Below, piece by piece: positions 1-39,190 of a stretch of 39,190 nucleotides of DNA. Position 1 is the first letter of the stretch. Each line of letters opens with the position of its first letter. The notes under the pieces are model-generated. The model saw only the letters and a list, made by a program, of their open reading frames with translations. It was not told the origin of the DNA and made no database searches. The stretch lies in the NCBI GenBank assembly GCA_021777335.1, contig JAJYDT010000018.1, positions 1 through 39,190 on the forward strand, read 5' to 3'. The stretch comes from Pseudomonadota bacterium (lineage in GTDB: Bacteria; Pseudomonadota; Gammaproteobacteria; Acidiferrobacterales; Acidiferrobacteraceae). A program made the position numbers and the translations under genes.

Positions 1-1
1 G

Positions 2-409
2 CGGGTGCTTGGCGTTGGGCCGGTACCGCCGCGTAATAAGGACGCCGTGCCTGCAATCTCTGGAGGCGTCCTCTATACCGGTAGCCCGGTCACAGAGACC
101 GCCTATGCGCTCAATCTGCGAAACGGCCGGATCCTGTGGCACACGCAGATCAAGGTCAAGATGAAGGCCGCGCCGACGATTATCAAGCCATACGTGTTCT
201 TGCCAGCTGCCAATGGCAACATCTTCGTGCTGAATTGTGCGACTGGAAACGTGTGGAGGGTGTACAAGACCGGGCATGGAGGATTCGGTCCTCAGAACGC
301 GGTAGTTGTGAACCACGCGCTCATCATAGGCAGTAATTTCGGGTGGCTGTACTCGATACCATTGTCACAACTCACAGCGGGCATAGCGGTTGGGCCCCCG
401 CATTACTGA
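2..409 (+). CDS. PQQ-binding-like beta-propeller repeat protein, C-terminal fragment
   Basis: The reading frame is open to the left edge, so only the last ~135 residues of a longer protein are visible. The segment has repeated short beta-blade units with the PQQ/WD-like pattern: a Tyr-Ala-Leu-Asn-Leu-x-x-Gly-x-Ile-Leu-Trp stretch, then Asn-Gly-Asn-Ile-Phe-Val-Leu followed by a Thr-Gly-Asn-Val step. This is typical of outer-membrane assembly (BamB-like) or quinoprotein dehydrogenase propellers. The role cannot be fixed without the N-terminus. The GTG at 5 is probably internal rather than the real start. It ends in TGA at 407-409, with no obvious terminator immediately after. The nearest intact gene downstream is more than 800 bp away and on the other strand. 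Confidence 0.6.
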   Translation, partial: RVLGVGPVPPRNKDAVPAISGGVLYTGSPVTETAYALNLRNGRILWHTQIKVKMKAAPTIIKPYVFLPAANGNIFVLNCATGNVWRVYKTGHGGFGPQNAVVVNHALIIGSNFGWLYSIPLSQLTAGIAVGPPHY

Positions 410-527
410 TCTGCACGACGTCGTCGCGGGGAGGGGTTTCGTGAGAGCCATTGTTGCAATAACCCAAGATTTCCCGTTTGAGGCCTGAAGGTAAGCAAAA
501 GTAATAAGTTTTTATAATGGTTTCTGC

Positions 528-549
528 GTTAAAAGATAATGCTTTTAAC
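528..549. repeat. A/T-rich perfect inverted repeat
   Basis: GTTAAAAG at 528-535 and CTTTTAAC at 542-549 form a perfect 8-bp inverted repeat with a 6-nt loop. It is too A/T-rich for a strong terminator, and no T-run follows on either strand. It may be a protein-binding site or a remnant; no functional assignment is possible. Confidence 0.4.
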
Positions 550-1045
550 CTCACCGTAGTTTGGTTCTAATGGAAACTTCGGGATTACCATGGTCTGTTG
601 TTGCACAGTCAGCTGCGTGTGGCATCGGATCCTCGCCATCGTAAAAGGTTTCTTATTGGATTAGGCAACTGGCCAGTTGGGCACAATGATGCATGATGAC
701 TGATTCGCATGCATGTGAAAGATGATCACCCAAGGATTGGCGCAGGTGGATCGCGATCTGTCAGTCCCAGAGGTAGCGCTCCTTAAATTGCACGTCAACG
801 GGTGTGTGTCTTCGATCTCCATGCTACGACTCTGCGCGAACAGCCGGGGCTGACGGCACGAAGGCGGATCACAACCATGGGTACCGCCAGGTATGCACTG
901 TACTCCCTGGGCGGGTGCATCAACGTGCGTCTTACGTTTTTCCTCGCGCAGCTGGGGTAAAAGATTACCCCTTACTGAAGGGCCCGGTGCCAGGAGAGGA
1001 CCTACACCTGCTGCAGCAATCATTCATCAGCCCGGAAGATTTGCT

Positions 1046-1174
1046 GCCCGACGTGGTGGTGAAATCAGTACTACCTAGGCTGCAGAGGCAATTGCAAATG
1101 CCACATACCATGCAACTGGCATCCCGTTCCGCCGCATTCATGGTGTGCCGATCAACGCCGAGACGTTCGACGCT
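1046..1174 (+). pseudogene. Remnant of xanthine-dehydrogenase-family molybdopterin subunit, C-terminus
   Basis: In one plus-strand frame the translation reads ARRGGEISTT, a TAG stop at 1076-1078, then AAEAIANATYHATG and a short tail ending near INAET. This closely resembles the C-terminal signature of YagR/PaoC/CoxL-type molybdopterin-binding subunits, roughly G-A-K-G-x-G-E followed by A-A-x-A-I-A-N-A-x-Y-x-A-T-G. The frame is interrupted by the stop, and neighbouring frames upstream carry no recognisable continuation, so this is a decayed fragment. The same frame stays open to 1279, overlapping the end of the opposite-strand membrane gene, but that tail is not recognisable. Identification rests on my memory of the motif and is tentative. 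Confidence 0.4.
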
Positions 1175-1252
1175 CAGCGCGTCGCACCGATGATAACGAA
1201 ACTGATCCGCACAGTCGCGGATGCCCGCACACAGCGTCTGGCTTGTCGGACC

Positions 1253-1468
1253 TTACTCGCGGCTGTTCTTCCTGGACGTTGAGATATGGAACAGATGCCA
1301 CGCGGGGCAATAACCAATAAGCCCGGTGGCCACTAATACAAAACCGACTGCCATGACCACGAACGACCAGGGACGATCAACGTATGGCGCAACGTAGCCG
1401 CCTCCGATAAGCACGGCTCCAACCACGACCCGTACAACGCGCTCCCACTCTCCCTCATTGACAATCAT
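1253..1468 (-). CDS. YgaP-like transmembrane (DUF2892) protein
   Basis: This 71-residue protein matches the DUF2892/YgaP transmembrane pattern. A short polar N-terminus (Asn-Glu-Gly-x-Trp-Glu-Arg) leads into two hydrophobic helices, about residues 12-30 and 34-50, followed by Gly-Leu-Ile-Gly-Tyr-Cys-Pro, the family's signature G-x-x-x-x-CP turn. In YgaP this membrane hairpin is fused to a rhodanese. Stand-alone forms are common near sulfide or persulfide genes. Its ATG overlaps the stop of the upstream thioredoxin-like gene as ATGA, so the two are probably translationally coupled. It is the last gene of the MarR operon. A role in sulfur or thiol handling is inferred from family and neighbours only. 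Confidence 0.8.
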   Translation of the reverse strand: MIVNEGEWERVVRVVVGAVLIGGGYVAPYVDRPWSFVVMAVGFVLVATGLIGYCPAWHLFHISTSRKNSRE

Positions 1469-1845
1469 ACAGAACCTCCGGCCGGTGTTGAGGAAATCCA
1501 GCGAGCGAGCCGCTCCGCAGATGCGAATCCGAGAATGGAGTCAACGATTAACCCAGAACGCACGACAATTGTGGTCGGCACTGCCCGTAGCCCAAGGACT
1601 GTCGCCGCCGCTTCGGAGTGCTCGGCGTCATGCACGATCATCAGGCCCGCTTCGATCAGTCCAGCATGCACTCGCTTCATACGGTCGCAGGCTGGGCATC
1701 CGGTTTTGGTCCAGACGTGAACCCCATCTCTAAGGGCCAGTGCGCGGCCTAAGTGCCCCTCTTGCTGCCGGTGTCGCCAGAGACGCTCTGCCATGAGCAA
1801 CAGCATGATCAGTGTGATGCCGGAAAATAAGAGGATCGTGCGCAC
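1465..1845 (-). CDS. Membrane-anchored thioredoxin-like protein
   Basis: This 126-residue protein has one N-terminal hydrophobic helix (about residues 3-19), so it is probably anchored with its domain in the periplasm. A thioredoxin/glutaredoxin-like fold follows. The redox motif Cys-Pro-Ala-Cys is at residues 50-53 in the context Thr-Lys-Thr-Gly-CPAC, and the cis-proline is at Val-Pro-Thr (P90). The start is GTG at 1845, two bases after the stop of the upstream small membrane protein gene. The CPAC motif and short domain resemble glutaredoxin-like disulfide reductases. The substrate is unknown. Placement between two YgaP-like membrane proteins suggests a thiol or persulfide relay at the membrane, which is inference. 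Confidence 0.75.
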   Translation of the reverse strand: MRTILLFSGITLIMLLLMAERLWRHRQQEGHLGRALALRDGVHVWTKTGCPACDRMKRVHAGLIEAGLMIVHDAEHSEAAATVLGLRAVPTTIVVRSGLIVDSILGFASAERLARWISSTPAGGSV

Positions 1846-1846
1846 T

Positions 1847-2026
1847 TTACTTCAAACCGCACCGCCTCCAGAAAAGGAGGCCTGGACAGACACCCGTGAT
1901 GCCCGCAAACCCGAGCATAGCCACGGGAATATAAAGGACGAAACTTACCCGTGCAAAGCCTGTAAGCGCGATGCCGAGCAGAGTCATCAGGGAAGCGGTT
2001 AGGTACACCATGCGTTGAGCGGTCAT
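1847..2026 (-). CDS. Short YgaP-like membrane protein (59 aa)
   Basis: This is a 59-residue open frame starting at ATG 2026 and ending TAA at 1847-1849. The ATG overlaps the MarR stop as ATGA, and the next gene starts two bases after its stop, which strongly supports translation. The protein is almost entirely two hydrophobic helices (about residues 6-24 and 28-46) ending in Gly-Ile-Thr-Gly-Val-Cys-Pro-Gly, the same G-x-x-x-x-CP turn seen in the larger YgaP-like protein two genes on. It carries a second cysteine near the C-terminus (Arg-Arg-Cys-Gly). It is a compact DUF2892-type membrane hairpin. Its size makes it easy to miss by automated gene calling. Confidence 0.75.
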   Translation of the reverse strand: MTAQRMVYLTASLMTLLGIALTGFARVSFVLYIPVAMLGFAGITGVCPGLLFWRRCGLK

Positions 2027-2508
2027 TGATTTCCTTGTTTTGTAAAGTTTTCACTGTACGCCGAAATGGTGAGTAACCGGAGCCGTGTTGTAGATACATG
2101 CCCCTGGGTGGGAATGTTCGTGAGCTTTTGAATCGCCCGGGTCACAGTGCTCGGTGCAGCCTGTAGTGCTTGCTCCATGGCTTCAAGGTTCTGTAGGGCA
2201 ACCTCGAGCCGTCGTATACCGTGTTTAGTGCAACCCACAAGTACGGAACGGCGATCGACCGGGTGTGGATGCACCGCCACAAGACCTAGGGCGCGCATCC
2301 CTTGGACAAGACTCGTTGTGGATGGTTTAGTAATTCCAAGCTTTACGCTCAGGGTGCAGGCAGAGCAGGGATCGGTGCTATCGAGTTGTCGGAGCACCCG
2401 GAATTGCGCGAGCGTGAGCCCCGCATCGCGTAGAAGAAGCACTACCTGTCGCTCTAGGGTACGCGCTGCATCTAACAGATCCGGCACCCGAGCCTTACGC
2501 ATATCCAT
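2023..2508 (-). CDS. MarR-family transcriptional regulator
   Basis: This 161-residue winged-helix regulator has the MarR order: an N-terminal dimerisation helix; Leu-Thr-Leu-Ala-Gln-Phe-Arg-Val-Leu leading to a helix-turn-helix (Leu-Gly-Ile-Thr-Lys-Pro-Ser, about residues 57-80); and a wing with His-Pro-x-Asp-Arg-Arg-Ser, the family's D-x-R-R motif. A Cys-Ser-Ala-Cys pair just before the HTH could serve as a thiol switch. The near-perfect inverted repeat over its promoter suggests autorepression. It heads an operon with two YgaP-like membrane proteins and a thioredoxin-like protein, so reactive sulfur or oxidants are plausible inducers (inference). ATG 2508 is used; an in-frame ATG at 2502 is an alternative. 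No Shine-Dalgarno is visible. Confidence 0.8.
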   Translation of the reverse strand: MDMRKARVPDLLDAARTLERQVVLLLRDAGLTLAQFRVLRQLDSTDPCSACTLSVKLGITKPSTTSLVQGMRALGLVAVHPHPVDRRSVLVGCTKHGIRRLEVALQNLEAMEQALQAAPSTVTRAIQKLTNIPTQGHVSTTRLRLLTISAYSENFTKQGNQ

Positions 2509-2511
2509 GAC

Positions 2512-2538
2512 TATATTTAGTAATCCATACTAACTATA
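2512..2538. promoter_or_regulatory. MarR-type operator (inverted repeat)
   Basis: On the plus strand TATATTTAGTA (2512-2522) and TACTAACTATA (2528-2538) form an 11-bp inverted repeat with one mismatch and a 5-bp spacer. The size and A/T-rich pattern are typical of MarR dimer sites. It sits 3 bp upstream of the marR start codon and covers the -10 region and spacer, so binding would block transcription. Confidence 0.7.
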
Positions 2539-2545
2539 TTGTCAA
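2517..2545 (-). promoter_or_regulatory. Candidate sigma70 promoter of the marR operon
   Basis: Reading the minus strand, TTGACA (2545-2540) is followed after 17 bp by TACTAA (2522-2517). The -35 is a perfect consensus and the -10 is weak. Transcription would start at about 2510, almost at the marR ATG, so the mRNA may be leaderless. This agrees with the missing ribosome-binding site. Confidence 0.5.
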
Positions 2546-2581
2546 GCCCGAGCGCAGCAACGGATAGGGCGCTCGCCTGGA

Positions 2582-5500
2582 TCAGGGTATCTTGCCCTGC
2601 CTTGGGAGCAACCAGACATAGAACATCGGGGCGACAAAGAGGGACAGCAGGATCGCGACAGAGAGCCCCCCCATGACCGCGGTAGCAAGCGGTTTCAGAA
2701 GATCTGTTCCCCGTCCGATGCCAATCGCGAGCGGAAGAAATCCGAGGACATCTGCGAGCATGGTCATCATGATAGGTCTGAGCCTGCGCCGCGCGGCGAG
2801 TTCGACCTCAAGGCGTCCCGGATGGCTGCGATGGAGCCTTGCTTCACTGAAGATCAGAATTCCATTATTGACAACAATCGCAAACACAAGGAGTAATCCA
2901 AGAAACGAGGTGCTATCGAGTGGTATCCCGGTAACCAGAAGCGCTGTGAGGGTACCGACAGCACTTAAACCGGTCGCGGCCAATACCGCGAGTGCCGGGC
3001 GCTGGCCACCAAGCTGCAAACCTACCAGGATCAGGAGTATCCCGAGCGCTGTTGCCAATGTAACCTCCATTTGCGCGAAGCTCTTTGTCTGCTCCTTGTA
3101 GTATCCGGCGATGCTGCTCGTGATGCCGGGCGGAAGGTGCAATGTGTGGAGTGCCACACGGGCCCGCGCAGCGGCTTGGTTGAGGCCAAAACCAGATTTC
3201 GGATGCAGCTGGATGTCCGCATAGGGCACGAGGTTCTGGTGCATCACGAAAGGTACCGACGGCACAAGTCGTACCGTAGCCACAGTAGAGAGCGGGCGCC
3301 AGTGTGGCGGTCGAGGTGTGTTGATCTGGAGATTCGGAAGCAAGTGCGCTAGCGCGAGTGGCCCGTCTGGGCGCTCATGGACGGAGATCGGCAGTATCTC
3401 ATTGCCCCTCAGCATGAAGCCGGCCGACTCGCCCCAGAACGCTTGCCGTATCTGGCGTGCGAGTGTATCCGGTGTGAGCCCGGCCCGGGCCCCTCGAGGC
3501 CGTACAACAAGTTTGAGTTCAGGTCCAGTGGAAGAGGTCCCATAGGAAATGTTCGAAAACGCTTGGGTCTGTTTGAGCGCTGCGACCGCGCGCGTGGCCC
3601 ACATCGACAGCTGTCCGGGCCGATGGCCAAATAGATCGACGTCGAGCGGTGAATGCGCGCCTGACAGATTTCCAAGTTGGGTGACGAGAATTTGGTGCAT
3701 CTTCAGCATCAGCAGCCCAGGATAGGCCGCCCGGAACTTCTTGCTGAGGTATGCGATCACCTGTTCGGTCGAAACGGGCCGGTGTTGGTGCAGCACGATG
3801 ACAAGATCACCCTTGTTTGGCGCAGCTCTCGGGTTTCCGAGGCTCTGGCCGACAATGAGTGATGCGCCACGCACCGTCCTATCACGCTTTGCGATCCGCA
3901 TCAGGCCGCGTCCAACGGCAAGTGTATCAGCGACCGATCGGCCTATGGGTGTACGAAACGGTACCGCGATAACACCCTCATCCCAGGCTGGCAGAAACGC
4001 GGTCGGAAGGCGCCAAAATACAGCTGCCGCGAGTAGCGCAAGCACCAGCATGACCGGTAATACTAGTGCGGGCCGACGCAGCCCATGGCGCAGGGTACGC
4101 GCGTACCACACGCGGACCCGGCGAGCCGGGCGCCAGCCCTTCCCATGAGCAACCGCGCGCGCTGCAAGCGCGGCGGCAAGCACCGGCGTGATCGTGAGTG
4201 CGATGATCTGCGAGATCACAAGCGCGCTTACAAGCGCGATCGCCATCTGGCGGAATAGAATGCCGATTGTCCCCTTAAGGAACACAAGTGGCACGAAAAC
4301 GAGGGCCGAGGTCACTGTCGCGAGCGTCATCATGGGCAGTACGGCGCCGGCAGCTTTAAGTGCGCGTACTCTCCGTGTCTCCGGGTCCGCGTCGGTCGCC
4401 GCATGCGATGCCTGTTCTATGACAACGATAGCGTGATCGACGAGCACGCCGATGGCGGCGGTAATCCCGCCGAGCGTCATGATGTTCAGCCCAAGTCCTA
4501 GCACGTCAAGCACCACCATCGTGGCTGCGAGCGCGAGCGGCACTATGACCACCGTTGCCACTGCCGTGTCGAATCGGCGCAGAAACAGAAGCAGCACAAT
4601 CCATGTGACGATAGTGCCCAGAAAAAGCGCGGCCCAGACATCGCTGAGACTTTGTCGTATGAGGTCTGAAAAGTCATAATCCTTGACGAGGTGAACACCA
4701 GCGGGCAGCGCATTTTTTCTAAGCTGCATGATCTGCTGGCCGACCTCCGCGGCGACGGCTTCTACATCTGCGCCTGCCTGGGCCGCGATATCGATGAGGA
4801 GCGCATGGCGCCATCCATTGACTGCGGCGCCACGTATCCTCGGGGGCGGCCCCTCAATGATATGCGCTATGGAGCCGAGGGTAACCAGCCCACCATGCAC
4901 AGGGATGGACAGACGGGCAAGCCCTGCGAGTGTTTCTGGGCGCCCATGAGATGTCAGCAGGAACTGCTGGTGAAAGCCATTCAGCACACCACCAAAGTAT
5001 GGTCCCTGGTGGTCCTTCAGTAGTTGCACGATGGCCGATTGGTGTAGATGCCGCTCGGCAAGCGCGCGTGGGTCAAGCAATACGTTGATATGCGGCCATC
5101 CGCGCCCGATCCCATCAACCGTATAGACCCCCTGTACATCCAGGAGCTTGGGTTTCACAGTAAAGGCGTATGTCGGCATCATTCGATCGCTCGAGACGTT
5201 ATTGGAGACGAGCGCGTATTCTGCGAACGGATAGATATTAGGCATCATCAGTCGGATGCTGACATGTGCCCCTGCGGGCAAAGTTACTTGAGCGAGGCGG
5301 GCCTGTAGCATGAGGAGCGCGAGGTTTGGGCGTACCGCGGTGTCGAAGTACACGTGAATTTTTGTCAGCCCGCTGCTTGTGCTGGAGCGCACAAGCGTGA
5401 CGTCCGGAACCCCTTTCGCCGCCTGTTCGAGTGGTTGCGTGACCCGAACGAGCATGATCTTCACCGGCAGGTAGCCGTCGCTCACAAGCACAGACACGCG

Positions 5501-5632
5501 CGGGAATTCGATGTTCGGGAATACGCTCCGTGGAAGTGCGCTAAACCCCACATAGCCTGAGGCAAGGATAAACGCTGCCACGACGGCGAGCGTGAAGCGG
5601 TTGTCCCACAGGGCCGCGAGATAACGTTTCAT
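2582..5632 (-). CDS. RND efflux pump, inner-membrane permease subunit
   Basis: This 1016-residue protein has the RND layout: one N-terminal helix, a large periplasmic loop, six helices, a second loop and six helices. The conserved N-terminus (Leu-Pro-Arg-Ser-x-Phe-Pro) and the G-x-x-V-D-H-A-I-V-V-I-E segment of TM4 are clear. In AcrB the TM4 proton relay is Asp-Asp; here it is Asp399-His400. The TM10 position usually holding Lys reads Val-Val-Asn-Asn-Gly-Ile-Leu-Ile. The proton path is therefore not the AcrB type, and the substrate (metal, organic or sulfur compound) cannot be predicted. Its ATG overlaps the adaptor's stop (ATGA). It is the last gene of a three-gene efflux operon. Confidence 0.88.
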   Translation of the reverse strand: MKRYLAALWDNRFTLAVVAAFILASGYVGFSALPRSVFPNIEFPRVSVLVSDGYLPVKIMLVRVTQPLEQAAKGVPDVTLVRSSTSSGLTKIHVYFDTAVRPNLALLMLQARLAQVTLPAGAHVSIRLMMPNIYPFAEYALVSNNVSSDRMMPTYAFTVKPKLLDVQGVYTVDGIGRGWPHINVLLDPRALAERHLHQSAIVQLLKDHQGPYFGGVLNGFHQQFLLTSHGRPETLAGLARLSIPVHGGLVTLGSIAHIIEGPPPRIRGAAVNGWRHALLIDIAAQAGADVEAVAAEVGQQIMQLRKNALPAGVHLVKDYDFSDLIRQSLSDVWAALFLGTIVTWIVLLLFLRRFDTAVATVVIVPLALAATMVVLDVLGLGLNIMTLGGITAAIGVLVDHAIVVIEQASHAATDADPETRRVRALKAAGAVLPMMTLATVTSALVFVPLVFLKGTIGILFRQMAIALVSALVISQIIALTITPVLAAALAARAVAHGKGWRPARRVRVWYARTLRHGLRRPALVLPVMLVLALLAAAVFWRLPTAFLPAWDEGVIAVPFRTPIGRSVADTLAVGRGLMRIAKRDRTVRGASLIVGQSLGNPRAAPNKGDLVIVLHQHRPVSTEQVIAYLSKKFRAAYPGLLMLKMHQILVTQLGNLSGAHSPLDVDLFGHRPGQLSMWATRAVAALKQTQAFSNISYGTSSTGPELKLVVRPRGARAGLTPDTLARQIRQAFWGESAGFMLRGNEILPISVHERPDGPLALAHLLPNLQINTPRPPHWRPLSTVATVRLVPSVPFVMHQNLVPYADIQLHPKSGFGLNQAAARARVALHTLHLPPGITSSIAGYYKEQTKSFAQMEVTLATALGILLILVGLQLGGQRPALAVLAATGLSAVGTLTALLVTGIPLDSTSFLGLLLVFAIVVNNGILIFSEARLHRSHPGRLEVELAARRRLRPIMMTMLADVLGFLPLAIGIGRGTDLLKPLATAVMGGLSVAILLSLFVAPMFYVWLLPRQGKIP

Positions 5633-6621
5633 CGCACCCCGACTTGGGCCGTATCAATCACTGGCGTGCCCGTGCGGATGCGTCCTGCCCCTGTGACAAC
5701 GACTTTCGCACCCAGCATTACAACAGGTCCGTGCACCCATACCCAGTGCCGGTCGGCATGAACGATTGTCACCTTCACTGCCTGCGCACGGCCACCTTTG
5801 ATCTCATAAATAAAGGCTTGGCCCGCCATCATTACGACCGCGTGTTTTGGCACGGCGGCTCCAGATTCTCCTTGACCGCGCAGTTGTACGCGTGTGAACT
5901 CGCCAGCGAACAGGCGACAGTGGCAGCGCAGGTACACGGTGACAAGGCCGCCGCGCCCGGCGCGCTCGCCGACCGCATAGACCTGTCCGCGCCATGAATG
6001 TTTTTCGGCTTCGATCCGGGCAGGGTCGCCGGGCTTGAGTATTCGCGCCGCTGCCGGGGACATTGGCGCTGTCAGATAGAAGCCACCGGTTCCGGAGAGG
6101 CGCGCGATGGCAGTTCCAGGTACAACCCAGGCCCCGGCAGGTACAAGGTAACTGACCGTGCCCGGAAACGGGGCCTGCACCGTGCCACGTGAGAGGCGGG
6201 CCTCAAGGCCCTCGAGCACAGCTCTCGCGTGACGTGCGCGCGCCTTGGCCTGCGCGAGCTGAGCTGCTGTGAGCAGTCCTTCCCGCGCAAGGATCGCGCT
6301 CTCGGCATAAGATTTTCTCGCAGAGTCTTCTTGAGCAGTTGCAGCCTCAACGTCGGCGGCAAGCCGCAATGGCAAGATCCGTGCAAGCACGGTATTGCGC
6401 ACCACCGCTGTTCCGGGCCGAAGGGGCAGGGGCGCCATTACGCCTGAGAACGGCGCATCAATGACGATATGTTCATTGCTGCGCCCCTTGGCCAGCACGG
6501 TCACTGTCGGGTGATATACCCGCGTCGTGACTATGGCAGTAGTCACTTTGAGCGGCGTAGCTGCCACAGCGGCATGAGCTGTGACGCAGAGCGCGGCGGC
6601 AAAAACTGTTTTCAGTCTCAC
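5629..6621 (-). CDS. RND periplasmic adaptor (membrane fusion protein, HlyD-like)
   Basis: This 330-residue protein bridges the pump and the outer-membrane channel. It starts with a cleavable-looking signal (about residues 1-21, ending Ala-Val-Ala). A lipoyl/barrel half follows (Ile-Asp-Ala-Pro-Phe-Ser-Gly-Val), then an alpha-hairpin rich in Ala/Glu/Arg (about residues 90-145), the returning lipoyl half (Gly-Thr-Val-Gln-Ala-Pro-Phe-Pro-Gly-Thr-Val) and a C-terminal beta-barrel. The start is GTG 6621, which overlaps the outer-membrane factor stop as GTGA; the downstream end overlaps the permease ATG. The hairpin is short for the family, as in many CusB/RND adaptors of non-enteric bacteria. Confidence 0.85.
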   Translation of the reverse strand: MRLKTVFAAALCVTAHAAVAATPLKVTTAIVTTRVYHPTVTVLAKGRSNEHIVIDAPFSGVMAPLPLRPGTAVVRNTVLARILPLRLAADVEAATAQEDSARKSYAESAILAREGLLTAAQLAQAKARARHARAVLEGLEARLSRGTVQAPFPGTVSYLVPAGAWVVPGTAIARLSGTGGFYLTAPMSPAAARILKPGDPARIEAEKHSWRGQVYAVGERAGRGGLVTVYLRCHCRLFAGEFTRVQLRGQGESGAAVPKHAVVMMAGQAFIYEIKGGRAQAVKVTIVHADRHWVWVHGPVVMLGAKVVVTGAGRIRTGTPVIDTAQVGVR

Positions 6622-8045
6622 AAGCGCCGCCCCTGCCAGCGGGCACCGCTTGCAACCGCGAGTCCGACATAGCTTTGTGCCTGTGCGATACGTAGAGTGT
6701 TGAACTGTTCTTCCATGATGGCGTCTCTCAGTACAATGGCGAGCATCTGTTGTGCGTTCAGTGCGCCGTTATATCCTGCGGCAATCGCTGCGCGTGTCAG
6801 ATGATCGAAGGTATGCTCCTGTGGGGCGAGCACTTTGATCTCCCGGGTGTAGTTCTGGAGTAGAGTGTAGAGCCGGTAGATCATCGCTCGGTCCTGTGCG
6901 AGCCTTGCCATATAGGTGTGATAGAGTACTGCGCGCCGAGCGCGGGCAACCGCGATGGAACCCCGGTTGCCGTTGAACGGCAATGTCAGGGTGAGCTGCC
7001 AGCCTGCCGATGGAATTGCGGAGTTATCACGGGCTGCGTCAAGCCCGATCCCGATTTGTGGGTATTGGCCTAGTATTGCGCGTTCGAGGCGGCCTTGCGC
7101 ACTTTTGTAGGCGGCACGCAGGGCCACCAGATCGAGTCGGTCATGCTGTGCCTCGATGAAGAGTTTCCGCGGGGAAGATAGTACCAGCGGAGGCGGTGCC
7201 GGTTGGGCGAGACTGAGATGGTCGCCAGGACGAAGGCCAAGCACTGCATTCAGCGCAAGGCGTGTCCTCCGAACACGCCGGTCATACGCTGCGGCCGCTT
7301 CTTCGGCAACCAGGGCAATGGCCTGCGCACGCGAGGCCTGAGTGGCAGGGATCGCCTTGGCCTTGGCTGCTCGCGCGATCTTCGTGGCGTACGCTTGGGC
7401 CAGAGTGCCTGCGGAGATAGCCTGCGCCTGGCTCTTTTGGAGCCAGTAGAGCCGGATCGCAAGCAGCCGTGCTTGGTTCGCAACCACCCATTCCTGCCAT
7501 GCGACATGGAATCGCGCGGCGCGCGCTGTCTCGCGCGCGATTCTCAGTGTCACCGGTCGTGTAAAGAGTTGTGATAGATCCCACAGGAATCCTGCATTAT
7601 AGGCAGTCGTGTGGCCACTGCTTCGCGTTCCATAAGGAATGAGCGTACTCGCACTTACGACTGGATTCGGCAGTAGGCCAGCCGCGAATACCTGGGCGGT
7701 TGCAACACGCGCGCGGGCACGAAGTGCAATGAGGTCTGGATTCGCCAGTACTGCGATGACCCCTATGGCACGTGGCGTCAAGGGGCGGGCGAAATCAAGG
7801 CGTATCGGAGCAAGCGGTGCCATCCTCAGTCGTTTCGCGGCACGCACGAGCGCTGCGTGAGTAGGTTCACGCAGCGCCCGCCTGACCGCGGAAGGAGACA
7901 GGGGCCGAGCATGATAGCGCGCGCATGCGGTGAGCATGCCAAGTATCAAGACGAGTACCCAGTGTCCGCGCCGGTTTTTGCGAGACCTCACGTCGGGATG
8001 TGTAGATGTTTTCACGGATGTCTGATGCGCGCAAGTGGCGCGCAA
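6618..8045 (-). CDS. RND outer-membrane factor (TolC/NodT-like lipoprotein)
   Basis: This protein of up to 475 residues has a lipoprotein signal (hydrophobic Val-Leu-Ile-Leu-Gly-Met then the lipobox Leu-Thr-Ala-Cys). Two long alanine-rich coiled-coil segments follow, typical of TolC-type channels. The second half includes a Gln-Tyr-Pro-Gln-Ile-Gly-Ile-Gly motif of the outer-membrane beta barrel. The longest frame starts at TTG 8045, which leaves a long N-terminus. GTG at 8015 or 7991 would give a more usual signal length, and the exact start is unresolved. It is the first gene of the efflux operon. A 515-bp non-coding stretch upstream carries several repeats that may hold its control sites. 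Confidence 0.85.
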   Translation of the reverse strand: MRATCAHQTSVKTSTHPDVRSRKNRRGHWVLVLILGMLTACARYHARPLSPSAVRRALREPTHAALVRAAKRLRMAPLAPIRLDFARPLTPRAIGVIAVLANPDLIALRARARVATAQVFAAGLLPNPVVSASTLIPYGTRSSGHTTAYNAGFLWDLSQLFTRPVTLRIARETARAARFHVAWQEWVVANQARLLAIRLYWLQKSQAQAISAGTLAQAYATKIARAAKAKAIPATQASRAQAIALVAEEAAAAYDRRVRRTRLALNAVLGLRPGDHLSLAQPAPPPLVLSSPRKLFIEAQHDRLDLVALRAAYKSAQGRLERAILGQYPQIGIGLDAARDNSAIPSAGWQLTLTLPFNGNRGSIAVARARRAVLYHTYMARLAQDRAMIYRLYTLLQNYTREIKVLAPQEHTFDHLTRAAIAAGYNGALNAQQMLAIVLRDAIMEEQFNTLRIAQAQSYVGLAVASGARWQGRRL

Positions 8046-8560
8046 GACTGTTGCAAAACATAGAGATTACTAAAGATGATTACGTTCATGAGTCAGTTTG
8101 CACGCACCTTCGAGATATCTGCAGGTCGGCGCGACCGCGCAGAGTGAGCTACTGGTATCCACACTGTTTCCGGGATCAGGGTAGCCGAGGTCCGGGGAGC
8201 GTTGCATTAATCAGGGTCGCCGAAAAACTATCTTGGACCATAACCCTAGGAAGGCTACTACCGTACCAGAAACTACGGATCTACCCAAGACCTGACCGTG
8301 GCCCCGGTAGGCGACCCCGTGATCACGAGAGGCACCCTTTTTAAAGACCGTATAGCGCCTGGCATCACGAGCAAAATACGAGCAAAAGATGGCCACCACA
8401 GCGGACCACGGTAGGCAGCCCACTCTGAAGTGCCGGCTGATGCGCCACATGGTCCTGCGTGAAGATGAGTTATCCGGTTCCGCCAGACCATACTCCGATC
8501 GAAGGTTCTTCGTCGAAGTATAGCAACCCTGCTCGGAGATGGTATTTCCCGGCGCCAGTG
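8046..8560. other. Intergenic region upstream of the efflux operon
   Basis: No gene is supported in these ~515 bases. The stretch contains a G/C-rich imperfect hairpin at 8119-8142 (GGTCG/CGACC core), a perfect 10-bp palindrome CGTGATCACG at 8318-8327, and two exact 10-bp direct repeats at 8367-8387. It separates the single-cysteine dsrC paralogue from the efflux operon on the same strand. It probably holds the efflux promoter, but I see no confident -35/-10 pair. Confidence 0.5.
8367..8387. repeat. Tandem 10-bp direct repeats, one helical turn apart
   Basis: ACGAGCAAAA at 8367-8376 is repeated exactly at 8378-8387 with one base between, giving an 11-bp period. Such phased repeats are typical of sites bound by activator or response-regulator dimers. 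It lies about 320 bp upstream of the outer-membrane factor gene. Confidence 0.5.
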
Positions 8561-8902
8561 TCAGACGTCGAGCATCAGCTTTCTCGGTTTACGCATGCCT
8601 GCTATTTTGCAGGCCTGCTGGCCATACCCGTAGGGAAAGAGCTCATGCAGATACTTGCGGGTAGCTTTATCCTTACCAAGTTTCTGTTCCAGTGTCTTCA
8701 GGACAACGCGTGCCTCCGGTACTGTGTTGCGCTCTTCGAAATGCTCACGCACGAACCTTACGACGAGCCAGCGTTCCTTGGTAAGCTCGAGTTGTTCTTG
8801 CTCGGCAATTCGTTCTGCGATCGCCCCGTTCCATTCGTAAGGGTCGAGCAGGAATCCTTCCTCATCAGTCTCAAAGTTTTTACCATTCACTTCCAGCGTC
8901 AT
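8561..8902 (-). CDS. DsrC/TusE-family paralogue with a single cysteine
   Basis: This 113-residue protein aligns over its whole length with the true DsrC at 37572-37904. It shares the N-terminal Glu-Thr-Asp-Glu-Glu-Gly motif, the Trp in the second helix and the Leu-Phe-Pro-Tyr-Gly segment near the C-terminus. It keeps the inner cysteine (Gln-Ala-Cys, C98, CysB of DsrC) but lacks the penultimate C-terminal cysteine (CysA); the tail is Pro-Arg-Lys-Leu-Met-Leu-Asp-Val. It therefore cannot form the CysA-CysB disulfide or trisulfide of DsrC, nor act like TusE, which uses CysA. The start at ATG 8902 has a GGAGG site just upstream. It ends the redox operon. A regulatory or docking role is possible. 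Confidence 0.85.
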   Translation of the reverse strand: MTLEVNGKNFETDEEGFLLDPYEWNGAIAERIAEQEQLELTKERWLVVRFVREHFEERNTVPEARVVLKTLEQKLGKDKATRKYLHELFPYGYGQQACKIAGMRKPRKLMLDV

Positions 8903-8960
8903 GACGCTCTTTCCTCCCGCCCACGAGTGGCTGTTGAACGTCGTTGATGGGATGCCCCGA

Positions 8961-9260
8961 TCACTGGCCCGCACCGGGGTTCGGTTTCCGTGGCACAAAC
9001 CGAACAATACTCGGATTCCCGCCGGAAACAGGCTCGTCCACGTATTTAGGTCTCGCCGCCATGGGTCGGCCTGCAGCGTCGGCAAGTTCCCGTTCGCGCG
9101 CGCTGATCAGGGCAAGTGACTGGCGTAGATCTTCAATTGTGCTGTCCTGTAGTGGGTGCCGCATCCCAGGCATGGTTGCGGTATCCTTTATGACATTGGT
9201 CAACGCGACCTTTACCGCGCGCAGGATACGCTCTTCTTTCGACAGATCAGGATCACTCAT
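8961..9260 (-). CDS. Small conserved hypothetical protein beside the dsrC paralogue
   Basis: This soluble 99-residue protein has no signal or membrane segment. It is mainly helical and charged, with Lys-Glu-Glu-Arg-Ile-Leu-Arg-Ala-Val-Lys near the start, an Asp-Leu-Arg-x-Ser-Leu-Ala-Leu-Ile-Ser-Ala-Arg-Glu-Arg-Glu-Leu helix in the middle and a proline/arginine-rich tail. I do not recognise a named family. It sits 26 bases after the HTH-ferredoxin-reductase gene and 58 bases before the dsrC paralogue, on the same strand, so it is probably co-transcribed. Function is unknown; a partner for the DsrC-like protein is a guess from position. Confidence 0.65.
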   Translation of the reverse strand: MSDPDLSKEERILRAVKVALTNVIKDTATMPGMRHPLQDSTIEDLRQSLALISARERELADAAGRPMAARPKYVDEPVSGGNPSIVRFVPRKPNPGAGQ

Positions 9261-9286
9261 AACAACCCCCTAGCCTCAGATTCGAT

Positions 9287-10735
9287 TTAGAGATAGTCGA
9301 GAAGCAGTTGTGTCATAGGCAAGCCGCTTCCATTGAGGTATTTTGCGATTATCTCAGCCCACGTTTTTGGTCCTGCCACATAGATATCATGTTTACCAAG
9401 ATCACGTACTTCCGAAGCAATGCCGTCCAGTGTACGCTTGAGCTCAGGTTCCGACGCGGCGATAAGCGGGGCATATCGGAAGTTATCCAGCGCGTCGGAC
9501 CATGACCTGCACAGATTGTGCATATAGTGCCCCCATTGTGACTCGTTGATCCAGTAAAGCGAAATCGATTCCGCTGCGTTCAGTGCCATAGCGTGTTCGA
9601 TAAGGCTCTTAATGGGGGCAAATCCGGTCCCCCAGGCGATGAAGAGGAGCGGTCGCTGCGACTCTTCGCTCAGCACGAAATCGCCACGCGGGCCTTCAAG
9701 TGTGACAGAATCTCCTGGTTTTAAGGTCGGCATGGTGCTGCCTGAAAGTACGGCTTTGGGCAGGTGGAACTGAAGATTCCGGTCATCACACGGACAGCTA
9801 GCGATCGCGGCATCAAGCGCGTTATCCCCGATCATGAGCGTGACACGCTGTCCCGCCAGAAACCTCAGCCGTGAGCTCCGCGGAGTTTGTAGGTGCAGCA
9901 GCATAAGCGTTTCCGAAAGCTCCTGGACAGTCTTTACGCGTGCGACAATGTGCTGTAGTGGAATTCCGCGCGTCCCGCCAGCCTCCGTGGCCTCGATGAC
10001 GAGGTCAGTTATGGCCGTATGTGCGCAGAGTAGTATGTAGCCGTCGGCTTTTTCCGCTTCGGTTAGCGTGAAGTCAGAGTAGCGGATCTTCTTGGTCTCG
10101 CCGGAGACGATCTTCGCTTTGCACAGACCGCAGTTGCCGCTGCTGCACCCGTAATCTAGGGAAAGACCCGACCGTAACGCGGCGTCGAGAATGGTGTCAT
10201 TTCCTTCAATAAGAAATTCGTGGTTGCTTGGCAACAGTCGGATTTGGGCTGTCATGATCCTGAGAAAATGGTTCTGGATAAGGAGTGACGTGTCGGGTTG
10301 TAACGGTACCAGCTCCTGTTCCCTCAATATTAGCCCAAGAGTGGATAGGGTGTGCTTGGCCGAGGCTGCACCGCCCACGTCTGCGGCGGCAATCTCCATG
10401 GAAATACGGTGGAGCAAGACTCGTTTTTGCTCGACCTCGGACTTGAGTGACACGAGTTCCCGTGTAAGGGTCTCAATCCGTGCCAGGAGCACCTCGGGGT
10501 CAGGAAGAATGCGTTCCCGCACACGGTGCGCGAAAGCGTCATCTTTTATCCGGGTAAAGCGTTCAAGAGTGCTGTTGTCTTCAATGCGGGCGGCCGGGTA
10601 GGCTGTTGCGAGATCGCTAATGGCAACCTTGCCTTCAAACGTCATAAGCTCCCCCTGCTGGATCTTTTTCTGCAGCATGCCGCGGGTAACCCCGATGAGT
10701 CGGGCGGCACGCGTGAGCGAGAGACGTTCAGGCAT
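9287..10735 (-). CDS. HTH / [2Fe-2S] ferredoxin / flavin reductase fusion protein
   Basis: This 482-residue fusion has four parts. Residues ~5-45 form an excisionase/MerR-like helix-turn-helix. Residues ~80-115 are a predicted coiled coil. Residues ~160-255 are a plant-type [2Fe-2S] ferredoxin with Cys197, Cys202, Cys205 and Cys237. Residues ~260-482 are a ferredoxin-NAD(P)H reductase module with a nucleotide-binding Gly-Thr-Gly-Phe-Ala-Pro. The usual R-x-Y-S FAD motif is not evident. The last two modules resemble reductases that feed electrons from NAD(P)H to oxygenases. A DNA-binding head on such an enzyme suggests a redox-sensing regulator or a DNA-tethered reductase. It starts 42 bases after the VOC gene and lies in an operon with Rieske and dioxygenase genes, which it could reduce. 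Confidence 0.8.
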   Translation of the reverse strand: MPERLSLTRAARLIGVTRGMLQKKIQQGELMTFEGKVAISDLATAYPAARIEDNSTLERFTRIKDDAFAHRVRERILPDPEVLLARIETLTRELVSLKSEVEQKRVLLHRISMEIAAADVGGAASAKHTLSTLGLILREQELVPLQPDTSLLIQNHFLRIMTAQIRLLPSNHEFLIEGNDTILDAALRSGLSLDYGCSSGNCGLCKAKIVSGETKKIRYSDFTLTEAEKADGYILLCAHTAITDLVIEATEAGGTRGIPLQHIVARVKTVQELSETLMLLHLQTPRSSRLRFLAGQRVTLMIGDNALDAAIASCPCDDRNLQFHLPKAVLSGSTMPTLKPGDSVTLEGPRGDFVLSEESQRPLLFIAWGTGFAPIKSLIEHAMALNAAESISLYWINESQWGHYMHNLCRSWSDALDNFRYAPLIAASEPELKRTLDGIASEVRDLGKHDIYVAGPKTWAEIIAKYLNGSGLPMTQLLLDYL

Positions 10736-10777
10736 CGGGGTGATCCCGGACAGACAATTGTTTTCGGACCAGATCAG

Positions 10778-11209
10778 TCATCTGGCAAAGACGCGGTCGG
10801 GTGAGGAAAAAGCCTTGAACTCAAGTGCGTTACCGCTCGGATCAAGCAGGAACACGGTCGCTTGCTCACCTGGCTTGCCGAGAAAACGCATACCTGGCTT
10901 GCGCAAAAACGGGACATCCGCTGACTGCAGACGTTCAACCAACGCGCTCCAGTCTTTCATAGTCAGGATAACCCCAAAGTGCGGTATCGGGATATTCTCG
11001 TCGTCTACTTGGTTCAGCAGCTCTACTTTATGCCCGGCAGGGCACAGATGTGCGACGATCTGGTGCCCATAGAGATCGAAATCGACCCAGGTCTCGGCGC
11101 TGCGCCCCTCCGGGCAGCCGAGGATGCCAGTATAGAATGTCCGTGTCCGGGCGAGGTCATTGACTGGAAAAGCGAGGTGAAAAGGGCGCAGGGGTGGCGT
11201 GTTTGTCAT
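10778..11209 (-). CDS. VOC-superfamily protein (glyoxalase/dioxygenase-like)
   Basis: This 143-residue protein has the paired beta-alpha-beta-beta-beta modules of the vicinal oxygen chelate fold. The first module has Pro-Phe-His-Leu-Ala-Phe-Pro-Val (H11, probable metal ligand), Arg-Thr-Phe-Tyr-Thr-Gly-Ile-Leu-Gly-Cys and Gly-His-Gln-Ile-Val-Ala-His. The second ends with Leu-Leu-Asp-Pro-Ser-Gly-Asn-Ala-Leu-Glu-Phe-Lys, where Glu is a probable metal ligand. The substrate is unknown. The ATG at 11209 overlaps the PiuC-like stop as TGATG, indicating coupling; an upstream in-frame ATG at 11224 is less likely. It probably acts with the neighbouring oxygenases. Confidence 0.8.
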   Translation of the reverse strand: MTNTPPLRPFHLAFPVNDLARTRTFYTGILGCPEGRSAETWVDFDLYGHQIVAHLCPAGHKVELLNQVDDENIPIPHFGVILTMKDWSALVERLQSADVPFLRKPGMRFLGKPGEQATVFLLDPSGNALEFKAFSSPDRVFAR

Positions 11210-11883
11210 CAGAGCTCGCTCCATCGTCGCACAAGATTGATGTAGGCCTGGTTCACCCTGATCGTCTCGGGAGCGTCTGGCGCACGCTCAAGCAGCGTCT
11301 CGCGCGCGAGGTAGAGGTCGTACAAAAGTTCCCTCTGTCCTGGGTCGCGCACCATGCTCTGTACCCATGTGACGGCGACCAGCCGCTCGCCAGAAACGAC
11401 CGCATTGACCCGATGTAGCCGGGAAGCGGGGTACATGACCCCGTTGCCCGCTGTGAGCTTGACCGTCTGCGTTCCGTACGCCGTATCAATCACAAGTTCC
11501 CCGCCCTCGTATTCATGGGGCTCACTCAGGAAGAGCGTGATTGCGATATCGCTGCGGTAAGGCGCGCCATCCGCGCTCATGATAGGGTCATCGAGATGGG
11601 TTCCGTAGGCCATGCCTGCTGTATAGCGGGCATAGTGAGGGGTGGCAACAGCAAGTGGCAGAGCGGCGGCGCGATACGCCGGATGCCGCACGAGATTGCT
11701 CATTACGAGGCCGTCAAGCTCCGCGATCCAGGTTGGCCGACGGTCAATCTCCTGGTTCCGCTTGACACGTTGCGCCGCAGCTCCCGCAGTGAGTCGCCCG
11801 TCGACGAAAGTGCCCTGGGCGATGAAGCGCCGCGCCGCGGCGAGCTGCTCGCGTCCAAGGACCCCAGGAAGCGTCAGCATCAT
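11209..11883 (-). CDS. PiuC/YbiX-like Fe(II)/2-oxoglutarate-dependent dioxygenase
   Basis: This 224-residue protein matches PKHD-type hydroxylases of the PiuC/YbiX group. Near the start it has Phe-Val-Asp-Gly-Arg-Leu-Thr-Ala-Gly, the family's hallmark. Iron ligands are visible as His96-x-Asp98 in Tyr-Gly-Thr-His-Leu-Asp-Asp and a distal His157 in Arg-Leu-His-Arg-Val. The 2-oxoglutarate-binding arginine is R167 in Gly-Glu-Arg-Leu-Val-Ala-Val-Thr-Trp. Length is normal for the family. Homologues usually sit next to TonB-dependent siderophore receptors; here there is no receptor, and it sits among redox genes. It follows the TrpD2-like gene by 38 bases. Confidence 0.85.
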   Translation of the reverse strand: MMLTLPGVLGREQLAAARRFIAQGTFVDGRLTAGAAAQRVKRNQEIDRRPTWIAELDGLVMSNLVRHPAYRAAALPLAVATPHYARYTAGMAYGTHLDDPIMSADGAPYRSDIAITLFLSEPHEYEGGELVIDTAYGTQTVKLTAGNGVMYPASRLHRVNAVVSGERLVAVTWVQSMVRDPGQRELLYDLYLARETLLERAPDAPETIRVNQAYINLVRRWSEL

Positions 11884-11921
11884 GGGATCACCGTCTTGAC
11901 TGTAGCGTAGACGGGGTGCAT

Positions 11922-13052
11922 TCAGTGCGCCGCAGAGAATCGCGCAAGTGCGCCCCCGTCATCCAGGCATGTACGCACCATTGCCGCCGCAGTTCGTGGC
12001 GAGTCGTGGCGGCCAAGATGGAACAGACACATGGCGGCCGCGTAAATAAGCGCATCGCGTGTCGGGCCTGCCGCGCCCTGCAATGCGGCCAACCCTTGTT
12101 CAGCCGCCGCGGCAGCAACTAATGTCGCGTTGAAAGGCTTTTCCGCATCCGTAGGCTCACGTAGCCCATCTATCTGCTCCGGCAGAGATGCCGCCCGCAC
12201 GGTTTGTACGATTCCAAGATCCTCGGGATGGATTTCAAGGCTCTGTTCTTCGCCTTGGTCGTGGTAATAGACGAACGCGCCCATTTGCCGCAGGGATGGA
12301 ATGACACCACCCTCAACTCCGCGCACCATAAGCGCCGAATTGAACCCCGCGCGCCGCGCGAGCAGGGCGTAGATCCGGGGATAGGGTTTGTGGACATAGC
12401 CTGTCAGGAGATGGGTCTTGATTCGGCCACGGAGGGGACCGAGCAGGGTCTCCACGGTGCTAAGCGCAGGGCGCTTAACGATCAATTCGCGCAAAGGGAC
12501 GAGTGCGTGGAGCCTTGGGCAGAACGCGTTTTGATCGACGTACGCCCAGCCAATCGATGGGTCCGCGACACGTAGCGCAGCTGCCTGTGGACTAAGATCA
12601 ACCGGTATGCCGGCAGCGGCAAGCACCTGGCGGTGCGTAACACCATGTTTTGGTCCGACGCACAAAAGACCGTGTGAAACTGATGGAACTCCGGTCGCGG
12701 CGAGCACGGCAGGTAAAAATGGCGACGGCGGAAGGCTGCGCAGGTAACCATCATAGGGATCGGCGACGTCCATGATCTCATCCACCGCCGCGATAACCTC
12801 TGTCGTTTCTGCGCGCAACGCATCAAGCAGGCCGAGATTTTCTTCGTCAGTCTCGCGCTTCATACGCAGGGCGATCAGGAAGATGCCCGCTTGGACCGGA
12901 TCCACCTGACCGCTCAGGACAAGGCGCATGGCCTCGGCCGCCTCGGCCTGTGAGAGATCTTTGCTAAGCTCAGGTCCAGTCGCAATCCTGCCCAGAATCT
13001 CGCGCATAACCTCTGTCGCCGCCCGTCCGAGATTCAGTCTGTTGGCTGTCAT
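11922..13052 (-). CDS. TrpD2/YbiB-like protein (anthranilate phosphoribosyltransferase fold)
   Basis: This protein of about 376 residues has the helical N-terminal domain and alpha/beta core of the anthranilate phosphoribosyltransferase fold. The Gly-Thr-Gly-Gly-Asp PRPP loop of true TrpD is replaced by Asp-Pro-Tyr-Asp-Gly-Tyr-Leu-Arg, although Gly-Val-Pro-x-x-x-His-Gly follows as in TrpD. There are no trp genes nearby. This fits the TrpD2/YbiB group, described as nucleic-acid-binding proteins rather than tryptophan enzymes. The ATG at 13052 overlaps the Rieske stop as ATGA; the next ATG upstream (13058) is also possible. Its meaning in a redox operon is unclear. Confidence 0.75.
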   Translation of the reverse strand: MTANRLNLGRAATEVMREILGRIATGPELSKDLSQAEAAEAMRLVLSGQVDPVQAGIFLIALRMKRETDEENLGLLDALRAETTEVIAAVDEIMDVADPYDGYLRSLPPSPFLPAVLAATGVPSVSHGLLCVGPKHGVTHRQVLAAAGIPVDLSPQAAALRVADPSIGWAYVDQNAFCPRLHALVPLRELIVKRPALSTVETLLGPLRGRIKTHLLTGYVHKPYPRIYALLARRAGFNSALMVRGVEGGVIPSLRQMGAFVYYHDQGEEQSLEIHPEDLGIVQTVRAASLPEQIDGLREPTDAEKPFNATLVAAAAAEQGLAALQGAAGPTRDALIYAAAMCLFHLGRHDSPRTAAAMVRTCLDDGGALARFSAAH

Positions 13053-13381
13053 AAACATCCCGCCTCTGTCTGAAGGGAGATAAGGATATCATCGCCCTCC
13101 ACGCGCACCGGGTAAACCATGAGCGCGTCCTCAGCAGGTCCATCCAACACTGCACCCGTGCGCACGCTGAAGCGGCTACCGTGGAGCGGGCATTTCACGG
13201 TCTCGCCCTGAAGCGCGCCGGTGCAAAGCGACACGTCCTCGTGGGTGCATAGCCCGCCAACAGCATAATAGGTACCTTTAATGTTGGCGATCAGGATGTG
13301 ATGTGTATTTAATCGGACACACCACATTCGCCCGTGACCGATATCCCGAGCGTGTGCTACCACGAAAAAATCCGGGGTCAC
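13049..13381 (-). CDS. Rieske-type [2Fe-2S] ferredoxin
   Basis: This is a 110-residue single-domain Rieske protein. Cluster ligands are in Cys-Thr-His and, 16 residues later, Cys-Pro-Leu-His, giving the C-x-H...C-x-x-H signature. It lacks a signal peptide, so it is cytoplasmic and of the dioxygenase-ferredoxin/NirD size class. The likely start is GTG 13381, seven bases after the TauE-like stop and preceded by GGTGAG. A longer ATG-initiated form from 13438 would overlap the upstream gene by 50 bases. Its stop overlaps the start of the TrpD2-like gene. It is a plausible electron carrier from the ferredoxin-reductase fusion to an oxygenase. Confidence 0.85.
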   Translation of the reverse strand: MTPDFFVVAHARDIGHGRMWCVRLNTHHILIANIKGTYYAVGGLCTHEDVSLCTGALQGETVKCPLHGSRFSVRTGAVLDGPAEDALMVYPVRVEGDDILISLQTEAGCL

Positions 13382-13388
13382 GAATGGC

Positions 13389-14105
13389 TCACCGACCGAG
13401 GAAAAGCGAAAGACCACCCGCCATGATGACCCAGGCAACTACGTGGCGAAAGCGCCTTTCCGATACGCGCAGATGCAGTTGATTGGCACGCCACAGGACA
13501 ACGATCAGGAGCGGCGCTGAGAACGCCATGAGACGCACAGTCCCAGCGCCAAGAACCCCATATGCGGCGTAACCCGTGAGCCTCAGGATGTTCAACGCAA
13601 GAAAGAACGCAAGCGCGTAGTTGCGCACAACTGTCTTGTCCTCGAACGTGCCGAGCAGGCGCGTCATAGCAATCGGTCCGCTGATCCCAAAAAGCGCCTG
13701 GGAGGCCCCCGCTAGCGTGTCGAAGACGCGCGCTGCTCTTCGCCCTATGCGCACATGACCCGGGGCCACCACGAGCAATACGCCGACAAGCGTAACCATG
13801 GTAGCGAGCAGTTTCCGGAAGAGCACGGGTGATATGTGGTAGAAAAGTACAGTGCCTGCGATACCGCCGGCCACCGCGTAGAACAACATCCAGCCAAGGA
13901 ACCGCAGGTCCACTGTTTTTGGGGAACGTATCAAGCCAATCGATCCTACGAGGATCTGCGGCATCGCAGAGTATACGACAAGTATCTTGGTGCTGAGCAG
14001 GAAGCGTAGAACGGGCAGCATCAAGATGGTGCCGCCCAGTCCGAATACAATCTCGAACGAATACGTGAGCGCAGCGACGGCGGTCAGTACGATCACGGTT
14101 GGCAT
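13389..14105 (-). CDS. TauE/SafE-family membrane permease
   Basis: This 238-residue integral membrane protein has about seven to eight hydrophobic helices and the two glycine-rich repeats of the TauE/SafE family (Phe-Gly-Leu-Gly-Gly-Thr near residue 25, and Leu-Phe-Gly-Ile-Ser-Gly-Pro after the central loop). Members export sulfite, sulfoacetate or other small anions. In a dsr-type sulfur oxidiser, sulfite efflux is an attractive role, but the substrate is not shown by sequence. ATG 14105 is preferred over TTG 14120. It lies 31 bases after the 2OG oxygenase gene and 7 bases before the Rieske gene. Confidence 0.8.
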   Translation of the reverse strand: MPTVIVLTAVAALTYSFEIVFGLGGTILMLPVLRFLLSTKILVVYSAMPQILVGSIGLIRSPKTVDLRFLGWMLFYAVAGGIAGTVLFYHISPVLFRKLLATMVTLVGVLLVVAPGHVRIGRRAARVFDTLAGASQALFGISGPIAMTRLLGTFEDKTVVRNYALAFFLALNILRLTGYAAYGVLGAGTVRLMAFSAPLLIVVLWRANQLHLRVSERRFRHVVAWVIMAGGLSLFLGR

Positions 14106-14136
14106 TGGGGCGCGGGACAAAGAAATTCATAGCGGC

Positions 14137-14712
14137 TCAGGTGAAACAGATCCATGTCGTCGCGATGTACTTGACACCTTGATTGAGCGTCACGCCACGG
14201 TGATTGTGTGTCCAGAAAGGCGGAAACAGCAATAGGTTGCCTTCCACCGGTTTGACTTTGACCCCCTGGGCCAGAAACTCGGTTTCTCCGCCTGGTCCAT
14301 CGACCGTGTTTAGATACCAAATGGCCACCAGCTGGCGCTGACTGAAGACGCCGGGTCCCGAATCGACATGCCAATGATAGAACTCTCCCGGGCGTGTGCG
14401 TTGCATATTGTAGCCCATGTCTTTGAATGAGTTCGCCGCAAAGTAGGGGAATATCTCTGCGAACCGGCTGAATGCGGATGCAAGCGAGCGCGCAAGCGTG
14501 CCGTCGATGTCTTTCCAGTCCTTGCGTCCACTGATACGGAGGTCGGTGGATCGCTTGATATCCGACGCTAAAGCCCCCTGCTGGCCGATCCGTCCCTCGT
14601 ACTGCTGTTCCGGGCTAGCTTCGTAGCGGCGTATCATTTCATGACACACGTCTGCATTGAGCGCGCGCTCGATTTCGTATATGAAGCTGCCGGGCCTCAC
14701 CTCTTGAATCAT
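14137..14712 (-). CDS. 2OG-Fe(II) oxygenase superfamily protein
   Basis: This 191-residue protein carries the double-stranded beta-helix motifs of prolyl-4-hydroxylase-like enzymes. The first iron-ligand pair is His115-x-Asp117 in Tyr-His-Trp-His-Val-Asp, and the distal histidine is in Trp-Thr-His-Asn-His-Arg-Gly. The usual arginine that holds 2-oxoglutarate may be replaced by lysine (Gly-Val-Lys-Tyr-Ile-Ala-Thr-Thr-Trp). The ATG at 14712 keeps it clear of the divergent gene at 14807; longer starts exist up to 14829 but would overlap it. It is the first gene of the redox operon. The substrate is unknown. Confidence 0.78.
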   Translation of the reverse strand: MIQEVRPGSFIYEIERALNADVCHEMIRRYEASPEQQYEGRIGQQGALASDIKRSTDLRISGRKDWKDIDGTLARSLASAFSRFAEIFPYFAANSFKDMGYNMQRTRPGEFYHWHVDSGPGVFSQRQLVAIWYLNTVDGPGGETEFLAQGVKVKPVEGNLLLFPPFWTHNHRGVTLNQGVKYIATTWICFT

Positions 14713-14806
14713 GTCTGACAGTATCCGGTCTCGCCCGCGTCGATTATCATATGCAGGCTGCGAGCGGTCAACGCGGCGCATGGACATTGTCTGGGTGGTG
14801 AGTGCG

Positions 14807-15184
14807 ATGCAGGTTCTGCTGTTCATCATTGAGCGCGGCGGATATCCCGTGTGTGCCGACCGGTTCTCGCGCCTTGGTTACCGCGTGATCATCGAGCGTT
14901 CGATGCGCAAGGCCTTGGCTCTGCTCAAGTCGGCCAGCCCCGACGTCGTCGTTGCCGAATTCAATTTTGGCCCGCGCTACGGAGACCGCATCAGCAACCT
15001 CGAGCCGCTCTTCGCACGCATCGAGACCGGTTTTCGTGCGACGCGGGTGATCGCGCTCGCCGACGCGGAGTACTGGCATCATCTTGACACGCTGCGTAAG
15101 CGTTTTCCCATATTCGATACGTTGATGCATCCCGTCACCGAAGACCGCCTCGTTGATTGCGTTAATCGTGCCGCCCAGCCCTGA
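14807..15184 (+). CDS. Degenerate receiver-domain protein (pseudo-receiver)
   Basis: This protein of about 125 residues looks like a stand-alone response-regulator receiver: an N-terminal hydrophobic strand, then Gly-Tyr-Arg-Val-Ile-Ile-Glu-Arg-Ser and Ser-Pro-Asp-Val-Val-Val-Ala-Glu-Phe-Asn-Phe-Gly. The phosphoacceptor position reads Glu51 where Asp is expected, and the acidic pair after strand 1 is missing. It therefore probably cannot be phosphorylated normally, and Glu may mimic the active state. The start at ATG 14807 follows GGTGAG; earlier in-frame ATGs exist. It diverges from the redox operon across a ~95-bp gap, so it may share or control that promoter. No output domain is present. 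Confidence 0.55.
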   Translation: MQVLLFIIERGGYPVCADRFSRLGYRVIIERSMRKALALLKSASPDVVVAEFNFGPRYGDRISNLEPLFARIETGFRATRVIALADAEYWHHLDTLRKRFPIFDTLMHPVTEDRLVDCVNRAAQP

Positions 15185-15194
15185 GCACCCATGG

Positions 15195-15521
15195 CTAGCG
15201 CTCGAACAGGATCTCTGTATTCTGCATCTCGCCATGGGCATCGATGTTGACCCCGATGGCGCCTGGTAACCGTGTCAGGATATATGCTGCCATCAGCAGG
15301 GTGGTGGCCTTGTTGCCGTTCGTCATTGACGTCAGCATCCGGTCAGCGACAATCTGACAGCGCTGAAGCGTGTCCGGGTGTTCGACATAGTCCCTGCTCA
15401 TCTGCCAGCCACGATCCATGTCACGATCGATCTTGGCAATAAACGCTGGGGCCGAGACTATCAGTTCGTCCGGTACCTCGAGCACATAGCTCGCTTCTTC
15501 CACAAAGACGTTTAGTCGCAT
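15195..15521 (-). CDS. Conserved hypothetical protein
   Basis: This soluble 108-residue protein starts at ATG 15521 with AGGA-type sites just upstream. It opens with a beta strand (Arg-Leu-Asn-Val-Phe-Val-Glu) and then a helical middle containing Asp-Arg-Asp-Met-Asp-Arg-Gly-Trp-Gln-Met-Ser and Gln-Arg-Cys-Gln-Ile-Val-Ala-Asp-Arg. I do not recognise the family. It converges with the receiver-like gene (10-bp gap) and diverges from a small gene at 15691. A real gene is likely from its start signal and sequence character, but function is unknown. Confidence 0.6.
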   Translation of the reverse strand: MRLNVFVEEASYVLEVPDELIVSAPAFIAKIDRDMDRGWQMSRDYVEHPDTLQRCQIVADRMLTSMTNGNKATTLLMAAYILTRLPGAIGVNIDAHGEMQNTEILFER

Positions 15522-15570
15522 GCCGATCCTATTCCTTTTGTAGGAAGCAAGTAGCCATACAGGCCATGTG

Positions 15571-15591
15571 GGGAACATATCCCAAAATGGG
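15571..15591. promoter_or_regulatory. Overlapping palindromes in a divergent promoter region
   Basis: GGGAACATATCCC (15571-15583) and CCCAAAATGGG (15581-15591) are inverted repeats sharing the central CCC. They lie between the divergent genes starting at 15521 (minus) and 15691 (plus), just before a TATAAA at 15592-15597. The arrangement suggests an operator serving one or both genes. Confidence 0.4.
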
Positions 15592-15690
15592 TATAAATGT
15601 TTATATCAAAAGGGGATTACTGGCAAGCTGTGATTGAAATGTGCAGCCGCTTTATTATGATGACGCGACTATGCGATAAGGGAGCGCTCT

Positions 15691-15891
15691 ATGGACAAGA
15701 TTTACTACCAGACTATCGATACGATGGAAAAGAAGCATATCGACCCAGAGTATATCAACGGCTGGGCGTGCGGATTCCTGCACAACCCAAAGCGTGAGGA
15801 ACAAAGGCTCAATGATGCCTACGATGCTGGGTACAATGATGGCTGGGACCGCAAGGTTGACGGGTTCGGTGGCTGGGTGAAGAAGAAGTAA
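15691..15891 (+). CDS. Small conserved hypothetical protein (66 aa)
   Basis: This 66-residue soluble protein starts at ATG 15691 after a good AAGGGAG ribosome-binding site. It is rich in Tyr, Asp and Lys. It has a Tyr-Ile-Asn-Gly-Trp-Ala-Cys-Gly-Phe-Leu motif and a Tyr-Asp-Ala-Gly-Tyr-Asn-Asp-Gly-Trp repeat-like segment, then a lysine tail. The Gly-Trp/Gly-Tyr spacing looks conserved and functional rather than random. I cannot name the family. It converges with the unknown gene ending at 15910. Confidence 0.6.
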   Translation: MDKIYYQTIDTMEKKHIDPEYINGWACGFLHNPKREEQRLNDAYDAGYNDGWDRKVDGFGGWVKKK

Positions 15892-15909
15892 GATGTGAAG
15901 TAACCCGGA

Positions 15910-16464
15910 TCAGGCGTCGACCAGTCGCGTGTCTTTCAGTTCAACCGACTCGAAGGTGTCGCGCAACCACCACATCACTTTCTGCGCAATGAGGCGACTC
16001 TGATTTTCTACGGCAGGTCCCCGCTGCAGGGAAGAGAGGATGAGTATGAGGTTTATTTCAGTGGGCGTGTAGTGCCGAGCGAGTACCGTGAGTGCTTCTG
16101 GCCGCCCCGGTCGGACATTTGGAAGTGTGAGTGCCATGATCTGCACGCGTTGTATTTTGATGTGTGAGAATGCCGACCATAGGTGGTTCCGCGTTTCTTT
16201 TGCAACATAGTCACTGACAAAAAGGCCTGCCTCCTCGACCGCAGCGATCACCCCGGGCTCGATCCCGGGGTGATCGGCAAAAAAGTCGAGGGCGGGGCAA
16301 TACCCGAGCCGTTCCTTGAGAACAATGTCATGAATCCGCTCCGCAGCTGCGGATCCGGCGTTTGCTGCAAAATCACCTAAACGGTCACGCACAAGGCTCA
16401 AAGACACGCGTACGCGGATGGATACCGAGGCCTTCACAATGGTGATAGGCCGGGCCGTGCTCAT
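15910..16464 (-). CDS. Hypothetical protein, coupled to dsrS
   Basis: This 184-residue protein is soluble and mostly helical, with no recognised domain. Its ATG (16464) overlaps the dsrS stop as ATGA, so translation is very likely coupled to dsrS. Visible features are a single Cys in Gly-Tyr-Cys-Pro-Ala, an Asp-His-Pro-Gly-Ile-Glu-Pro-Gly turn, and a C-terminal Met-Trp-Trp-Leu-Arg-Asp helix. It ends the Sel1-AAA-VWA-dsrS operon. The tight coupling suggests a shared role with DsrS. The function is unknown. Confidence 0.65.
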   Translation of the reverse strand: MSTARPITIVKASVSIRVRVSLSLVRDRLGDFAANAGSAAAERIHDIVLKERLGYCPALDFFADHPGIEPGVIAAVEEAGLFVSDYVAKETRNHLWSAFSHIKIQRVQIMALTLPNVRPGRPEALTVLARHYTPTEINLILILSSLQRGPAVENQSRLIAQKVMWWLRDTFESVELKDTRLVDA

Positions 16465-17603
16465 GAGGCCTGCGCAAGTGCCGTAAGCTGTTTCAGAATC
16501 ACCTCGGTGACCGGGGCGAGTTTCTTCTGAAGGAGGGTCCCGGTCGCCGTCGTGTGTGCGAGAATGTCTGTCACCACCGACTCCGTAATCGCCCCAAGCG
16601 TAAGGAGCGCTGATAGCTCCGCGGCAAGCGCGGGTGCTTCACGCAGGACCGCTCTTGCCGCCTGCGAACCATGGACAGACGACCCTTCGACGCACGCTGC
16701 CAATGCCTCACGCTCGATTACCTGGACGTCACGCCCAGCTACCCGTTGCGGTCCCACGCAACGGAAATAGGAACCGATGGTATCAAGCGCAACTGCGATT
16801 ACGTCCTGATCCATGGGGCGCCGGAGAACTCTGCTTGCGGCCTCTATGAAGGTCTGCCCGGGAGCCCTCAGCGCACGTAGGGCCAATATGGCGACAGGAT
16901 TGCCGGCATCTGCAAGAACAGCAAGCATCTGTTCGTAATTATCAAGATCCGCACGTGCCGGCAGTGGTTCAGGTAGATTCTCGGGCATTGCCTGCAGAAA
17001 TCCCACGCAATAAGCGCTTTGCTTCGCCCCCGTCTCCCAGAGACGGCGGCGTGCACCCTCCGTGATTAATCCCGGTTGTAGAATGAGGCGAACGGTTTCC
17101 ATGACCACCCGGGCGTCGGTCTCGAACGGTAGATGTTCGACGAGGTGCATAGCAAGAACAGGGCCCATGGTACCGCTACGCACCGGCTCGCGCTCAAGCA
17201 TGCGACGCGCATGTTCCGAAGTTGGCGCGATCCACCATACCCTCCGGGCGAGTTCGTCAGTGAGACCGGGCGCCCCGGCCACGGCAGTTACGGCCTCAGG
17301 CTCGCCCAACAGGAGCAGTTTGTCGAGTCCCTCGTCACGCCGTTGGCCCATGCGCGTCCAGCGTGCTAGATGCAGAGGGTAACCTCCGGGGGATCCGAGC
17401 ACGACACCGGAAATGAACTCGCGAACGTATCGGACGTATTGCGTCCGGCGGCAGTTTGGCGCGAGCGTCACCCGCGCCTCACGCACAGTGCCACCATCGA
17501 GCGAGAGCCCGCGCACCTCCATGGCTTCGGCGTCAATACGGATGGCGTAAACGTTTGTGAGCAGGACGTGCAGTCGCAGGCTGTCTTCAGTGGAGAGTTC
17601 CAT
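16461..17603 (-). CDS. dsrS: DsrS, sulfur oxidation accessory protein
   Basis: This 380-residue soluble protein has the pattern I recall for DsrS: a start like Met-Glu-Leu-Ser-x-Glu-Asp-Ser-Leu-Arg-Leu, then Leu-Gly-Ser-Pro-Gly-Gly-Tyr-Pro, Trp-Thr-Arg-Met-Gly-Gln, Leu-Leu-Leu-Leu-Gly-Glu-Pro-Glu-Ala-Val, and a Leu-Thr-Asp-Glu-Leu-Ala-Arg-Arg segment. DsrS is the last gene of the Allochromatium dsr operon and has no known enzymatic motif; its exact role is unsettled. Start ATG 17603 lies 20 bases after the VWA gene; a longer start at 17651 would overlap that gene. Here it is separated from the main dsr operon by about 11 kb and embedded in an AAA/VWA operon. The name rests on recalled similarity. 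Confidence 0.75.
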   Translation of the reverse strand: MELSTEDSLRLHVLLTNVYAIRIDAEAMEVRGLSLDGGTVREARVTLAPNCRRTQYVRYVREFISGVVLGSPGGYPLHLARWTRMGQRRDEGLDKLLLLGEPEAVTAVAGAPGLTDELARRVWWIAPTSEHARRMLEREPVRSGTMGPVLAMHLVEHLPFETDARVVMETVRLILQPGLITEGARRRLWETGAKQSAYCVGFLQAMPENLPEPLPARADLDNYEQMLAVLADAGNPVAILALRALRAPGQTFIEAASRVLRRPMDQDVIAVALDTIGSYFRCVGPQRVAGRDVQVIEREALAACVEGSSVHGSQAARAVLREAPALAAELSALLTLGAITESVVTDILAHTTATGTLLQKKLAPVTEVILKQLTALAQAS

Positions 17604-17623
17604 GTGAGTCCCGCGCAGTAACG

Positions 17624-18859
17624 TTAATTCAGTTGAATCCTCCGGCCCCACGGCACCTGGGATTTCCCCTTAACGAGCCAGAGCACAGGGAACGCTGGGG
17701 GTTGCTCCGGGAACATACCTTGGCCATCAGTGAAATAGACAAGCACATCGGGCGCGCGATCCTGACGTTCGGCCCAGACAAACGGGGGGACAAAACTCGT
17801 TCCGCCTCCATCTTTGAGGTTGGACGGCAGAATGAGTTCCTCCCAGGGTTCACAGACCCATGGCCCGTCCGTGGCAAGTACAGTGTCACAGGCGTGCAGG
17901 ACAATACGGGCACGCAACTGGCCCTTCAAAGCACTGAGCTCGGATACGAAGTCGCTCATCTCGGTAGTGCTGACAGAACCGCTTGTATCCAACACGACGA
18001 ACAGCTCTACCCCCGCGCTCCGAAGACTCGGCATAATGGCGGCACCTTCGCGTTTGGATGGCCGCATGAAGCTATAGTCATCCCGCCCGAGGCTATTGAG
18101 GTAATGCGCAAGGACAGTCCGCCACGGCAGCTGTGGTTCGTGAAGGTGGTCAATGAGGCGGGCGAGCGTCCCCTGAAATTTTCCTGCTTGGCGTGCCTGT
18201 TGCGCAGCGCCCGCCATCCGCTGTTGCCACTGGAGTCCTAGCATCTCGCGTTCCTCAGGCGAGAGTGCAGGTGGACGATCCTTGCCCCCTGTATTGGCTT
18301 CGGGCTCGTCATGAGCACCACACGGCTGAGGAGAATCTGGGCACATGCCCCGTCGTTCGTCGTCATACACGTGCTCGTCGAGGGTTTCATCCTCGCTTTC
18401 GTCGCTCACGAGTGGGTAGATTTCTTCCGCGGTCATACCCAAAAATTCCATAAGTAATAGGCTGCCTGGTGGCGGCTTGAGCCCGTCTTCCATGAGCAAT
18501 GGGTTGATAGCAAGGTCACAGGCAATGTCCCAACGGTGCTTCACACGATGCCGCCTGCGAGCAAAATGCAGAAGCGCACAGTGCAGCGCCTCGTGTGCTA
18601 AGACAAACTCGGTCTCTGCAGCGCTCAATGCCTCGATGTAGGTCACATTGTAGTAGAGCGCGCGCGCGTCGGTTGCAACGGTCTTGCACCAAGACGGGTC
18701 AGCAGCGACGAGCGGCAAGCGTAATGCAAGGGCACCAAGGAACGGTTTTTCGAGAATCAGGCGCGTACGCGCCGCGCTTAGCTTGGTTTCAATACCCGGC
18801 ATGGAATGTGGTGTGCCCATCAGGATGGGAGTCGGGTGCCTGGCTGTTTCAGCGCCCAT
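17624..18859 (-). CDS. VWA-like protein with putative metallopeptidase domain (DUF2201-type)
   Basis: This 411-residue protein has two domains. The N-terminal part carries His89-Glu-Ala-Leu-His93, a zinc-peptidase-like H-E-x-x-H motif, followed by a His/Arg-rich helix. The middle is acidic and low-complexity (about residues 150-195). The C-terminal part is a von Willebrand A-like domain with the metal-binding Asp291-x-Ser293-x-Ser295 (Val-Leu-Asp-Thr-Ser-Gly-Ser). Such proteins are usual partners of MoxR ATPases and help mature or remodel metalloenzymes. ATG 18859 overlaps the AAA gene by 11 bases. It precedes dsrS, so a role in activating Dsr components is an attractive inference. Confidence 0.85.
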   Translation of the reverse strand: MGAETARHPTPILMGTPHSMPGIETKLSAARTRLILEKPFLGALALRLPLVAADPSWCKTVATDARALYYNVTYIEALSAAETEFVLAHEALHCALLHFARRRHRVKHRWDIACDLAINPLLMEDGLKPPPGSLLLMEFLGMTAEEIYPLVSDESEDETLDEHVYDDERRGMCPDSPQPCGAHDEPEANTGGKDRPPALSPEEREMLGLQWQQRMAGAAQQARQAGKFQGTLARLIDHLHEPQLPWRTVLAHYLNSLGRDDYSFMRPSKREGAAIMPSLRSAGVELFVVLDTSGSVSTTEMSDFVSELSALKGQLRARIVLHACDTVLATDGPWVCEPWEELILPSNLKDGGGTSFVPPFVWAERQDRAPDVLVYFTDGQGMFPEQPPAFPVLWLVKGKSQVPWGRRIQLN

Positions 18860-19904
18860 CGGAGCCGAATACCATGACGTCCGCAACGGATTTAGCCCAT
18901 ACTGAGAATTGTGGCAGTTCGAACAGGCGGGCCCCCACAGCGCGGTGCATGTCGGACACGAGCATAACCCCCATCTCGCGTTGTGGGAATCGCCCAGCAT
19001 AGTCGAGGATACGCCCGTGGGTCTCCGCAGCATCGCCATGTCCGTTCACACGCAAGGCGCGATTGACAAGCGCGCACGCAACCGCATACTGCAGGTCGAT
19101 CTCTTGTGGGACAGGAACCTCATCGCCACGGAGGATGGCGTCGATGTCAGGAAGGTTGTCAAGGTTGTCAATAAATGCTTTCAGCTCGACGCCTGCTGCC
19201 GGCCCGACGCATGCCTGCAGTGCCGCCAGCAGCAACCCGTCATGGTCTTCAAACTTCTGCAACGCACGGTGCGCGAATTCCCAGGAACGTGGCGTCGGAA
19301 ACGCAACCGGATTATGGGCAGGATCGAAGTCGAACAGAAGCTCCGGCCGGAATCTGAGAAACGCAATGACTCGTTCATCCAGGCGGTGGGCATGGGCCCA
19401 AGCGACCCAGTCGTCGAGATGGACATCAAGTGTGAGGTGCGCAAATCGATTGGCGAGGGGTGCCGGCATACTGTAGGTGACCCCACGGTCCCCTTGCCGG
19501 TTGCCTGCCGCGAAGATGGCCCACCCAGGTGGCACGCGGTACTCGCCAAGCCTGCGGTCCAGGATCAGCTGGTAGGCGGCAGCGGAGACAGTCGGTGCTG
19601 CGGAGGTGATTTCATCAAGAAACAAGATCCCGGTTGCCCCGTGGCGCGCGGAATCCGGTAAGAGTGCCGGCACCGCCCATTCGACCAGCGCGCCGTCGCG
19701 AAACGGGATGCCGCGCAAATCGCTCGGTTCCATCTGCGATAAACGTACATCTACGACAGCTGCACCATGTCGCGCTGCGAGCTGCACGACGATCTGGGAT
19801 TTCCCAACGCCCGGTGGTCCCCACACCATAATCGGTGTGTGGATCCCACTGCTGGCACCCAGGAATTCGCGCTCGAGGATAGTGGAAAGTTCCGCAGGGC
19901 GCAC
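18849..19904 (-). CDS. MoxR-family AAA+ ATPase
   Basis: This 351-residue ATPase has Walker A Gly-Pro-Pro-Gly-Val-Gly-Lys-Ser at 29-36, Walker B Ile-Leu-Phe-Leu-Asp-Glu at 93-98, and sensor 1 Ala-Ala-Gly-Asn-Arg near 133. This is the MoxR/CbbQ/GvpN arrangement. The start is GTG 19904, because an in-frame stop lies just upstream. It overlaps its VWA partner gene, the classic pairing for MoxR chaperone modules that activate enzymes (methanol dehydrogenase, Rubisco, others). It lies upstream of dsrS, so the likely client is part of the sulfur oxidation machinery, though this is inference. Confidence 0.88.
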   Translation of the reverse strand: MRPAELSTILEREFLGASSGIHTPIMVWGPPGVGKSQIVVQLAARHGAAVVDVRLSQMEPSDLRGIPFRDGALVEWAVPALLPDSARHGATGILFLDEITSAAPTVSAAAYQLILDRRLGEYRVPPGWAIFAAGNRQGDRGVTYSMPAPLANRFAHLTLDVHLDDWVAWAHAHRLDERVIAFLRFRPELLFDFDPAHNPVAFPTPRSWEFAHRALQKFEDHDGLLLAALQACVGPAAGVELKAFIDNLDNLPDIDAILRGDEVPVPQEIDLQYAVACALVNRALRVNGHGDAAETHGRILDYAGRFPQREMGVMLVSDMHRAVGARLFELPQFSVWAKSVADVMVFGSDGR

Positions 19905-19976
19905 AGGATACTACCGGAGATGGGCCCGCAGCGGGACCACCGCGCCCCATATTTCCCAGAGGATCTGTGGCACCGA

Positions 19977-20405
19977 CTACGCTCCGTTGTCGGTCTCGGC
20001 GCGCAGCCTTTGGGCTTCAGCCTCATTGCGCTCAACGCCGAGGCCCTGGGCATACATCATGGCGAGCGTCGTACGGGAACCCTCGAGCCCCTGTGCTGCG
20101 GCGCGGCGGAACCACTTGGCGGCCTCGGCCGGGTCATGCCGGGTGCATTCGCCCTGAAGATACATGAAGCCAAGACCGTGTTGCGCGAGCGCAAAATTCT
20201 GTTCTGCCGCAGCCTGCATCCATGCGACCGCCTTGGCGCAATTGGTGACCATGCCGAGTCCGATCTGCGCCATAATTGCCATCCGGAACTGGGCCTCTGG
20301 ATTACCGCGATCGGCAAGTGGCGACAGAAGCTGCATTGCCCGCACAAAGTTCTTGGATTCAAAGGCGGCGATGCCGCTCGCAAGATCCATATCAACATCG
20401 GTCAT
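19977..20405 (-). CDS. Sel1-like tetratricopeptide repeat protein
   Basis: This 142-residue protein contains about three Sel1-type helical repeats, with the pattern Ala-x-x-x-Leu-Gly-x-x-Tyr/Met-x-x-Gly and Ala-Ala-x-Trp-Phe/Met-x-x-Ala-Ala-x-Gln. It has no signal peptide and is likely cytosolic. Sel1 repeats form protein-binding solenoids, so it may act as an adaptor for the AAA/VWA module that follows 72 bases downstream. It appears to be the first gene of that operon and diverges from an unknown gene on the plus strand. Confidence 0.8.
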   Translation of the reverse strand: MTDVDMDLASGIAAFESKNFVRAMQLLSPLADRGNPEAQFRMAIMAQIGLGMVTNCAKAVAWMQAAAEQNFALAQHGLGFMYLQGECTRHDPAEAAKWFRRAAAQGLEGSRTTLAMMYAQGLGVERNEAEAQRLRAETDNGA

Positions 20406-20608
20406 GGATGTCCTCTCGTGATATTAGCCCAAGCGCCCAAGTCACTTAACGGAGGCCAATGCTGCAGAATGTACGTGGTTTTTGCAGGCATGACAATCAT
20501 AGCCCCGGAGTCCGATCTATCTCTTTTGGGAGGGGTCAGCCGGAATGCGTGTTCGGACCGGCTTTACTTCTTCCCCTAGCCAGCGCGACACTTTGGATGT
20601 CTTCCTTT

Positions 20609-20628
20609 TTTGGTAACCTTTGGTAACC
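20609..20628. promoter_or_regulatory. Tandem perfect repeat TTTGGTAACC x2
   Basis: TTTGGTAACC occurs twice in direct tandem (20609-20618, 20619-20628), and each copy contains the palindrome GGTAACC/GGTTACC core. It ends 6 bases before the ATG of the plus-strand gene at 20635 and lies in the divergent region facing the Sel1-AAA operon. The 10-bp phasing suggests cooperative binding of a regulator; it leaves no room for a normal Shine-Dalgarno. Confidence 0.5.
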
Positions 20629-20634
20629 ATAGAT

Positions 20635-21222
20635 ATGACCATTATCAGCAAAACCCGGTTGGCCGTCGTATTGAAGACACGCTGGACGAAAAAAGGCCCC
20701 CGGACACTCGGGGATCTTGCTGGGGTGGTCGGGTTCAATATCTGGCGAATTGCCCAGGAAACCTATAAGCACATGGAGGTTGACGCGTTCCGGTTCACGT
20801 CGGATATGCAAGTTACCACGGTCATGACCGAGCTCATCGCGTTCCTTGTGCAAAGCGCGGACCGAATGGTGCACCAGAAACTTGGCGAAGCAGACCGAAG
20901 CACGTTCATCAACGCCATTGCCCTGCATCTTGCGAAGACGATGGAAAACAACCAGGTGGACCTGTTTGGCCCGGGGGAGTACCGAAAACCGTTCATCGAC
21001 ACACTGAACGCGCGTGCGTCGGACTATGCCGAGTACCACTATGGCGATGACGGCCCAAGCTATGCGTATCTCCGCTATTTTGGTGACCGCGTCGCCGAGG
21101 CTATGGCCGAGATGGGCAACCAGTGGGTTGTTGAGCACATCATGGAGCTTGAAGCACCTGACATGCTAAAATTCCTGAAGAAGCTCGTAAATGACGTAGT
21201 ACTGATTGGGCTGCCTCAATGA
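20635..21222 (+). CDS. Conserved hypothetical protein
   Basis: This soluble 195-residue protein is largely helical. It contains Lys-Lys-Gly-Pro-Arg-Thr-Leu near the start, a methionine/aspartate-rich helix, a Leu-Phe-Gly-Pro-Gly-Glu-Tyr-Arg-Lys-Pro-Phe segment, and a Tyr-Tyr-Leu-Arg-Tyr-Phe-Gly-Asp-Arg-like helix. I do not recognise the family. ATG 20635 is preferred over an in-frame TTG at 20620. It converges with the 347-residue gene, and the two ends overlap by 7 bases. It lies between dsrS-associated and siroheme genes, so an association with sulfur metabolism is likely but unproven. Confidence 0.65.
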   Translation: MTIISKTRLAVVLKTRWTKKGPRTLGDLAGVVGFNIWRIAQETYKHMEVDAFRFTSDMQVTTVMTELIAFLVQSADRMVHQKLGEADRSTFINAIALHLAKTMENNQVDLFGPGEYRKPFIDTLNARASDYAEYHYGDDGPSYAYLRYFGDRVAEAMAEMGNQWVVEHIMELEAPDMLKFLKKLVNDVVLIGLPQ

Positions 21223-22259
21223 GGCCGTGCGGGTTCTGGCAGCAAGGCCTCAATTTCAGCACGCGCCGTCACGGGGTTTTTTTTATAGGCCGCGAGCAAC
21301 CGGTGCGCGACATCGAACCAGTGAGTTGCGCCATGTGCCACAGCGCGACGTAACGGAGCAAGGTTGGCGTTTTGCACCCAGTCCTTGTACGCGTCCTGAA
21401 GATCTGTAAATAGGGCGCGCCGCAATCCATCAAGATTGGCAAAATAGAAGTGCAGCAGCCCATGATCGTTGCGTTCAAGCAGGCCGGGCAGCGTAGATCG
21501 GCAGTCTGCAAGGTGGTCACGGACAGATCGGACAACCAGTTCTGCGCGTGACCGCGCAAGCTCCAAGACCATGACGCGCCAGGATTCTCCCAACGACCGA
21601 TCAATCAGTCCTTCGCCGAGCTCATGTAGAATCATGAGATCGAGTGCCCCGCTTGTCATCTGTTCGAGCGCCGCCTCGTCGTTTCTGAAACCATATGAAG
21701 TCAGGGCGCGCTGCATTGCATTGTCCTGTTTGTGCCAGCGCCATTCATCAATCTTTTCCCAGACAAATCGCCGGGCCGACTCTTGACGGGCAAAGATCGT
21801 GCGGCCACTGAGCATCGCAGGGGGCGCTGCAAGTTCACGGGCGTATTCGCACGAGGAGCACAGGATCGTAAACCCATCGCGCTCCTCACAACTCAACAGA
21901 TTCCCTAGGAAAAACAAAGGTTTATTGAAACGTCCGTAACCTGCGCTGTAGACGTATCCGCGGGGTACGAGCTCCCTATTGATCGCTTCACTATCAAATG
22001 GATCGGCAAATCCCGAATCGACGGGTACCGGGGTCATTGGCAATGACTCAAGGTCTGCCCACATTTGTTCGCGCGCCGTTAGCCATACCCCAAGGTCGTC
22101 CTGAGGCACCGTCGCGAAATAAGACAGATCGTGTTCCCACCGATAATACTCGCGCATTTTGAGGAGATAAGTGCATAGGGTGTAGTCGCCAGCATGTTGC
22201 GCATCGGAGATGTCGCAATTTGTCTGGACCGCTCCTAAGATCTCAGGAAGAGTGGGCAT
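21216..22259 (-). CDS. Hypothetical protein, likely Sfum_1244 family
   Basis: This soluble 347-residue protein has a well-defined N-terminus with Cys-Asp-Ile-Ser-Asp-Ala-Gln-His-Ala-Gly-Asp-Tyr-Thr-Leu-Cys-Thr-Tyr and Met-Arg-Glu-Tyr-Tyr-Arg-Trp-Glu. It also has a central Cys-Ser-Ser-Cys pair and a His-Glu-x-Gly-Glu motif (Ile-Leu-His-Glu-Leu-Gly-Glu) that could bind metal. The pattern fits what I remember of the Sfum_1244 family, found in sulfur-metabolising bacteria and of unknown function. It lies about 80 bases downstream of the S24-like gene on the same strand, so the two may be co-transcribed. A palindrome GTACCGGTAC lies just upstream at 22273-22282. Confidence 0.6.
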   Translation of the reverse strand: MPTLPEILGAVQTNCDISDAQHAGDYTLCTYLLKMREYYRWEHDLSYFATVPQDDLGVWLTAREQMWADLESLPMTPVPVDSGFADPFDSEAINRELVPRGYVYSAGYGRFNKPLFFLGNLLSCEERDGFTILCSSCEYARELAAPPAMLSGRTIFARQESARRFVWEKIDEWRWHKQDNAMQRALTSYGFRNDEAALEQMTSGALDLMILHELGEGLIDRSLGESWRVMVLELARSRAELVVRSVRDHLADCRSTLPGLLERNDHGLLHFYFANLDGLRRALFTDLQDAYKDWVQNANLAPLRRAVAHGATHWFDVAHRLLAAYKKNPVTARAEIEALLPEPARPH

Positions 22260-22339
22260 AGGTATCTCTTGGGTACCGGTACTCGTTTCCGGACAGATGT
22301 CGTTGCGCCGGGTTGATGTTTTGAGAACATGCGTCGTTT

Positions 22340-22651
22340 CTAGAGGTAATGCTTGCGGTGTACCCGCCGCGTGCCCGCTCTTTGGACTACGATCCCTCGA
22401 AGCGTATGGTCAGGACCCCATTCAACCGTAGGGTAGTGGTCGTTGAGCGGCTTGAGCAGGCGCTTGTCCCCGTCATGGACAAGCTGTCTCAGGATCACCT
22501 TGCCGTCTGTTTCGGCAACGACATAGGCTTGATCTGGAGCTGTTCGCGCCGGTTCAATAACGACAACGCATCCATCCCAGAACTCAGGTGCCATGCTGTC
22601 TCCCAGCACCTGAAGTGCAAACGGCTCAAGATCGCCACAACCTTCCGACAT
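22340..22651 (-). CDS. Stand-alone S24/LexA-like peptidase domain, probably inactive
   Basis: This 103-residue protein corresponds to the C-terminal half of LexA/UmuD/phage repressors, with no helix-turn-helix. The nucleophile motif is present (Gly-Asp-Ser19-Met) and is followed by the usual Asp-Gly and hydrophobic strands. The catalytic lysine position in Val-Ile-Leu-x-Gln-Leu is Arg55. Self-cleavage is therefore doubtful and the domain may act as a dimerisation or sensing module. Start ATG 22651 follows AAGGAG. It diverges from cysG across a 178-bp region and probably shares a transcript with the Sfum_1244-like gene. A link with the SOS response is not supported. Confidence 0.75.
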   Translation of the reverse strand: MSEGCGDLEPFALQVLGDSMAPEFWDGCVVVIEPARTAPDQAYVVAETDGKVILRQLVHDGDKRLLKPLNDHYPTVEWGPDHTLRGIVVQRAGTRRVHRKHYL

Positions 22652-22748
22652 AAGCGCTCCTTGGGTCTAGGGTCACTGATGGTCTCTGAAATATTTGTTT
22701 GGGTTCCGTCCCGATGTGGTTTCCGGTTGGTTCTCGTGCGTACTTCTC

Positions 22749-22782
22749 GTATGATCATACATGCTCCGGGCGATACCGCCCG
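22749..22782. promoter_or_regulatory. Palindrome and hairpin between S24-like gene and cysG
   Basis: GTATGATCATAC at 22749-22760 is a perfect 12-bp palindrome, followed at 22767-22782 by CGGGCG-ATAC-CGCCCG, a 6-bp perfect stem. Both lie in the divergent region, 50-80 bases upstream of the cysG ATG. The first is a candidate operator and the second may be a leader hairpin of cysG. Neither is a recognised LexA box. Confidence 0.4.
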
Positions 22783-22829
22783 TGACGTCCCCTAAATCGG
22801 GGCGCTACTGGGATTATATACCGCTAACT

Positions 22830-24263
22830 ATGGATTTTCTGCCAATCTATCTGAATGTACGCGGACAACCATGCCTCGTTGTGGGCGGTGGTGAAGTGGC
22901 CGCACGCAAGGTCGACTTGCTGCGAAAGGCGCAGGCCGAGGTCAGAGTACTCGCACCTGATCTTGGACCCACACTTTCAAAACGCGTGAGGGAGCACGAC
23001 ATCGCGCACATCGCGCGGTGCTTCGAGGATAAAGATGTTGAGGGTGCGTCAGTAGTGATTGCAGCAACGAATGACGAGGCCATAAACAGACTGGTCGCAT
23101 CCGCAGCGAAAGCCCGGCGTATCCCCGTAAATGTTGTTGACCAGCCAGAGCTGTGCTCGTTTATCATGCCCTCGCTGATTGATCGCAGCCCCGTGCTGAT
23201 CGCAGTCTCGAGTGGTGGGGCGTCGCCTGTGCTCGCGCGCCTCCTTCGGACACGTCTCGAAACACTGATCCCGGCATCTTACGGCCGCCTCGCGACGCTG
23301 ATGGCTGGATTCCGTGAACAGGTAAAGCGACGCTTCTCAGGGTCATCGGAGCGCCGCGCATTCTGGGAGAAGGTGCTTCAGGGGTCGATTGCGGAGATGG
23401 TCTTCAGTGGGCGTGACCGTGCTGCCCGGGTCGCCATGGAGGAAGCGTTGCGGTCGAAAGAGGGATCCGGAATCGGGGAAGTCTATCTCGTGGGCGGAGG
23501 CCCGGGGGACCCTGATCTGCTCACATTCCGTGCGCTCAGGCTGATGCAGCAAGCGGATGTCGTGGTGTACGACCGCCTGGTTTCTCCCGAAGTTCTCGAT
23601 CTTGTGCGCCGGGATGCGCAGCGGATCTATGCGGGAAAGGAGTCGAAAAACCACACGCTGCCACAGGAAGGCATTAACGAACTTCTGGTACGCCTCGCAC
23701 GTGAGGGCAAGCGGGTTGTGCGTCTCAAAGGTGGAGACCCGTTCATATTCGGTCGCGGCGGTGAGGAAATCGCGACGCTCGCGGAACAGGGTATTCCCTT
23801 CCAGGTTGTGCCGGGTATCACCGCTGCGGGTGGCTGCGCCTCGTATGCGGGCATCCCGCTTACGCACCGGGGTTATGCACAGTCAGTCATTTTCGTGGCT
23901 GGCCAACTTAGAGATGGCAGCGTGAACCTGAACTGGAAGGCCATCGCTCAACCCCAGCAGACGATCGTGTTCTATATGGGTTTACAGGGGGTCGACATCA
24001 TTTGCCGTGAGCTGCAGCACCACGGACTCGCGTCATCAATGCCGGTCGCCCTGATCCAGCAGGGTACAACCCGCAGTCAGCGCGTGCTGACCGGCACGCT
24101 CGCAACCCTGCCTGATCTCGTGCGAACATCACACGTGCAATCACCAACGCTTATCATCGTCGGTAATGTTGTGCGGTTGCAGAGCCAGTTTGCTTGGTTC
24201 GATCCTGACAGCGTCTCTCAAGCGGCTGGGGTTGCCCCAAACGCACCTGCAAGTCCAGCATAA
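22830..24263 (+). CDS. cysG: Siroheme synthase CysG (three activities)
   Basis: This 477-residue trifunctional enzyme converts uroporphyrinogen III to siroheme, the cofactor of DsrAB. The N-terminal dehydrogenase/ferrochelatase half has an NAD-binding Gly-Gly-Gly-Glu-Val-Ala, Asp104 in Val-Val-Asp-Gln-Pro-Glu and Ser128 in Ser-Ser-Gly-Gly-Ala-Ser, matching the numbering of known CysG. The C-terminal SAM methyltransferase has Val-Gly-Gly-Gly-Pro-Gly-Asp-Pro and Arg-Leu-Lys-Gly-Gly-Asp-Pro-Phe-Ile-Phe-Gly-Arg-Gly-Gly. ATG 22830 is chosen over the longer 22761 frame because it fits this numbering. Proximity to dsr genes suggests it serves the reverse sulfite reductase. Confidence 0.95.
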   Translation: MDFLPIYLNVRGQPCLVVGGGEVAARKVDLLRKAQAEVRVLAPDLGPTLSKRVREHDIAHIARCFEDKDVEGASVVIAATNDEAINRLVASAAKARRIPVNVVDQPELCSFIMPSLIDRSPVLIAVSSGGASPVLARLLRTRLETLIPASYGRLATLMAGFREQVKRRFSGSSERRAFWEKVLQGSIAEMVFSGRDRAARVAMEEALRSKEGSGIGEVYLVGGGPGDPDLLTFRALRLMQQADVVVYDRLVSPEVLDLVRRDAQRIYAGKESKNHTLPQEGINELLVRLAREGKRVVRLKGGDPFIFGRGGEEIATLAEQGIPFQVVPGITAAGGCASYAGIPLTHRGYAQSVIFVAGQLRDGSVNLNWKAIAQPQQTIVFYMGLQGVDIICRELQHHGLASSMPVALIQQGTTRSQRVLTGTLATLPDLVRTSHVQSPTLIIVGNVVRLQSQFAWFDPDSVSQAAGVAPNAPASPA

Positions 24264-24267
24264 TCCA

Positions 24268-24382
24268 GGATTTTCCGTTAGGAACCGAACCTCAGGAATT
24301 TCAAATGGCTATCTCTAAGGAAACCATCATTAACGCAACGCATTGATTCTACCCAACTTAAAAAAGCTAAAACGGAAAATCC
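24268..24382. repeat. Inverted repeats flanking a 91-bp segment (MITE-like?)
   Basis: GGATTTTCCGTT (24268-24279) and its exact complement AACGGAAAATCC (24371-24382) enclose about 91 bp of A/T-rich non-coding DNA between convergent cysG and the response-regulator gene. The first copy begins a few bases after the cysG stop. The arrangement resembles a very small miniature transposable element or a remnant of one; no target-site duplication is obvious. Confidence 0.4.
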
Positions 24383-24402
24383 AGAATAGAGGATATAGGT
24401 CG

Positions 24403-25056
24403 CTAGGAGCGGCGCGAGACGTCACGTGATAGACCCTGCGCCACTGCCATAACCGCGGCCTCGACACGGGAGCTCACCTTGAGTTTACGTAGGATAGATT
24501 TTACGTGCAATTTCACGGTGCCATCCGTGATTGCGAGCGCACGCGCAATGGCCTTGTTGCTTGATCCTGCCGCAAGGTGTTTCAGAATCTCGTGCTCGCG
24601 CGGTGTGAGCTCAGCAATGAGAGTATGTGGTCCTGCGCGCTCCGCGCCACTTACGATACGCGCGAGGGTGTCTGTAAGCTGTGCGGATACTACTGTTTCC
24701 CCTGCAACCGCGCGCTTGAGTGCCACCACGAGATCGTCAGGTTCAATGTCCTTTAAAAGATAGCCCTGAGCGCCACCGCGCAGGGCCTGGGCAAGATCCC
24801 GCTCGTGCGGGCTCGTCGTCACCATGATAATACAGGCACGGACCCCTTCCCGGCGTAATGACGCGAGGACCTCAATGCCGTCCATTGCCGGCATACAGAG
24901 ATCAACCAGGATAACATCCGGCGCAGTTTCACGTGCCACTCGGACACCTTCTGCGCCGTCACTTACGGCTGCAATTACCTCAATACCTCGGCGGACAAGT
25001 AGTGCTGTCAAGCCCTCGCGAAATAATGTATGGTCGTCGATAAGCAGGACGCGCAT
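24403..25056 (-). CDS. NarL/LuxR-family response regulator
   Basis: This 217-residue protein has a receiver domain with the acidic pair Asp7-Asp8 (Leu-Ile-Asp-Asp-His), phosphoacceptor Asp52 in Val-Asp-Leu-Cys-Met-Pro, and the conserved Lys in Leu-Leu-Lys-Asp-Ile. A LuxR-type HTH follows (Leu-Thr-Pro-Arg-Glu-His-Glu-Ile-Leu, Asp-Gly-Thr-Val-Lys-Leu-His-Val-Lys). ATG 25056 lies two bases after the kinase stop; ATG 25074 would overlap it. It is the partner of the NarX-like kinase. Its position between cysG and the dsr operon makes both candidate targets, by inference. Confidence 0.92.
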   Translation of the reverse strand: MRVLLIDDHTLFREGLTALLVRRGIEVIAAVSDGAEGVRVARETAPDVILVDLCMPAMDGIEVLASLRREGVRACIIMVTTSPHERDLAQALRGGAQGYLLKDIEPDDLVVALKRAVAGETVVSAQLTDTLARIVSGAERAGPHTLIAELTPREHEILKHLAAGSSNKAIARALAITDGTVKLHVKSILRKLKVSSRVEAAVMAVAQGLSRDVSRRS

Positions 25057-25058
25057 GT

Positions 25059-26672
25059 CTATGAGCCGTCCCATGCCGCAGACGCTGTACTTGTCTTCCC
25101 GGTACCAGATTCATGACGCGTGCGGAACGTTAACAGAACCCGCGTCCCTTCCCCGGGTTCGCTTTCGACGCTGAGTGTTCCACCGAGGTAATGCGCGCGC
25201 TCCTGCATAATCCTTAGCCCAAGCCGCTCCCCAGGTAATGCCTCGGTCTCCTGCCGGCTGATGCCAAGGCCGTCATCTTCGACCAACACGCGGCAGACCC
25301 CATCGTCGTCGCTGCGCAGTAGGACACGCACGTGGTGAGCCTTGCTGTATTTTCGGATATTTGCGAGCGCCTCCTGGATGATGCGTAGCACTTGAACTTC
25401 AGCTGTTGGATCGAGGGTAAAACCGCGTGACTCGTTTTGTAGGAATGCCGCGATCCCACTATTCTGACGAAAATACTCCATTGCCCCTTCGATAGCCGCA
25501 ACGAGGCCCGGCAGGCCCATGGGTGCGCGGCAACGCAGCAGAAGTTCCCGTAACTCGCGGTACGCGTCATCAAGGTTTTTCTTAATCTTGTGAAGCTCCT
25601 TCTGTGCAGGAATGTCACCGCGCTGCTGCAATGTTTCACCAAGGACAGCCACTTGCATGCGCAGACTTGCAAGACTCTGGGCAAGGGAATCATGCAGATC
25701 ATTCGCGATCATCTGCCGTTCCTGGATGAGCAAGAGCCGCTGCGATTCAATATCAAGCCGTGTCTTTTCGACTGCCATGCCAAGCTGCCTCCCAATAGTC
25801 GCAAACAGATCTCGCATGTCCTCGCGGGCAGCGATCGCGACATTATCCATGAACAACCAGTAACCGCCGAGATTTTTTCCTTGGTAACGTAACGGGACGA
25901 AGACTGAAGCCATCGGCTTTCCATCGAAAAGGGGGTGATGTATCTCGTGACGAATGTCGATACCATCATCTCCATCAGCGACCTTAGGAATGGTCGTCAT
26001 ATCTCTGGAAAGCCGCGATGCGTCAGGCCCTGCGCTCGCGACAAGGCGCATATGCCCGTCGTTTGTCACAAGGTGAACACTCGCGGCACGCGCGCTGACC
26101 ACCTTCATTAGTGTCTTCAGAAACCGGGCGAGTAATTCATCGAGATCGTGAACAGCATTGAGGCTTGCCACGACGTCATAAAGGATTTCTAGGGATTGAT
26201 TCTTCTGGGCCAGAGAAGCCGTCTGGTCGCGAACCTTCTGTTCCATGTTCTCGGCAAGCGTCTGCAGCTTGTCGCTTAGCTGGTTTATGTCGGTGGCAAG
26301 TAGGGAGAAATCACCTTGCTCCGACGGACTGATCCGTGCGCCAAGGTCACCGTCGCGCATACGTAGCGCCCAGCCGCGCAGATGCGTCAGCGGTTCGTGA
26401 AGCCGGTGCTGGATACCAAACAGCATGGTGGCAATGATTACTGCTAGCGTTCCAAGCAGCACGAGGATAACAACACCGTGTGTATCCGTCCTGCGTGTAA
26501 TCCCCGCATAGCCAATTAGGAACACGATCATGCCGATCATGGCGAGTGGACGGACAAGCGGTTTCCAGAACATCCGGCCAGTTTTGTGCTGCCAGCCCCT
26601 GGCCGGTGGGATCATCCAGGCCGCGGTCCTGGTACGGATCGCATTACGACTGGTGTCGGGTGATGGGCCCAT
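25059..26672 (-). CDS. NarX-type sensor histidine kinase
   Basis: This 537-residue membrane kinase has two adjacent hydrophobic helices (about 40-58 and 67-86) with almost no periplasmic sensor loop, so it does not sense nitrate as NarX does. A HAMP linker follows (about 88-140), then a GAF domain (about 165-300), the HisKA_3 box Glu-Arg-Gln-Met-Ile-Ala-Asn-Asp-Leu-His327, and an ATPase domain with Asp-Asp-Gly-Leu-Gly-Ile near the C-terminus. The GAF domain is probably the sensor, possibly for redox state or a small ligand. ATG 26672 has a strong GGAGGTG site. It is transcribed with the NarL-type regulator. Confidence 0.9.
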   Translation of the reverse strand: MGPSPDTSRNAIRTRTAAWMIPPARGWQHKTGRMFWKPLVRPLAMIGMIVFLIGYAGITRRTDTHGVVILVLLGTLAVIIATMLFGIQHRLHEPLTHLRGWALRMRDGDLGARISPSEQGDFSLLATDINQLSDKLQTLAENMEQKVRDQTASLAQKNQSLEILYDVVASLNAVHDLDELLARFLKTLMKVVSARAASVHLVTNDGHMRLVASAGPDASRLSRDMTTIPKVADGDDGIDIRHEIHHPLFDGKPMASVFVPLRYQGKNLGGYWLFMDNVAIAAREDMRDLFATIGRQLGMAVEKTRLDIESQRLLLIQERQMIANDLHDSLAQSLASLRMQVAVLGETLQQRGDIPAQKELHKIKKNLDDAYRELRELLLRCRAPMGLPGLVAAIEGAMEYFRQNSGIAAFLQNESRGFTLDPTAEVQVLRIIQEALANIRKYSKAHHVRVLLRSDDDGVCRVLVEDDGLGISRQETEALPGERLGLRIMQERAHYLGGTLSVESEPGEGTRVLLTFRTRHESGTGKTSTASAAWDGS

Positions 26673-27042
26673 TGCGGCACCTCCGATGCCGACTGTGGTC
26701 GCGAGTTGGTTTACTGCACGAGGTCCTGTTTTTGCCCCTGGTATTTCTCCTGATAACTGGCTTTTCCATTTGACAGATGGCTTTTTCGAACTGACGCCAG
26801 ATCGATTCTAATAGTGCTTCACGCTTTGCCGGACAGTGTGAGCGTTGGCGACGAGCCGAAGGCTGATTCAGTGACGCTATTTCTAGAACCCAGTCATGAA
26901 GCCCGCCCGGCATCTTGCCTGAAATTTCCAAGATAGGTCAGTGATTTGAGTATAAGGCCCCCGCACGGCGTGCGCCATGTTTTCATACCAAGCCTACCTC
27001 GGAGAGGGTAGAGGGGCGCCTTATTTGTAAAACTACCGTTTG
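26673..27042. other. Intergenic region between flavoprotein gene and sensor kinase
   Basis: These ~370 bases contain no supported gene. A minus-strand open frame at 26644-26931 overlaps the kinase start and becomes low-complexity, so it is not called. A perfect interrupted palindrome CGCACG-G-CGTGCG lies at 26962-26974, and a short CTACC/GGTAG stem is near 26995-27012. The region probably holds the end of the dsr transcript and the kinase promoter, but I cannot point to a confident -35/-10 pair or a T-tailed terminator. Confidence 0.45.
26962..26974. repeat. Perfect GC-rich palindrome
   Basis: CGCACGGCGTGCG is symmetrical about its central G. It lies 70 bases downstream of the flavoprotein gene and about 290 bases upstream of the sensor-kinase start; it may be an operator or part of a termination structure. 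Confidence 0.35.
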
Positions 27043-28494
27043 CTATAATCCGCTGAATTTTCCACTATATATGCCAGGCCGGAAGACAGTTTTTCCGGAT
27101 CGCGTAAAGGCAAATGTATAAGGATCTATAGTGTTCTCAAGCTCTTCGGTCCACGAGGGGTGGCTGTAATTCATGTCCGCGAAAAACCAGAGCCCGCGGT
27201 CTGATTGGCAGGCAGCCGCGAGCATATGAATCTGCTCGCCTGCTTCAGGACCTACGATACATCCTCCGAGGAGTTGCCCGGTTTCGCCGTCATGCACCAC
27301 CTCAATGAATCCCTCATAGTCATTGCGGGCGCGCGCCTTCGCCGAACTGCCAAAGGTACTGCGCGCGACCTCTGCAGTGAATCCGGCTTCGTCCGCACGC
27401 TCCTCGGTAAGTCCAATGACTGCAATCTCAAGGGCGGAGTCAATGACCATTGGTACTCGATTATAATTCACCTGAAGATGATTTCCGTTGACAGCGTTGG
27501 CCGCAGCCACTTTGGCATCATGGAGCGCCGCATTTGCCGTCATGGGCCCCTCTTTGACGTCCCCCACTGCATATACGCCATGTGCCATGGTCTCGAGATA
27601 CTGGTTTGTCTCAATGAATCCTTGGGCATTCACTGTGACACCAAGGCGCTCCAGTTCGAGCCCGGATGTAGCGGGTACCCGTCCAATTGCGACGAACACG
27701 CGCTCGTAATTTCCACTGGAGCCGTCAGCGTATGTAACTTGCACGCTGTCTGAGGTCTGTTGGCACGCGGCGACGGACGTATTTTTTCGGATTATGACCC
27801 CAAGCTTTATGAGCTTTCTTTCAAGTGCGTCGCTTGCGTGCTCCGGCACACATGGTTTATCTAATAGGCGTGTTGCTGACTCAACAATTGTGACTTCAGC
27901 CCCGAACTGGCGGAACAAAAATGCGAATTCGACGCCAATGGCACCACCACCCACAAACAGGGTTGATCGGGGCAGAGCAGATACGTTTGCCATGAAATCC
28001 TCAGAATAGATGATGTGAACACCATCAGCGGGGCAGGCGGGGTGCGGGCGCGGCCTTGCGCCCGTTGCGATGATTACCCGTGGGGCCTCAAGCAACACGC
28101 GTTCGTTCGTGCCTTCGACCTCAATTCCGTAGCGTCCGTCTGCCGTGCGGCCTCGGGCACAGGCACACCCTTCAAAGATTTGGACATGCAGTCGCTTTAA
28201 CCATGCCGGGAAGTTGGCCCGGATTCCTTCCACTACACTGTTCTTGTGGCTAATCGCTGCCTGAAAGTCTCCGAAGGAGTGACCAGTGAGGCCGCGTCCC
28301 TGGAGGTTGTTAATATCGTCGATCAGACTCGCAATGTGAAGCAGCGCCTTTTTTGGAACGCACCCACTGTTAAGACAGGTACCGCCTGGGCGCGCCTTTT
28401 CCACAAGCGCAACCCGCGCACCGAGATGGGCTGCATTGAGTGCAGCCTTATATCCTCCGGGGCCGCTGCCGATTACGATCAGATCGAAGTCCAT
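27043..28494 (-). CDS. lpdA: Dihydrolipoamide dehydrogenase-like flavoprotein
   Basis: This 483-residue pyridine-nucleotide-disulfide oxidoreductase has an FAD motif Gly-Ser-Gly-Pro-Gly-Gly, the redox-active disulfide Cys40-Leu-Asn-Ser-Gly-Cys45, an NAD motif Gly-Gly-Gly-Ala-Ile-Gly, a second FAD site Tyr-Ala-Val-Gly-Asp-Val, and the C-terminal His-Pro-x-x-x-Glu-Glu catalytic pair. ATG 28494 follows a GAGG site; a GTG two codons earlier is less likely. It lies 13 bases after dsrR, so it appears to end the dsr operon. No pyruvate dehydrogenase genes are nearby. A role in reducing a lipoyl or persulfide carrier of sulfur oxidation is likely but not proven. Confidence 0.9.
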   Translation of the reverse strand: MDFDLIVIGSGPGGYKAALNAAHLGARVALVEKARPGGTCLNSGCVPKKALLHIASLIDDINNLQGRGLTGHSFGDFQAAISHKNSVVEGIRANFPAWLKRLHVQIFEGCACARGRTADGRYGIEVEGTNERVLLEAPRVIIATGARPRPHPACPADGVHIIYSEDFMANVSALPRSTLFVGGGAIGVEFAFLFRQFGAEVTIVESATRLLDKPCVPEHASDALERKLIKLGVIIRKNTSVAACQQTSDSVQVTYADGSSGNYERVFVAIGRVPATSGLELERLGVTVNAQGFIETNQYLETMAHGVYAVGDVKEGPMTANAALHDAKVAAANAVNGNHLQVNYNRVPMVIDSALEIAVIGLTEERADEAGFTAEVARSTFGSSAKARARNDYEGFIEVVHDGETGQLLGGCIVGPEAGEQIHMLAAACQSDRGLWFFADMNYSHPSWTEELENTIDPYTFAFTRSGKTVFRPGIYSGKFSGL

Positions 28495-28507
28495 GACCAC
28501 CTCTACG

Positions 28508-28834
28508 TCAGCCTAAATCGGGTTTGTGTCCGTCCCCGGGCCGTGCGACGCTGCTGTCGGGCGGAATGAAAATGAATTGGTGTTCGCCCGGGGTGATCTC
28601 TACAAAGTCCAGGGTTGTTCCCTTCAGCAGGTCATTACTGAATTCGGAAATGAGGACGCGGACGCCTTCGACATACAGGTCAAGATCCTCGTCACTGGGT
28701 TCGTCGAAACCAAGCATGTACTCAACGGCCCCGTTTTCTGTACGCCTCGCGGCAATGCGAAGCGGCATTCCGTTCATACCATCCTGTTCCGCAGCCTTCC
28801 GGATCTGTTGCGCCGCCTCCGGGGTGATCGTCAT
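28508..28834 (-). CDS. dsrR: DsrR, A-type carrier-like protein
   Basis: This 108-residue protein has the fold of IscA/SufA iron-sulfur carriers (Ile-Thr-Pro-Glu-Ala-Ala near the start; the later Asp-Leu-Tyr-Val-Glu-Gly strand). It has no cysteine at all, including the three that normally bind the cluster, which is the defining feature of DsrR. DsrR of Allochromatium cannot hold a cluster and is reported to affect dsr expression after transcription. ATG 28834 (or 28837) follows a GGAGA site. It sits between dsrN and the flavoprotein gene, in the canonical dsr order. Confidence 0.88.
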   Translation of the reverse strand: MTITPEAAQQIRKAAEQDGMNGMPLRIAARRTENGAVEYMLGFDEPSDEDLDLYVEGVRVLISEFSNDLLKGTTLDFVEITPGEHQFIFIPPDSSVARPGDGHKPDLG

Positions 28835-28859
28835 CATCGGTGTTCTCCAGTCCCTGTTC

Positions 28860-30323
28860 TCAATGGTTCGTGGGTATCTGTAACGTGCGGCACTGCTCCA
28901 CAAAGCGGACGAAGCGTGCTGTCCAGCACTGTGCTGCGACGTTTCTCAGGTGGCTATATGACCCAAGCACATTCTTGTAGACGATGCCATCGTGTTGCCC
29001 GTCGATACCGTAGCCGCGCAGCACATCGTAGGCAAACCGGGTGTCTTGTGGCAGATTCTCGATGCTCGAATAGTGGAACTCATGGCCCTTAATTTCCAGT
29101 GGTTCTACAGCTGTTTCACTCCGTGGCCATAAACCACGCCCGGTCTCTCTCAGGTGTACATACCCACGACCGACCGGACGATTGTGCATGACAATGTCGG
29201 CCGGGATTGCACCGACCATATCCGCGTGCCGATCACCCCATACAATGCTGCGTGCGAGATACATGAGCCCCCCGCACTCAGCGTACATGGGCAGTCCTGC
29301 TTCCACCGCCTGACGAATGCTTCGCCGCAGCCCGCTGTTTTCCGCAAGCGCGGTCATGTGTGTCTCCGGGAAGCCGCCGCCTATGAACAGTGCATCGACC
29401 GGAGGGAGGCGATTATCATTGAGCGTATTGATGGGGATAAGCGACGCGCCCGCCGCGCAAAGTGCATCGAGATCCTCAGGATAGTAGAAGCCAAAAGCAG
29501 CGTCTTGCGCTATGCCAATACGAATCTTCGCACCTGACGGTTTCACGGACGCAAGTTCCAGAGGAGCCGCAAGCGTGGGCGCGGACCGGGCAATGCTGAG
29601 TACGTGTTCGAGGTCAACGTATTCTGCAATCGCCTCTGCGATACCAGCGATCTTCGCGGTCGCCGCGCTGGTCTCGTTGCTGGGCACAAGGCCAAGATGC
29701 CGTTCCGTAATGGTAAGCCGATCATCGTGATGCACTGCGCCGAGGACTGGAACGTCTGTATAATGTTCAATCACTGCTCGCAGTTTAGTCTCGTGACGCG
29801 CCCCGCCGACTTGGTTTAACACTATGCCGGCAATGCGCACATCTGGCTGAAAGTTCTGATAGCCCAAAATCAGGGGCGCGACGCCACGCGTCATACCACG
29901 TGCATCCAGAACGAGCACCACAGGTGCGTTCAGGAGCGTAGCAAGTGCGGCGTTGCTGTTGCTGCCGTCGAGATCAAGGCCATCATACAGGCCCTTATTA
30001 CCTTCGATCAGCGCAACATCTGCCCCACGTGTATAACGCAAAAACATCGAGACTAACTCGTCTCGCTCCATTAGATAGAAATCGAGATTGTGACAGGAAT
30101 GGCCAGTGGCGAGACTGAGCCAGAGCGGGTCGATGTAATCCGGTCCCTTTTTAAACGGTCGGATTTTGAGGCCACGGGCACGCAGCGCAGCTCCCAGCCC
30201 AATCGATAACAGTGTCTTCCCGGATGATTTATGGGTCGCTGAGATCAGCAGTCGGGGCGTGTCCACAAAATGCATATCCGTCGGGGCGGCATTTGGCTCC
30301 AGGTGTGTCTGGATCTGGCCCAT
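28860..30323 (-). CDS. dsrN: DsrN, siroheme amidase (cobyrinate diamide synthase-like)
   Basis: This 487-residue glutamine-dependent amidotransferase resembles CobB/CbiA. It has an ATP-binding Ser-Ala-Thr-His-Lys-Ser-Ser-Gly-Lys-Thr loop, followed by Lys-Lys-Gly-Pro-Asp-Tyr-Ile-Asp-Pro. A C-terminal glutaminase domain carries the nucleophile Cys in Ala-Glu-Cys-Gly-Gly-Leu and a His in Gly-His-Glu-Phe-His-Tyr. DsrN converts siroheme to its amide for the reverse sulfite reductase. ATG 30323 has a perfect AGGAGGT site. It is 118 bases after dsrP, and this gap contains hairpins, which suggests a processing or re-initiation point. Confidence 0.93.
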   Translation of the reverse strand: MGQIQTHLEPNAAPTDMHFVDTPRLLISATHKSSGKTLLSIGLGAALRARGLKIRPFKKGPDYIDPLWLSLATGHSCHNLDFYLMERDELVSMFLRYTRGADVALIEGNKGLYDGLDLDGSNSNAALATLLNAPVVLVLDARGMTRGVAPLILGYQNFQPDVRIAGIVLNQVGGARHETKLRAVIEHYTDVPVLGAVHHDDRLTITERHLGLVPSNETSAATAKIAGIAEAIAEYVDLEHVLSIARSAPTLAAPLELASVKPSGAKIRIGIAQDAAFGFYYPEDLDALCAAGASLIPINTLNDNRLPPVDALFIGGGFPETHMTALAENSGLRRSIRQAVEAGLPMYAECGGLMYLARSIVWGDRHADMVGAIPADIVMHNRPVGRGYVHLRETGRGLWPRSETAVEPLEIKGHEFHYSSIENLPQDTRFAYDVLRGYGIDGQHDGIVYKNVLGSYSHLRNVAAQCWTARFVRFVEQCRTLQIPTNH

Positions 30324-30373
30324 ACCCTACCTCCTGCACGGCGATCGGTGTTTCCACATGCCCGCGTGCTGAA

Positions 30374-30410
30374 CTTTCTAGAAAGCGGGTGCCCCGTCCT
30401 ATGACAGGGG
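30374..30410 (-). promoter_or_regulatory. Palindrome and hairpin in the dsrP-dsrN gap
   Basis: CTTTCTAGAAAG (30374-30385) is a perfect 12-bp palindrome. Next to it CCCCGTC (30392-30398) pairs with GACAGGGG (30403-30410) around a 4-nt loop with one bulged A. They lie in the only sizeable non-coding gap between dsrP and dsrR, so they may control dsrN expression or mRNA stability. No T-run follows, so a simple terminator is unlikely. Confidence 0.4.
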
Positions 30411-30441
30411 TTGTGGCTTGGTATTTACCGCCTCTCGGTCG

Positions 30442-31644
30442 TCATTGCACGCTGTCGGCTGGATTGTCGGCGAGCGTCTCGGGCAGGAACGGCAGCACCT
30501 TGATTGCAATCGACGCGAGGAAGATCGATAGCGCCGTGGTACCAAGCCCAAGGGCAATTTCAAACACGCTTGGCGTATAAGTGTTGATCACACCGTCATA
30601 GAAGCTGCTACTCACGATCTTGCCGGGAAACAGCACCAGTGGATAAGCTTGGCCACCGATGATGATGACGTAGAGCTGGATAAATCCCCCGATGACCACG
30701 AGTGCTGCTGCGAGCGCAATGAGCGGGCGTGAACGACGGAACCATGGATGATACACAAGCACAAGCGGTACGATGCTCCCGATCAGTATCTGACCGATCC
30801 AGAAAAGTGCCGTGTAGACTCCACCGTGCAGCAAAATAAACTCCTCGATGCCTCGGCGTTGGGCGATATAGATATTAGTCAGGTGATATACCATCACAAA
30901 GTAGAGCACCGATGCGATAAAAACGCCAAGAAGGTTTTTGAGCCGCCGCACCACCTCATCACCGAGAGGGCGCTGCGTCAACCAAAACGTTGCCATTAGA
31001 AACAGCATGAACACCGCGAGCCCAAAGAGGAATGACATGAGAATAAACATTGGAGCCATGACAGCGCTGTTGTATGCCTCGCGCGCCACAAGAAAACCAA
31101 AAATTGAACCAGTGCCTGTCGTAAGCGTGAGTCGCCAGAAGAACGCGAAGAAGCCCGCTGGTTTCACGTAGGCATTCATACGCGGTTCCATCATAAACCA
31201 CAGGTAAATCACAACTACAGCAAAAAAGCCTGTGTACAGAAATATGTTCCACGCAAAAATGGACCGGAAGTTGTACGTTGTCATTGCGACGATAAGCCGG
31301 TCCGGGCGGCCGAGGTCGAGTACGAGAGTGCTGAGACCCCCGGCAAGCAACGTAATGGCGAGCAGTCCAGACAGCCGGGCTAGGGGTTTGTATAAGCCAC
31401 GATCGAACACGGATGAGATCGAGGCCACATTGAGCGCGCCCGATGCGGACAGGATCATAAAAATGGCAAATACGTGTGGTATGCCCCACACAATCTGATT
31501 TGTCATTCCTGTCACATGGTGGCCATGTGATTCCATATAGTGCGCGCTCGCGAGCCCTGCACCGATGAAAATGAGAAGCGTCACCATAAAAACATAAAAG
31601 GCCGGGCTGCGGCCTGAGATCTCACGATAATGGATGGTTTTCAT
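30442..31644 (-). CDS. dsrP: DsrP, NrfD-like membrane subunit of DsrMKJOP
   Basis: This 400-residue integral membrane protein has about ten hydrophobic helices and belongs to the NrfD/PsrC family of quinone-interacting subunits. Visible family features are the Gly-Ala-Gly-Leu-Ala-Ser-Ala region in the first helix and an Asp-Leu-Gly-Arg-Pro-Asp-Arg loop, which is the conserved D-L-G-R-P/x-R motif. It exchanges electrons between the periplasmic DsrJ/DsrO parts and the quinone pool. It starts 9 bases after dsrO and is followed by a 118-bp gap. Confidence 0.93.
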   Translation of the reverse strand: MKTIHYREISGRSPAFYVFMVTLLIFIGAGLASAHYMESHGHHVTGMTNQIVWGIPHVFAIFMILSASGALNVASISSVFDRGLYKPLARLSGLLAITLLAGGLSTLVLDLGRPDRLIVAMTTYNFRSIFAWNIFLYTGFFAVVVIYLWFMMEPRMNAYVKPAGFFAFFWRLTLTTGTGSIFGFLVAREAYNSAVMAPMFILMSFLFGLAVFMLFLMATFWLTQRPLGDEVVRRLKNLLGVFIASVLYFVMVYHLTNIYIAQRRGIEEFILLHGGVYTALFWIGQILIGSIVPLVLVYHPWFRRSRPLIALAAALVVIGGFIQLYVIIIGGQAYPLVLFPGKIVSSSFYDGVINTYTPSVFEIALGLGTTALSIFLASIAIKVLPFLPETLADNPADSVQ

Positions 31645-31653
31645 GAGCCGTTC

Positions 31654-32388
31654 CTAAACATCCAGGTGCTGGTAGCGTACGCCAGTGTCAAGATCCAAGT
31701 CGGCGCGGATCTCCGTCGAGGGCCGCGAGGCCAGCTGCTTCGCAATTGTGCTCTCAGGGTCCTTGAGATCTCCAAACATCATGGCTTTGCCCCCGGTTTC
31801 GTTGCAGGCCTCGACACAGGCAGGAATCTTGTTGCGATCGATGCGTTCGACGCACAGCGTGCAACCCTCGACGCAACCCTTACCTCGCGGCACCTCCGCG
31901 ATCTGTCCAGTGATATTCTCTGCCACAAATGACCGTGCCTTATACGGACAGGCCATCATGCAGTAGCGGCAACCAATGCAGAGGTGACGGTCTACCAGCA
32001 CAATACCATCAGCGCGTTTGAATGAGGCGCCCGTGGGGCAGACGTCAACGCACGGGGCATCGGCACAATGCTGGCACATGACAGGTAGAGACTGGACGTA
32101 GCCCGTGTGCTCGCCGCGCAGCGTGACCTTGCGGATCCATTGGGAATCGGTCTCAGGACGATTATGGCTCACGAGCCCATTTGCCTTGTTGCACGCGGTC
32201 ACACAGGCATCGCATCCGGTACTGCACTTGGCGGTATCAATCAGGAGGCCCCAGCGTTTGAGCGCGCTCGCTCCCTGTTCTGGCGAGTCAGCCAAGGCGA
32301 GTTCGACAAGGTGAAAGCCGGGCGCGAGTGCAGTAGCTGCAAACGCAGCCGCAGCTGCCCCTAGAAACTGGCGCCGATTGATGCTCAT
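31654..32388 (-). CDS. dsrO: DsrO, periplasmic iron-sulfur subunit
   Basis: This 244-residue ferredoxin-like protein has a twin-arginine signal (Asn-Arg-Arg-Gln-Phe-Leu-Gly at residues 4-10, then a hydrophobic stretch), so it is exported folded. The mature part carries four [4Fe-4S] ligand groups: Cys-x-x-x-Cys-x-x-Cys, Cys-x-x-Cys-x4-Cys-x3-Cys-Pro, Cys-Ile-Gly-Cys-x-x-Cys-x3-Cys-Pro, and a Cys-Val-Glu-Gly-Cys group. It resembles HmcB/NrfC. ATG 32388 overlaps the dsrJ stop as ATGA. A longer N-terminal reading is not supported because the Tat signal must be at the start. Confidence 0.95.
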   Translation of the reverse strand: MSINRRQFLGAAAAAFAATALAPGFHLVELALADSPEQGASALKRWGLLIDTAKCSTGCDACVTACNKANGLVSHNRPETDSQWIRKVTLRGEHTGYVQSLPVMCQHCADAPCVDVCPTGASFKRADGIVLVDRHLCIGCRYCMMACPYKARSFVAENITGQIAEVPRGKGCVEGCTLCVERIDRNKIPACVEACNETGGKAMMFGDLKDPESTIAKQLASRPSTEIRADLDLDTGVRYQHLDV

Positions 32389-32924
32389 GGCAGAACCCTC
32401 GCGGATGTGCCTGTGGGGTCGACAAGATGCACCGATGCTTGGGCAATCACAGTGCCAAAGTCGCGAGCACCGTGTGTTGGTCGCAGGCTGCTTTCCATGA
32501 TGCCGCTCGGAACCCCGTTCGGACCAGGTGTCCCTTGGGATGGCGACGGTGAATGACAGCTGAAACAACTGATGGAAACGGCGTTATACGTATGACAGCT
32601 CTCGCAGAATCCATTTTTTCCGAGCACGGAATGGGTCACCGGATTCGCGTGGCAATTTACGCAACGGATAAGGCTATACCGGGTCGCATGAATGCCATCG
32701 TGGACCGTCACGAACCGCTGATGTAGAAGAAACACCATGTGGTCGCGCAGCATAATCGAGGTAGGTTGGACGCAATGCTTTCCCTTCGCATCGCGCACAT
32801 CAGGCTGGGGCACGGAGCGCGAACCGTCTTTGGCCGACGTATATGCGCCGTAAACGCTGCCTGCCGTCGCGAGTATCACGATGATGGGTGCGATCAAGAG
32901 CCGCATGGGGCGACGCGCGGGCAT
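32385..32924 (-). CDS. dsrJ: DsrJ, triheme cytochrome c
   Basis: This 179-residue periplasmic cytochrome is anchored by an N-terminal uncleaved-type helix (about residues 8-28). Three heme-binding motifs are present: Cys-Val-Asn-Cys-His (88-92), Cys-Glu-Ser-Cys-His (107-111) and Cys-Phe-Ser-Cys-His (120-124). The additional Cys51 in Lys-His-Cys-Val corresponds to the unusual cysteine heme ligand known in DsrJ. With DsrO and DsrP it forms the periplasmic side of DsrMKJOP. It follows dsrL by about 85 bases and overlaps dsrO. Confidence 0.95.
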   Translation of the reverse strand: MPARRPMRLLIAPIIVILATAGSVYGAYTSAKDGSRSVPQPDVRDAKGKHCVQPTSIMLRDHMVFLLHQRFVTVHDGIHATRYSLIRCVNCHANPVTHSVLGKNGFCESCHTYNAVSISCFSCHSPSPSQGTPGPNGVPSGIMESSLRPTHGARDFGTVIAQASVHLVDPTGTSARVLP

Positions 32925-33008
32925 AGTCAGACACCAAAAATCGCGGGCCAGGTGCTGGCCTCGCTCACGAGTAGCGTATCAGTGCGGTACGCAAGCAGGC
33001 TCGCCATG

Positions 33009-34976
33009 TCAATGATCACCCATTCCCATCTTGATATAGCCGGTGGGGCATACGTCCGCGCAGATATGGCACCCAATACATAAATCGTAATCGGTGTAGA
33101 CGTATCGACCCATAGTGGACTGAGCTTTTGGGGTGCGCTTGACTGCAACCTGGGGACAATAGATAACGCAGTTATCGCACTCGAAGCAGAGCCCGCAGCT
33201 CATGCAACGCTTTGCCTCCGCGATCGCCTGTGCGTCCGCAAGGCCAACGATGCGCTCTTCGAAGTGCCCAAGCACCTCAGCAGCATCCGGCACTTTTTCT
33301 GTACGACGGTTTCGTGGGTTGTACGGGAAGTGCCCAAGAAACAGTTCCGAAGATTGCGTTACCTCAGAGGCGGATCGGTCCTCGTAGTTATGGATCGCGA
33401 AGTTATTCTCCGATGTTCCGCGCAGATCGCCACGCTGGTCAGATCGGAACTCTTCCGGTTGTAGACCCGTTTCCATCAGCTTTTGAAGTAGGTTGAAATG
33501 GTGCACATCGACCTTGGGGCGTTTCCCGAGGTCGATACCCTTCAAATATTGATCGATCGTATTTGCCGCGACGGAGGCCTGGCCAATAACAGTAGTCAGC
33601 AGGTGCGGACGCACGATGTCCCCGCATGCGAAATAGCCCGCTTTGTTCGGGATCTGGAAGTACTTGTCAGTACTCATGAGTCCCTTGCCGTTGTCAAATT
33701 CCTCCATGCCTCGCAAATCTCCGCCCTGGCCAATCGCGGCGACGATCAAGTCGCATTCGATGTCGATTTCAGTGCCTTCTTTTACCACAGGCTTATTCGG
33801 AATCGCATAATCGAGCTCAGCCACGCGAAGTGCTCGCGCGCGGCCCGTCGCGTCGAGCAGTACCTGCAGTGGTTGCAGGGAGCCCTGGATCTTGACGCCT
33901 TCTTTCAGTGCGTCGTCGATCTCATGCTGCGCGGCATTCATCTTACTGAGCGGCTGACGTGATATCAGCATGACGTCCGCGCCTTCACGTGCCGCTGTTG
34001 TTGCGACGTCGTGTGCAGTATGTCCAAGCACCACATATTCTGGGCGTTCAGATTCCTTCGCGTCCTTGACGTACCCGAGTCGGCGTGCGACTGACACCAC
34101 GTCGATTGATGTGTCCCCGCCGCCGATGACTACCACGCGACCCGTGACATGCCGCAGGCGACCCTGGTTAAAGGCCTCGAGGAATGCGACCCCGGTAATA
34201 CAGTTCACTGCGTCCGCCCCGGGGATGGGTAGGGCGCGGCCTGACTGGGCACCAATGGTAAATAGTACGGCGTCAAACTCGTTTTCAAGCGTCTCCAGGG
34301 GGATATCGATGCCGACACGTATATTGGTCCGGACCTCAACACCCATCTCAATGATGCGGTTGATCTCTCCATCAAGAATATCGCGTGGGGTACGGTACCC
34401 TGGGATGCCATAGCGCATCATGCCCCCCAGTGCCTCATGAGCGTCGAAGATCGTGCACCCGTGTCCGAGTCGGCGCAACTGATACGCCGCCGCGAGGCCA
34501 GCGGGCCCCCCTCCAACGATGGCGATCTGCTTGCCACTCGAACCTTCTGCCGCAACGAACTTCAGTTTGTTGCGCAGCGCTGAGTCCCCAATAAACTGTT
34601 CGACTGAATTAATGCCGACAAAATCCTCAAGTGTGTTGCGGTTGCAGCCCTTTTCGCACGGGGCAGGGCACACACGTCCCATGATCGACGGAAACGGGTT
34701 GGCTTCAGTTGAGCGGCGGAAGGCGTACTCCTGCCAGCTGACATCCTTTGGCGGCTTTTCAATCCCACGGACAATGTTGAGCCAACCCCGGATGTCCTCC
34801 CCAGAGGGGCAGGTTGCCTGGCAGGGTGGGGTCTTATGAACGTAGGTCGGGCACTTGTCGCTCTCGTCTGCCGTGAAGATTCTCGCTTGCAGGGATGGCC
34901 ATTCCTGCTCACCATCTTTATAGCGGCGGTAGGTGGGGGTATCCGAGACCTTACTCTTGTCTGTAATCGATGTCAT
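33009..34976 (-). CDS. dsrL: DsrL, NAD(P)H-linked iron-sulfur flavoprotein
   Basis: This 655-residue protein resembles the small subunit of glutamate synthase. N-terminal [4Fe-4S] ligands are in Cys-Gln-Ala-Thr-Cys-Pro-Ser-Gly and Cys-Pro-Ala-Pro-Cys-Glu-Lys-Gly-Cys. FAD (Gly-Gly-Gly-Pro-Ala-Gly) and NAD(P) (Gly-Gly-Gly-Asp-Thr-Ser) sites follow. The C-terminal ferredoxin domain has Cys-Met-Ser-Cys-Gly-Leu-Cys and Cys-Ile-Gly-Cys-His-Ile-Cys. DsrL couples DsrAB to the NAD(P)H pool and is essential for sulfur globule oxidation in Allochromatium. ATG 34976 is chosen because it follows GGAGA; ATG 35000 lacks a site. It lies ~75 bases after dsrK. Confidence 0.95.
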   Translation of the reverse strand: MTSITDKSKVSDTPTYRRYKDGEQEWPSLQARIFTADESDKCPTYVHKTPPCQATCPSGEDIRGWLNIVRGIEKPPKDVSWQEYAFRRSTEANPFPSIMGRVCPAPCEKGCNRNTLEDFVGINSVEQFIGDSALRNKLKFVAAEGSSGKQIAIVGGGPAGLAAAYQLRRLGHGCTIFDAHEALGGMMRYGIPGYRTPRDILDGEINRIIEMGVEVRTNIRVGIDIPLETLENEFDAVLFTIGAQSGRALPIPGADAVNCITGVAFLEAFNQGRLRHVTGRVVVIGGGDTSIDVVSVARRLGYVKDAKESERPEYVVLGHTAHDVATTAAREGADVMLISRQPLSKMNAAQHEIDDALKEGVKIQGSLQPLQVLLDATGRARALRVAELDYAIPNKPVVKEGTEIDIECDLIVAAIGQGGDLRGMEEFDNGKGLMSTDKYFQIPNKAGYFACGDIVRPHLLTTVIGQASVAANTIDQYLKGIDLGKRPKVDVHHFNLLQKLMETGLQPEEFRSDQRGDLRGTSENNFAIHNYEDRSASEVTQSSELFLGHFPYNPRNRRTEKVPDAAEVLGHFEERIVGLADAQAIAEAKRCMSCGLCFECDNCVIYCPQVAVKRTPKAQSTMGRYVYTDYDLCIGCHICADVCPTGYIKMGMGDH

Positions 34977-35052
34977 ACCAAGAATCTCCGGGTGTTCCAT
35001 TTAACTGGCCGGGTGCCAGGCAGCGGCTCCCAGAATATGAGTTTCCATCACT

Positions 35053-36546
35053 TTATTCGTTGACTGCTCCGAGCCGAATTGCTTTGCTCACAAGCGCATG
35101 CACACTACCGATCATGTCGCGCTCAAAATGGTAATAGGGCAGCACCTTAGAGAACTGTGTCTTGCAGATTGCGCAGATTGCAGCCAAGTAATTCACGCCG
35201 TACTCTTCGACCACATGCTGCAGTGCCTGCATACGTGGCTGTGCGCCCTTGACGCGGAGCTCAATCAGGTCATCGGTCAATAGACCACCACCGCCACCGC
35301 AACAGAAAGTATGTTCATGGATTGTCTGTGGCGCCATATCGTAGAATTTGTTTACGCTCGCATTGATAACCGCGCGCGGAATAATAAACTGTCCTCCCGG
35401 AACATCCCCCATACGCGACGCCCGGGATACATTGCACGAATCGTGAAAGGTCACGATCTTGTCGTCGTTTGCATCCTTGTCGAGGGTGATCGCGCCGCGC
35501 TTGATGAGATCATGACTCATCTCACAGATATGCTGCGGGATGGGGTAGTTCCGGTCGAGGAAATCGAAAGGACCAATAAGGGTATTCCAAAAGCTATATG
35601 CAACTCTCCAGGCATGCCCACATTCGCCGACAACGATCCGTTTTACACCAAGGTCGAGTGCAGCCTCGCGGATGCGCATCGCCACCTTCTGCATATTGGA
35701 ATGGGATCCGATGAATATTGAGAAGTTCGCTGCCTCTGAGGCATAGGAACTCAGAGTCCACGAGATCCCCGCCGCATGAAACACCTTGGCATAACCAATA
35801 AGCCCATCGATGTGCGGTTCCGCGAAGAAGTCAGCCGAGGGTGTGATGAGCAGCACATCCGCTCCTTTTATGTCGAGCGGGAAACGCACGTCCACCCCAG
35901 TTTCGTCCTTTACGTCTTCTTCCAAGCCATCGAGTGTATCCCTCAGGGCGGGCTTTGGCAGCCCCAGATTGTTGCCAACCGTGTATACCTTACCAATGAT
36001 CTCATTTGAGTACTTCTGTCCTATGCCAACGGTATCCAGGATGTCGCGTCCGGCCATAGAAATCTCGGCGGTGTCGATCCCATATGGGCAATAAACCGAA
36101 CAACGGCGGCACTGCGAGCACTGGTGGAAATAGCTGTACCAGTCGTCAAGCACCTCCTTCGTCATATCTTTTGCGCCGACAAGTTTCGGAAAATAACGAC
36201 CAGCGAATGTGTAGTAGCGACGGTACACCTGCCGTAGCAGGTCTTGGCGTGCAACGGGCATATTCTTTGGATCGGAGGTACCGAGATAGTAGTGGCACTT
36301 GTCCGTGCATGCACCGCACTTCACACAAGAATCAAGGAACACCTGCAGCGCTCGGGATTTGGCCACAAGGGTGCCAAGACGATCAACCGCGACCTGTTCC
36401 CAGTTCTCGACCAAGGTACCCGGAAAACCAAGGGCTTGTTGTTGATCGGGTTTCGCAGTGAATGGCTTGCTGTGCGCCATTGCGCCCACTTCTATCGGCG
36501 GGATCACCGGATAGGCCCGTAATGGCGGAGTCTGGAAATCACCCAT
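35053..36546 (-). CDS. dsrK: DsrK, HdrD-like cytoplasmic iron-sulfur subunit
   Basis: This 497-residue subunit oxidises DsrC trisulfide and passes electrons to DsrM. The N-terminal half has two [4Fe-4S] groups (Cys-Val-Lys-Cys-Gly-Ala-Cys-x3-Cys and Cys-Ser-Gln-Cys-Arg-Arg-Cys-x3-Cys-Pro). The C-terminal half has the CCG domain (Cys-Cys-Gly-Gly-Gly-Gly-Gly and a downstream Cys-Ala-Ile-Cys) that binds the catalytic cluster in heterodisulfide reductases. A Phe-His-Asp-Ser-Cys motif is also visible. The ATG lies three bases after the dsrM stop, so the two are coupled. Confidence 0.95.
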   Translation of the reverse strand: MGDFQTPPLRAYPVIPPIEVGAMAHSKPFTAKPDQQQALGFPGTLVENWEQVAVDRLGTLVAKSRALQVFLDSCVKCGACTDKCHYYLGTSDPKNMPVARQDLLRQVYRRYYTFAGRYFPKLVGAKDMTKEVLDDWYSYFHQCSQCRRCSVYCPYGIDTAEISMAGRDILDTVGIGQKYSNEIIGKVYTVGNNLGLPKPALRDTLDGLEEDVKDETGVDVRFPLDIKGADVLLITPSADFFAEPHIDGLIGYAKVFHAAGISWTLSSYASEAANFSIFIGSHSNMQKVAMRIREAALDLGVKRIVVGECGHAWRVAYSFWNTLIGPFDFLDRNYPIPQHICEMSHDLIKRGAITLDKDANDDKIVTFHDSCNVSRASRMGDVPGGQFIIPRAVINASVNKFYDMAPQTIHEHTFCCGGGGGLLTDDLIELRVKGAQPRMQALQHVVEEYGVNYLAAICAICKTQFSKVLPYYHFERDMIGSVHALVSKAIRLGAVNE

Positions 36547-36549
36547 GGC

Positions 36550-37329
36550 TTATCCCTTGGTGGGTTGCATAGTCGGACTATCCGGGGCGACCCTAGATGC
36601 GGGTATCGGATGTTCCGCGGTCCAGCCAGCCGTGTGGCGGTGTTCGCGCGGATTGTCCACCTGGTTGCGCGTCGGACTGAAGAAGACGCCTGGGGCATGA
36701 AGCAGTTTGCTGACCGGAAACACGATCAGGAGTGTCGCTACCAATCCGAGATGGACCAGCAGCAGCGGATCTCTGGGCAGTGGCTCCAAATTGAACGAAA
36801 GCAGCCCAAGGAAGAACATCTTGACCCCAAGGATGTTGGTATGATCAACAAATGATATGAGCGTGCCGGTAATAGCGATTCCTGCGAGCAGAGCAAGCAT
36901 CAGATGATCGGATGGGCTCGATATATAGCGGACGCGGTCCACGAAAACCCGTCGTCCCCAAAGCCCGGCAAGCCCGATTAACATCACGAAGGCCGCGTAT
37001 CGGCCAAATGGCTGAATCGCGACCACCCATCCCCAGACTGGGAGTATAAAGTATCGCAGGTGGCGCAGCAGTATGAGCAGAAGCGCGAAATGAAAGAGCC
37101 ACCCAAAGAGCCAAGTCCACTTATTGGCCTTGAATAGACTCTCGAATACCGTAATTTCGCGAACCATGCGGCCAACCACGCCAAGGCGGGTGGTTGGGGC
37201 AGGTGTGGTCGGAATCTTGAGTGGAGCGGGGGTTCGGGCATAGATCCAGATCTTGCGCCCTACGCCGATCACGAACGCGAAGGCAGCGAAATAAAAGAGC
37301 GTCGCGTACGCAATTGTCAGGATAGACAT
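36550..37329 (-). CDS. dsrM: DsrM, cytochrome b membrane subunit (NarI-like)
   Basis: This 259-residue membrane protein has about five to six hydrophobic helices and several histidines placed to bind two b hemes (for example Trp-Leu-Phe-His-Phe and Leu-Leu-Arg-His-Leu). It belongs to the NarI/HdrE group and transfers electrons between quinone and DsrK. The C-terminal ~40 residues are a polar cytoplasmic tail. ATG 37329 is used. It is separated from dsrC by 242 non-coding bases, the longest gap within the dsr cluster, and is directly followed by dsrK. Confidence 0.93.
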   Translation of the reverse strand: MSILTIAYATLFYFAAFAFVIGVGRKIWIYARTPAPLKIPTTPAPTTRLGVVGRMVREITVFESLFKANKWTWLFGWLFHFALLLILLRHLRYFILPVWGWVVAIQPFGRYAAFVMLIGLAGLWGRRVFVDRVRYISSPSDHLMLALLAGIAITGTLISFVDHTNILGVKMFFLGLLSFNLEPLPRDPLLLVHLGLVATLLIVFPVSKLLHAPGVFFSPTRNQVDNPREHRHTAGWTAEHPIPASRVAPDSPTMQPTKG

Positions 37330-37571
37330 GGTCTGATCGTGCCGTCAGTGTGCCGCCGTTTTGATACTCAAACCGCGGAACACGGTTGTCTCAGGCCCCA
37401 GCGCTGCGATCCTCGTCCATCTGCCTGGTCCCGAGCCTTCCTAGGCACAGCGCCTCCCGCACGCGCCCTTTAGTTTTGCTGCAACGCGGATCCCCAGTAC
37501 TGCGCGCGAGTCCATGATAGACCGCAACCTTCGGGATCACGGCGCCGGTTTGAGCTTTCTATTTCTCCAGA
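37330..37571 (-). other. dsrC-dsrM non-coding gap
   Basis: No gene is supported here. Weak secondary structure is possible (AACCG at 37371-37375 and CGGTT at 37383-37387), and GTGCCG-like words repeat near 37339-37357. The gap could hold a second promoter or a processing site that lets dsrC be made in larger amounts than dsrM, but no clear -35/-10 pair is visible. Confidence 0.4.
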
Positions 37572-37904
37572 TCAAACACAACCAGTCGGTTTTGGTAGCC
37601 CAGCATATTTGCACGCCTGTTTCGCTGGTCCATACGGGAACAGTTCATATAGATATTTGCTATTGCCCTTGTCCGGACCCAATTTTTTCCCAATTGCCTT
37701 AGTCAGTACCCGTACAGCAGGAGCGATTTGGTACTCTTCATAATATTCACGCAGGAAGTTGATCACCTCCCAGTGGTTCGGTTCGAGGCTCGCATTGTCA
37801 ATTTTGGCCATTTCGGTCGCCACCTGCTCAGTCCAGTCGCTCCGGTTGGCGAGATAGCCTTCTTCATCGGTTTCTATCGCTTGTCCATTGACTACCAGTG
37901 CCAT
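37572..37904 (-). CDS. dsrC: DsrC, sulfur carrier protein
   Basis: This 110-residue protein is the substrate carrier of the Dsr pathway. Both redox cysteines are present: CysB at C98 (Lys-Gln-Ala-Cys-Lys-Tyr-Ala-Gly) and CysA at C109, penultimate in Pro-Thr-Gly-Cys-Val. They form the trisulfide that DsrMKJOP oxidises. The ATG at 37904 follows a GAGGAG site. A longer N-terminal reading to 38021 would overlap dsrH and is not supported. Compare the single-cysteine paralogue at 8561-8902. Confidence 0.97.
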   Translation of the reverse strand: MALVVNGQAIETDEEGYLANRSDWTEQVATEMAKIDNASLEPNHWEVINFLREYYEEYQIAPAVRVLTKAIGKKLGPDKGNSKYLYELFPYGPAKQACKYAGLPKPTGCV

Positions 37905-37944
37905 CGGTCTTCTCCTCGTTATTCGCTTGTTAAGAATTGCCCGG

Positions 37945-38253
37945 TCACAGCCACGACTGGACGTTGTTATGTTGCGCCGCCAAGTCCACAAAACCACCGT
38001 AGTCGACCACTTTAACGCCACTCACGACTCGGTCATATGTCATCCCGCGCGCCTCAAGATCGGGCCCGAGTACGTAGATCGCGAGTTTTTTCATCGCTTC
38101 AACCATTCTGCGCTCGATCGGTGTCCCACGCATGGCGCTGTAGACACCGTCTTCAATGAGCAATACCGCGCTTCCCTCGCGCGCTCGATCTAGACAGCTC
38201 TCCAGCGTATATGTGTAAAAAGGCGATTTGTTGACGGTATGAAGCATCGGCAT
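37945..38253 (-). CDS. dsrH: DsrH, sulfurtransferase subunit
   Basis: This 102-residue protein (TusB-like) is the third subunit of the DsrE2F2H2 hexamer, which passes sulfur to DsrC. It has the conserved Thr-Val-Asn-Lys-Ser-Pro-Phe start and a cysteine at position 20 (Leu-Glu-Ser-Cys), matching the conserved Cys20 of DsrH when ATG 38253 is used. That start also has a GGGGAA site seven bases upstream. It is 15 bases after dsrF. Confidence 0.95.
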   Translation of the reverse strand: MPMLHTVNKSPFYTYTLESCLDRAREGSAVLLIEDGVYSAMRGTPIERRMVEAMKKLAIYVLGPDLEARGMTYDRVVSGVKVVDYGGFVDLAAQHNNVQSWL

Positions 38254-38268
38254 TGCGCGATTCCCCAA

Positions 38269-38688
38269 TCAAAAAGACAGAACGACATCCTGGGTGTCGA
38301 TCAGTTTGCTTAGCTCGCCACGGGAGAGCTGCTGTACAGGCACCAAGAGATCCTCGGTTGTGAGGCCCCGTAATTCCATTGACTCCTTTTCGACATAGAG
38401 TTTTTCAATGTCGTACCCATCGAGCGCGCGATACGTGGGTGAGTGGTTCTTGATTCCGATCCCTTGCGTTTTCTGCCCCTTAACGAGCTGGTACACGCCG
38501 TCGTCAAAAAAGGCTAGGCTCACGTCTTGATCAAATGCTGCGCTGATGAGCACCACCTCCAGTGATTCAAGGGCATAGATAGTGCCGTACGGCGACTTGC
38601 GGTTAATAAACATGAATTTCTTGACTTTTCCCGCAGCAGACTCGCCCGTTTCGACAGACTCGCCGACATCATTTATGGCTTCACTCAT
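38269..38688 (-). CDS. dsrF: DsrF, sulfurtransferase subunit
   Basis: This 139-residue protein (TusC-like) is the structural subunit of DsrEFH. The core reads Lys-Lys-Phe-Met-Phe-Ile-Asn-Arg-Lys-Ser-Pro-Tyr-Gly, then Phe-Asp-Gln-Asp-Val-Ser-Leu-Ala-Phe-Phe-Asp-Asp-Gly-Val-Tyr-Gln-Leu. No cysteine is present, as expected because DsrF lacks the active-site thiol. ATG 38688 is used; the longer reading overlaps dsrE. It lies 13 bases after dsrE. Confidence 0.93.
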   Translation of the reverse strand: MSEAINDVGESVETGESAAGKVKKFMFINRKSPYGTIYALESLEVVLISAAFDQDVSLAFFDDGVYQLVKGQKTQGIGIKNHSPTYRALDGYDIEKLYVEKESMELRGLTTEDLLVPVQQLSRGELSKLIDTQDVVLSF

Positions 38689-38701
38689 ATTTAGATTTGC
38701 C

Positions 38702-39061
38702 CTAGTCTCCGAAGACGAGCAGACGGTCGGCTTGAATGCCAGACTCAACGAGCTGCCCAAGGCCTGAGATGCGGAATCCCTCGGCAAGGTTCTCATCCTT
38801 GATGCCGCGCCGCAGCGCGGCCGCCACACAGATAACGAGATCAATATTGTGGTTCTTAGCGAACTCGGACCAGCGTTTGGGGATATGGCGATCGTCCTGT
38901 GGCGGCTCAGCAAGCCGAGTGCCATTGTTTACCCCGTCATGGTAGAAGAAGACACGATGGATCTTGTGCCCCTTGCCTATCGCCGCCGCTGCGAAGTTGT
39001 AGGCAGTGTCCGATGCCTGGTGGGTATAGGGGCCTTCATTGATCAGGATCCCGAATTCCAT
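38702..39061 (-). CDS. dsrE: DsrE, sulfurtransferase catalytic subunit
   Basis: This 119-residue protein (TusD-like) has the DsrE fold. The catalytic persulfide cysteine is C78 in Asp-Leu-Val-Ile-Cys-Val-Ala-Ala-Ala, the position known in Allochromatium DsrE. The tail ends in Gly-Leu-Gly-Gln-Leu-Val-Glu-Ser-Gly. Together with DsrF and DsrH it forms a hexamer that receives sulfur, probably from a TusA/rhodanese relay, and gives it to DsrC. It starts 10 bases after the dsrB stop. Confidence 0.96.
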   Translation of the reverse strand: MEFGILINEGPYTHQASDTAYNFAAAAIGKGHKIHRVFFYHDGVNNGTRLAEPPQDDRHIPKRWSEFAKNHNIDLVICVAAALRRGIKDENLAEGFRISGLGQLVESGIQADRLLVFGD

Positions 39062-39071
39062 GACGCTGCCG

Positions 39072-39190
39072 TCAGAACCGGATGTGCGCCGACGCGTTCA
39101 GGCTGTTGCGGGCCCCGCGCCAGTTGTCGATATGGAACTTGGTAAACGGCAATCCGGTCAGTTCAAAGAACCGGGGCCAACCGATGCGCT
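39072..39190 (-). CDS. dsrB: DsrB, reverse sulfite reductase beta subunit, C-terminal end only
   Basis: A minus-strand frame runs from the right edge to TGA at 39072-39074 and encodes 39 residues. They read as the well-known DsrB C-terminus, with Gly-Trp-Pro-Arg-Phe-Phe-Glu-Leu-Thr-Gly-Leu-Pro-Phe-Thr-Lys and a final Ser-Ala-His-Ile-Arg-Phe. The rest of dsrB and dsrA should lie just beyond the window. DsrAB is the siroheme enzyme that oxidises DsrC-bound sulfur to sulfite. The fragment is too short for automated callers to report without the flanking sequence. Confidence 0.92.
   Translation of the reverse strand, partial: RIGWPRFFELTGLPFTKFHIDNWRGARNSLNASAHIRF

Follow-up and report, generated by a model that had tools for sequence, protein, structure and literature searches.

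The window, a 39,190-nucleotide stretch from an Acidiferrobacteraceae bacterium, carries on its minus strand, at 15910-20405, a string of five genes in the order Sel1, MoxR, DUF2201 (metallopeptidase-like plus VWA), DsrS and a 184-aa protein. The string opens with a 142-aa Sel1-repeat protein (19977..20405; Pfam Sel1, E 4.6e-22), followed after 72 bp by a 351-aa MoxR-type AAA+ ATPase (18849..19904; Pfam AAA_5, E 9.1e-9) and then by a protein that joins a DUF2201_N metallopeptidase-like domain to a VWA domain (17624..18862; Pfam DUF2201_N, E 2.2e-42, and DUF2201/VWA, E 4e-20). The junction between these two is a 14-bp overlap or a 28-bp gap, depending on whether the VWA protein starts at ATG 18862 or ATG 18820, which replaced a start at 19039. 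The 380-aa dsrS product is encoded 20 bp further on (16461..17603); we placed its start at ATG 17603 rather than at the GTG of a 396-aa ORF, since alignments with homologues begin only at residue 16-17 of the longer frame. The dsrS stop shares a 4-bp ATGA overlap with the last gene, p184 (15910..16464), which has no assigned family and for which Pfam and NCBIfam profile searches yielded 0 matches. At the level of gene calls, the tight five-gene string of the original prediction was confirmed in full, all on the minus strand with small gaps or overlaps. Divergent from it, 2.4 kb beyond Sel1, lies the siroheme synthase gene cysG (22761..24263, plus strand; NF007922, E 1.8e-196). As had also been proposed, dsrS lies outside the dsr operon here, yet the dsr cluster is found on the same contig from 28860 onwards, comprising dsrN, P, O, J, L, K, M and C and a DsrE-family gene (28860..38925, minus strand; Pfam); dsrAB is on a separate contig, with dsrA at G000:C62:4097-5281.

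For about two decades DsrS has remained an orphan among the products of the sulfur-oxidation operon; Pfam and NCBIfam both leave the ORF unnamed. Its function is described as unresolved (PMC3368242), and it has no KO (PMC10892978). By the gene order of its orthologues in named genomes, the 380-aa protein is DsrS: homologues lie directly after dsrN–dsrR in six loci (L129, L170, L172, L173, L178 and L180), with Thiohalocapsa (L170, Thiohalocapsa halophila) and tubeworm symbionts among the sources, and in L170, L172, L173 and L178 the whole preceding run is dsrC-M-K-L-J-O-P-N-R. AF2 predicted an alpha-solenoid with an N-terminal beta-meander (pLDDT 91.9, pTM 0.89). A PDB profile search with DsrS returned nothing credible, and fold searches returned generic solenoids only; the best VIA match (Z 7.3, rmsd 4.4, 113 aligned residues) was tied across many solenoids, and the best Foldseek match had an E of 0.25. 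The alpha-solenoid is a common protein-binding architecture, and the predicted fold is compatible with DsrS acting as an adaptor.

The ATPase carries Walker A (GPPGVGKS, residues 29-36) and Walker B (LDE, residues 96-98) motifs that are kept in about 35 of 38 homologues, and it scored 35.9 against AAA_5 (cut-off 22). Against AAA_3, the classical MoxR profile of Pfam, it reached 14.5 bits, below the cut-off of 27, which would fit a lineage closer to NorQ than to classical MoxR. Its nearest solved chains in the PDB are midasin and NorQ (9qh4/9qhd), the NorQ match being weak (E 1.4e-5). The VWA protein scored 146 bits against DUF2201_N (cut-off 23.2). It has a complete MIDAS motif (DxSxS-T-D), with D278, S280, S282, T341 and D365 each present in 44/44 homologues, as are the key positions of a C-terminal tail, PWGxRxQLN. 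A PDB sequence search with this protein gave no match, and a fold search aligned the VWA domain only (VIA Z about 12, rmsd 2.6, 128 aligned residues), the DUF2201_N part being barely covered.

The neighbours of dsrS in other genomes are not random. In 25 of 45 genomes, one per family, the VWA gene lies immediately upstream on the same strand; in the other 20 it is elsewhere in the genome. It is upstream in 46/80 named loci, a set with no A. vinosum record. Sel1 is found upstream of dsrS in 15 of the 40 families with enough flank, including families in which MoxR–VWA is elsewhere, and p184 directly downstream in 13/44. About a quarter of families (10/41) and 11/64 named loci have cysG within 1.5 kb downstream, directly after dsrS or dsrS–p184; it was absent from all 24 solitary MoxR–VWA loci. 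MoxR adjoins VWA in 22 of these 24 loci, where the surrounding genes encode GGDEF, S4, thioredoxin, HDOD, MobB, MoeA, Hsp90 and NUDIX proteins. We considered a hidden client gene beside the solitary pairs and rejected it, reading the neighbours as housekeeping synteny. MoeA/MobB recur there in 7 families.

Across 143 gammaproteobacterial genomes, one per family, DsrS was almost always co-inherited with one particular MoxR/VWA pair: 45 genomes had both DsrS and VWA, 2 had DsrS only, 1 had VWA only and 95 had neither (Fisher 1.4e-33), and the same split among dsr-positive genomes was 44/2/1/6 (p 8e-6). The association persisted when phylogeny was controlled, with an LR of 88.3 (p 3e-18) in a Pagel correlated-evolution test on a 100-tip rpoBC tree; by parsimony, the distribution involves 18-20 changes. 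The VWA subfamily was present in 45 of 53 dsr-positive versus 1 of 90 dsr-negative genomes of the class, so the pair is far from equally common without dsr. Within this pattern the pair tracks DsrS, not dsrA. Because PF13203 alone lumps subfamilies, two genomes, G106 and G076, were reassigned on the basis of their profile scores and tails.

In the dsr-positive genome G057, joint loss has removed MoxR and VWA along with the 5' half of dsrS, and Sel1 abuts the dsrS remnant. In the sole VWA-only genome (G064), VWA sits at a contig end, with the expected position of dsrS just beyond. G045 has DsrS without VWA, and G127 keeps the module with neither a dsrA nor a dsrL orthologue. Within the class, SUP05-like genomes (G039, G097 and G142) as well as G102, G110 and G070 have dsr but lack the module; outside it, 47 of 47 sampled dsrA-positive genomes lacked both DsrS and the VWA subfamily, Nitrospirota, SAR324 and Chlorobiota lying outside the coverage of the co-occurrence test. 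The module is therefore not universal for Dsr, and the assembly of DsrAB or DsrMKJOP in general cannot strictly depend on it. The idea that DsrS and the MoxR/VWA pair form a machine serving Dsr proteins thus gains from non-random neighbours and a dsr-linked distribution, and fails as a general Dsr requirement.

Together, these data suggest that part of the reverse sulfite reductase (rDsr) pathway in sulfur-oxidising Gammaproteobacteria is built or repaired by a machine dedicated to the task. A remodelling or maturation machine dedicated to rDsr is probable; on balance, we also favour the view that the products of the string form a machine of the NorQD/CbbQO kind, a MoxR AAA+/VWA remodeller devoted to its client, in which DsrS would be the scaffold or client adaptor specific to the sulfur pathway. 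Gene order, family membership, phylogeny-controlled co-inheritance, joint loss, conserved motifs and the solenoid fold are the basis from which we infer ring formation, contacts, the adaptor role of DsrS, the client and the chemistry. MoxR would form an ATPase ring, on which the VWA protein would dock by means of its VWA domain and its invariant C-terminal tail; the client would be held by the MIDAS site, the DsrS solenoid or both, and ATP turnover would open it, allowing a cofactor to be inserted, replaced or repaired. The likeliest client would be the reverse sulfite reductase DsrAB with its siroheme-type cofactor. The presence of cysG beside dsrS, and of dsrN–dsrR before it elsewhere, points to siroheme and DsrAB; cysG serves other enzymes too, so its proximity counts as indirect evidence. 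We propose DsrAB as the client, for cofactor loading or repair, only tentatively. By the same measure, it is possible, though short of probable, that gammaproteobacterial sulfur oxidisers use DsrS–MoxR–VWA as a dedicated AAA+ machine for inserting or renewing the siroheme-type cofactor in reverse DsrAB, DsrS being the adaptor for this client.

The same machine could have another rDsr client (DsrMKJOP, DsrL or DsrEFH/DsrC) and support assembly or activity of a redox complex. The MoxR/VWA pair RavA–ViaA targets fumarate reductase in this way (PMC10585395); DsrS tracks the whole dsr set, and dsrMKLJOP share the contig of the window. However, the genes that adjoin dsrS are siroheme genes (cysG, dsrN) rather than dsrMKJOP in particular, and DsrL is intact in genomes without DsrS, making this alternative rather unlikely. 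ATP-dependent proteolytic quality control, in which MoxR unfolds damaged Dsr proteins, the HExxH site of DUF2201_N degrades them and DsrS selects substrates, would fit the annotation of DUF2201_N as a putative metallopeptidase and the retention of this site in most homologues (H76 39/44, E77 41/44, H80 44/44). Yet HExxH is not strictly kept, H76 being replaced in 5/44 and E77 by Q in 3/44; because the MIDAS and C-terminal tail are invariant and HExxH is not, remodelling is favoured over proteolysis. Known MoxR/VWA pairs also remodel rather than degrade (PMC13036017, PMC4660213), and we regard proteolysis as improbable.

A remodelling machine for rDsr could also be mimicked by shared ecology, if MoxR–VWA served another part of sulfur lithoautotrophy, for instance the APS pathway or the activation of Rubisco, and was simply carried along with dsr. 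CbbQO is a MoxR/VWA Rubisco activase, and VWA does associate with Rubisco (LR 30.4) and aprA (LR 51.2). Stratified presence counts nevertheless led us to reject Rubisco and AprA as alternative causes of the co-occurrence: VWA occurred in only 1 of 22 dsr-negative genomes with Rubisco and was independent of aprA among dsr-positive genomes (p 1.0), whereas dsr predicted VWA within Rubisco-positive (p 5e-12) and aprA-negative (p 5e-10) genomes. Shared ecology is accordingly a distinctly unlikely explanation. The view that the operon is a chance local arrangement of functionally unrelated genes, to which the location of the pair away from dsrS in 20/45 families, beside housekeeping genes (Hsp90, MoeA, MobB, NUDIX), might lend credence, is refuted by the recurrence of adjacency in 25/45 families and by near-perfect co-inheritance even when the genes are unlinked; joint loss also speaks against it, and its probability is negligible.

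If the reading of cofactor insertion or renewal in DsrAB is correct, DsrS gains a function. Through its phylogeny-controlled link to a single MoxR/VWA subfamily, the protein acquires partners, a class of mechanism and a set of mutants to make, and the tail motif with the VWA profile provides markers for the subfamily. We know of no enzyme-specific chaperone for sulfite reductase, and under that reading DsrS–MoxR–VWA would be the first; a literature search that paired MoxR with either dsr or dissimilatory sulfite reductase returned no relevant report of a link. The proposal raises two questions: how DsrAB acquires its siroheme, and why certain lineages manage unaided.

The arrangement here both resembles and departs from known systems. 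A. vinosum DsrS (Alvin_1265) follows dsrN–dsrR, as do orthologues of the protein studied here (gene order from PMC10892978), but its gene closes the dsr operon and has an additional promoter (PMC3368242), whereas dsrS in the window lies within a MoxR–VWA string. Other DUF2201 proteins beside MoxR (in G106, G076, G381, G343, G318, G373, G361 and G259) share the Pfam domains and the pairing, but score 33-183 bits compared with 620-733 bits for the DsrS-linked subfamily, have other C-terminal tails and occur without DsrS. To our knowledge, RavA/ViaA and CoxD/CoxE, set apart here by their descriptions in the literature, have neither DUF2201_N nor DsrS. They are alike in being MoxR/VWA pairs that aid metalloenzymes or respiratory complexes (PMC10585395, PMC4240915). 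CbbQ/CbbO Rubisco activase shares the AAA+/VWA logic of client remodelling (PMC4660213), but the module described here tracks DsrS and dsr, not Rubisco. In NorQD, the NorD C terminus holds the complex together and the MIDAS is the proposed client-binding site (PMC13036017). NorQ/NorD, which inserts FeB into cytochrome c nitric oxide reductase, likewise pairs a MoxR-type AAA+ protein with a VWA partner that has a MIDAS and a functionally important C terminus. The VWA partner here carries DUF2201_N, a putative point of difference from NorD, and the machine would add a third, DsrS-type subunit and serve the rDsr pathway.

The window, contig C32 in a draft genome of 2.57 Mb with 97.8% completeness, carries five minus-strand genes that form the string described in the original prediction: a Sel1 protein (19977-20405), a MoxR AAA+ ATPase (18849-19904), a protein combining DUF2201_N with a DUF2201/VWA region (VWA; 17624 to an ATG at 18862 or 18820), DsrS (16461-17603) and a 184-aa protein, p184 (15910-16464). 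Their tight junctions (72 bp between Sel1 and MoxR, a 14-bp overlap, or 28 bp with the other VWA start, between MoxR and VWA, 20 bp between VWA and DsrS, and an ATGA overlap between DsrS and p184) suggest an operon-like arrangement. The DsrS ORF, which was not named by any Pfam or NCBIfam model, probably has a wrongly assigned GTG start, because homologues begin at M17. Searching named genomes with a profile (A1) built from 44 homologues gave at least 439 relatives. Those of Thiohalocapsa halophila (L170) and of the symbionts of Lamellibrachia and Escarpia (L172, L178) lie immediately after dsrC-M-K-L-(J)-O-P-N-R, where the A. vinosum gene table places dsrS (PMC10892978). This gene order is the basis for calling the 380-aa window protein DsrS.

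We searched 143 gammaproteobacterial genomes, one per family, for DsrS, dsrA, DUF2201_N, rpoB, aprA and Rubisco. The DsrS-linked VWA subfamily scored 620-733 bits with its own profile, apart from two misframed or truncated copies that scored lower, and other DUF2201 proteins reached at most 183 bits. DsrS and this subfamily were both present in 45 genomes, DsrS alone in 2, VWA alone in 1 and neither in 95 (Fisher 1.4e-33); among dsr+ genomes, including one (G067) counted for its dsrL though scored dsrA-negative, the table was 44/2/1/6 (p 8e-6). Common descent does not account for this co-occurrence: in a 100-genome rpoB+rpoC tree the traits changed 18-21 times by parsimony, and the Pagel test gave a likelihood ratio of 88.3 (p 3e-18). 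Ratios for the other pairings were all smaller (dsr/VWA 62, aprA/VWA 51, Rubisco/VWA 30), indicating that the MoxR-VWA pair tracks DsrS best. The pair is also not equally common without dsr, as the original prediction required: it occurs in 1 of 90 dsr-negative and 45 of 53 dsr-positive genomes of the class.

Gene order likewise upheld the prediction that dsrS neighbours are not random, as 25 of 45 families had VWA directly upstream in the same orientation; the other 20 carried the pair elsewhere. Among named genomes, VWA preceded DsrS in 46 of the 80 best-scoring loci, although this sample favours loci of the window's type. Sel1 (upstream of dsrS in 15/40 families) and cysG, for siroheme synthesis (within 1.5 kb downstream in 10/41), accompany DsrS rather than the pair, and neither was found near solitary MoxR-VWA loci (0/24). 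The complete string Sel1-MoxR-VWA-DsrS-(p184)-CysG occurs, for example, at L122 and in G127. Among the solitary loci (L078-L099), 7 families have the pair near moeA and mobB (molybdenum cofactor), which is probably inherited synteny with Hsp90.

Other genes recur near dsrS, cysG or dsrN. A DUF6866/Sfum_1244-family protein (21216-22259, minus), often found there, is another uncharacterised protein co-travelling with dsr (38/143 genomes, of which 36 are dsr+ and two, G127 and G093, are not). Divergent from it is a 200-aa protein, p200 (20620-21222, plus), which has no Pfam match and recurs near dsrS in at least 17 families. A short LexA/UmuD-like S24 peptidase (22340-22651, minus) lies beside cysG and is also near cysG in G019, G035 and G131. 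A group encoding a YbiX Fe2OG dioxygenase, a TrpD-like protein, a Rieske ferredoxin and a second Fe2OG protein (11209-14829, minus) recurs near dsrS/DUF6866 in other families. Next to the dsr cluster, on its dsrN side, a NarL-type response regulator and histidine kinase (24403-26672, minus), which likewise adjoin dsrN-dsrR in G110 and G123, are a candidate dsr regulator.

Several genomes depart from the usual pattern. In G057, dsrS is reduced to its 3' half with Sel1 abutting the remnant (L049, 9436-10519); MoxR and VWA were not detected in the surrounding 20 kb, nor VWA in a whole-genome DUF2201_N search, a pattern consistent with a single deletion. This scar makes G057, which is dsr+, a naturally occurring knock-out. 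In G064, MoxR-VWA ends ~100 bp short of the contig end, and dsrS would be expected just beyond it. At L050 (G061), DsrS homology lies within a 732-aa ORF directly after VWA, a divergent or fused form. Two further exceptions are G045, with DsrS but no VWA, and G127, with the full module but neither dsrA nor a dsrL orthologue. The G127 locus (L073; completeness 100%) retains the block from Sel1 to CysG, including p184, together with DUF6866/p200. Small dsr+ genomes, which we read as SUP05-like from their size and gene content, lack both DsrS and VWA, and in a wider set of 249 genomes from the phylum neither DsrS nor DUF2201 was found in the 47 dsrA+ genomes outside the class, whose Dsr may or may not be oxidative. 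We conclude that the module is no universal Dsr factor but an accessory to the pathway as found in Gammaproteobacteria, former Betaproteobacteria included.

A functional link between DsrS, MoxR and VWA is thus almost certain, and a dedicated remodelling or maturation machine for the reverse sulfite reductase pathway is the best explanation, one we consider probable. Because many dsr+ lineages lack the module, obligatory assembly is no more likely as its role than repair or conditional activation. We rank DsrAB first as client since dsrS sits next to cysG, to dsrN (siroheme amidation; PMC3368242) or to MoxR-VWA; cofactor loading or repair of DsrAB is the leading job, put forward tentatively. 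Among the open-access papers searched we found none linking MoxR with dsr.

Protein architecture suggests how such a machine might work. DsrS is predicted with high confidence (pLDDT 91.9) to be an alpha-solenoid with an N-terminal beta-meander; fold searches with this model gave no specific relative that stood out, and the architecture suggests a scaffold or adaptor. MoxR retains Walker A and Walker B, its nearest solved chains by sequence being midasin and NorQ. The VWA model has a C-terminal VWA fold (VIA Z ~12, rmsd 2.6, 128 aligned). Across 44 sequences its HExxH site varies (H 39, E 41, H 44), and the MIDAS residues and the tail (P390, G392, R394, Q396, L397 and the terminal N398) are invariant, a pattern that fits a NorQD-type mechanism better than a protease. 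In NorQD, the complex depends on the C-terminus of the VWA protein, whose finger inserts into the ring pore, and client binding by the MIDAS has been proposed (PMC13036017).
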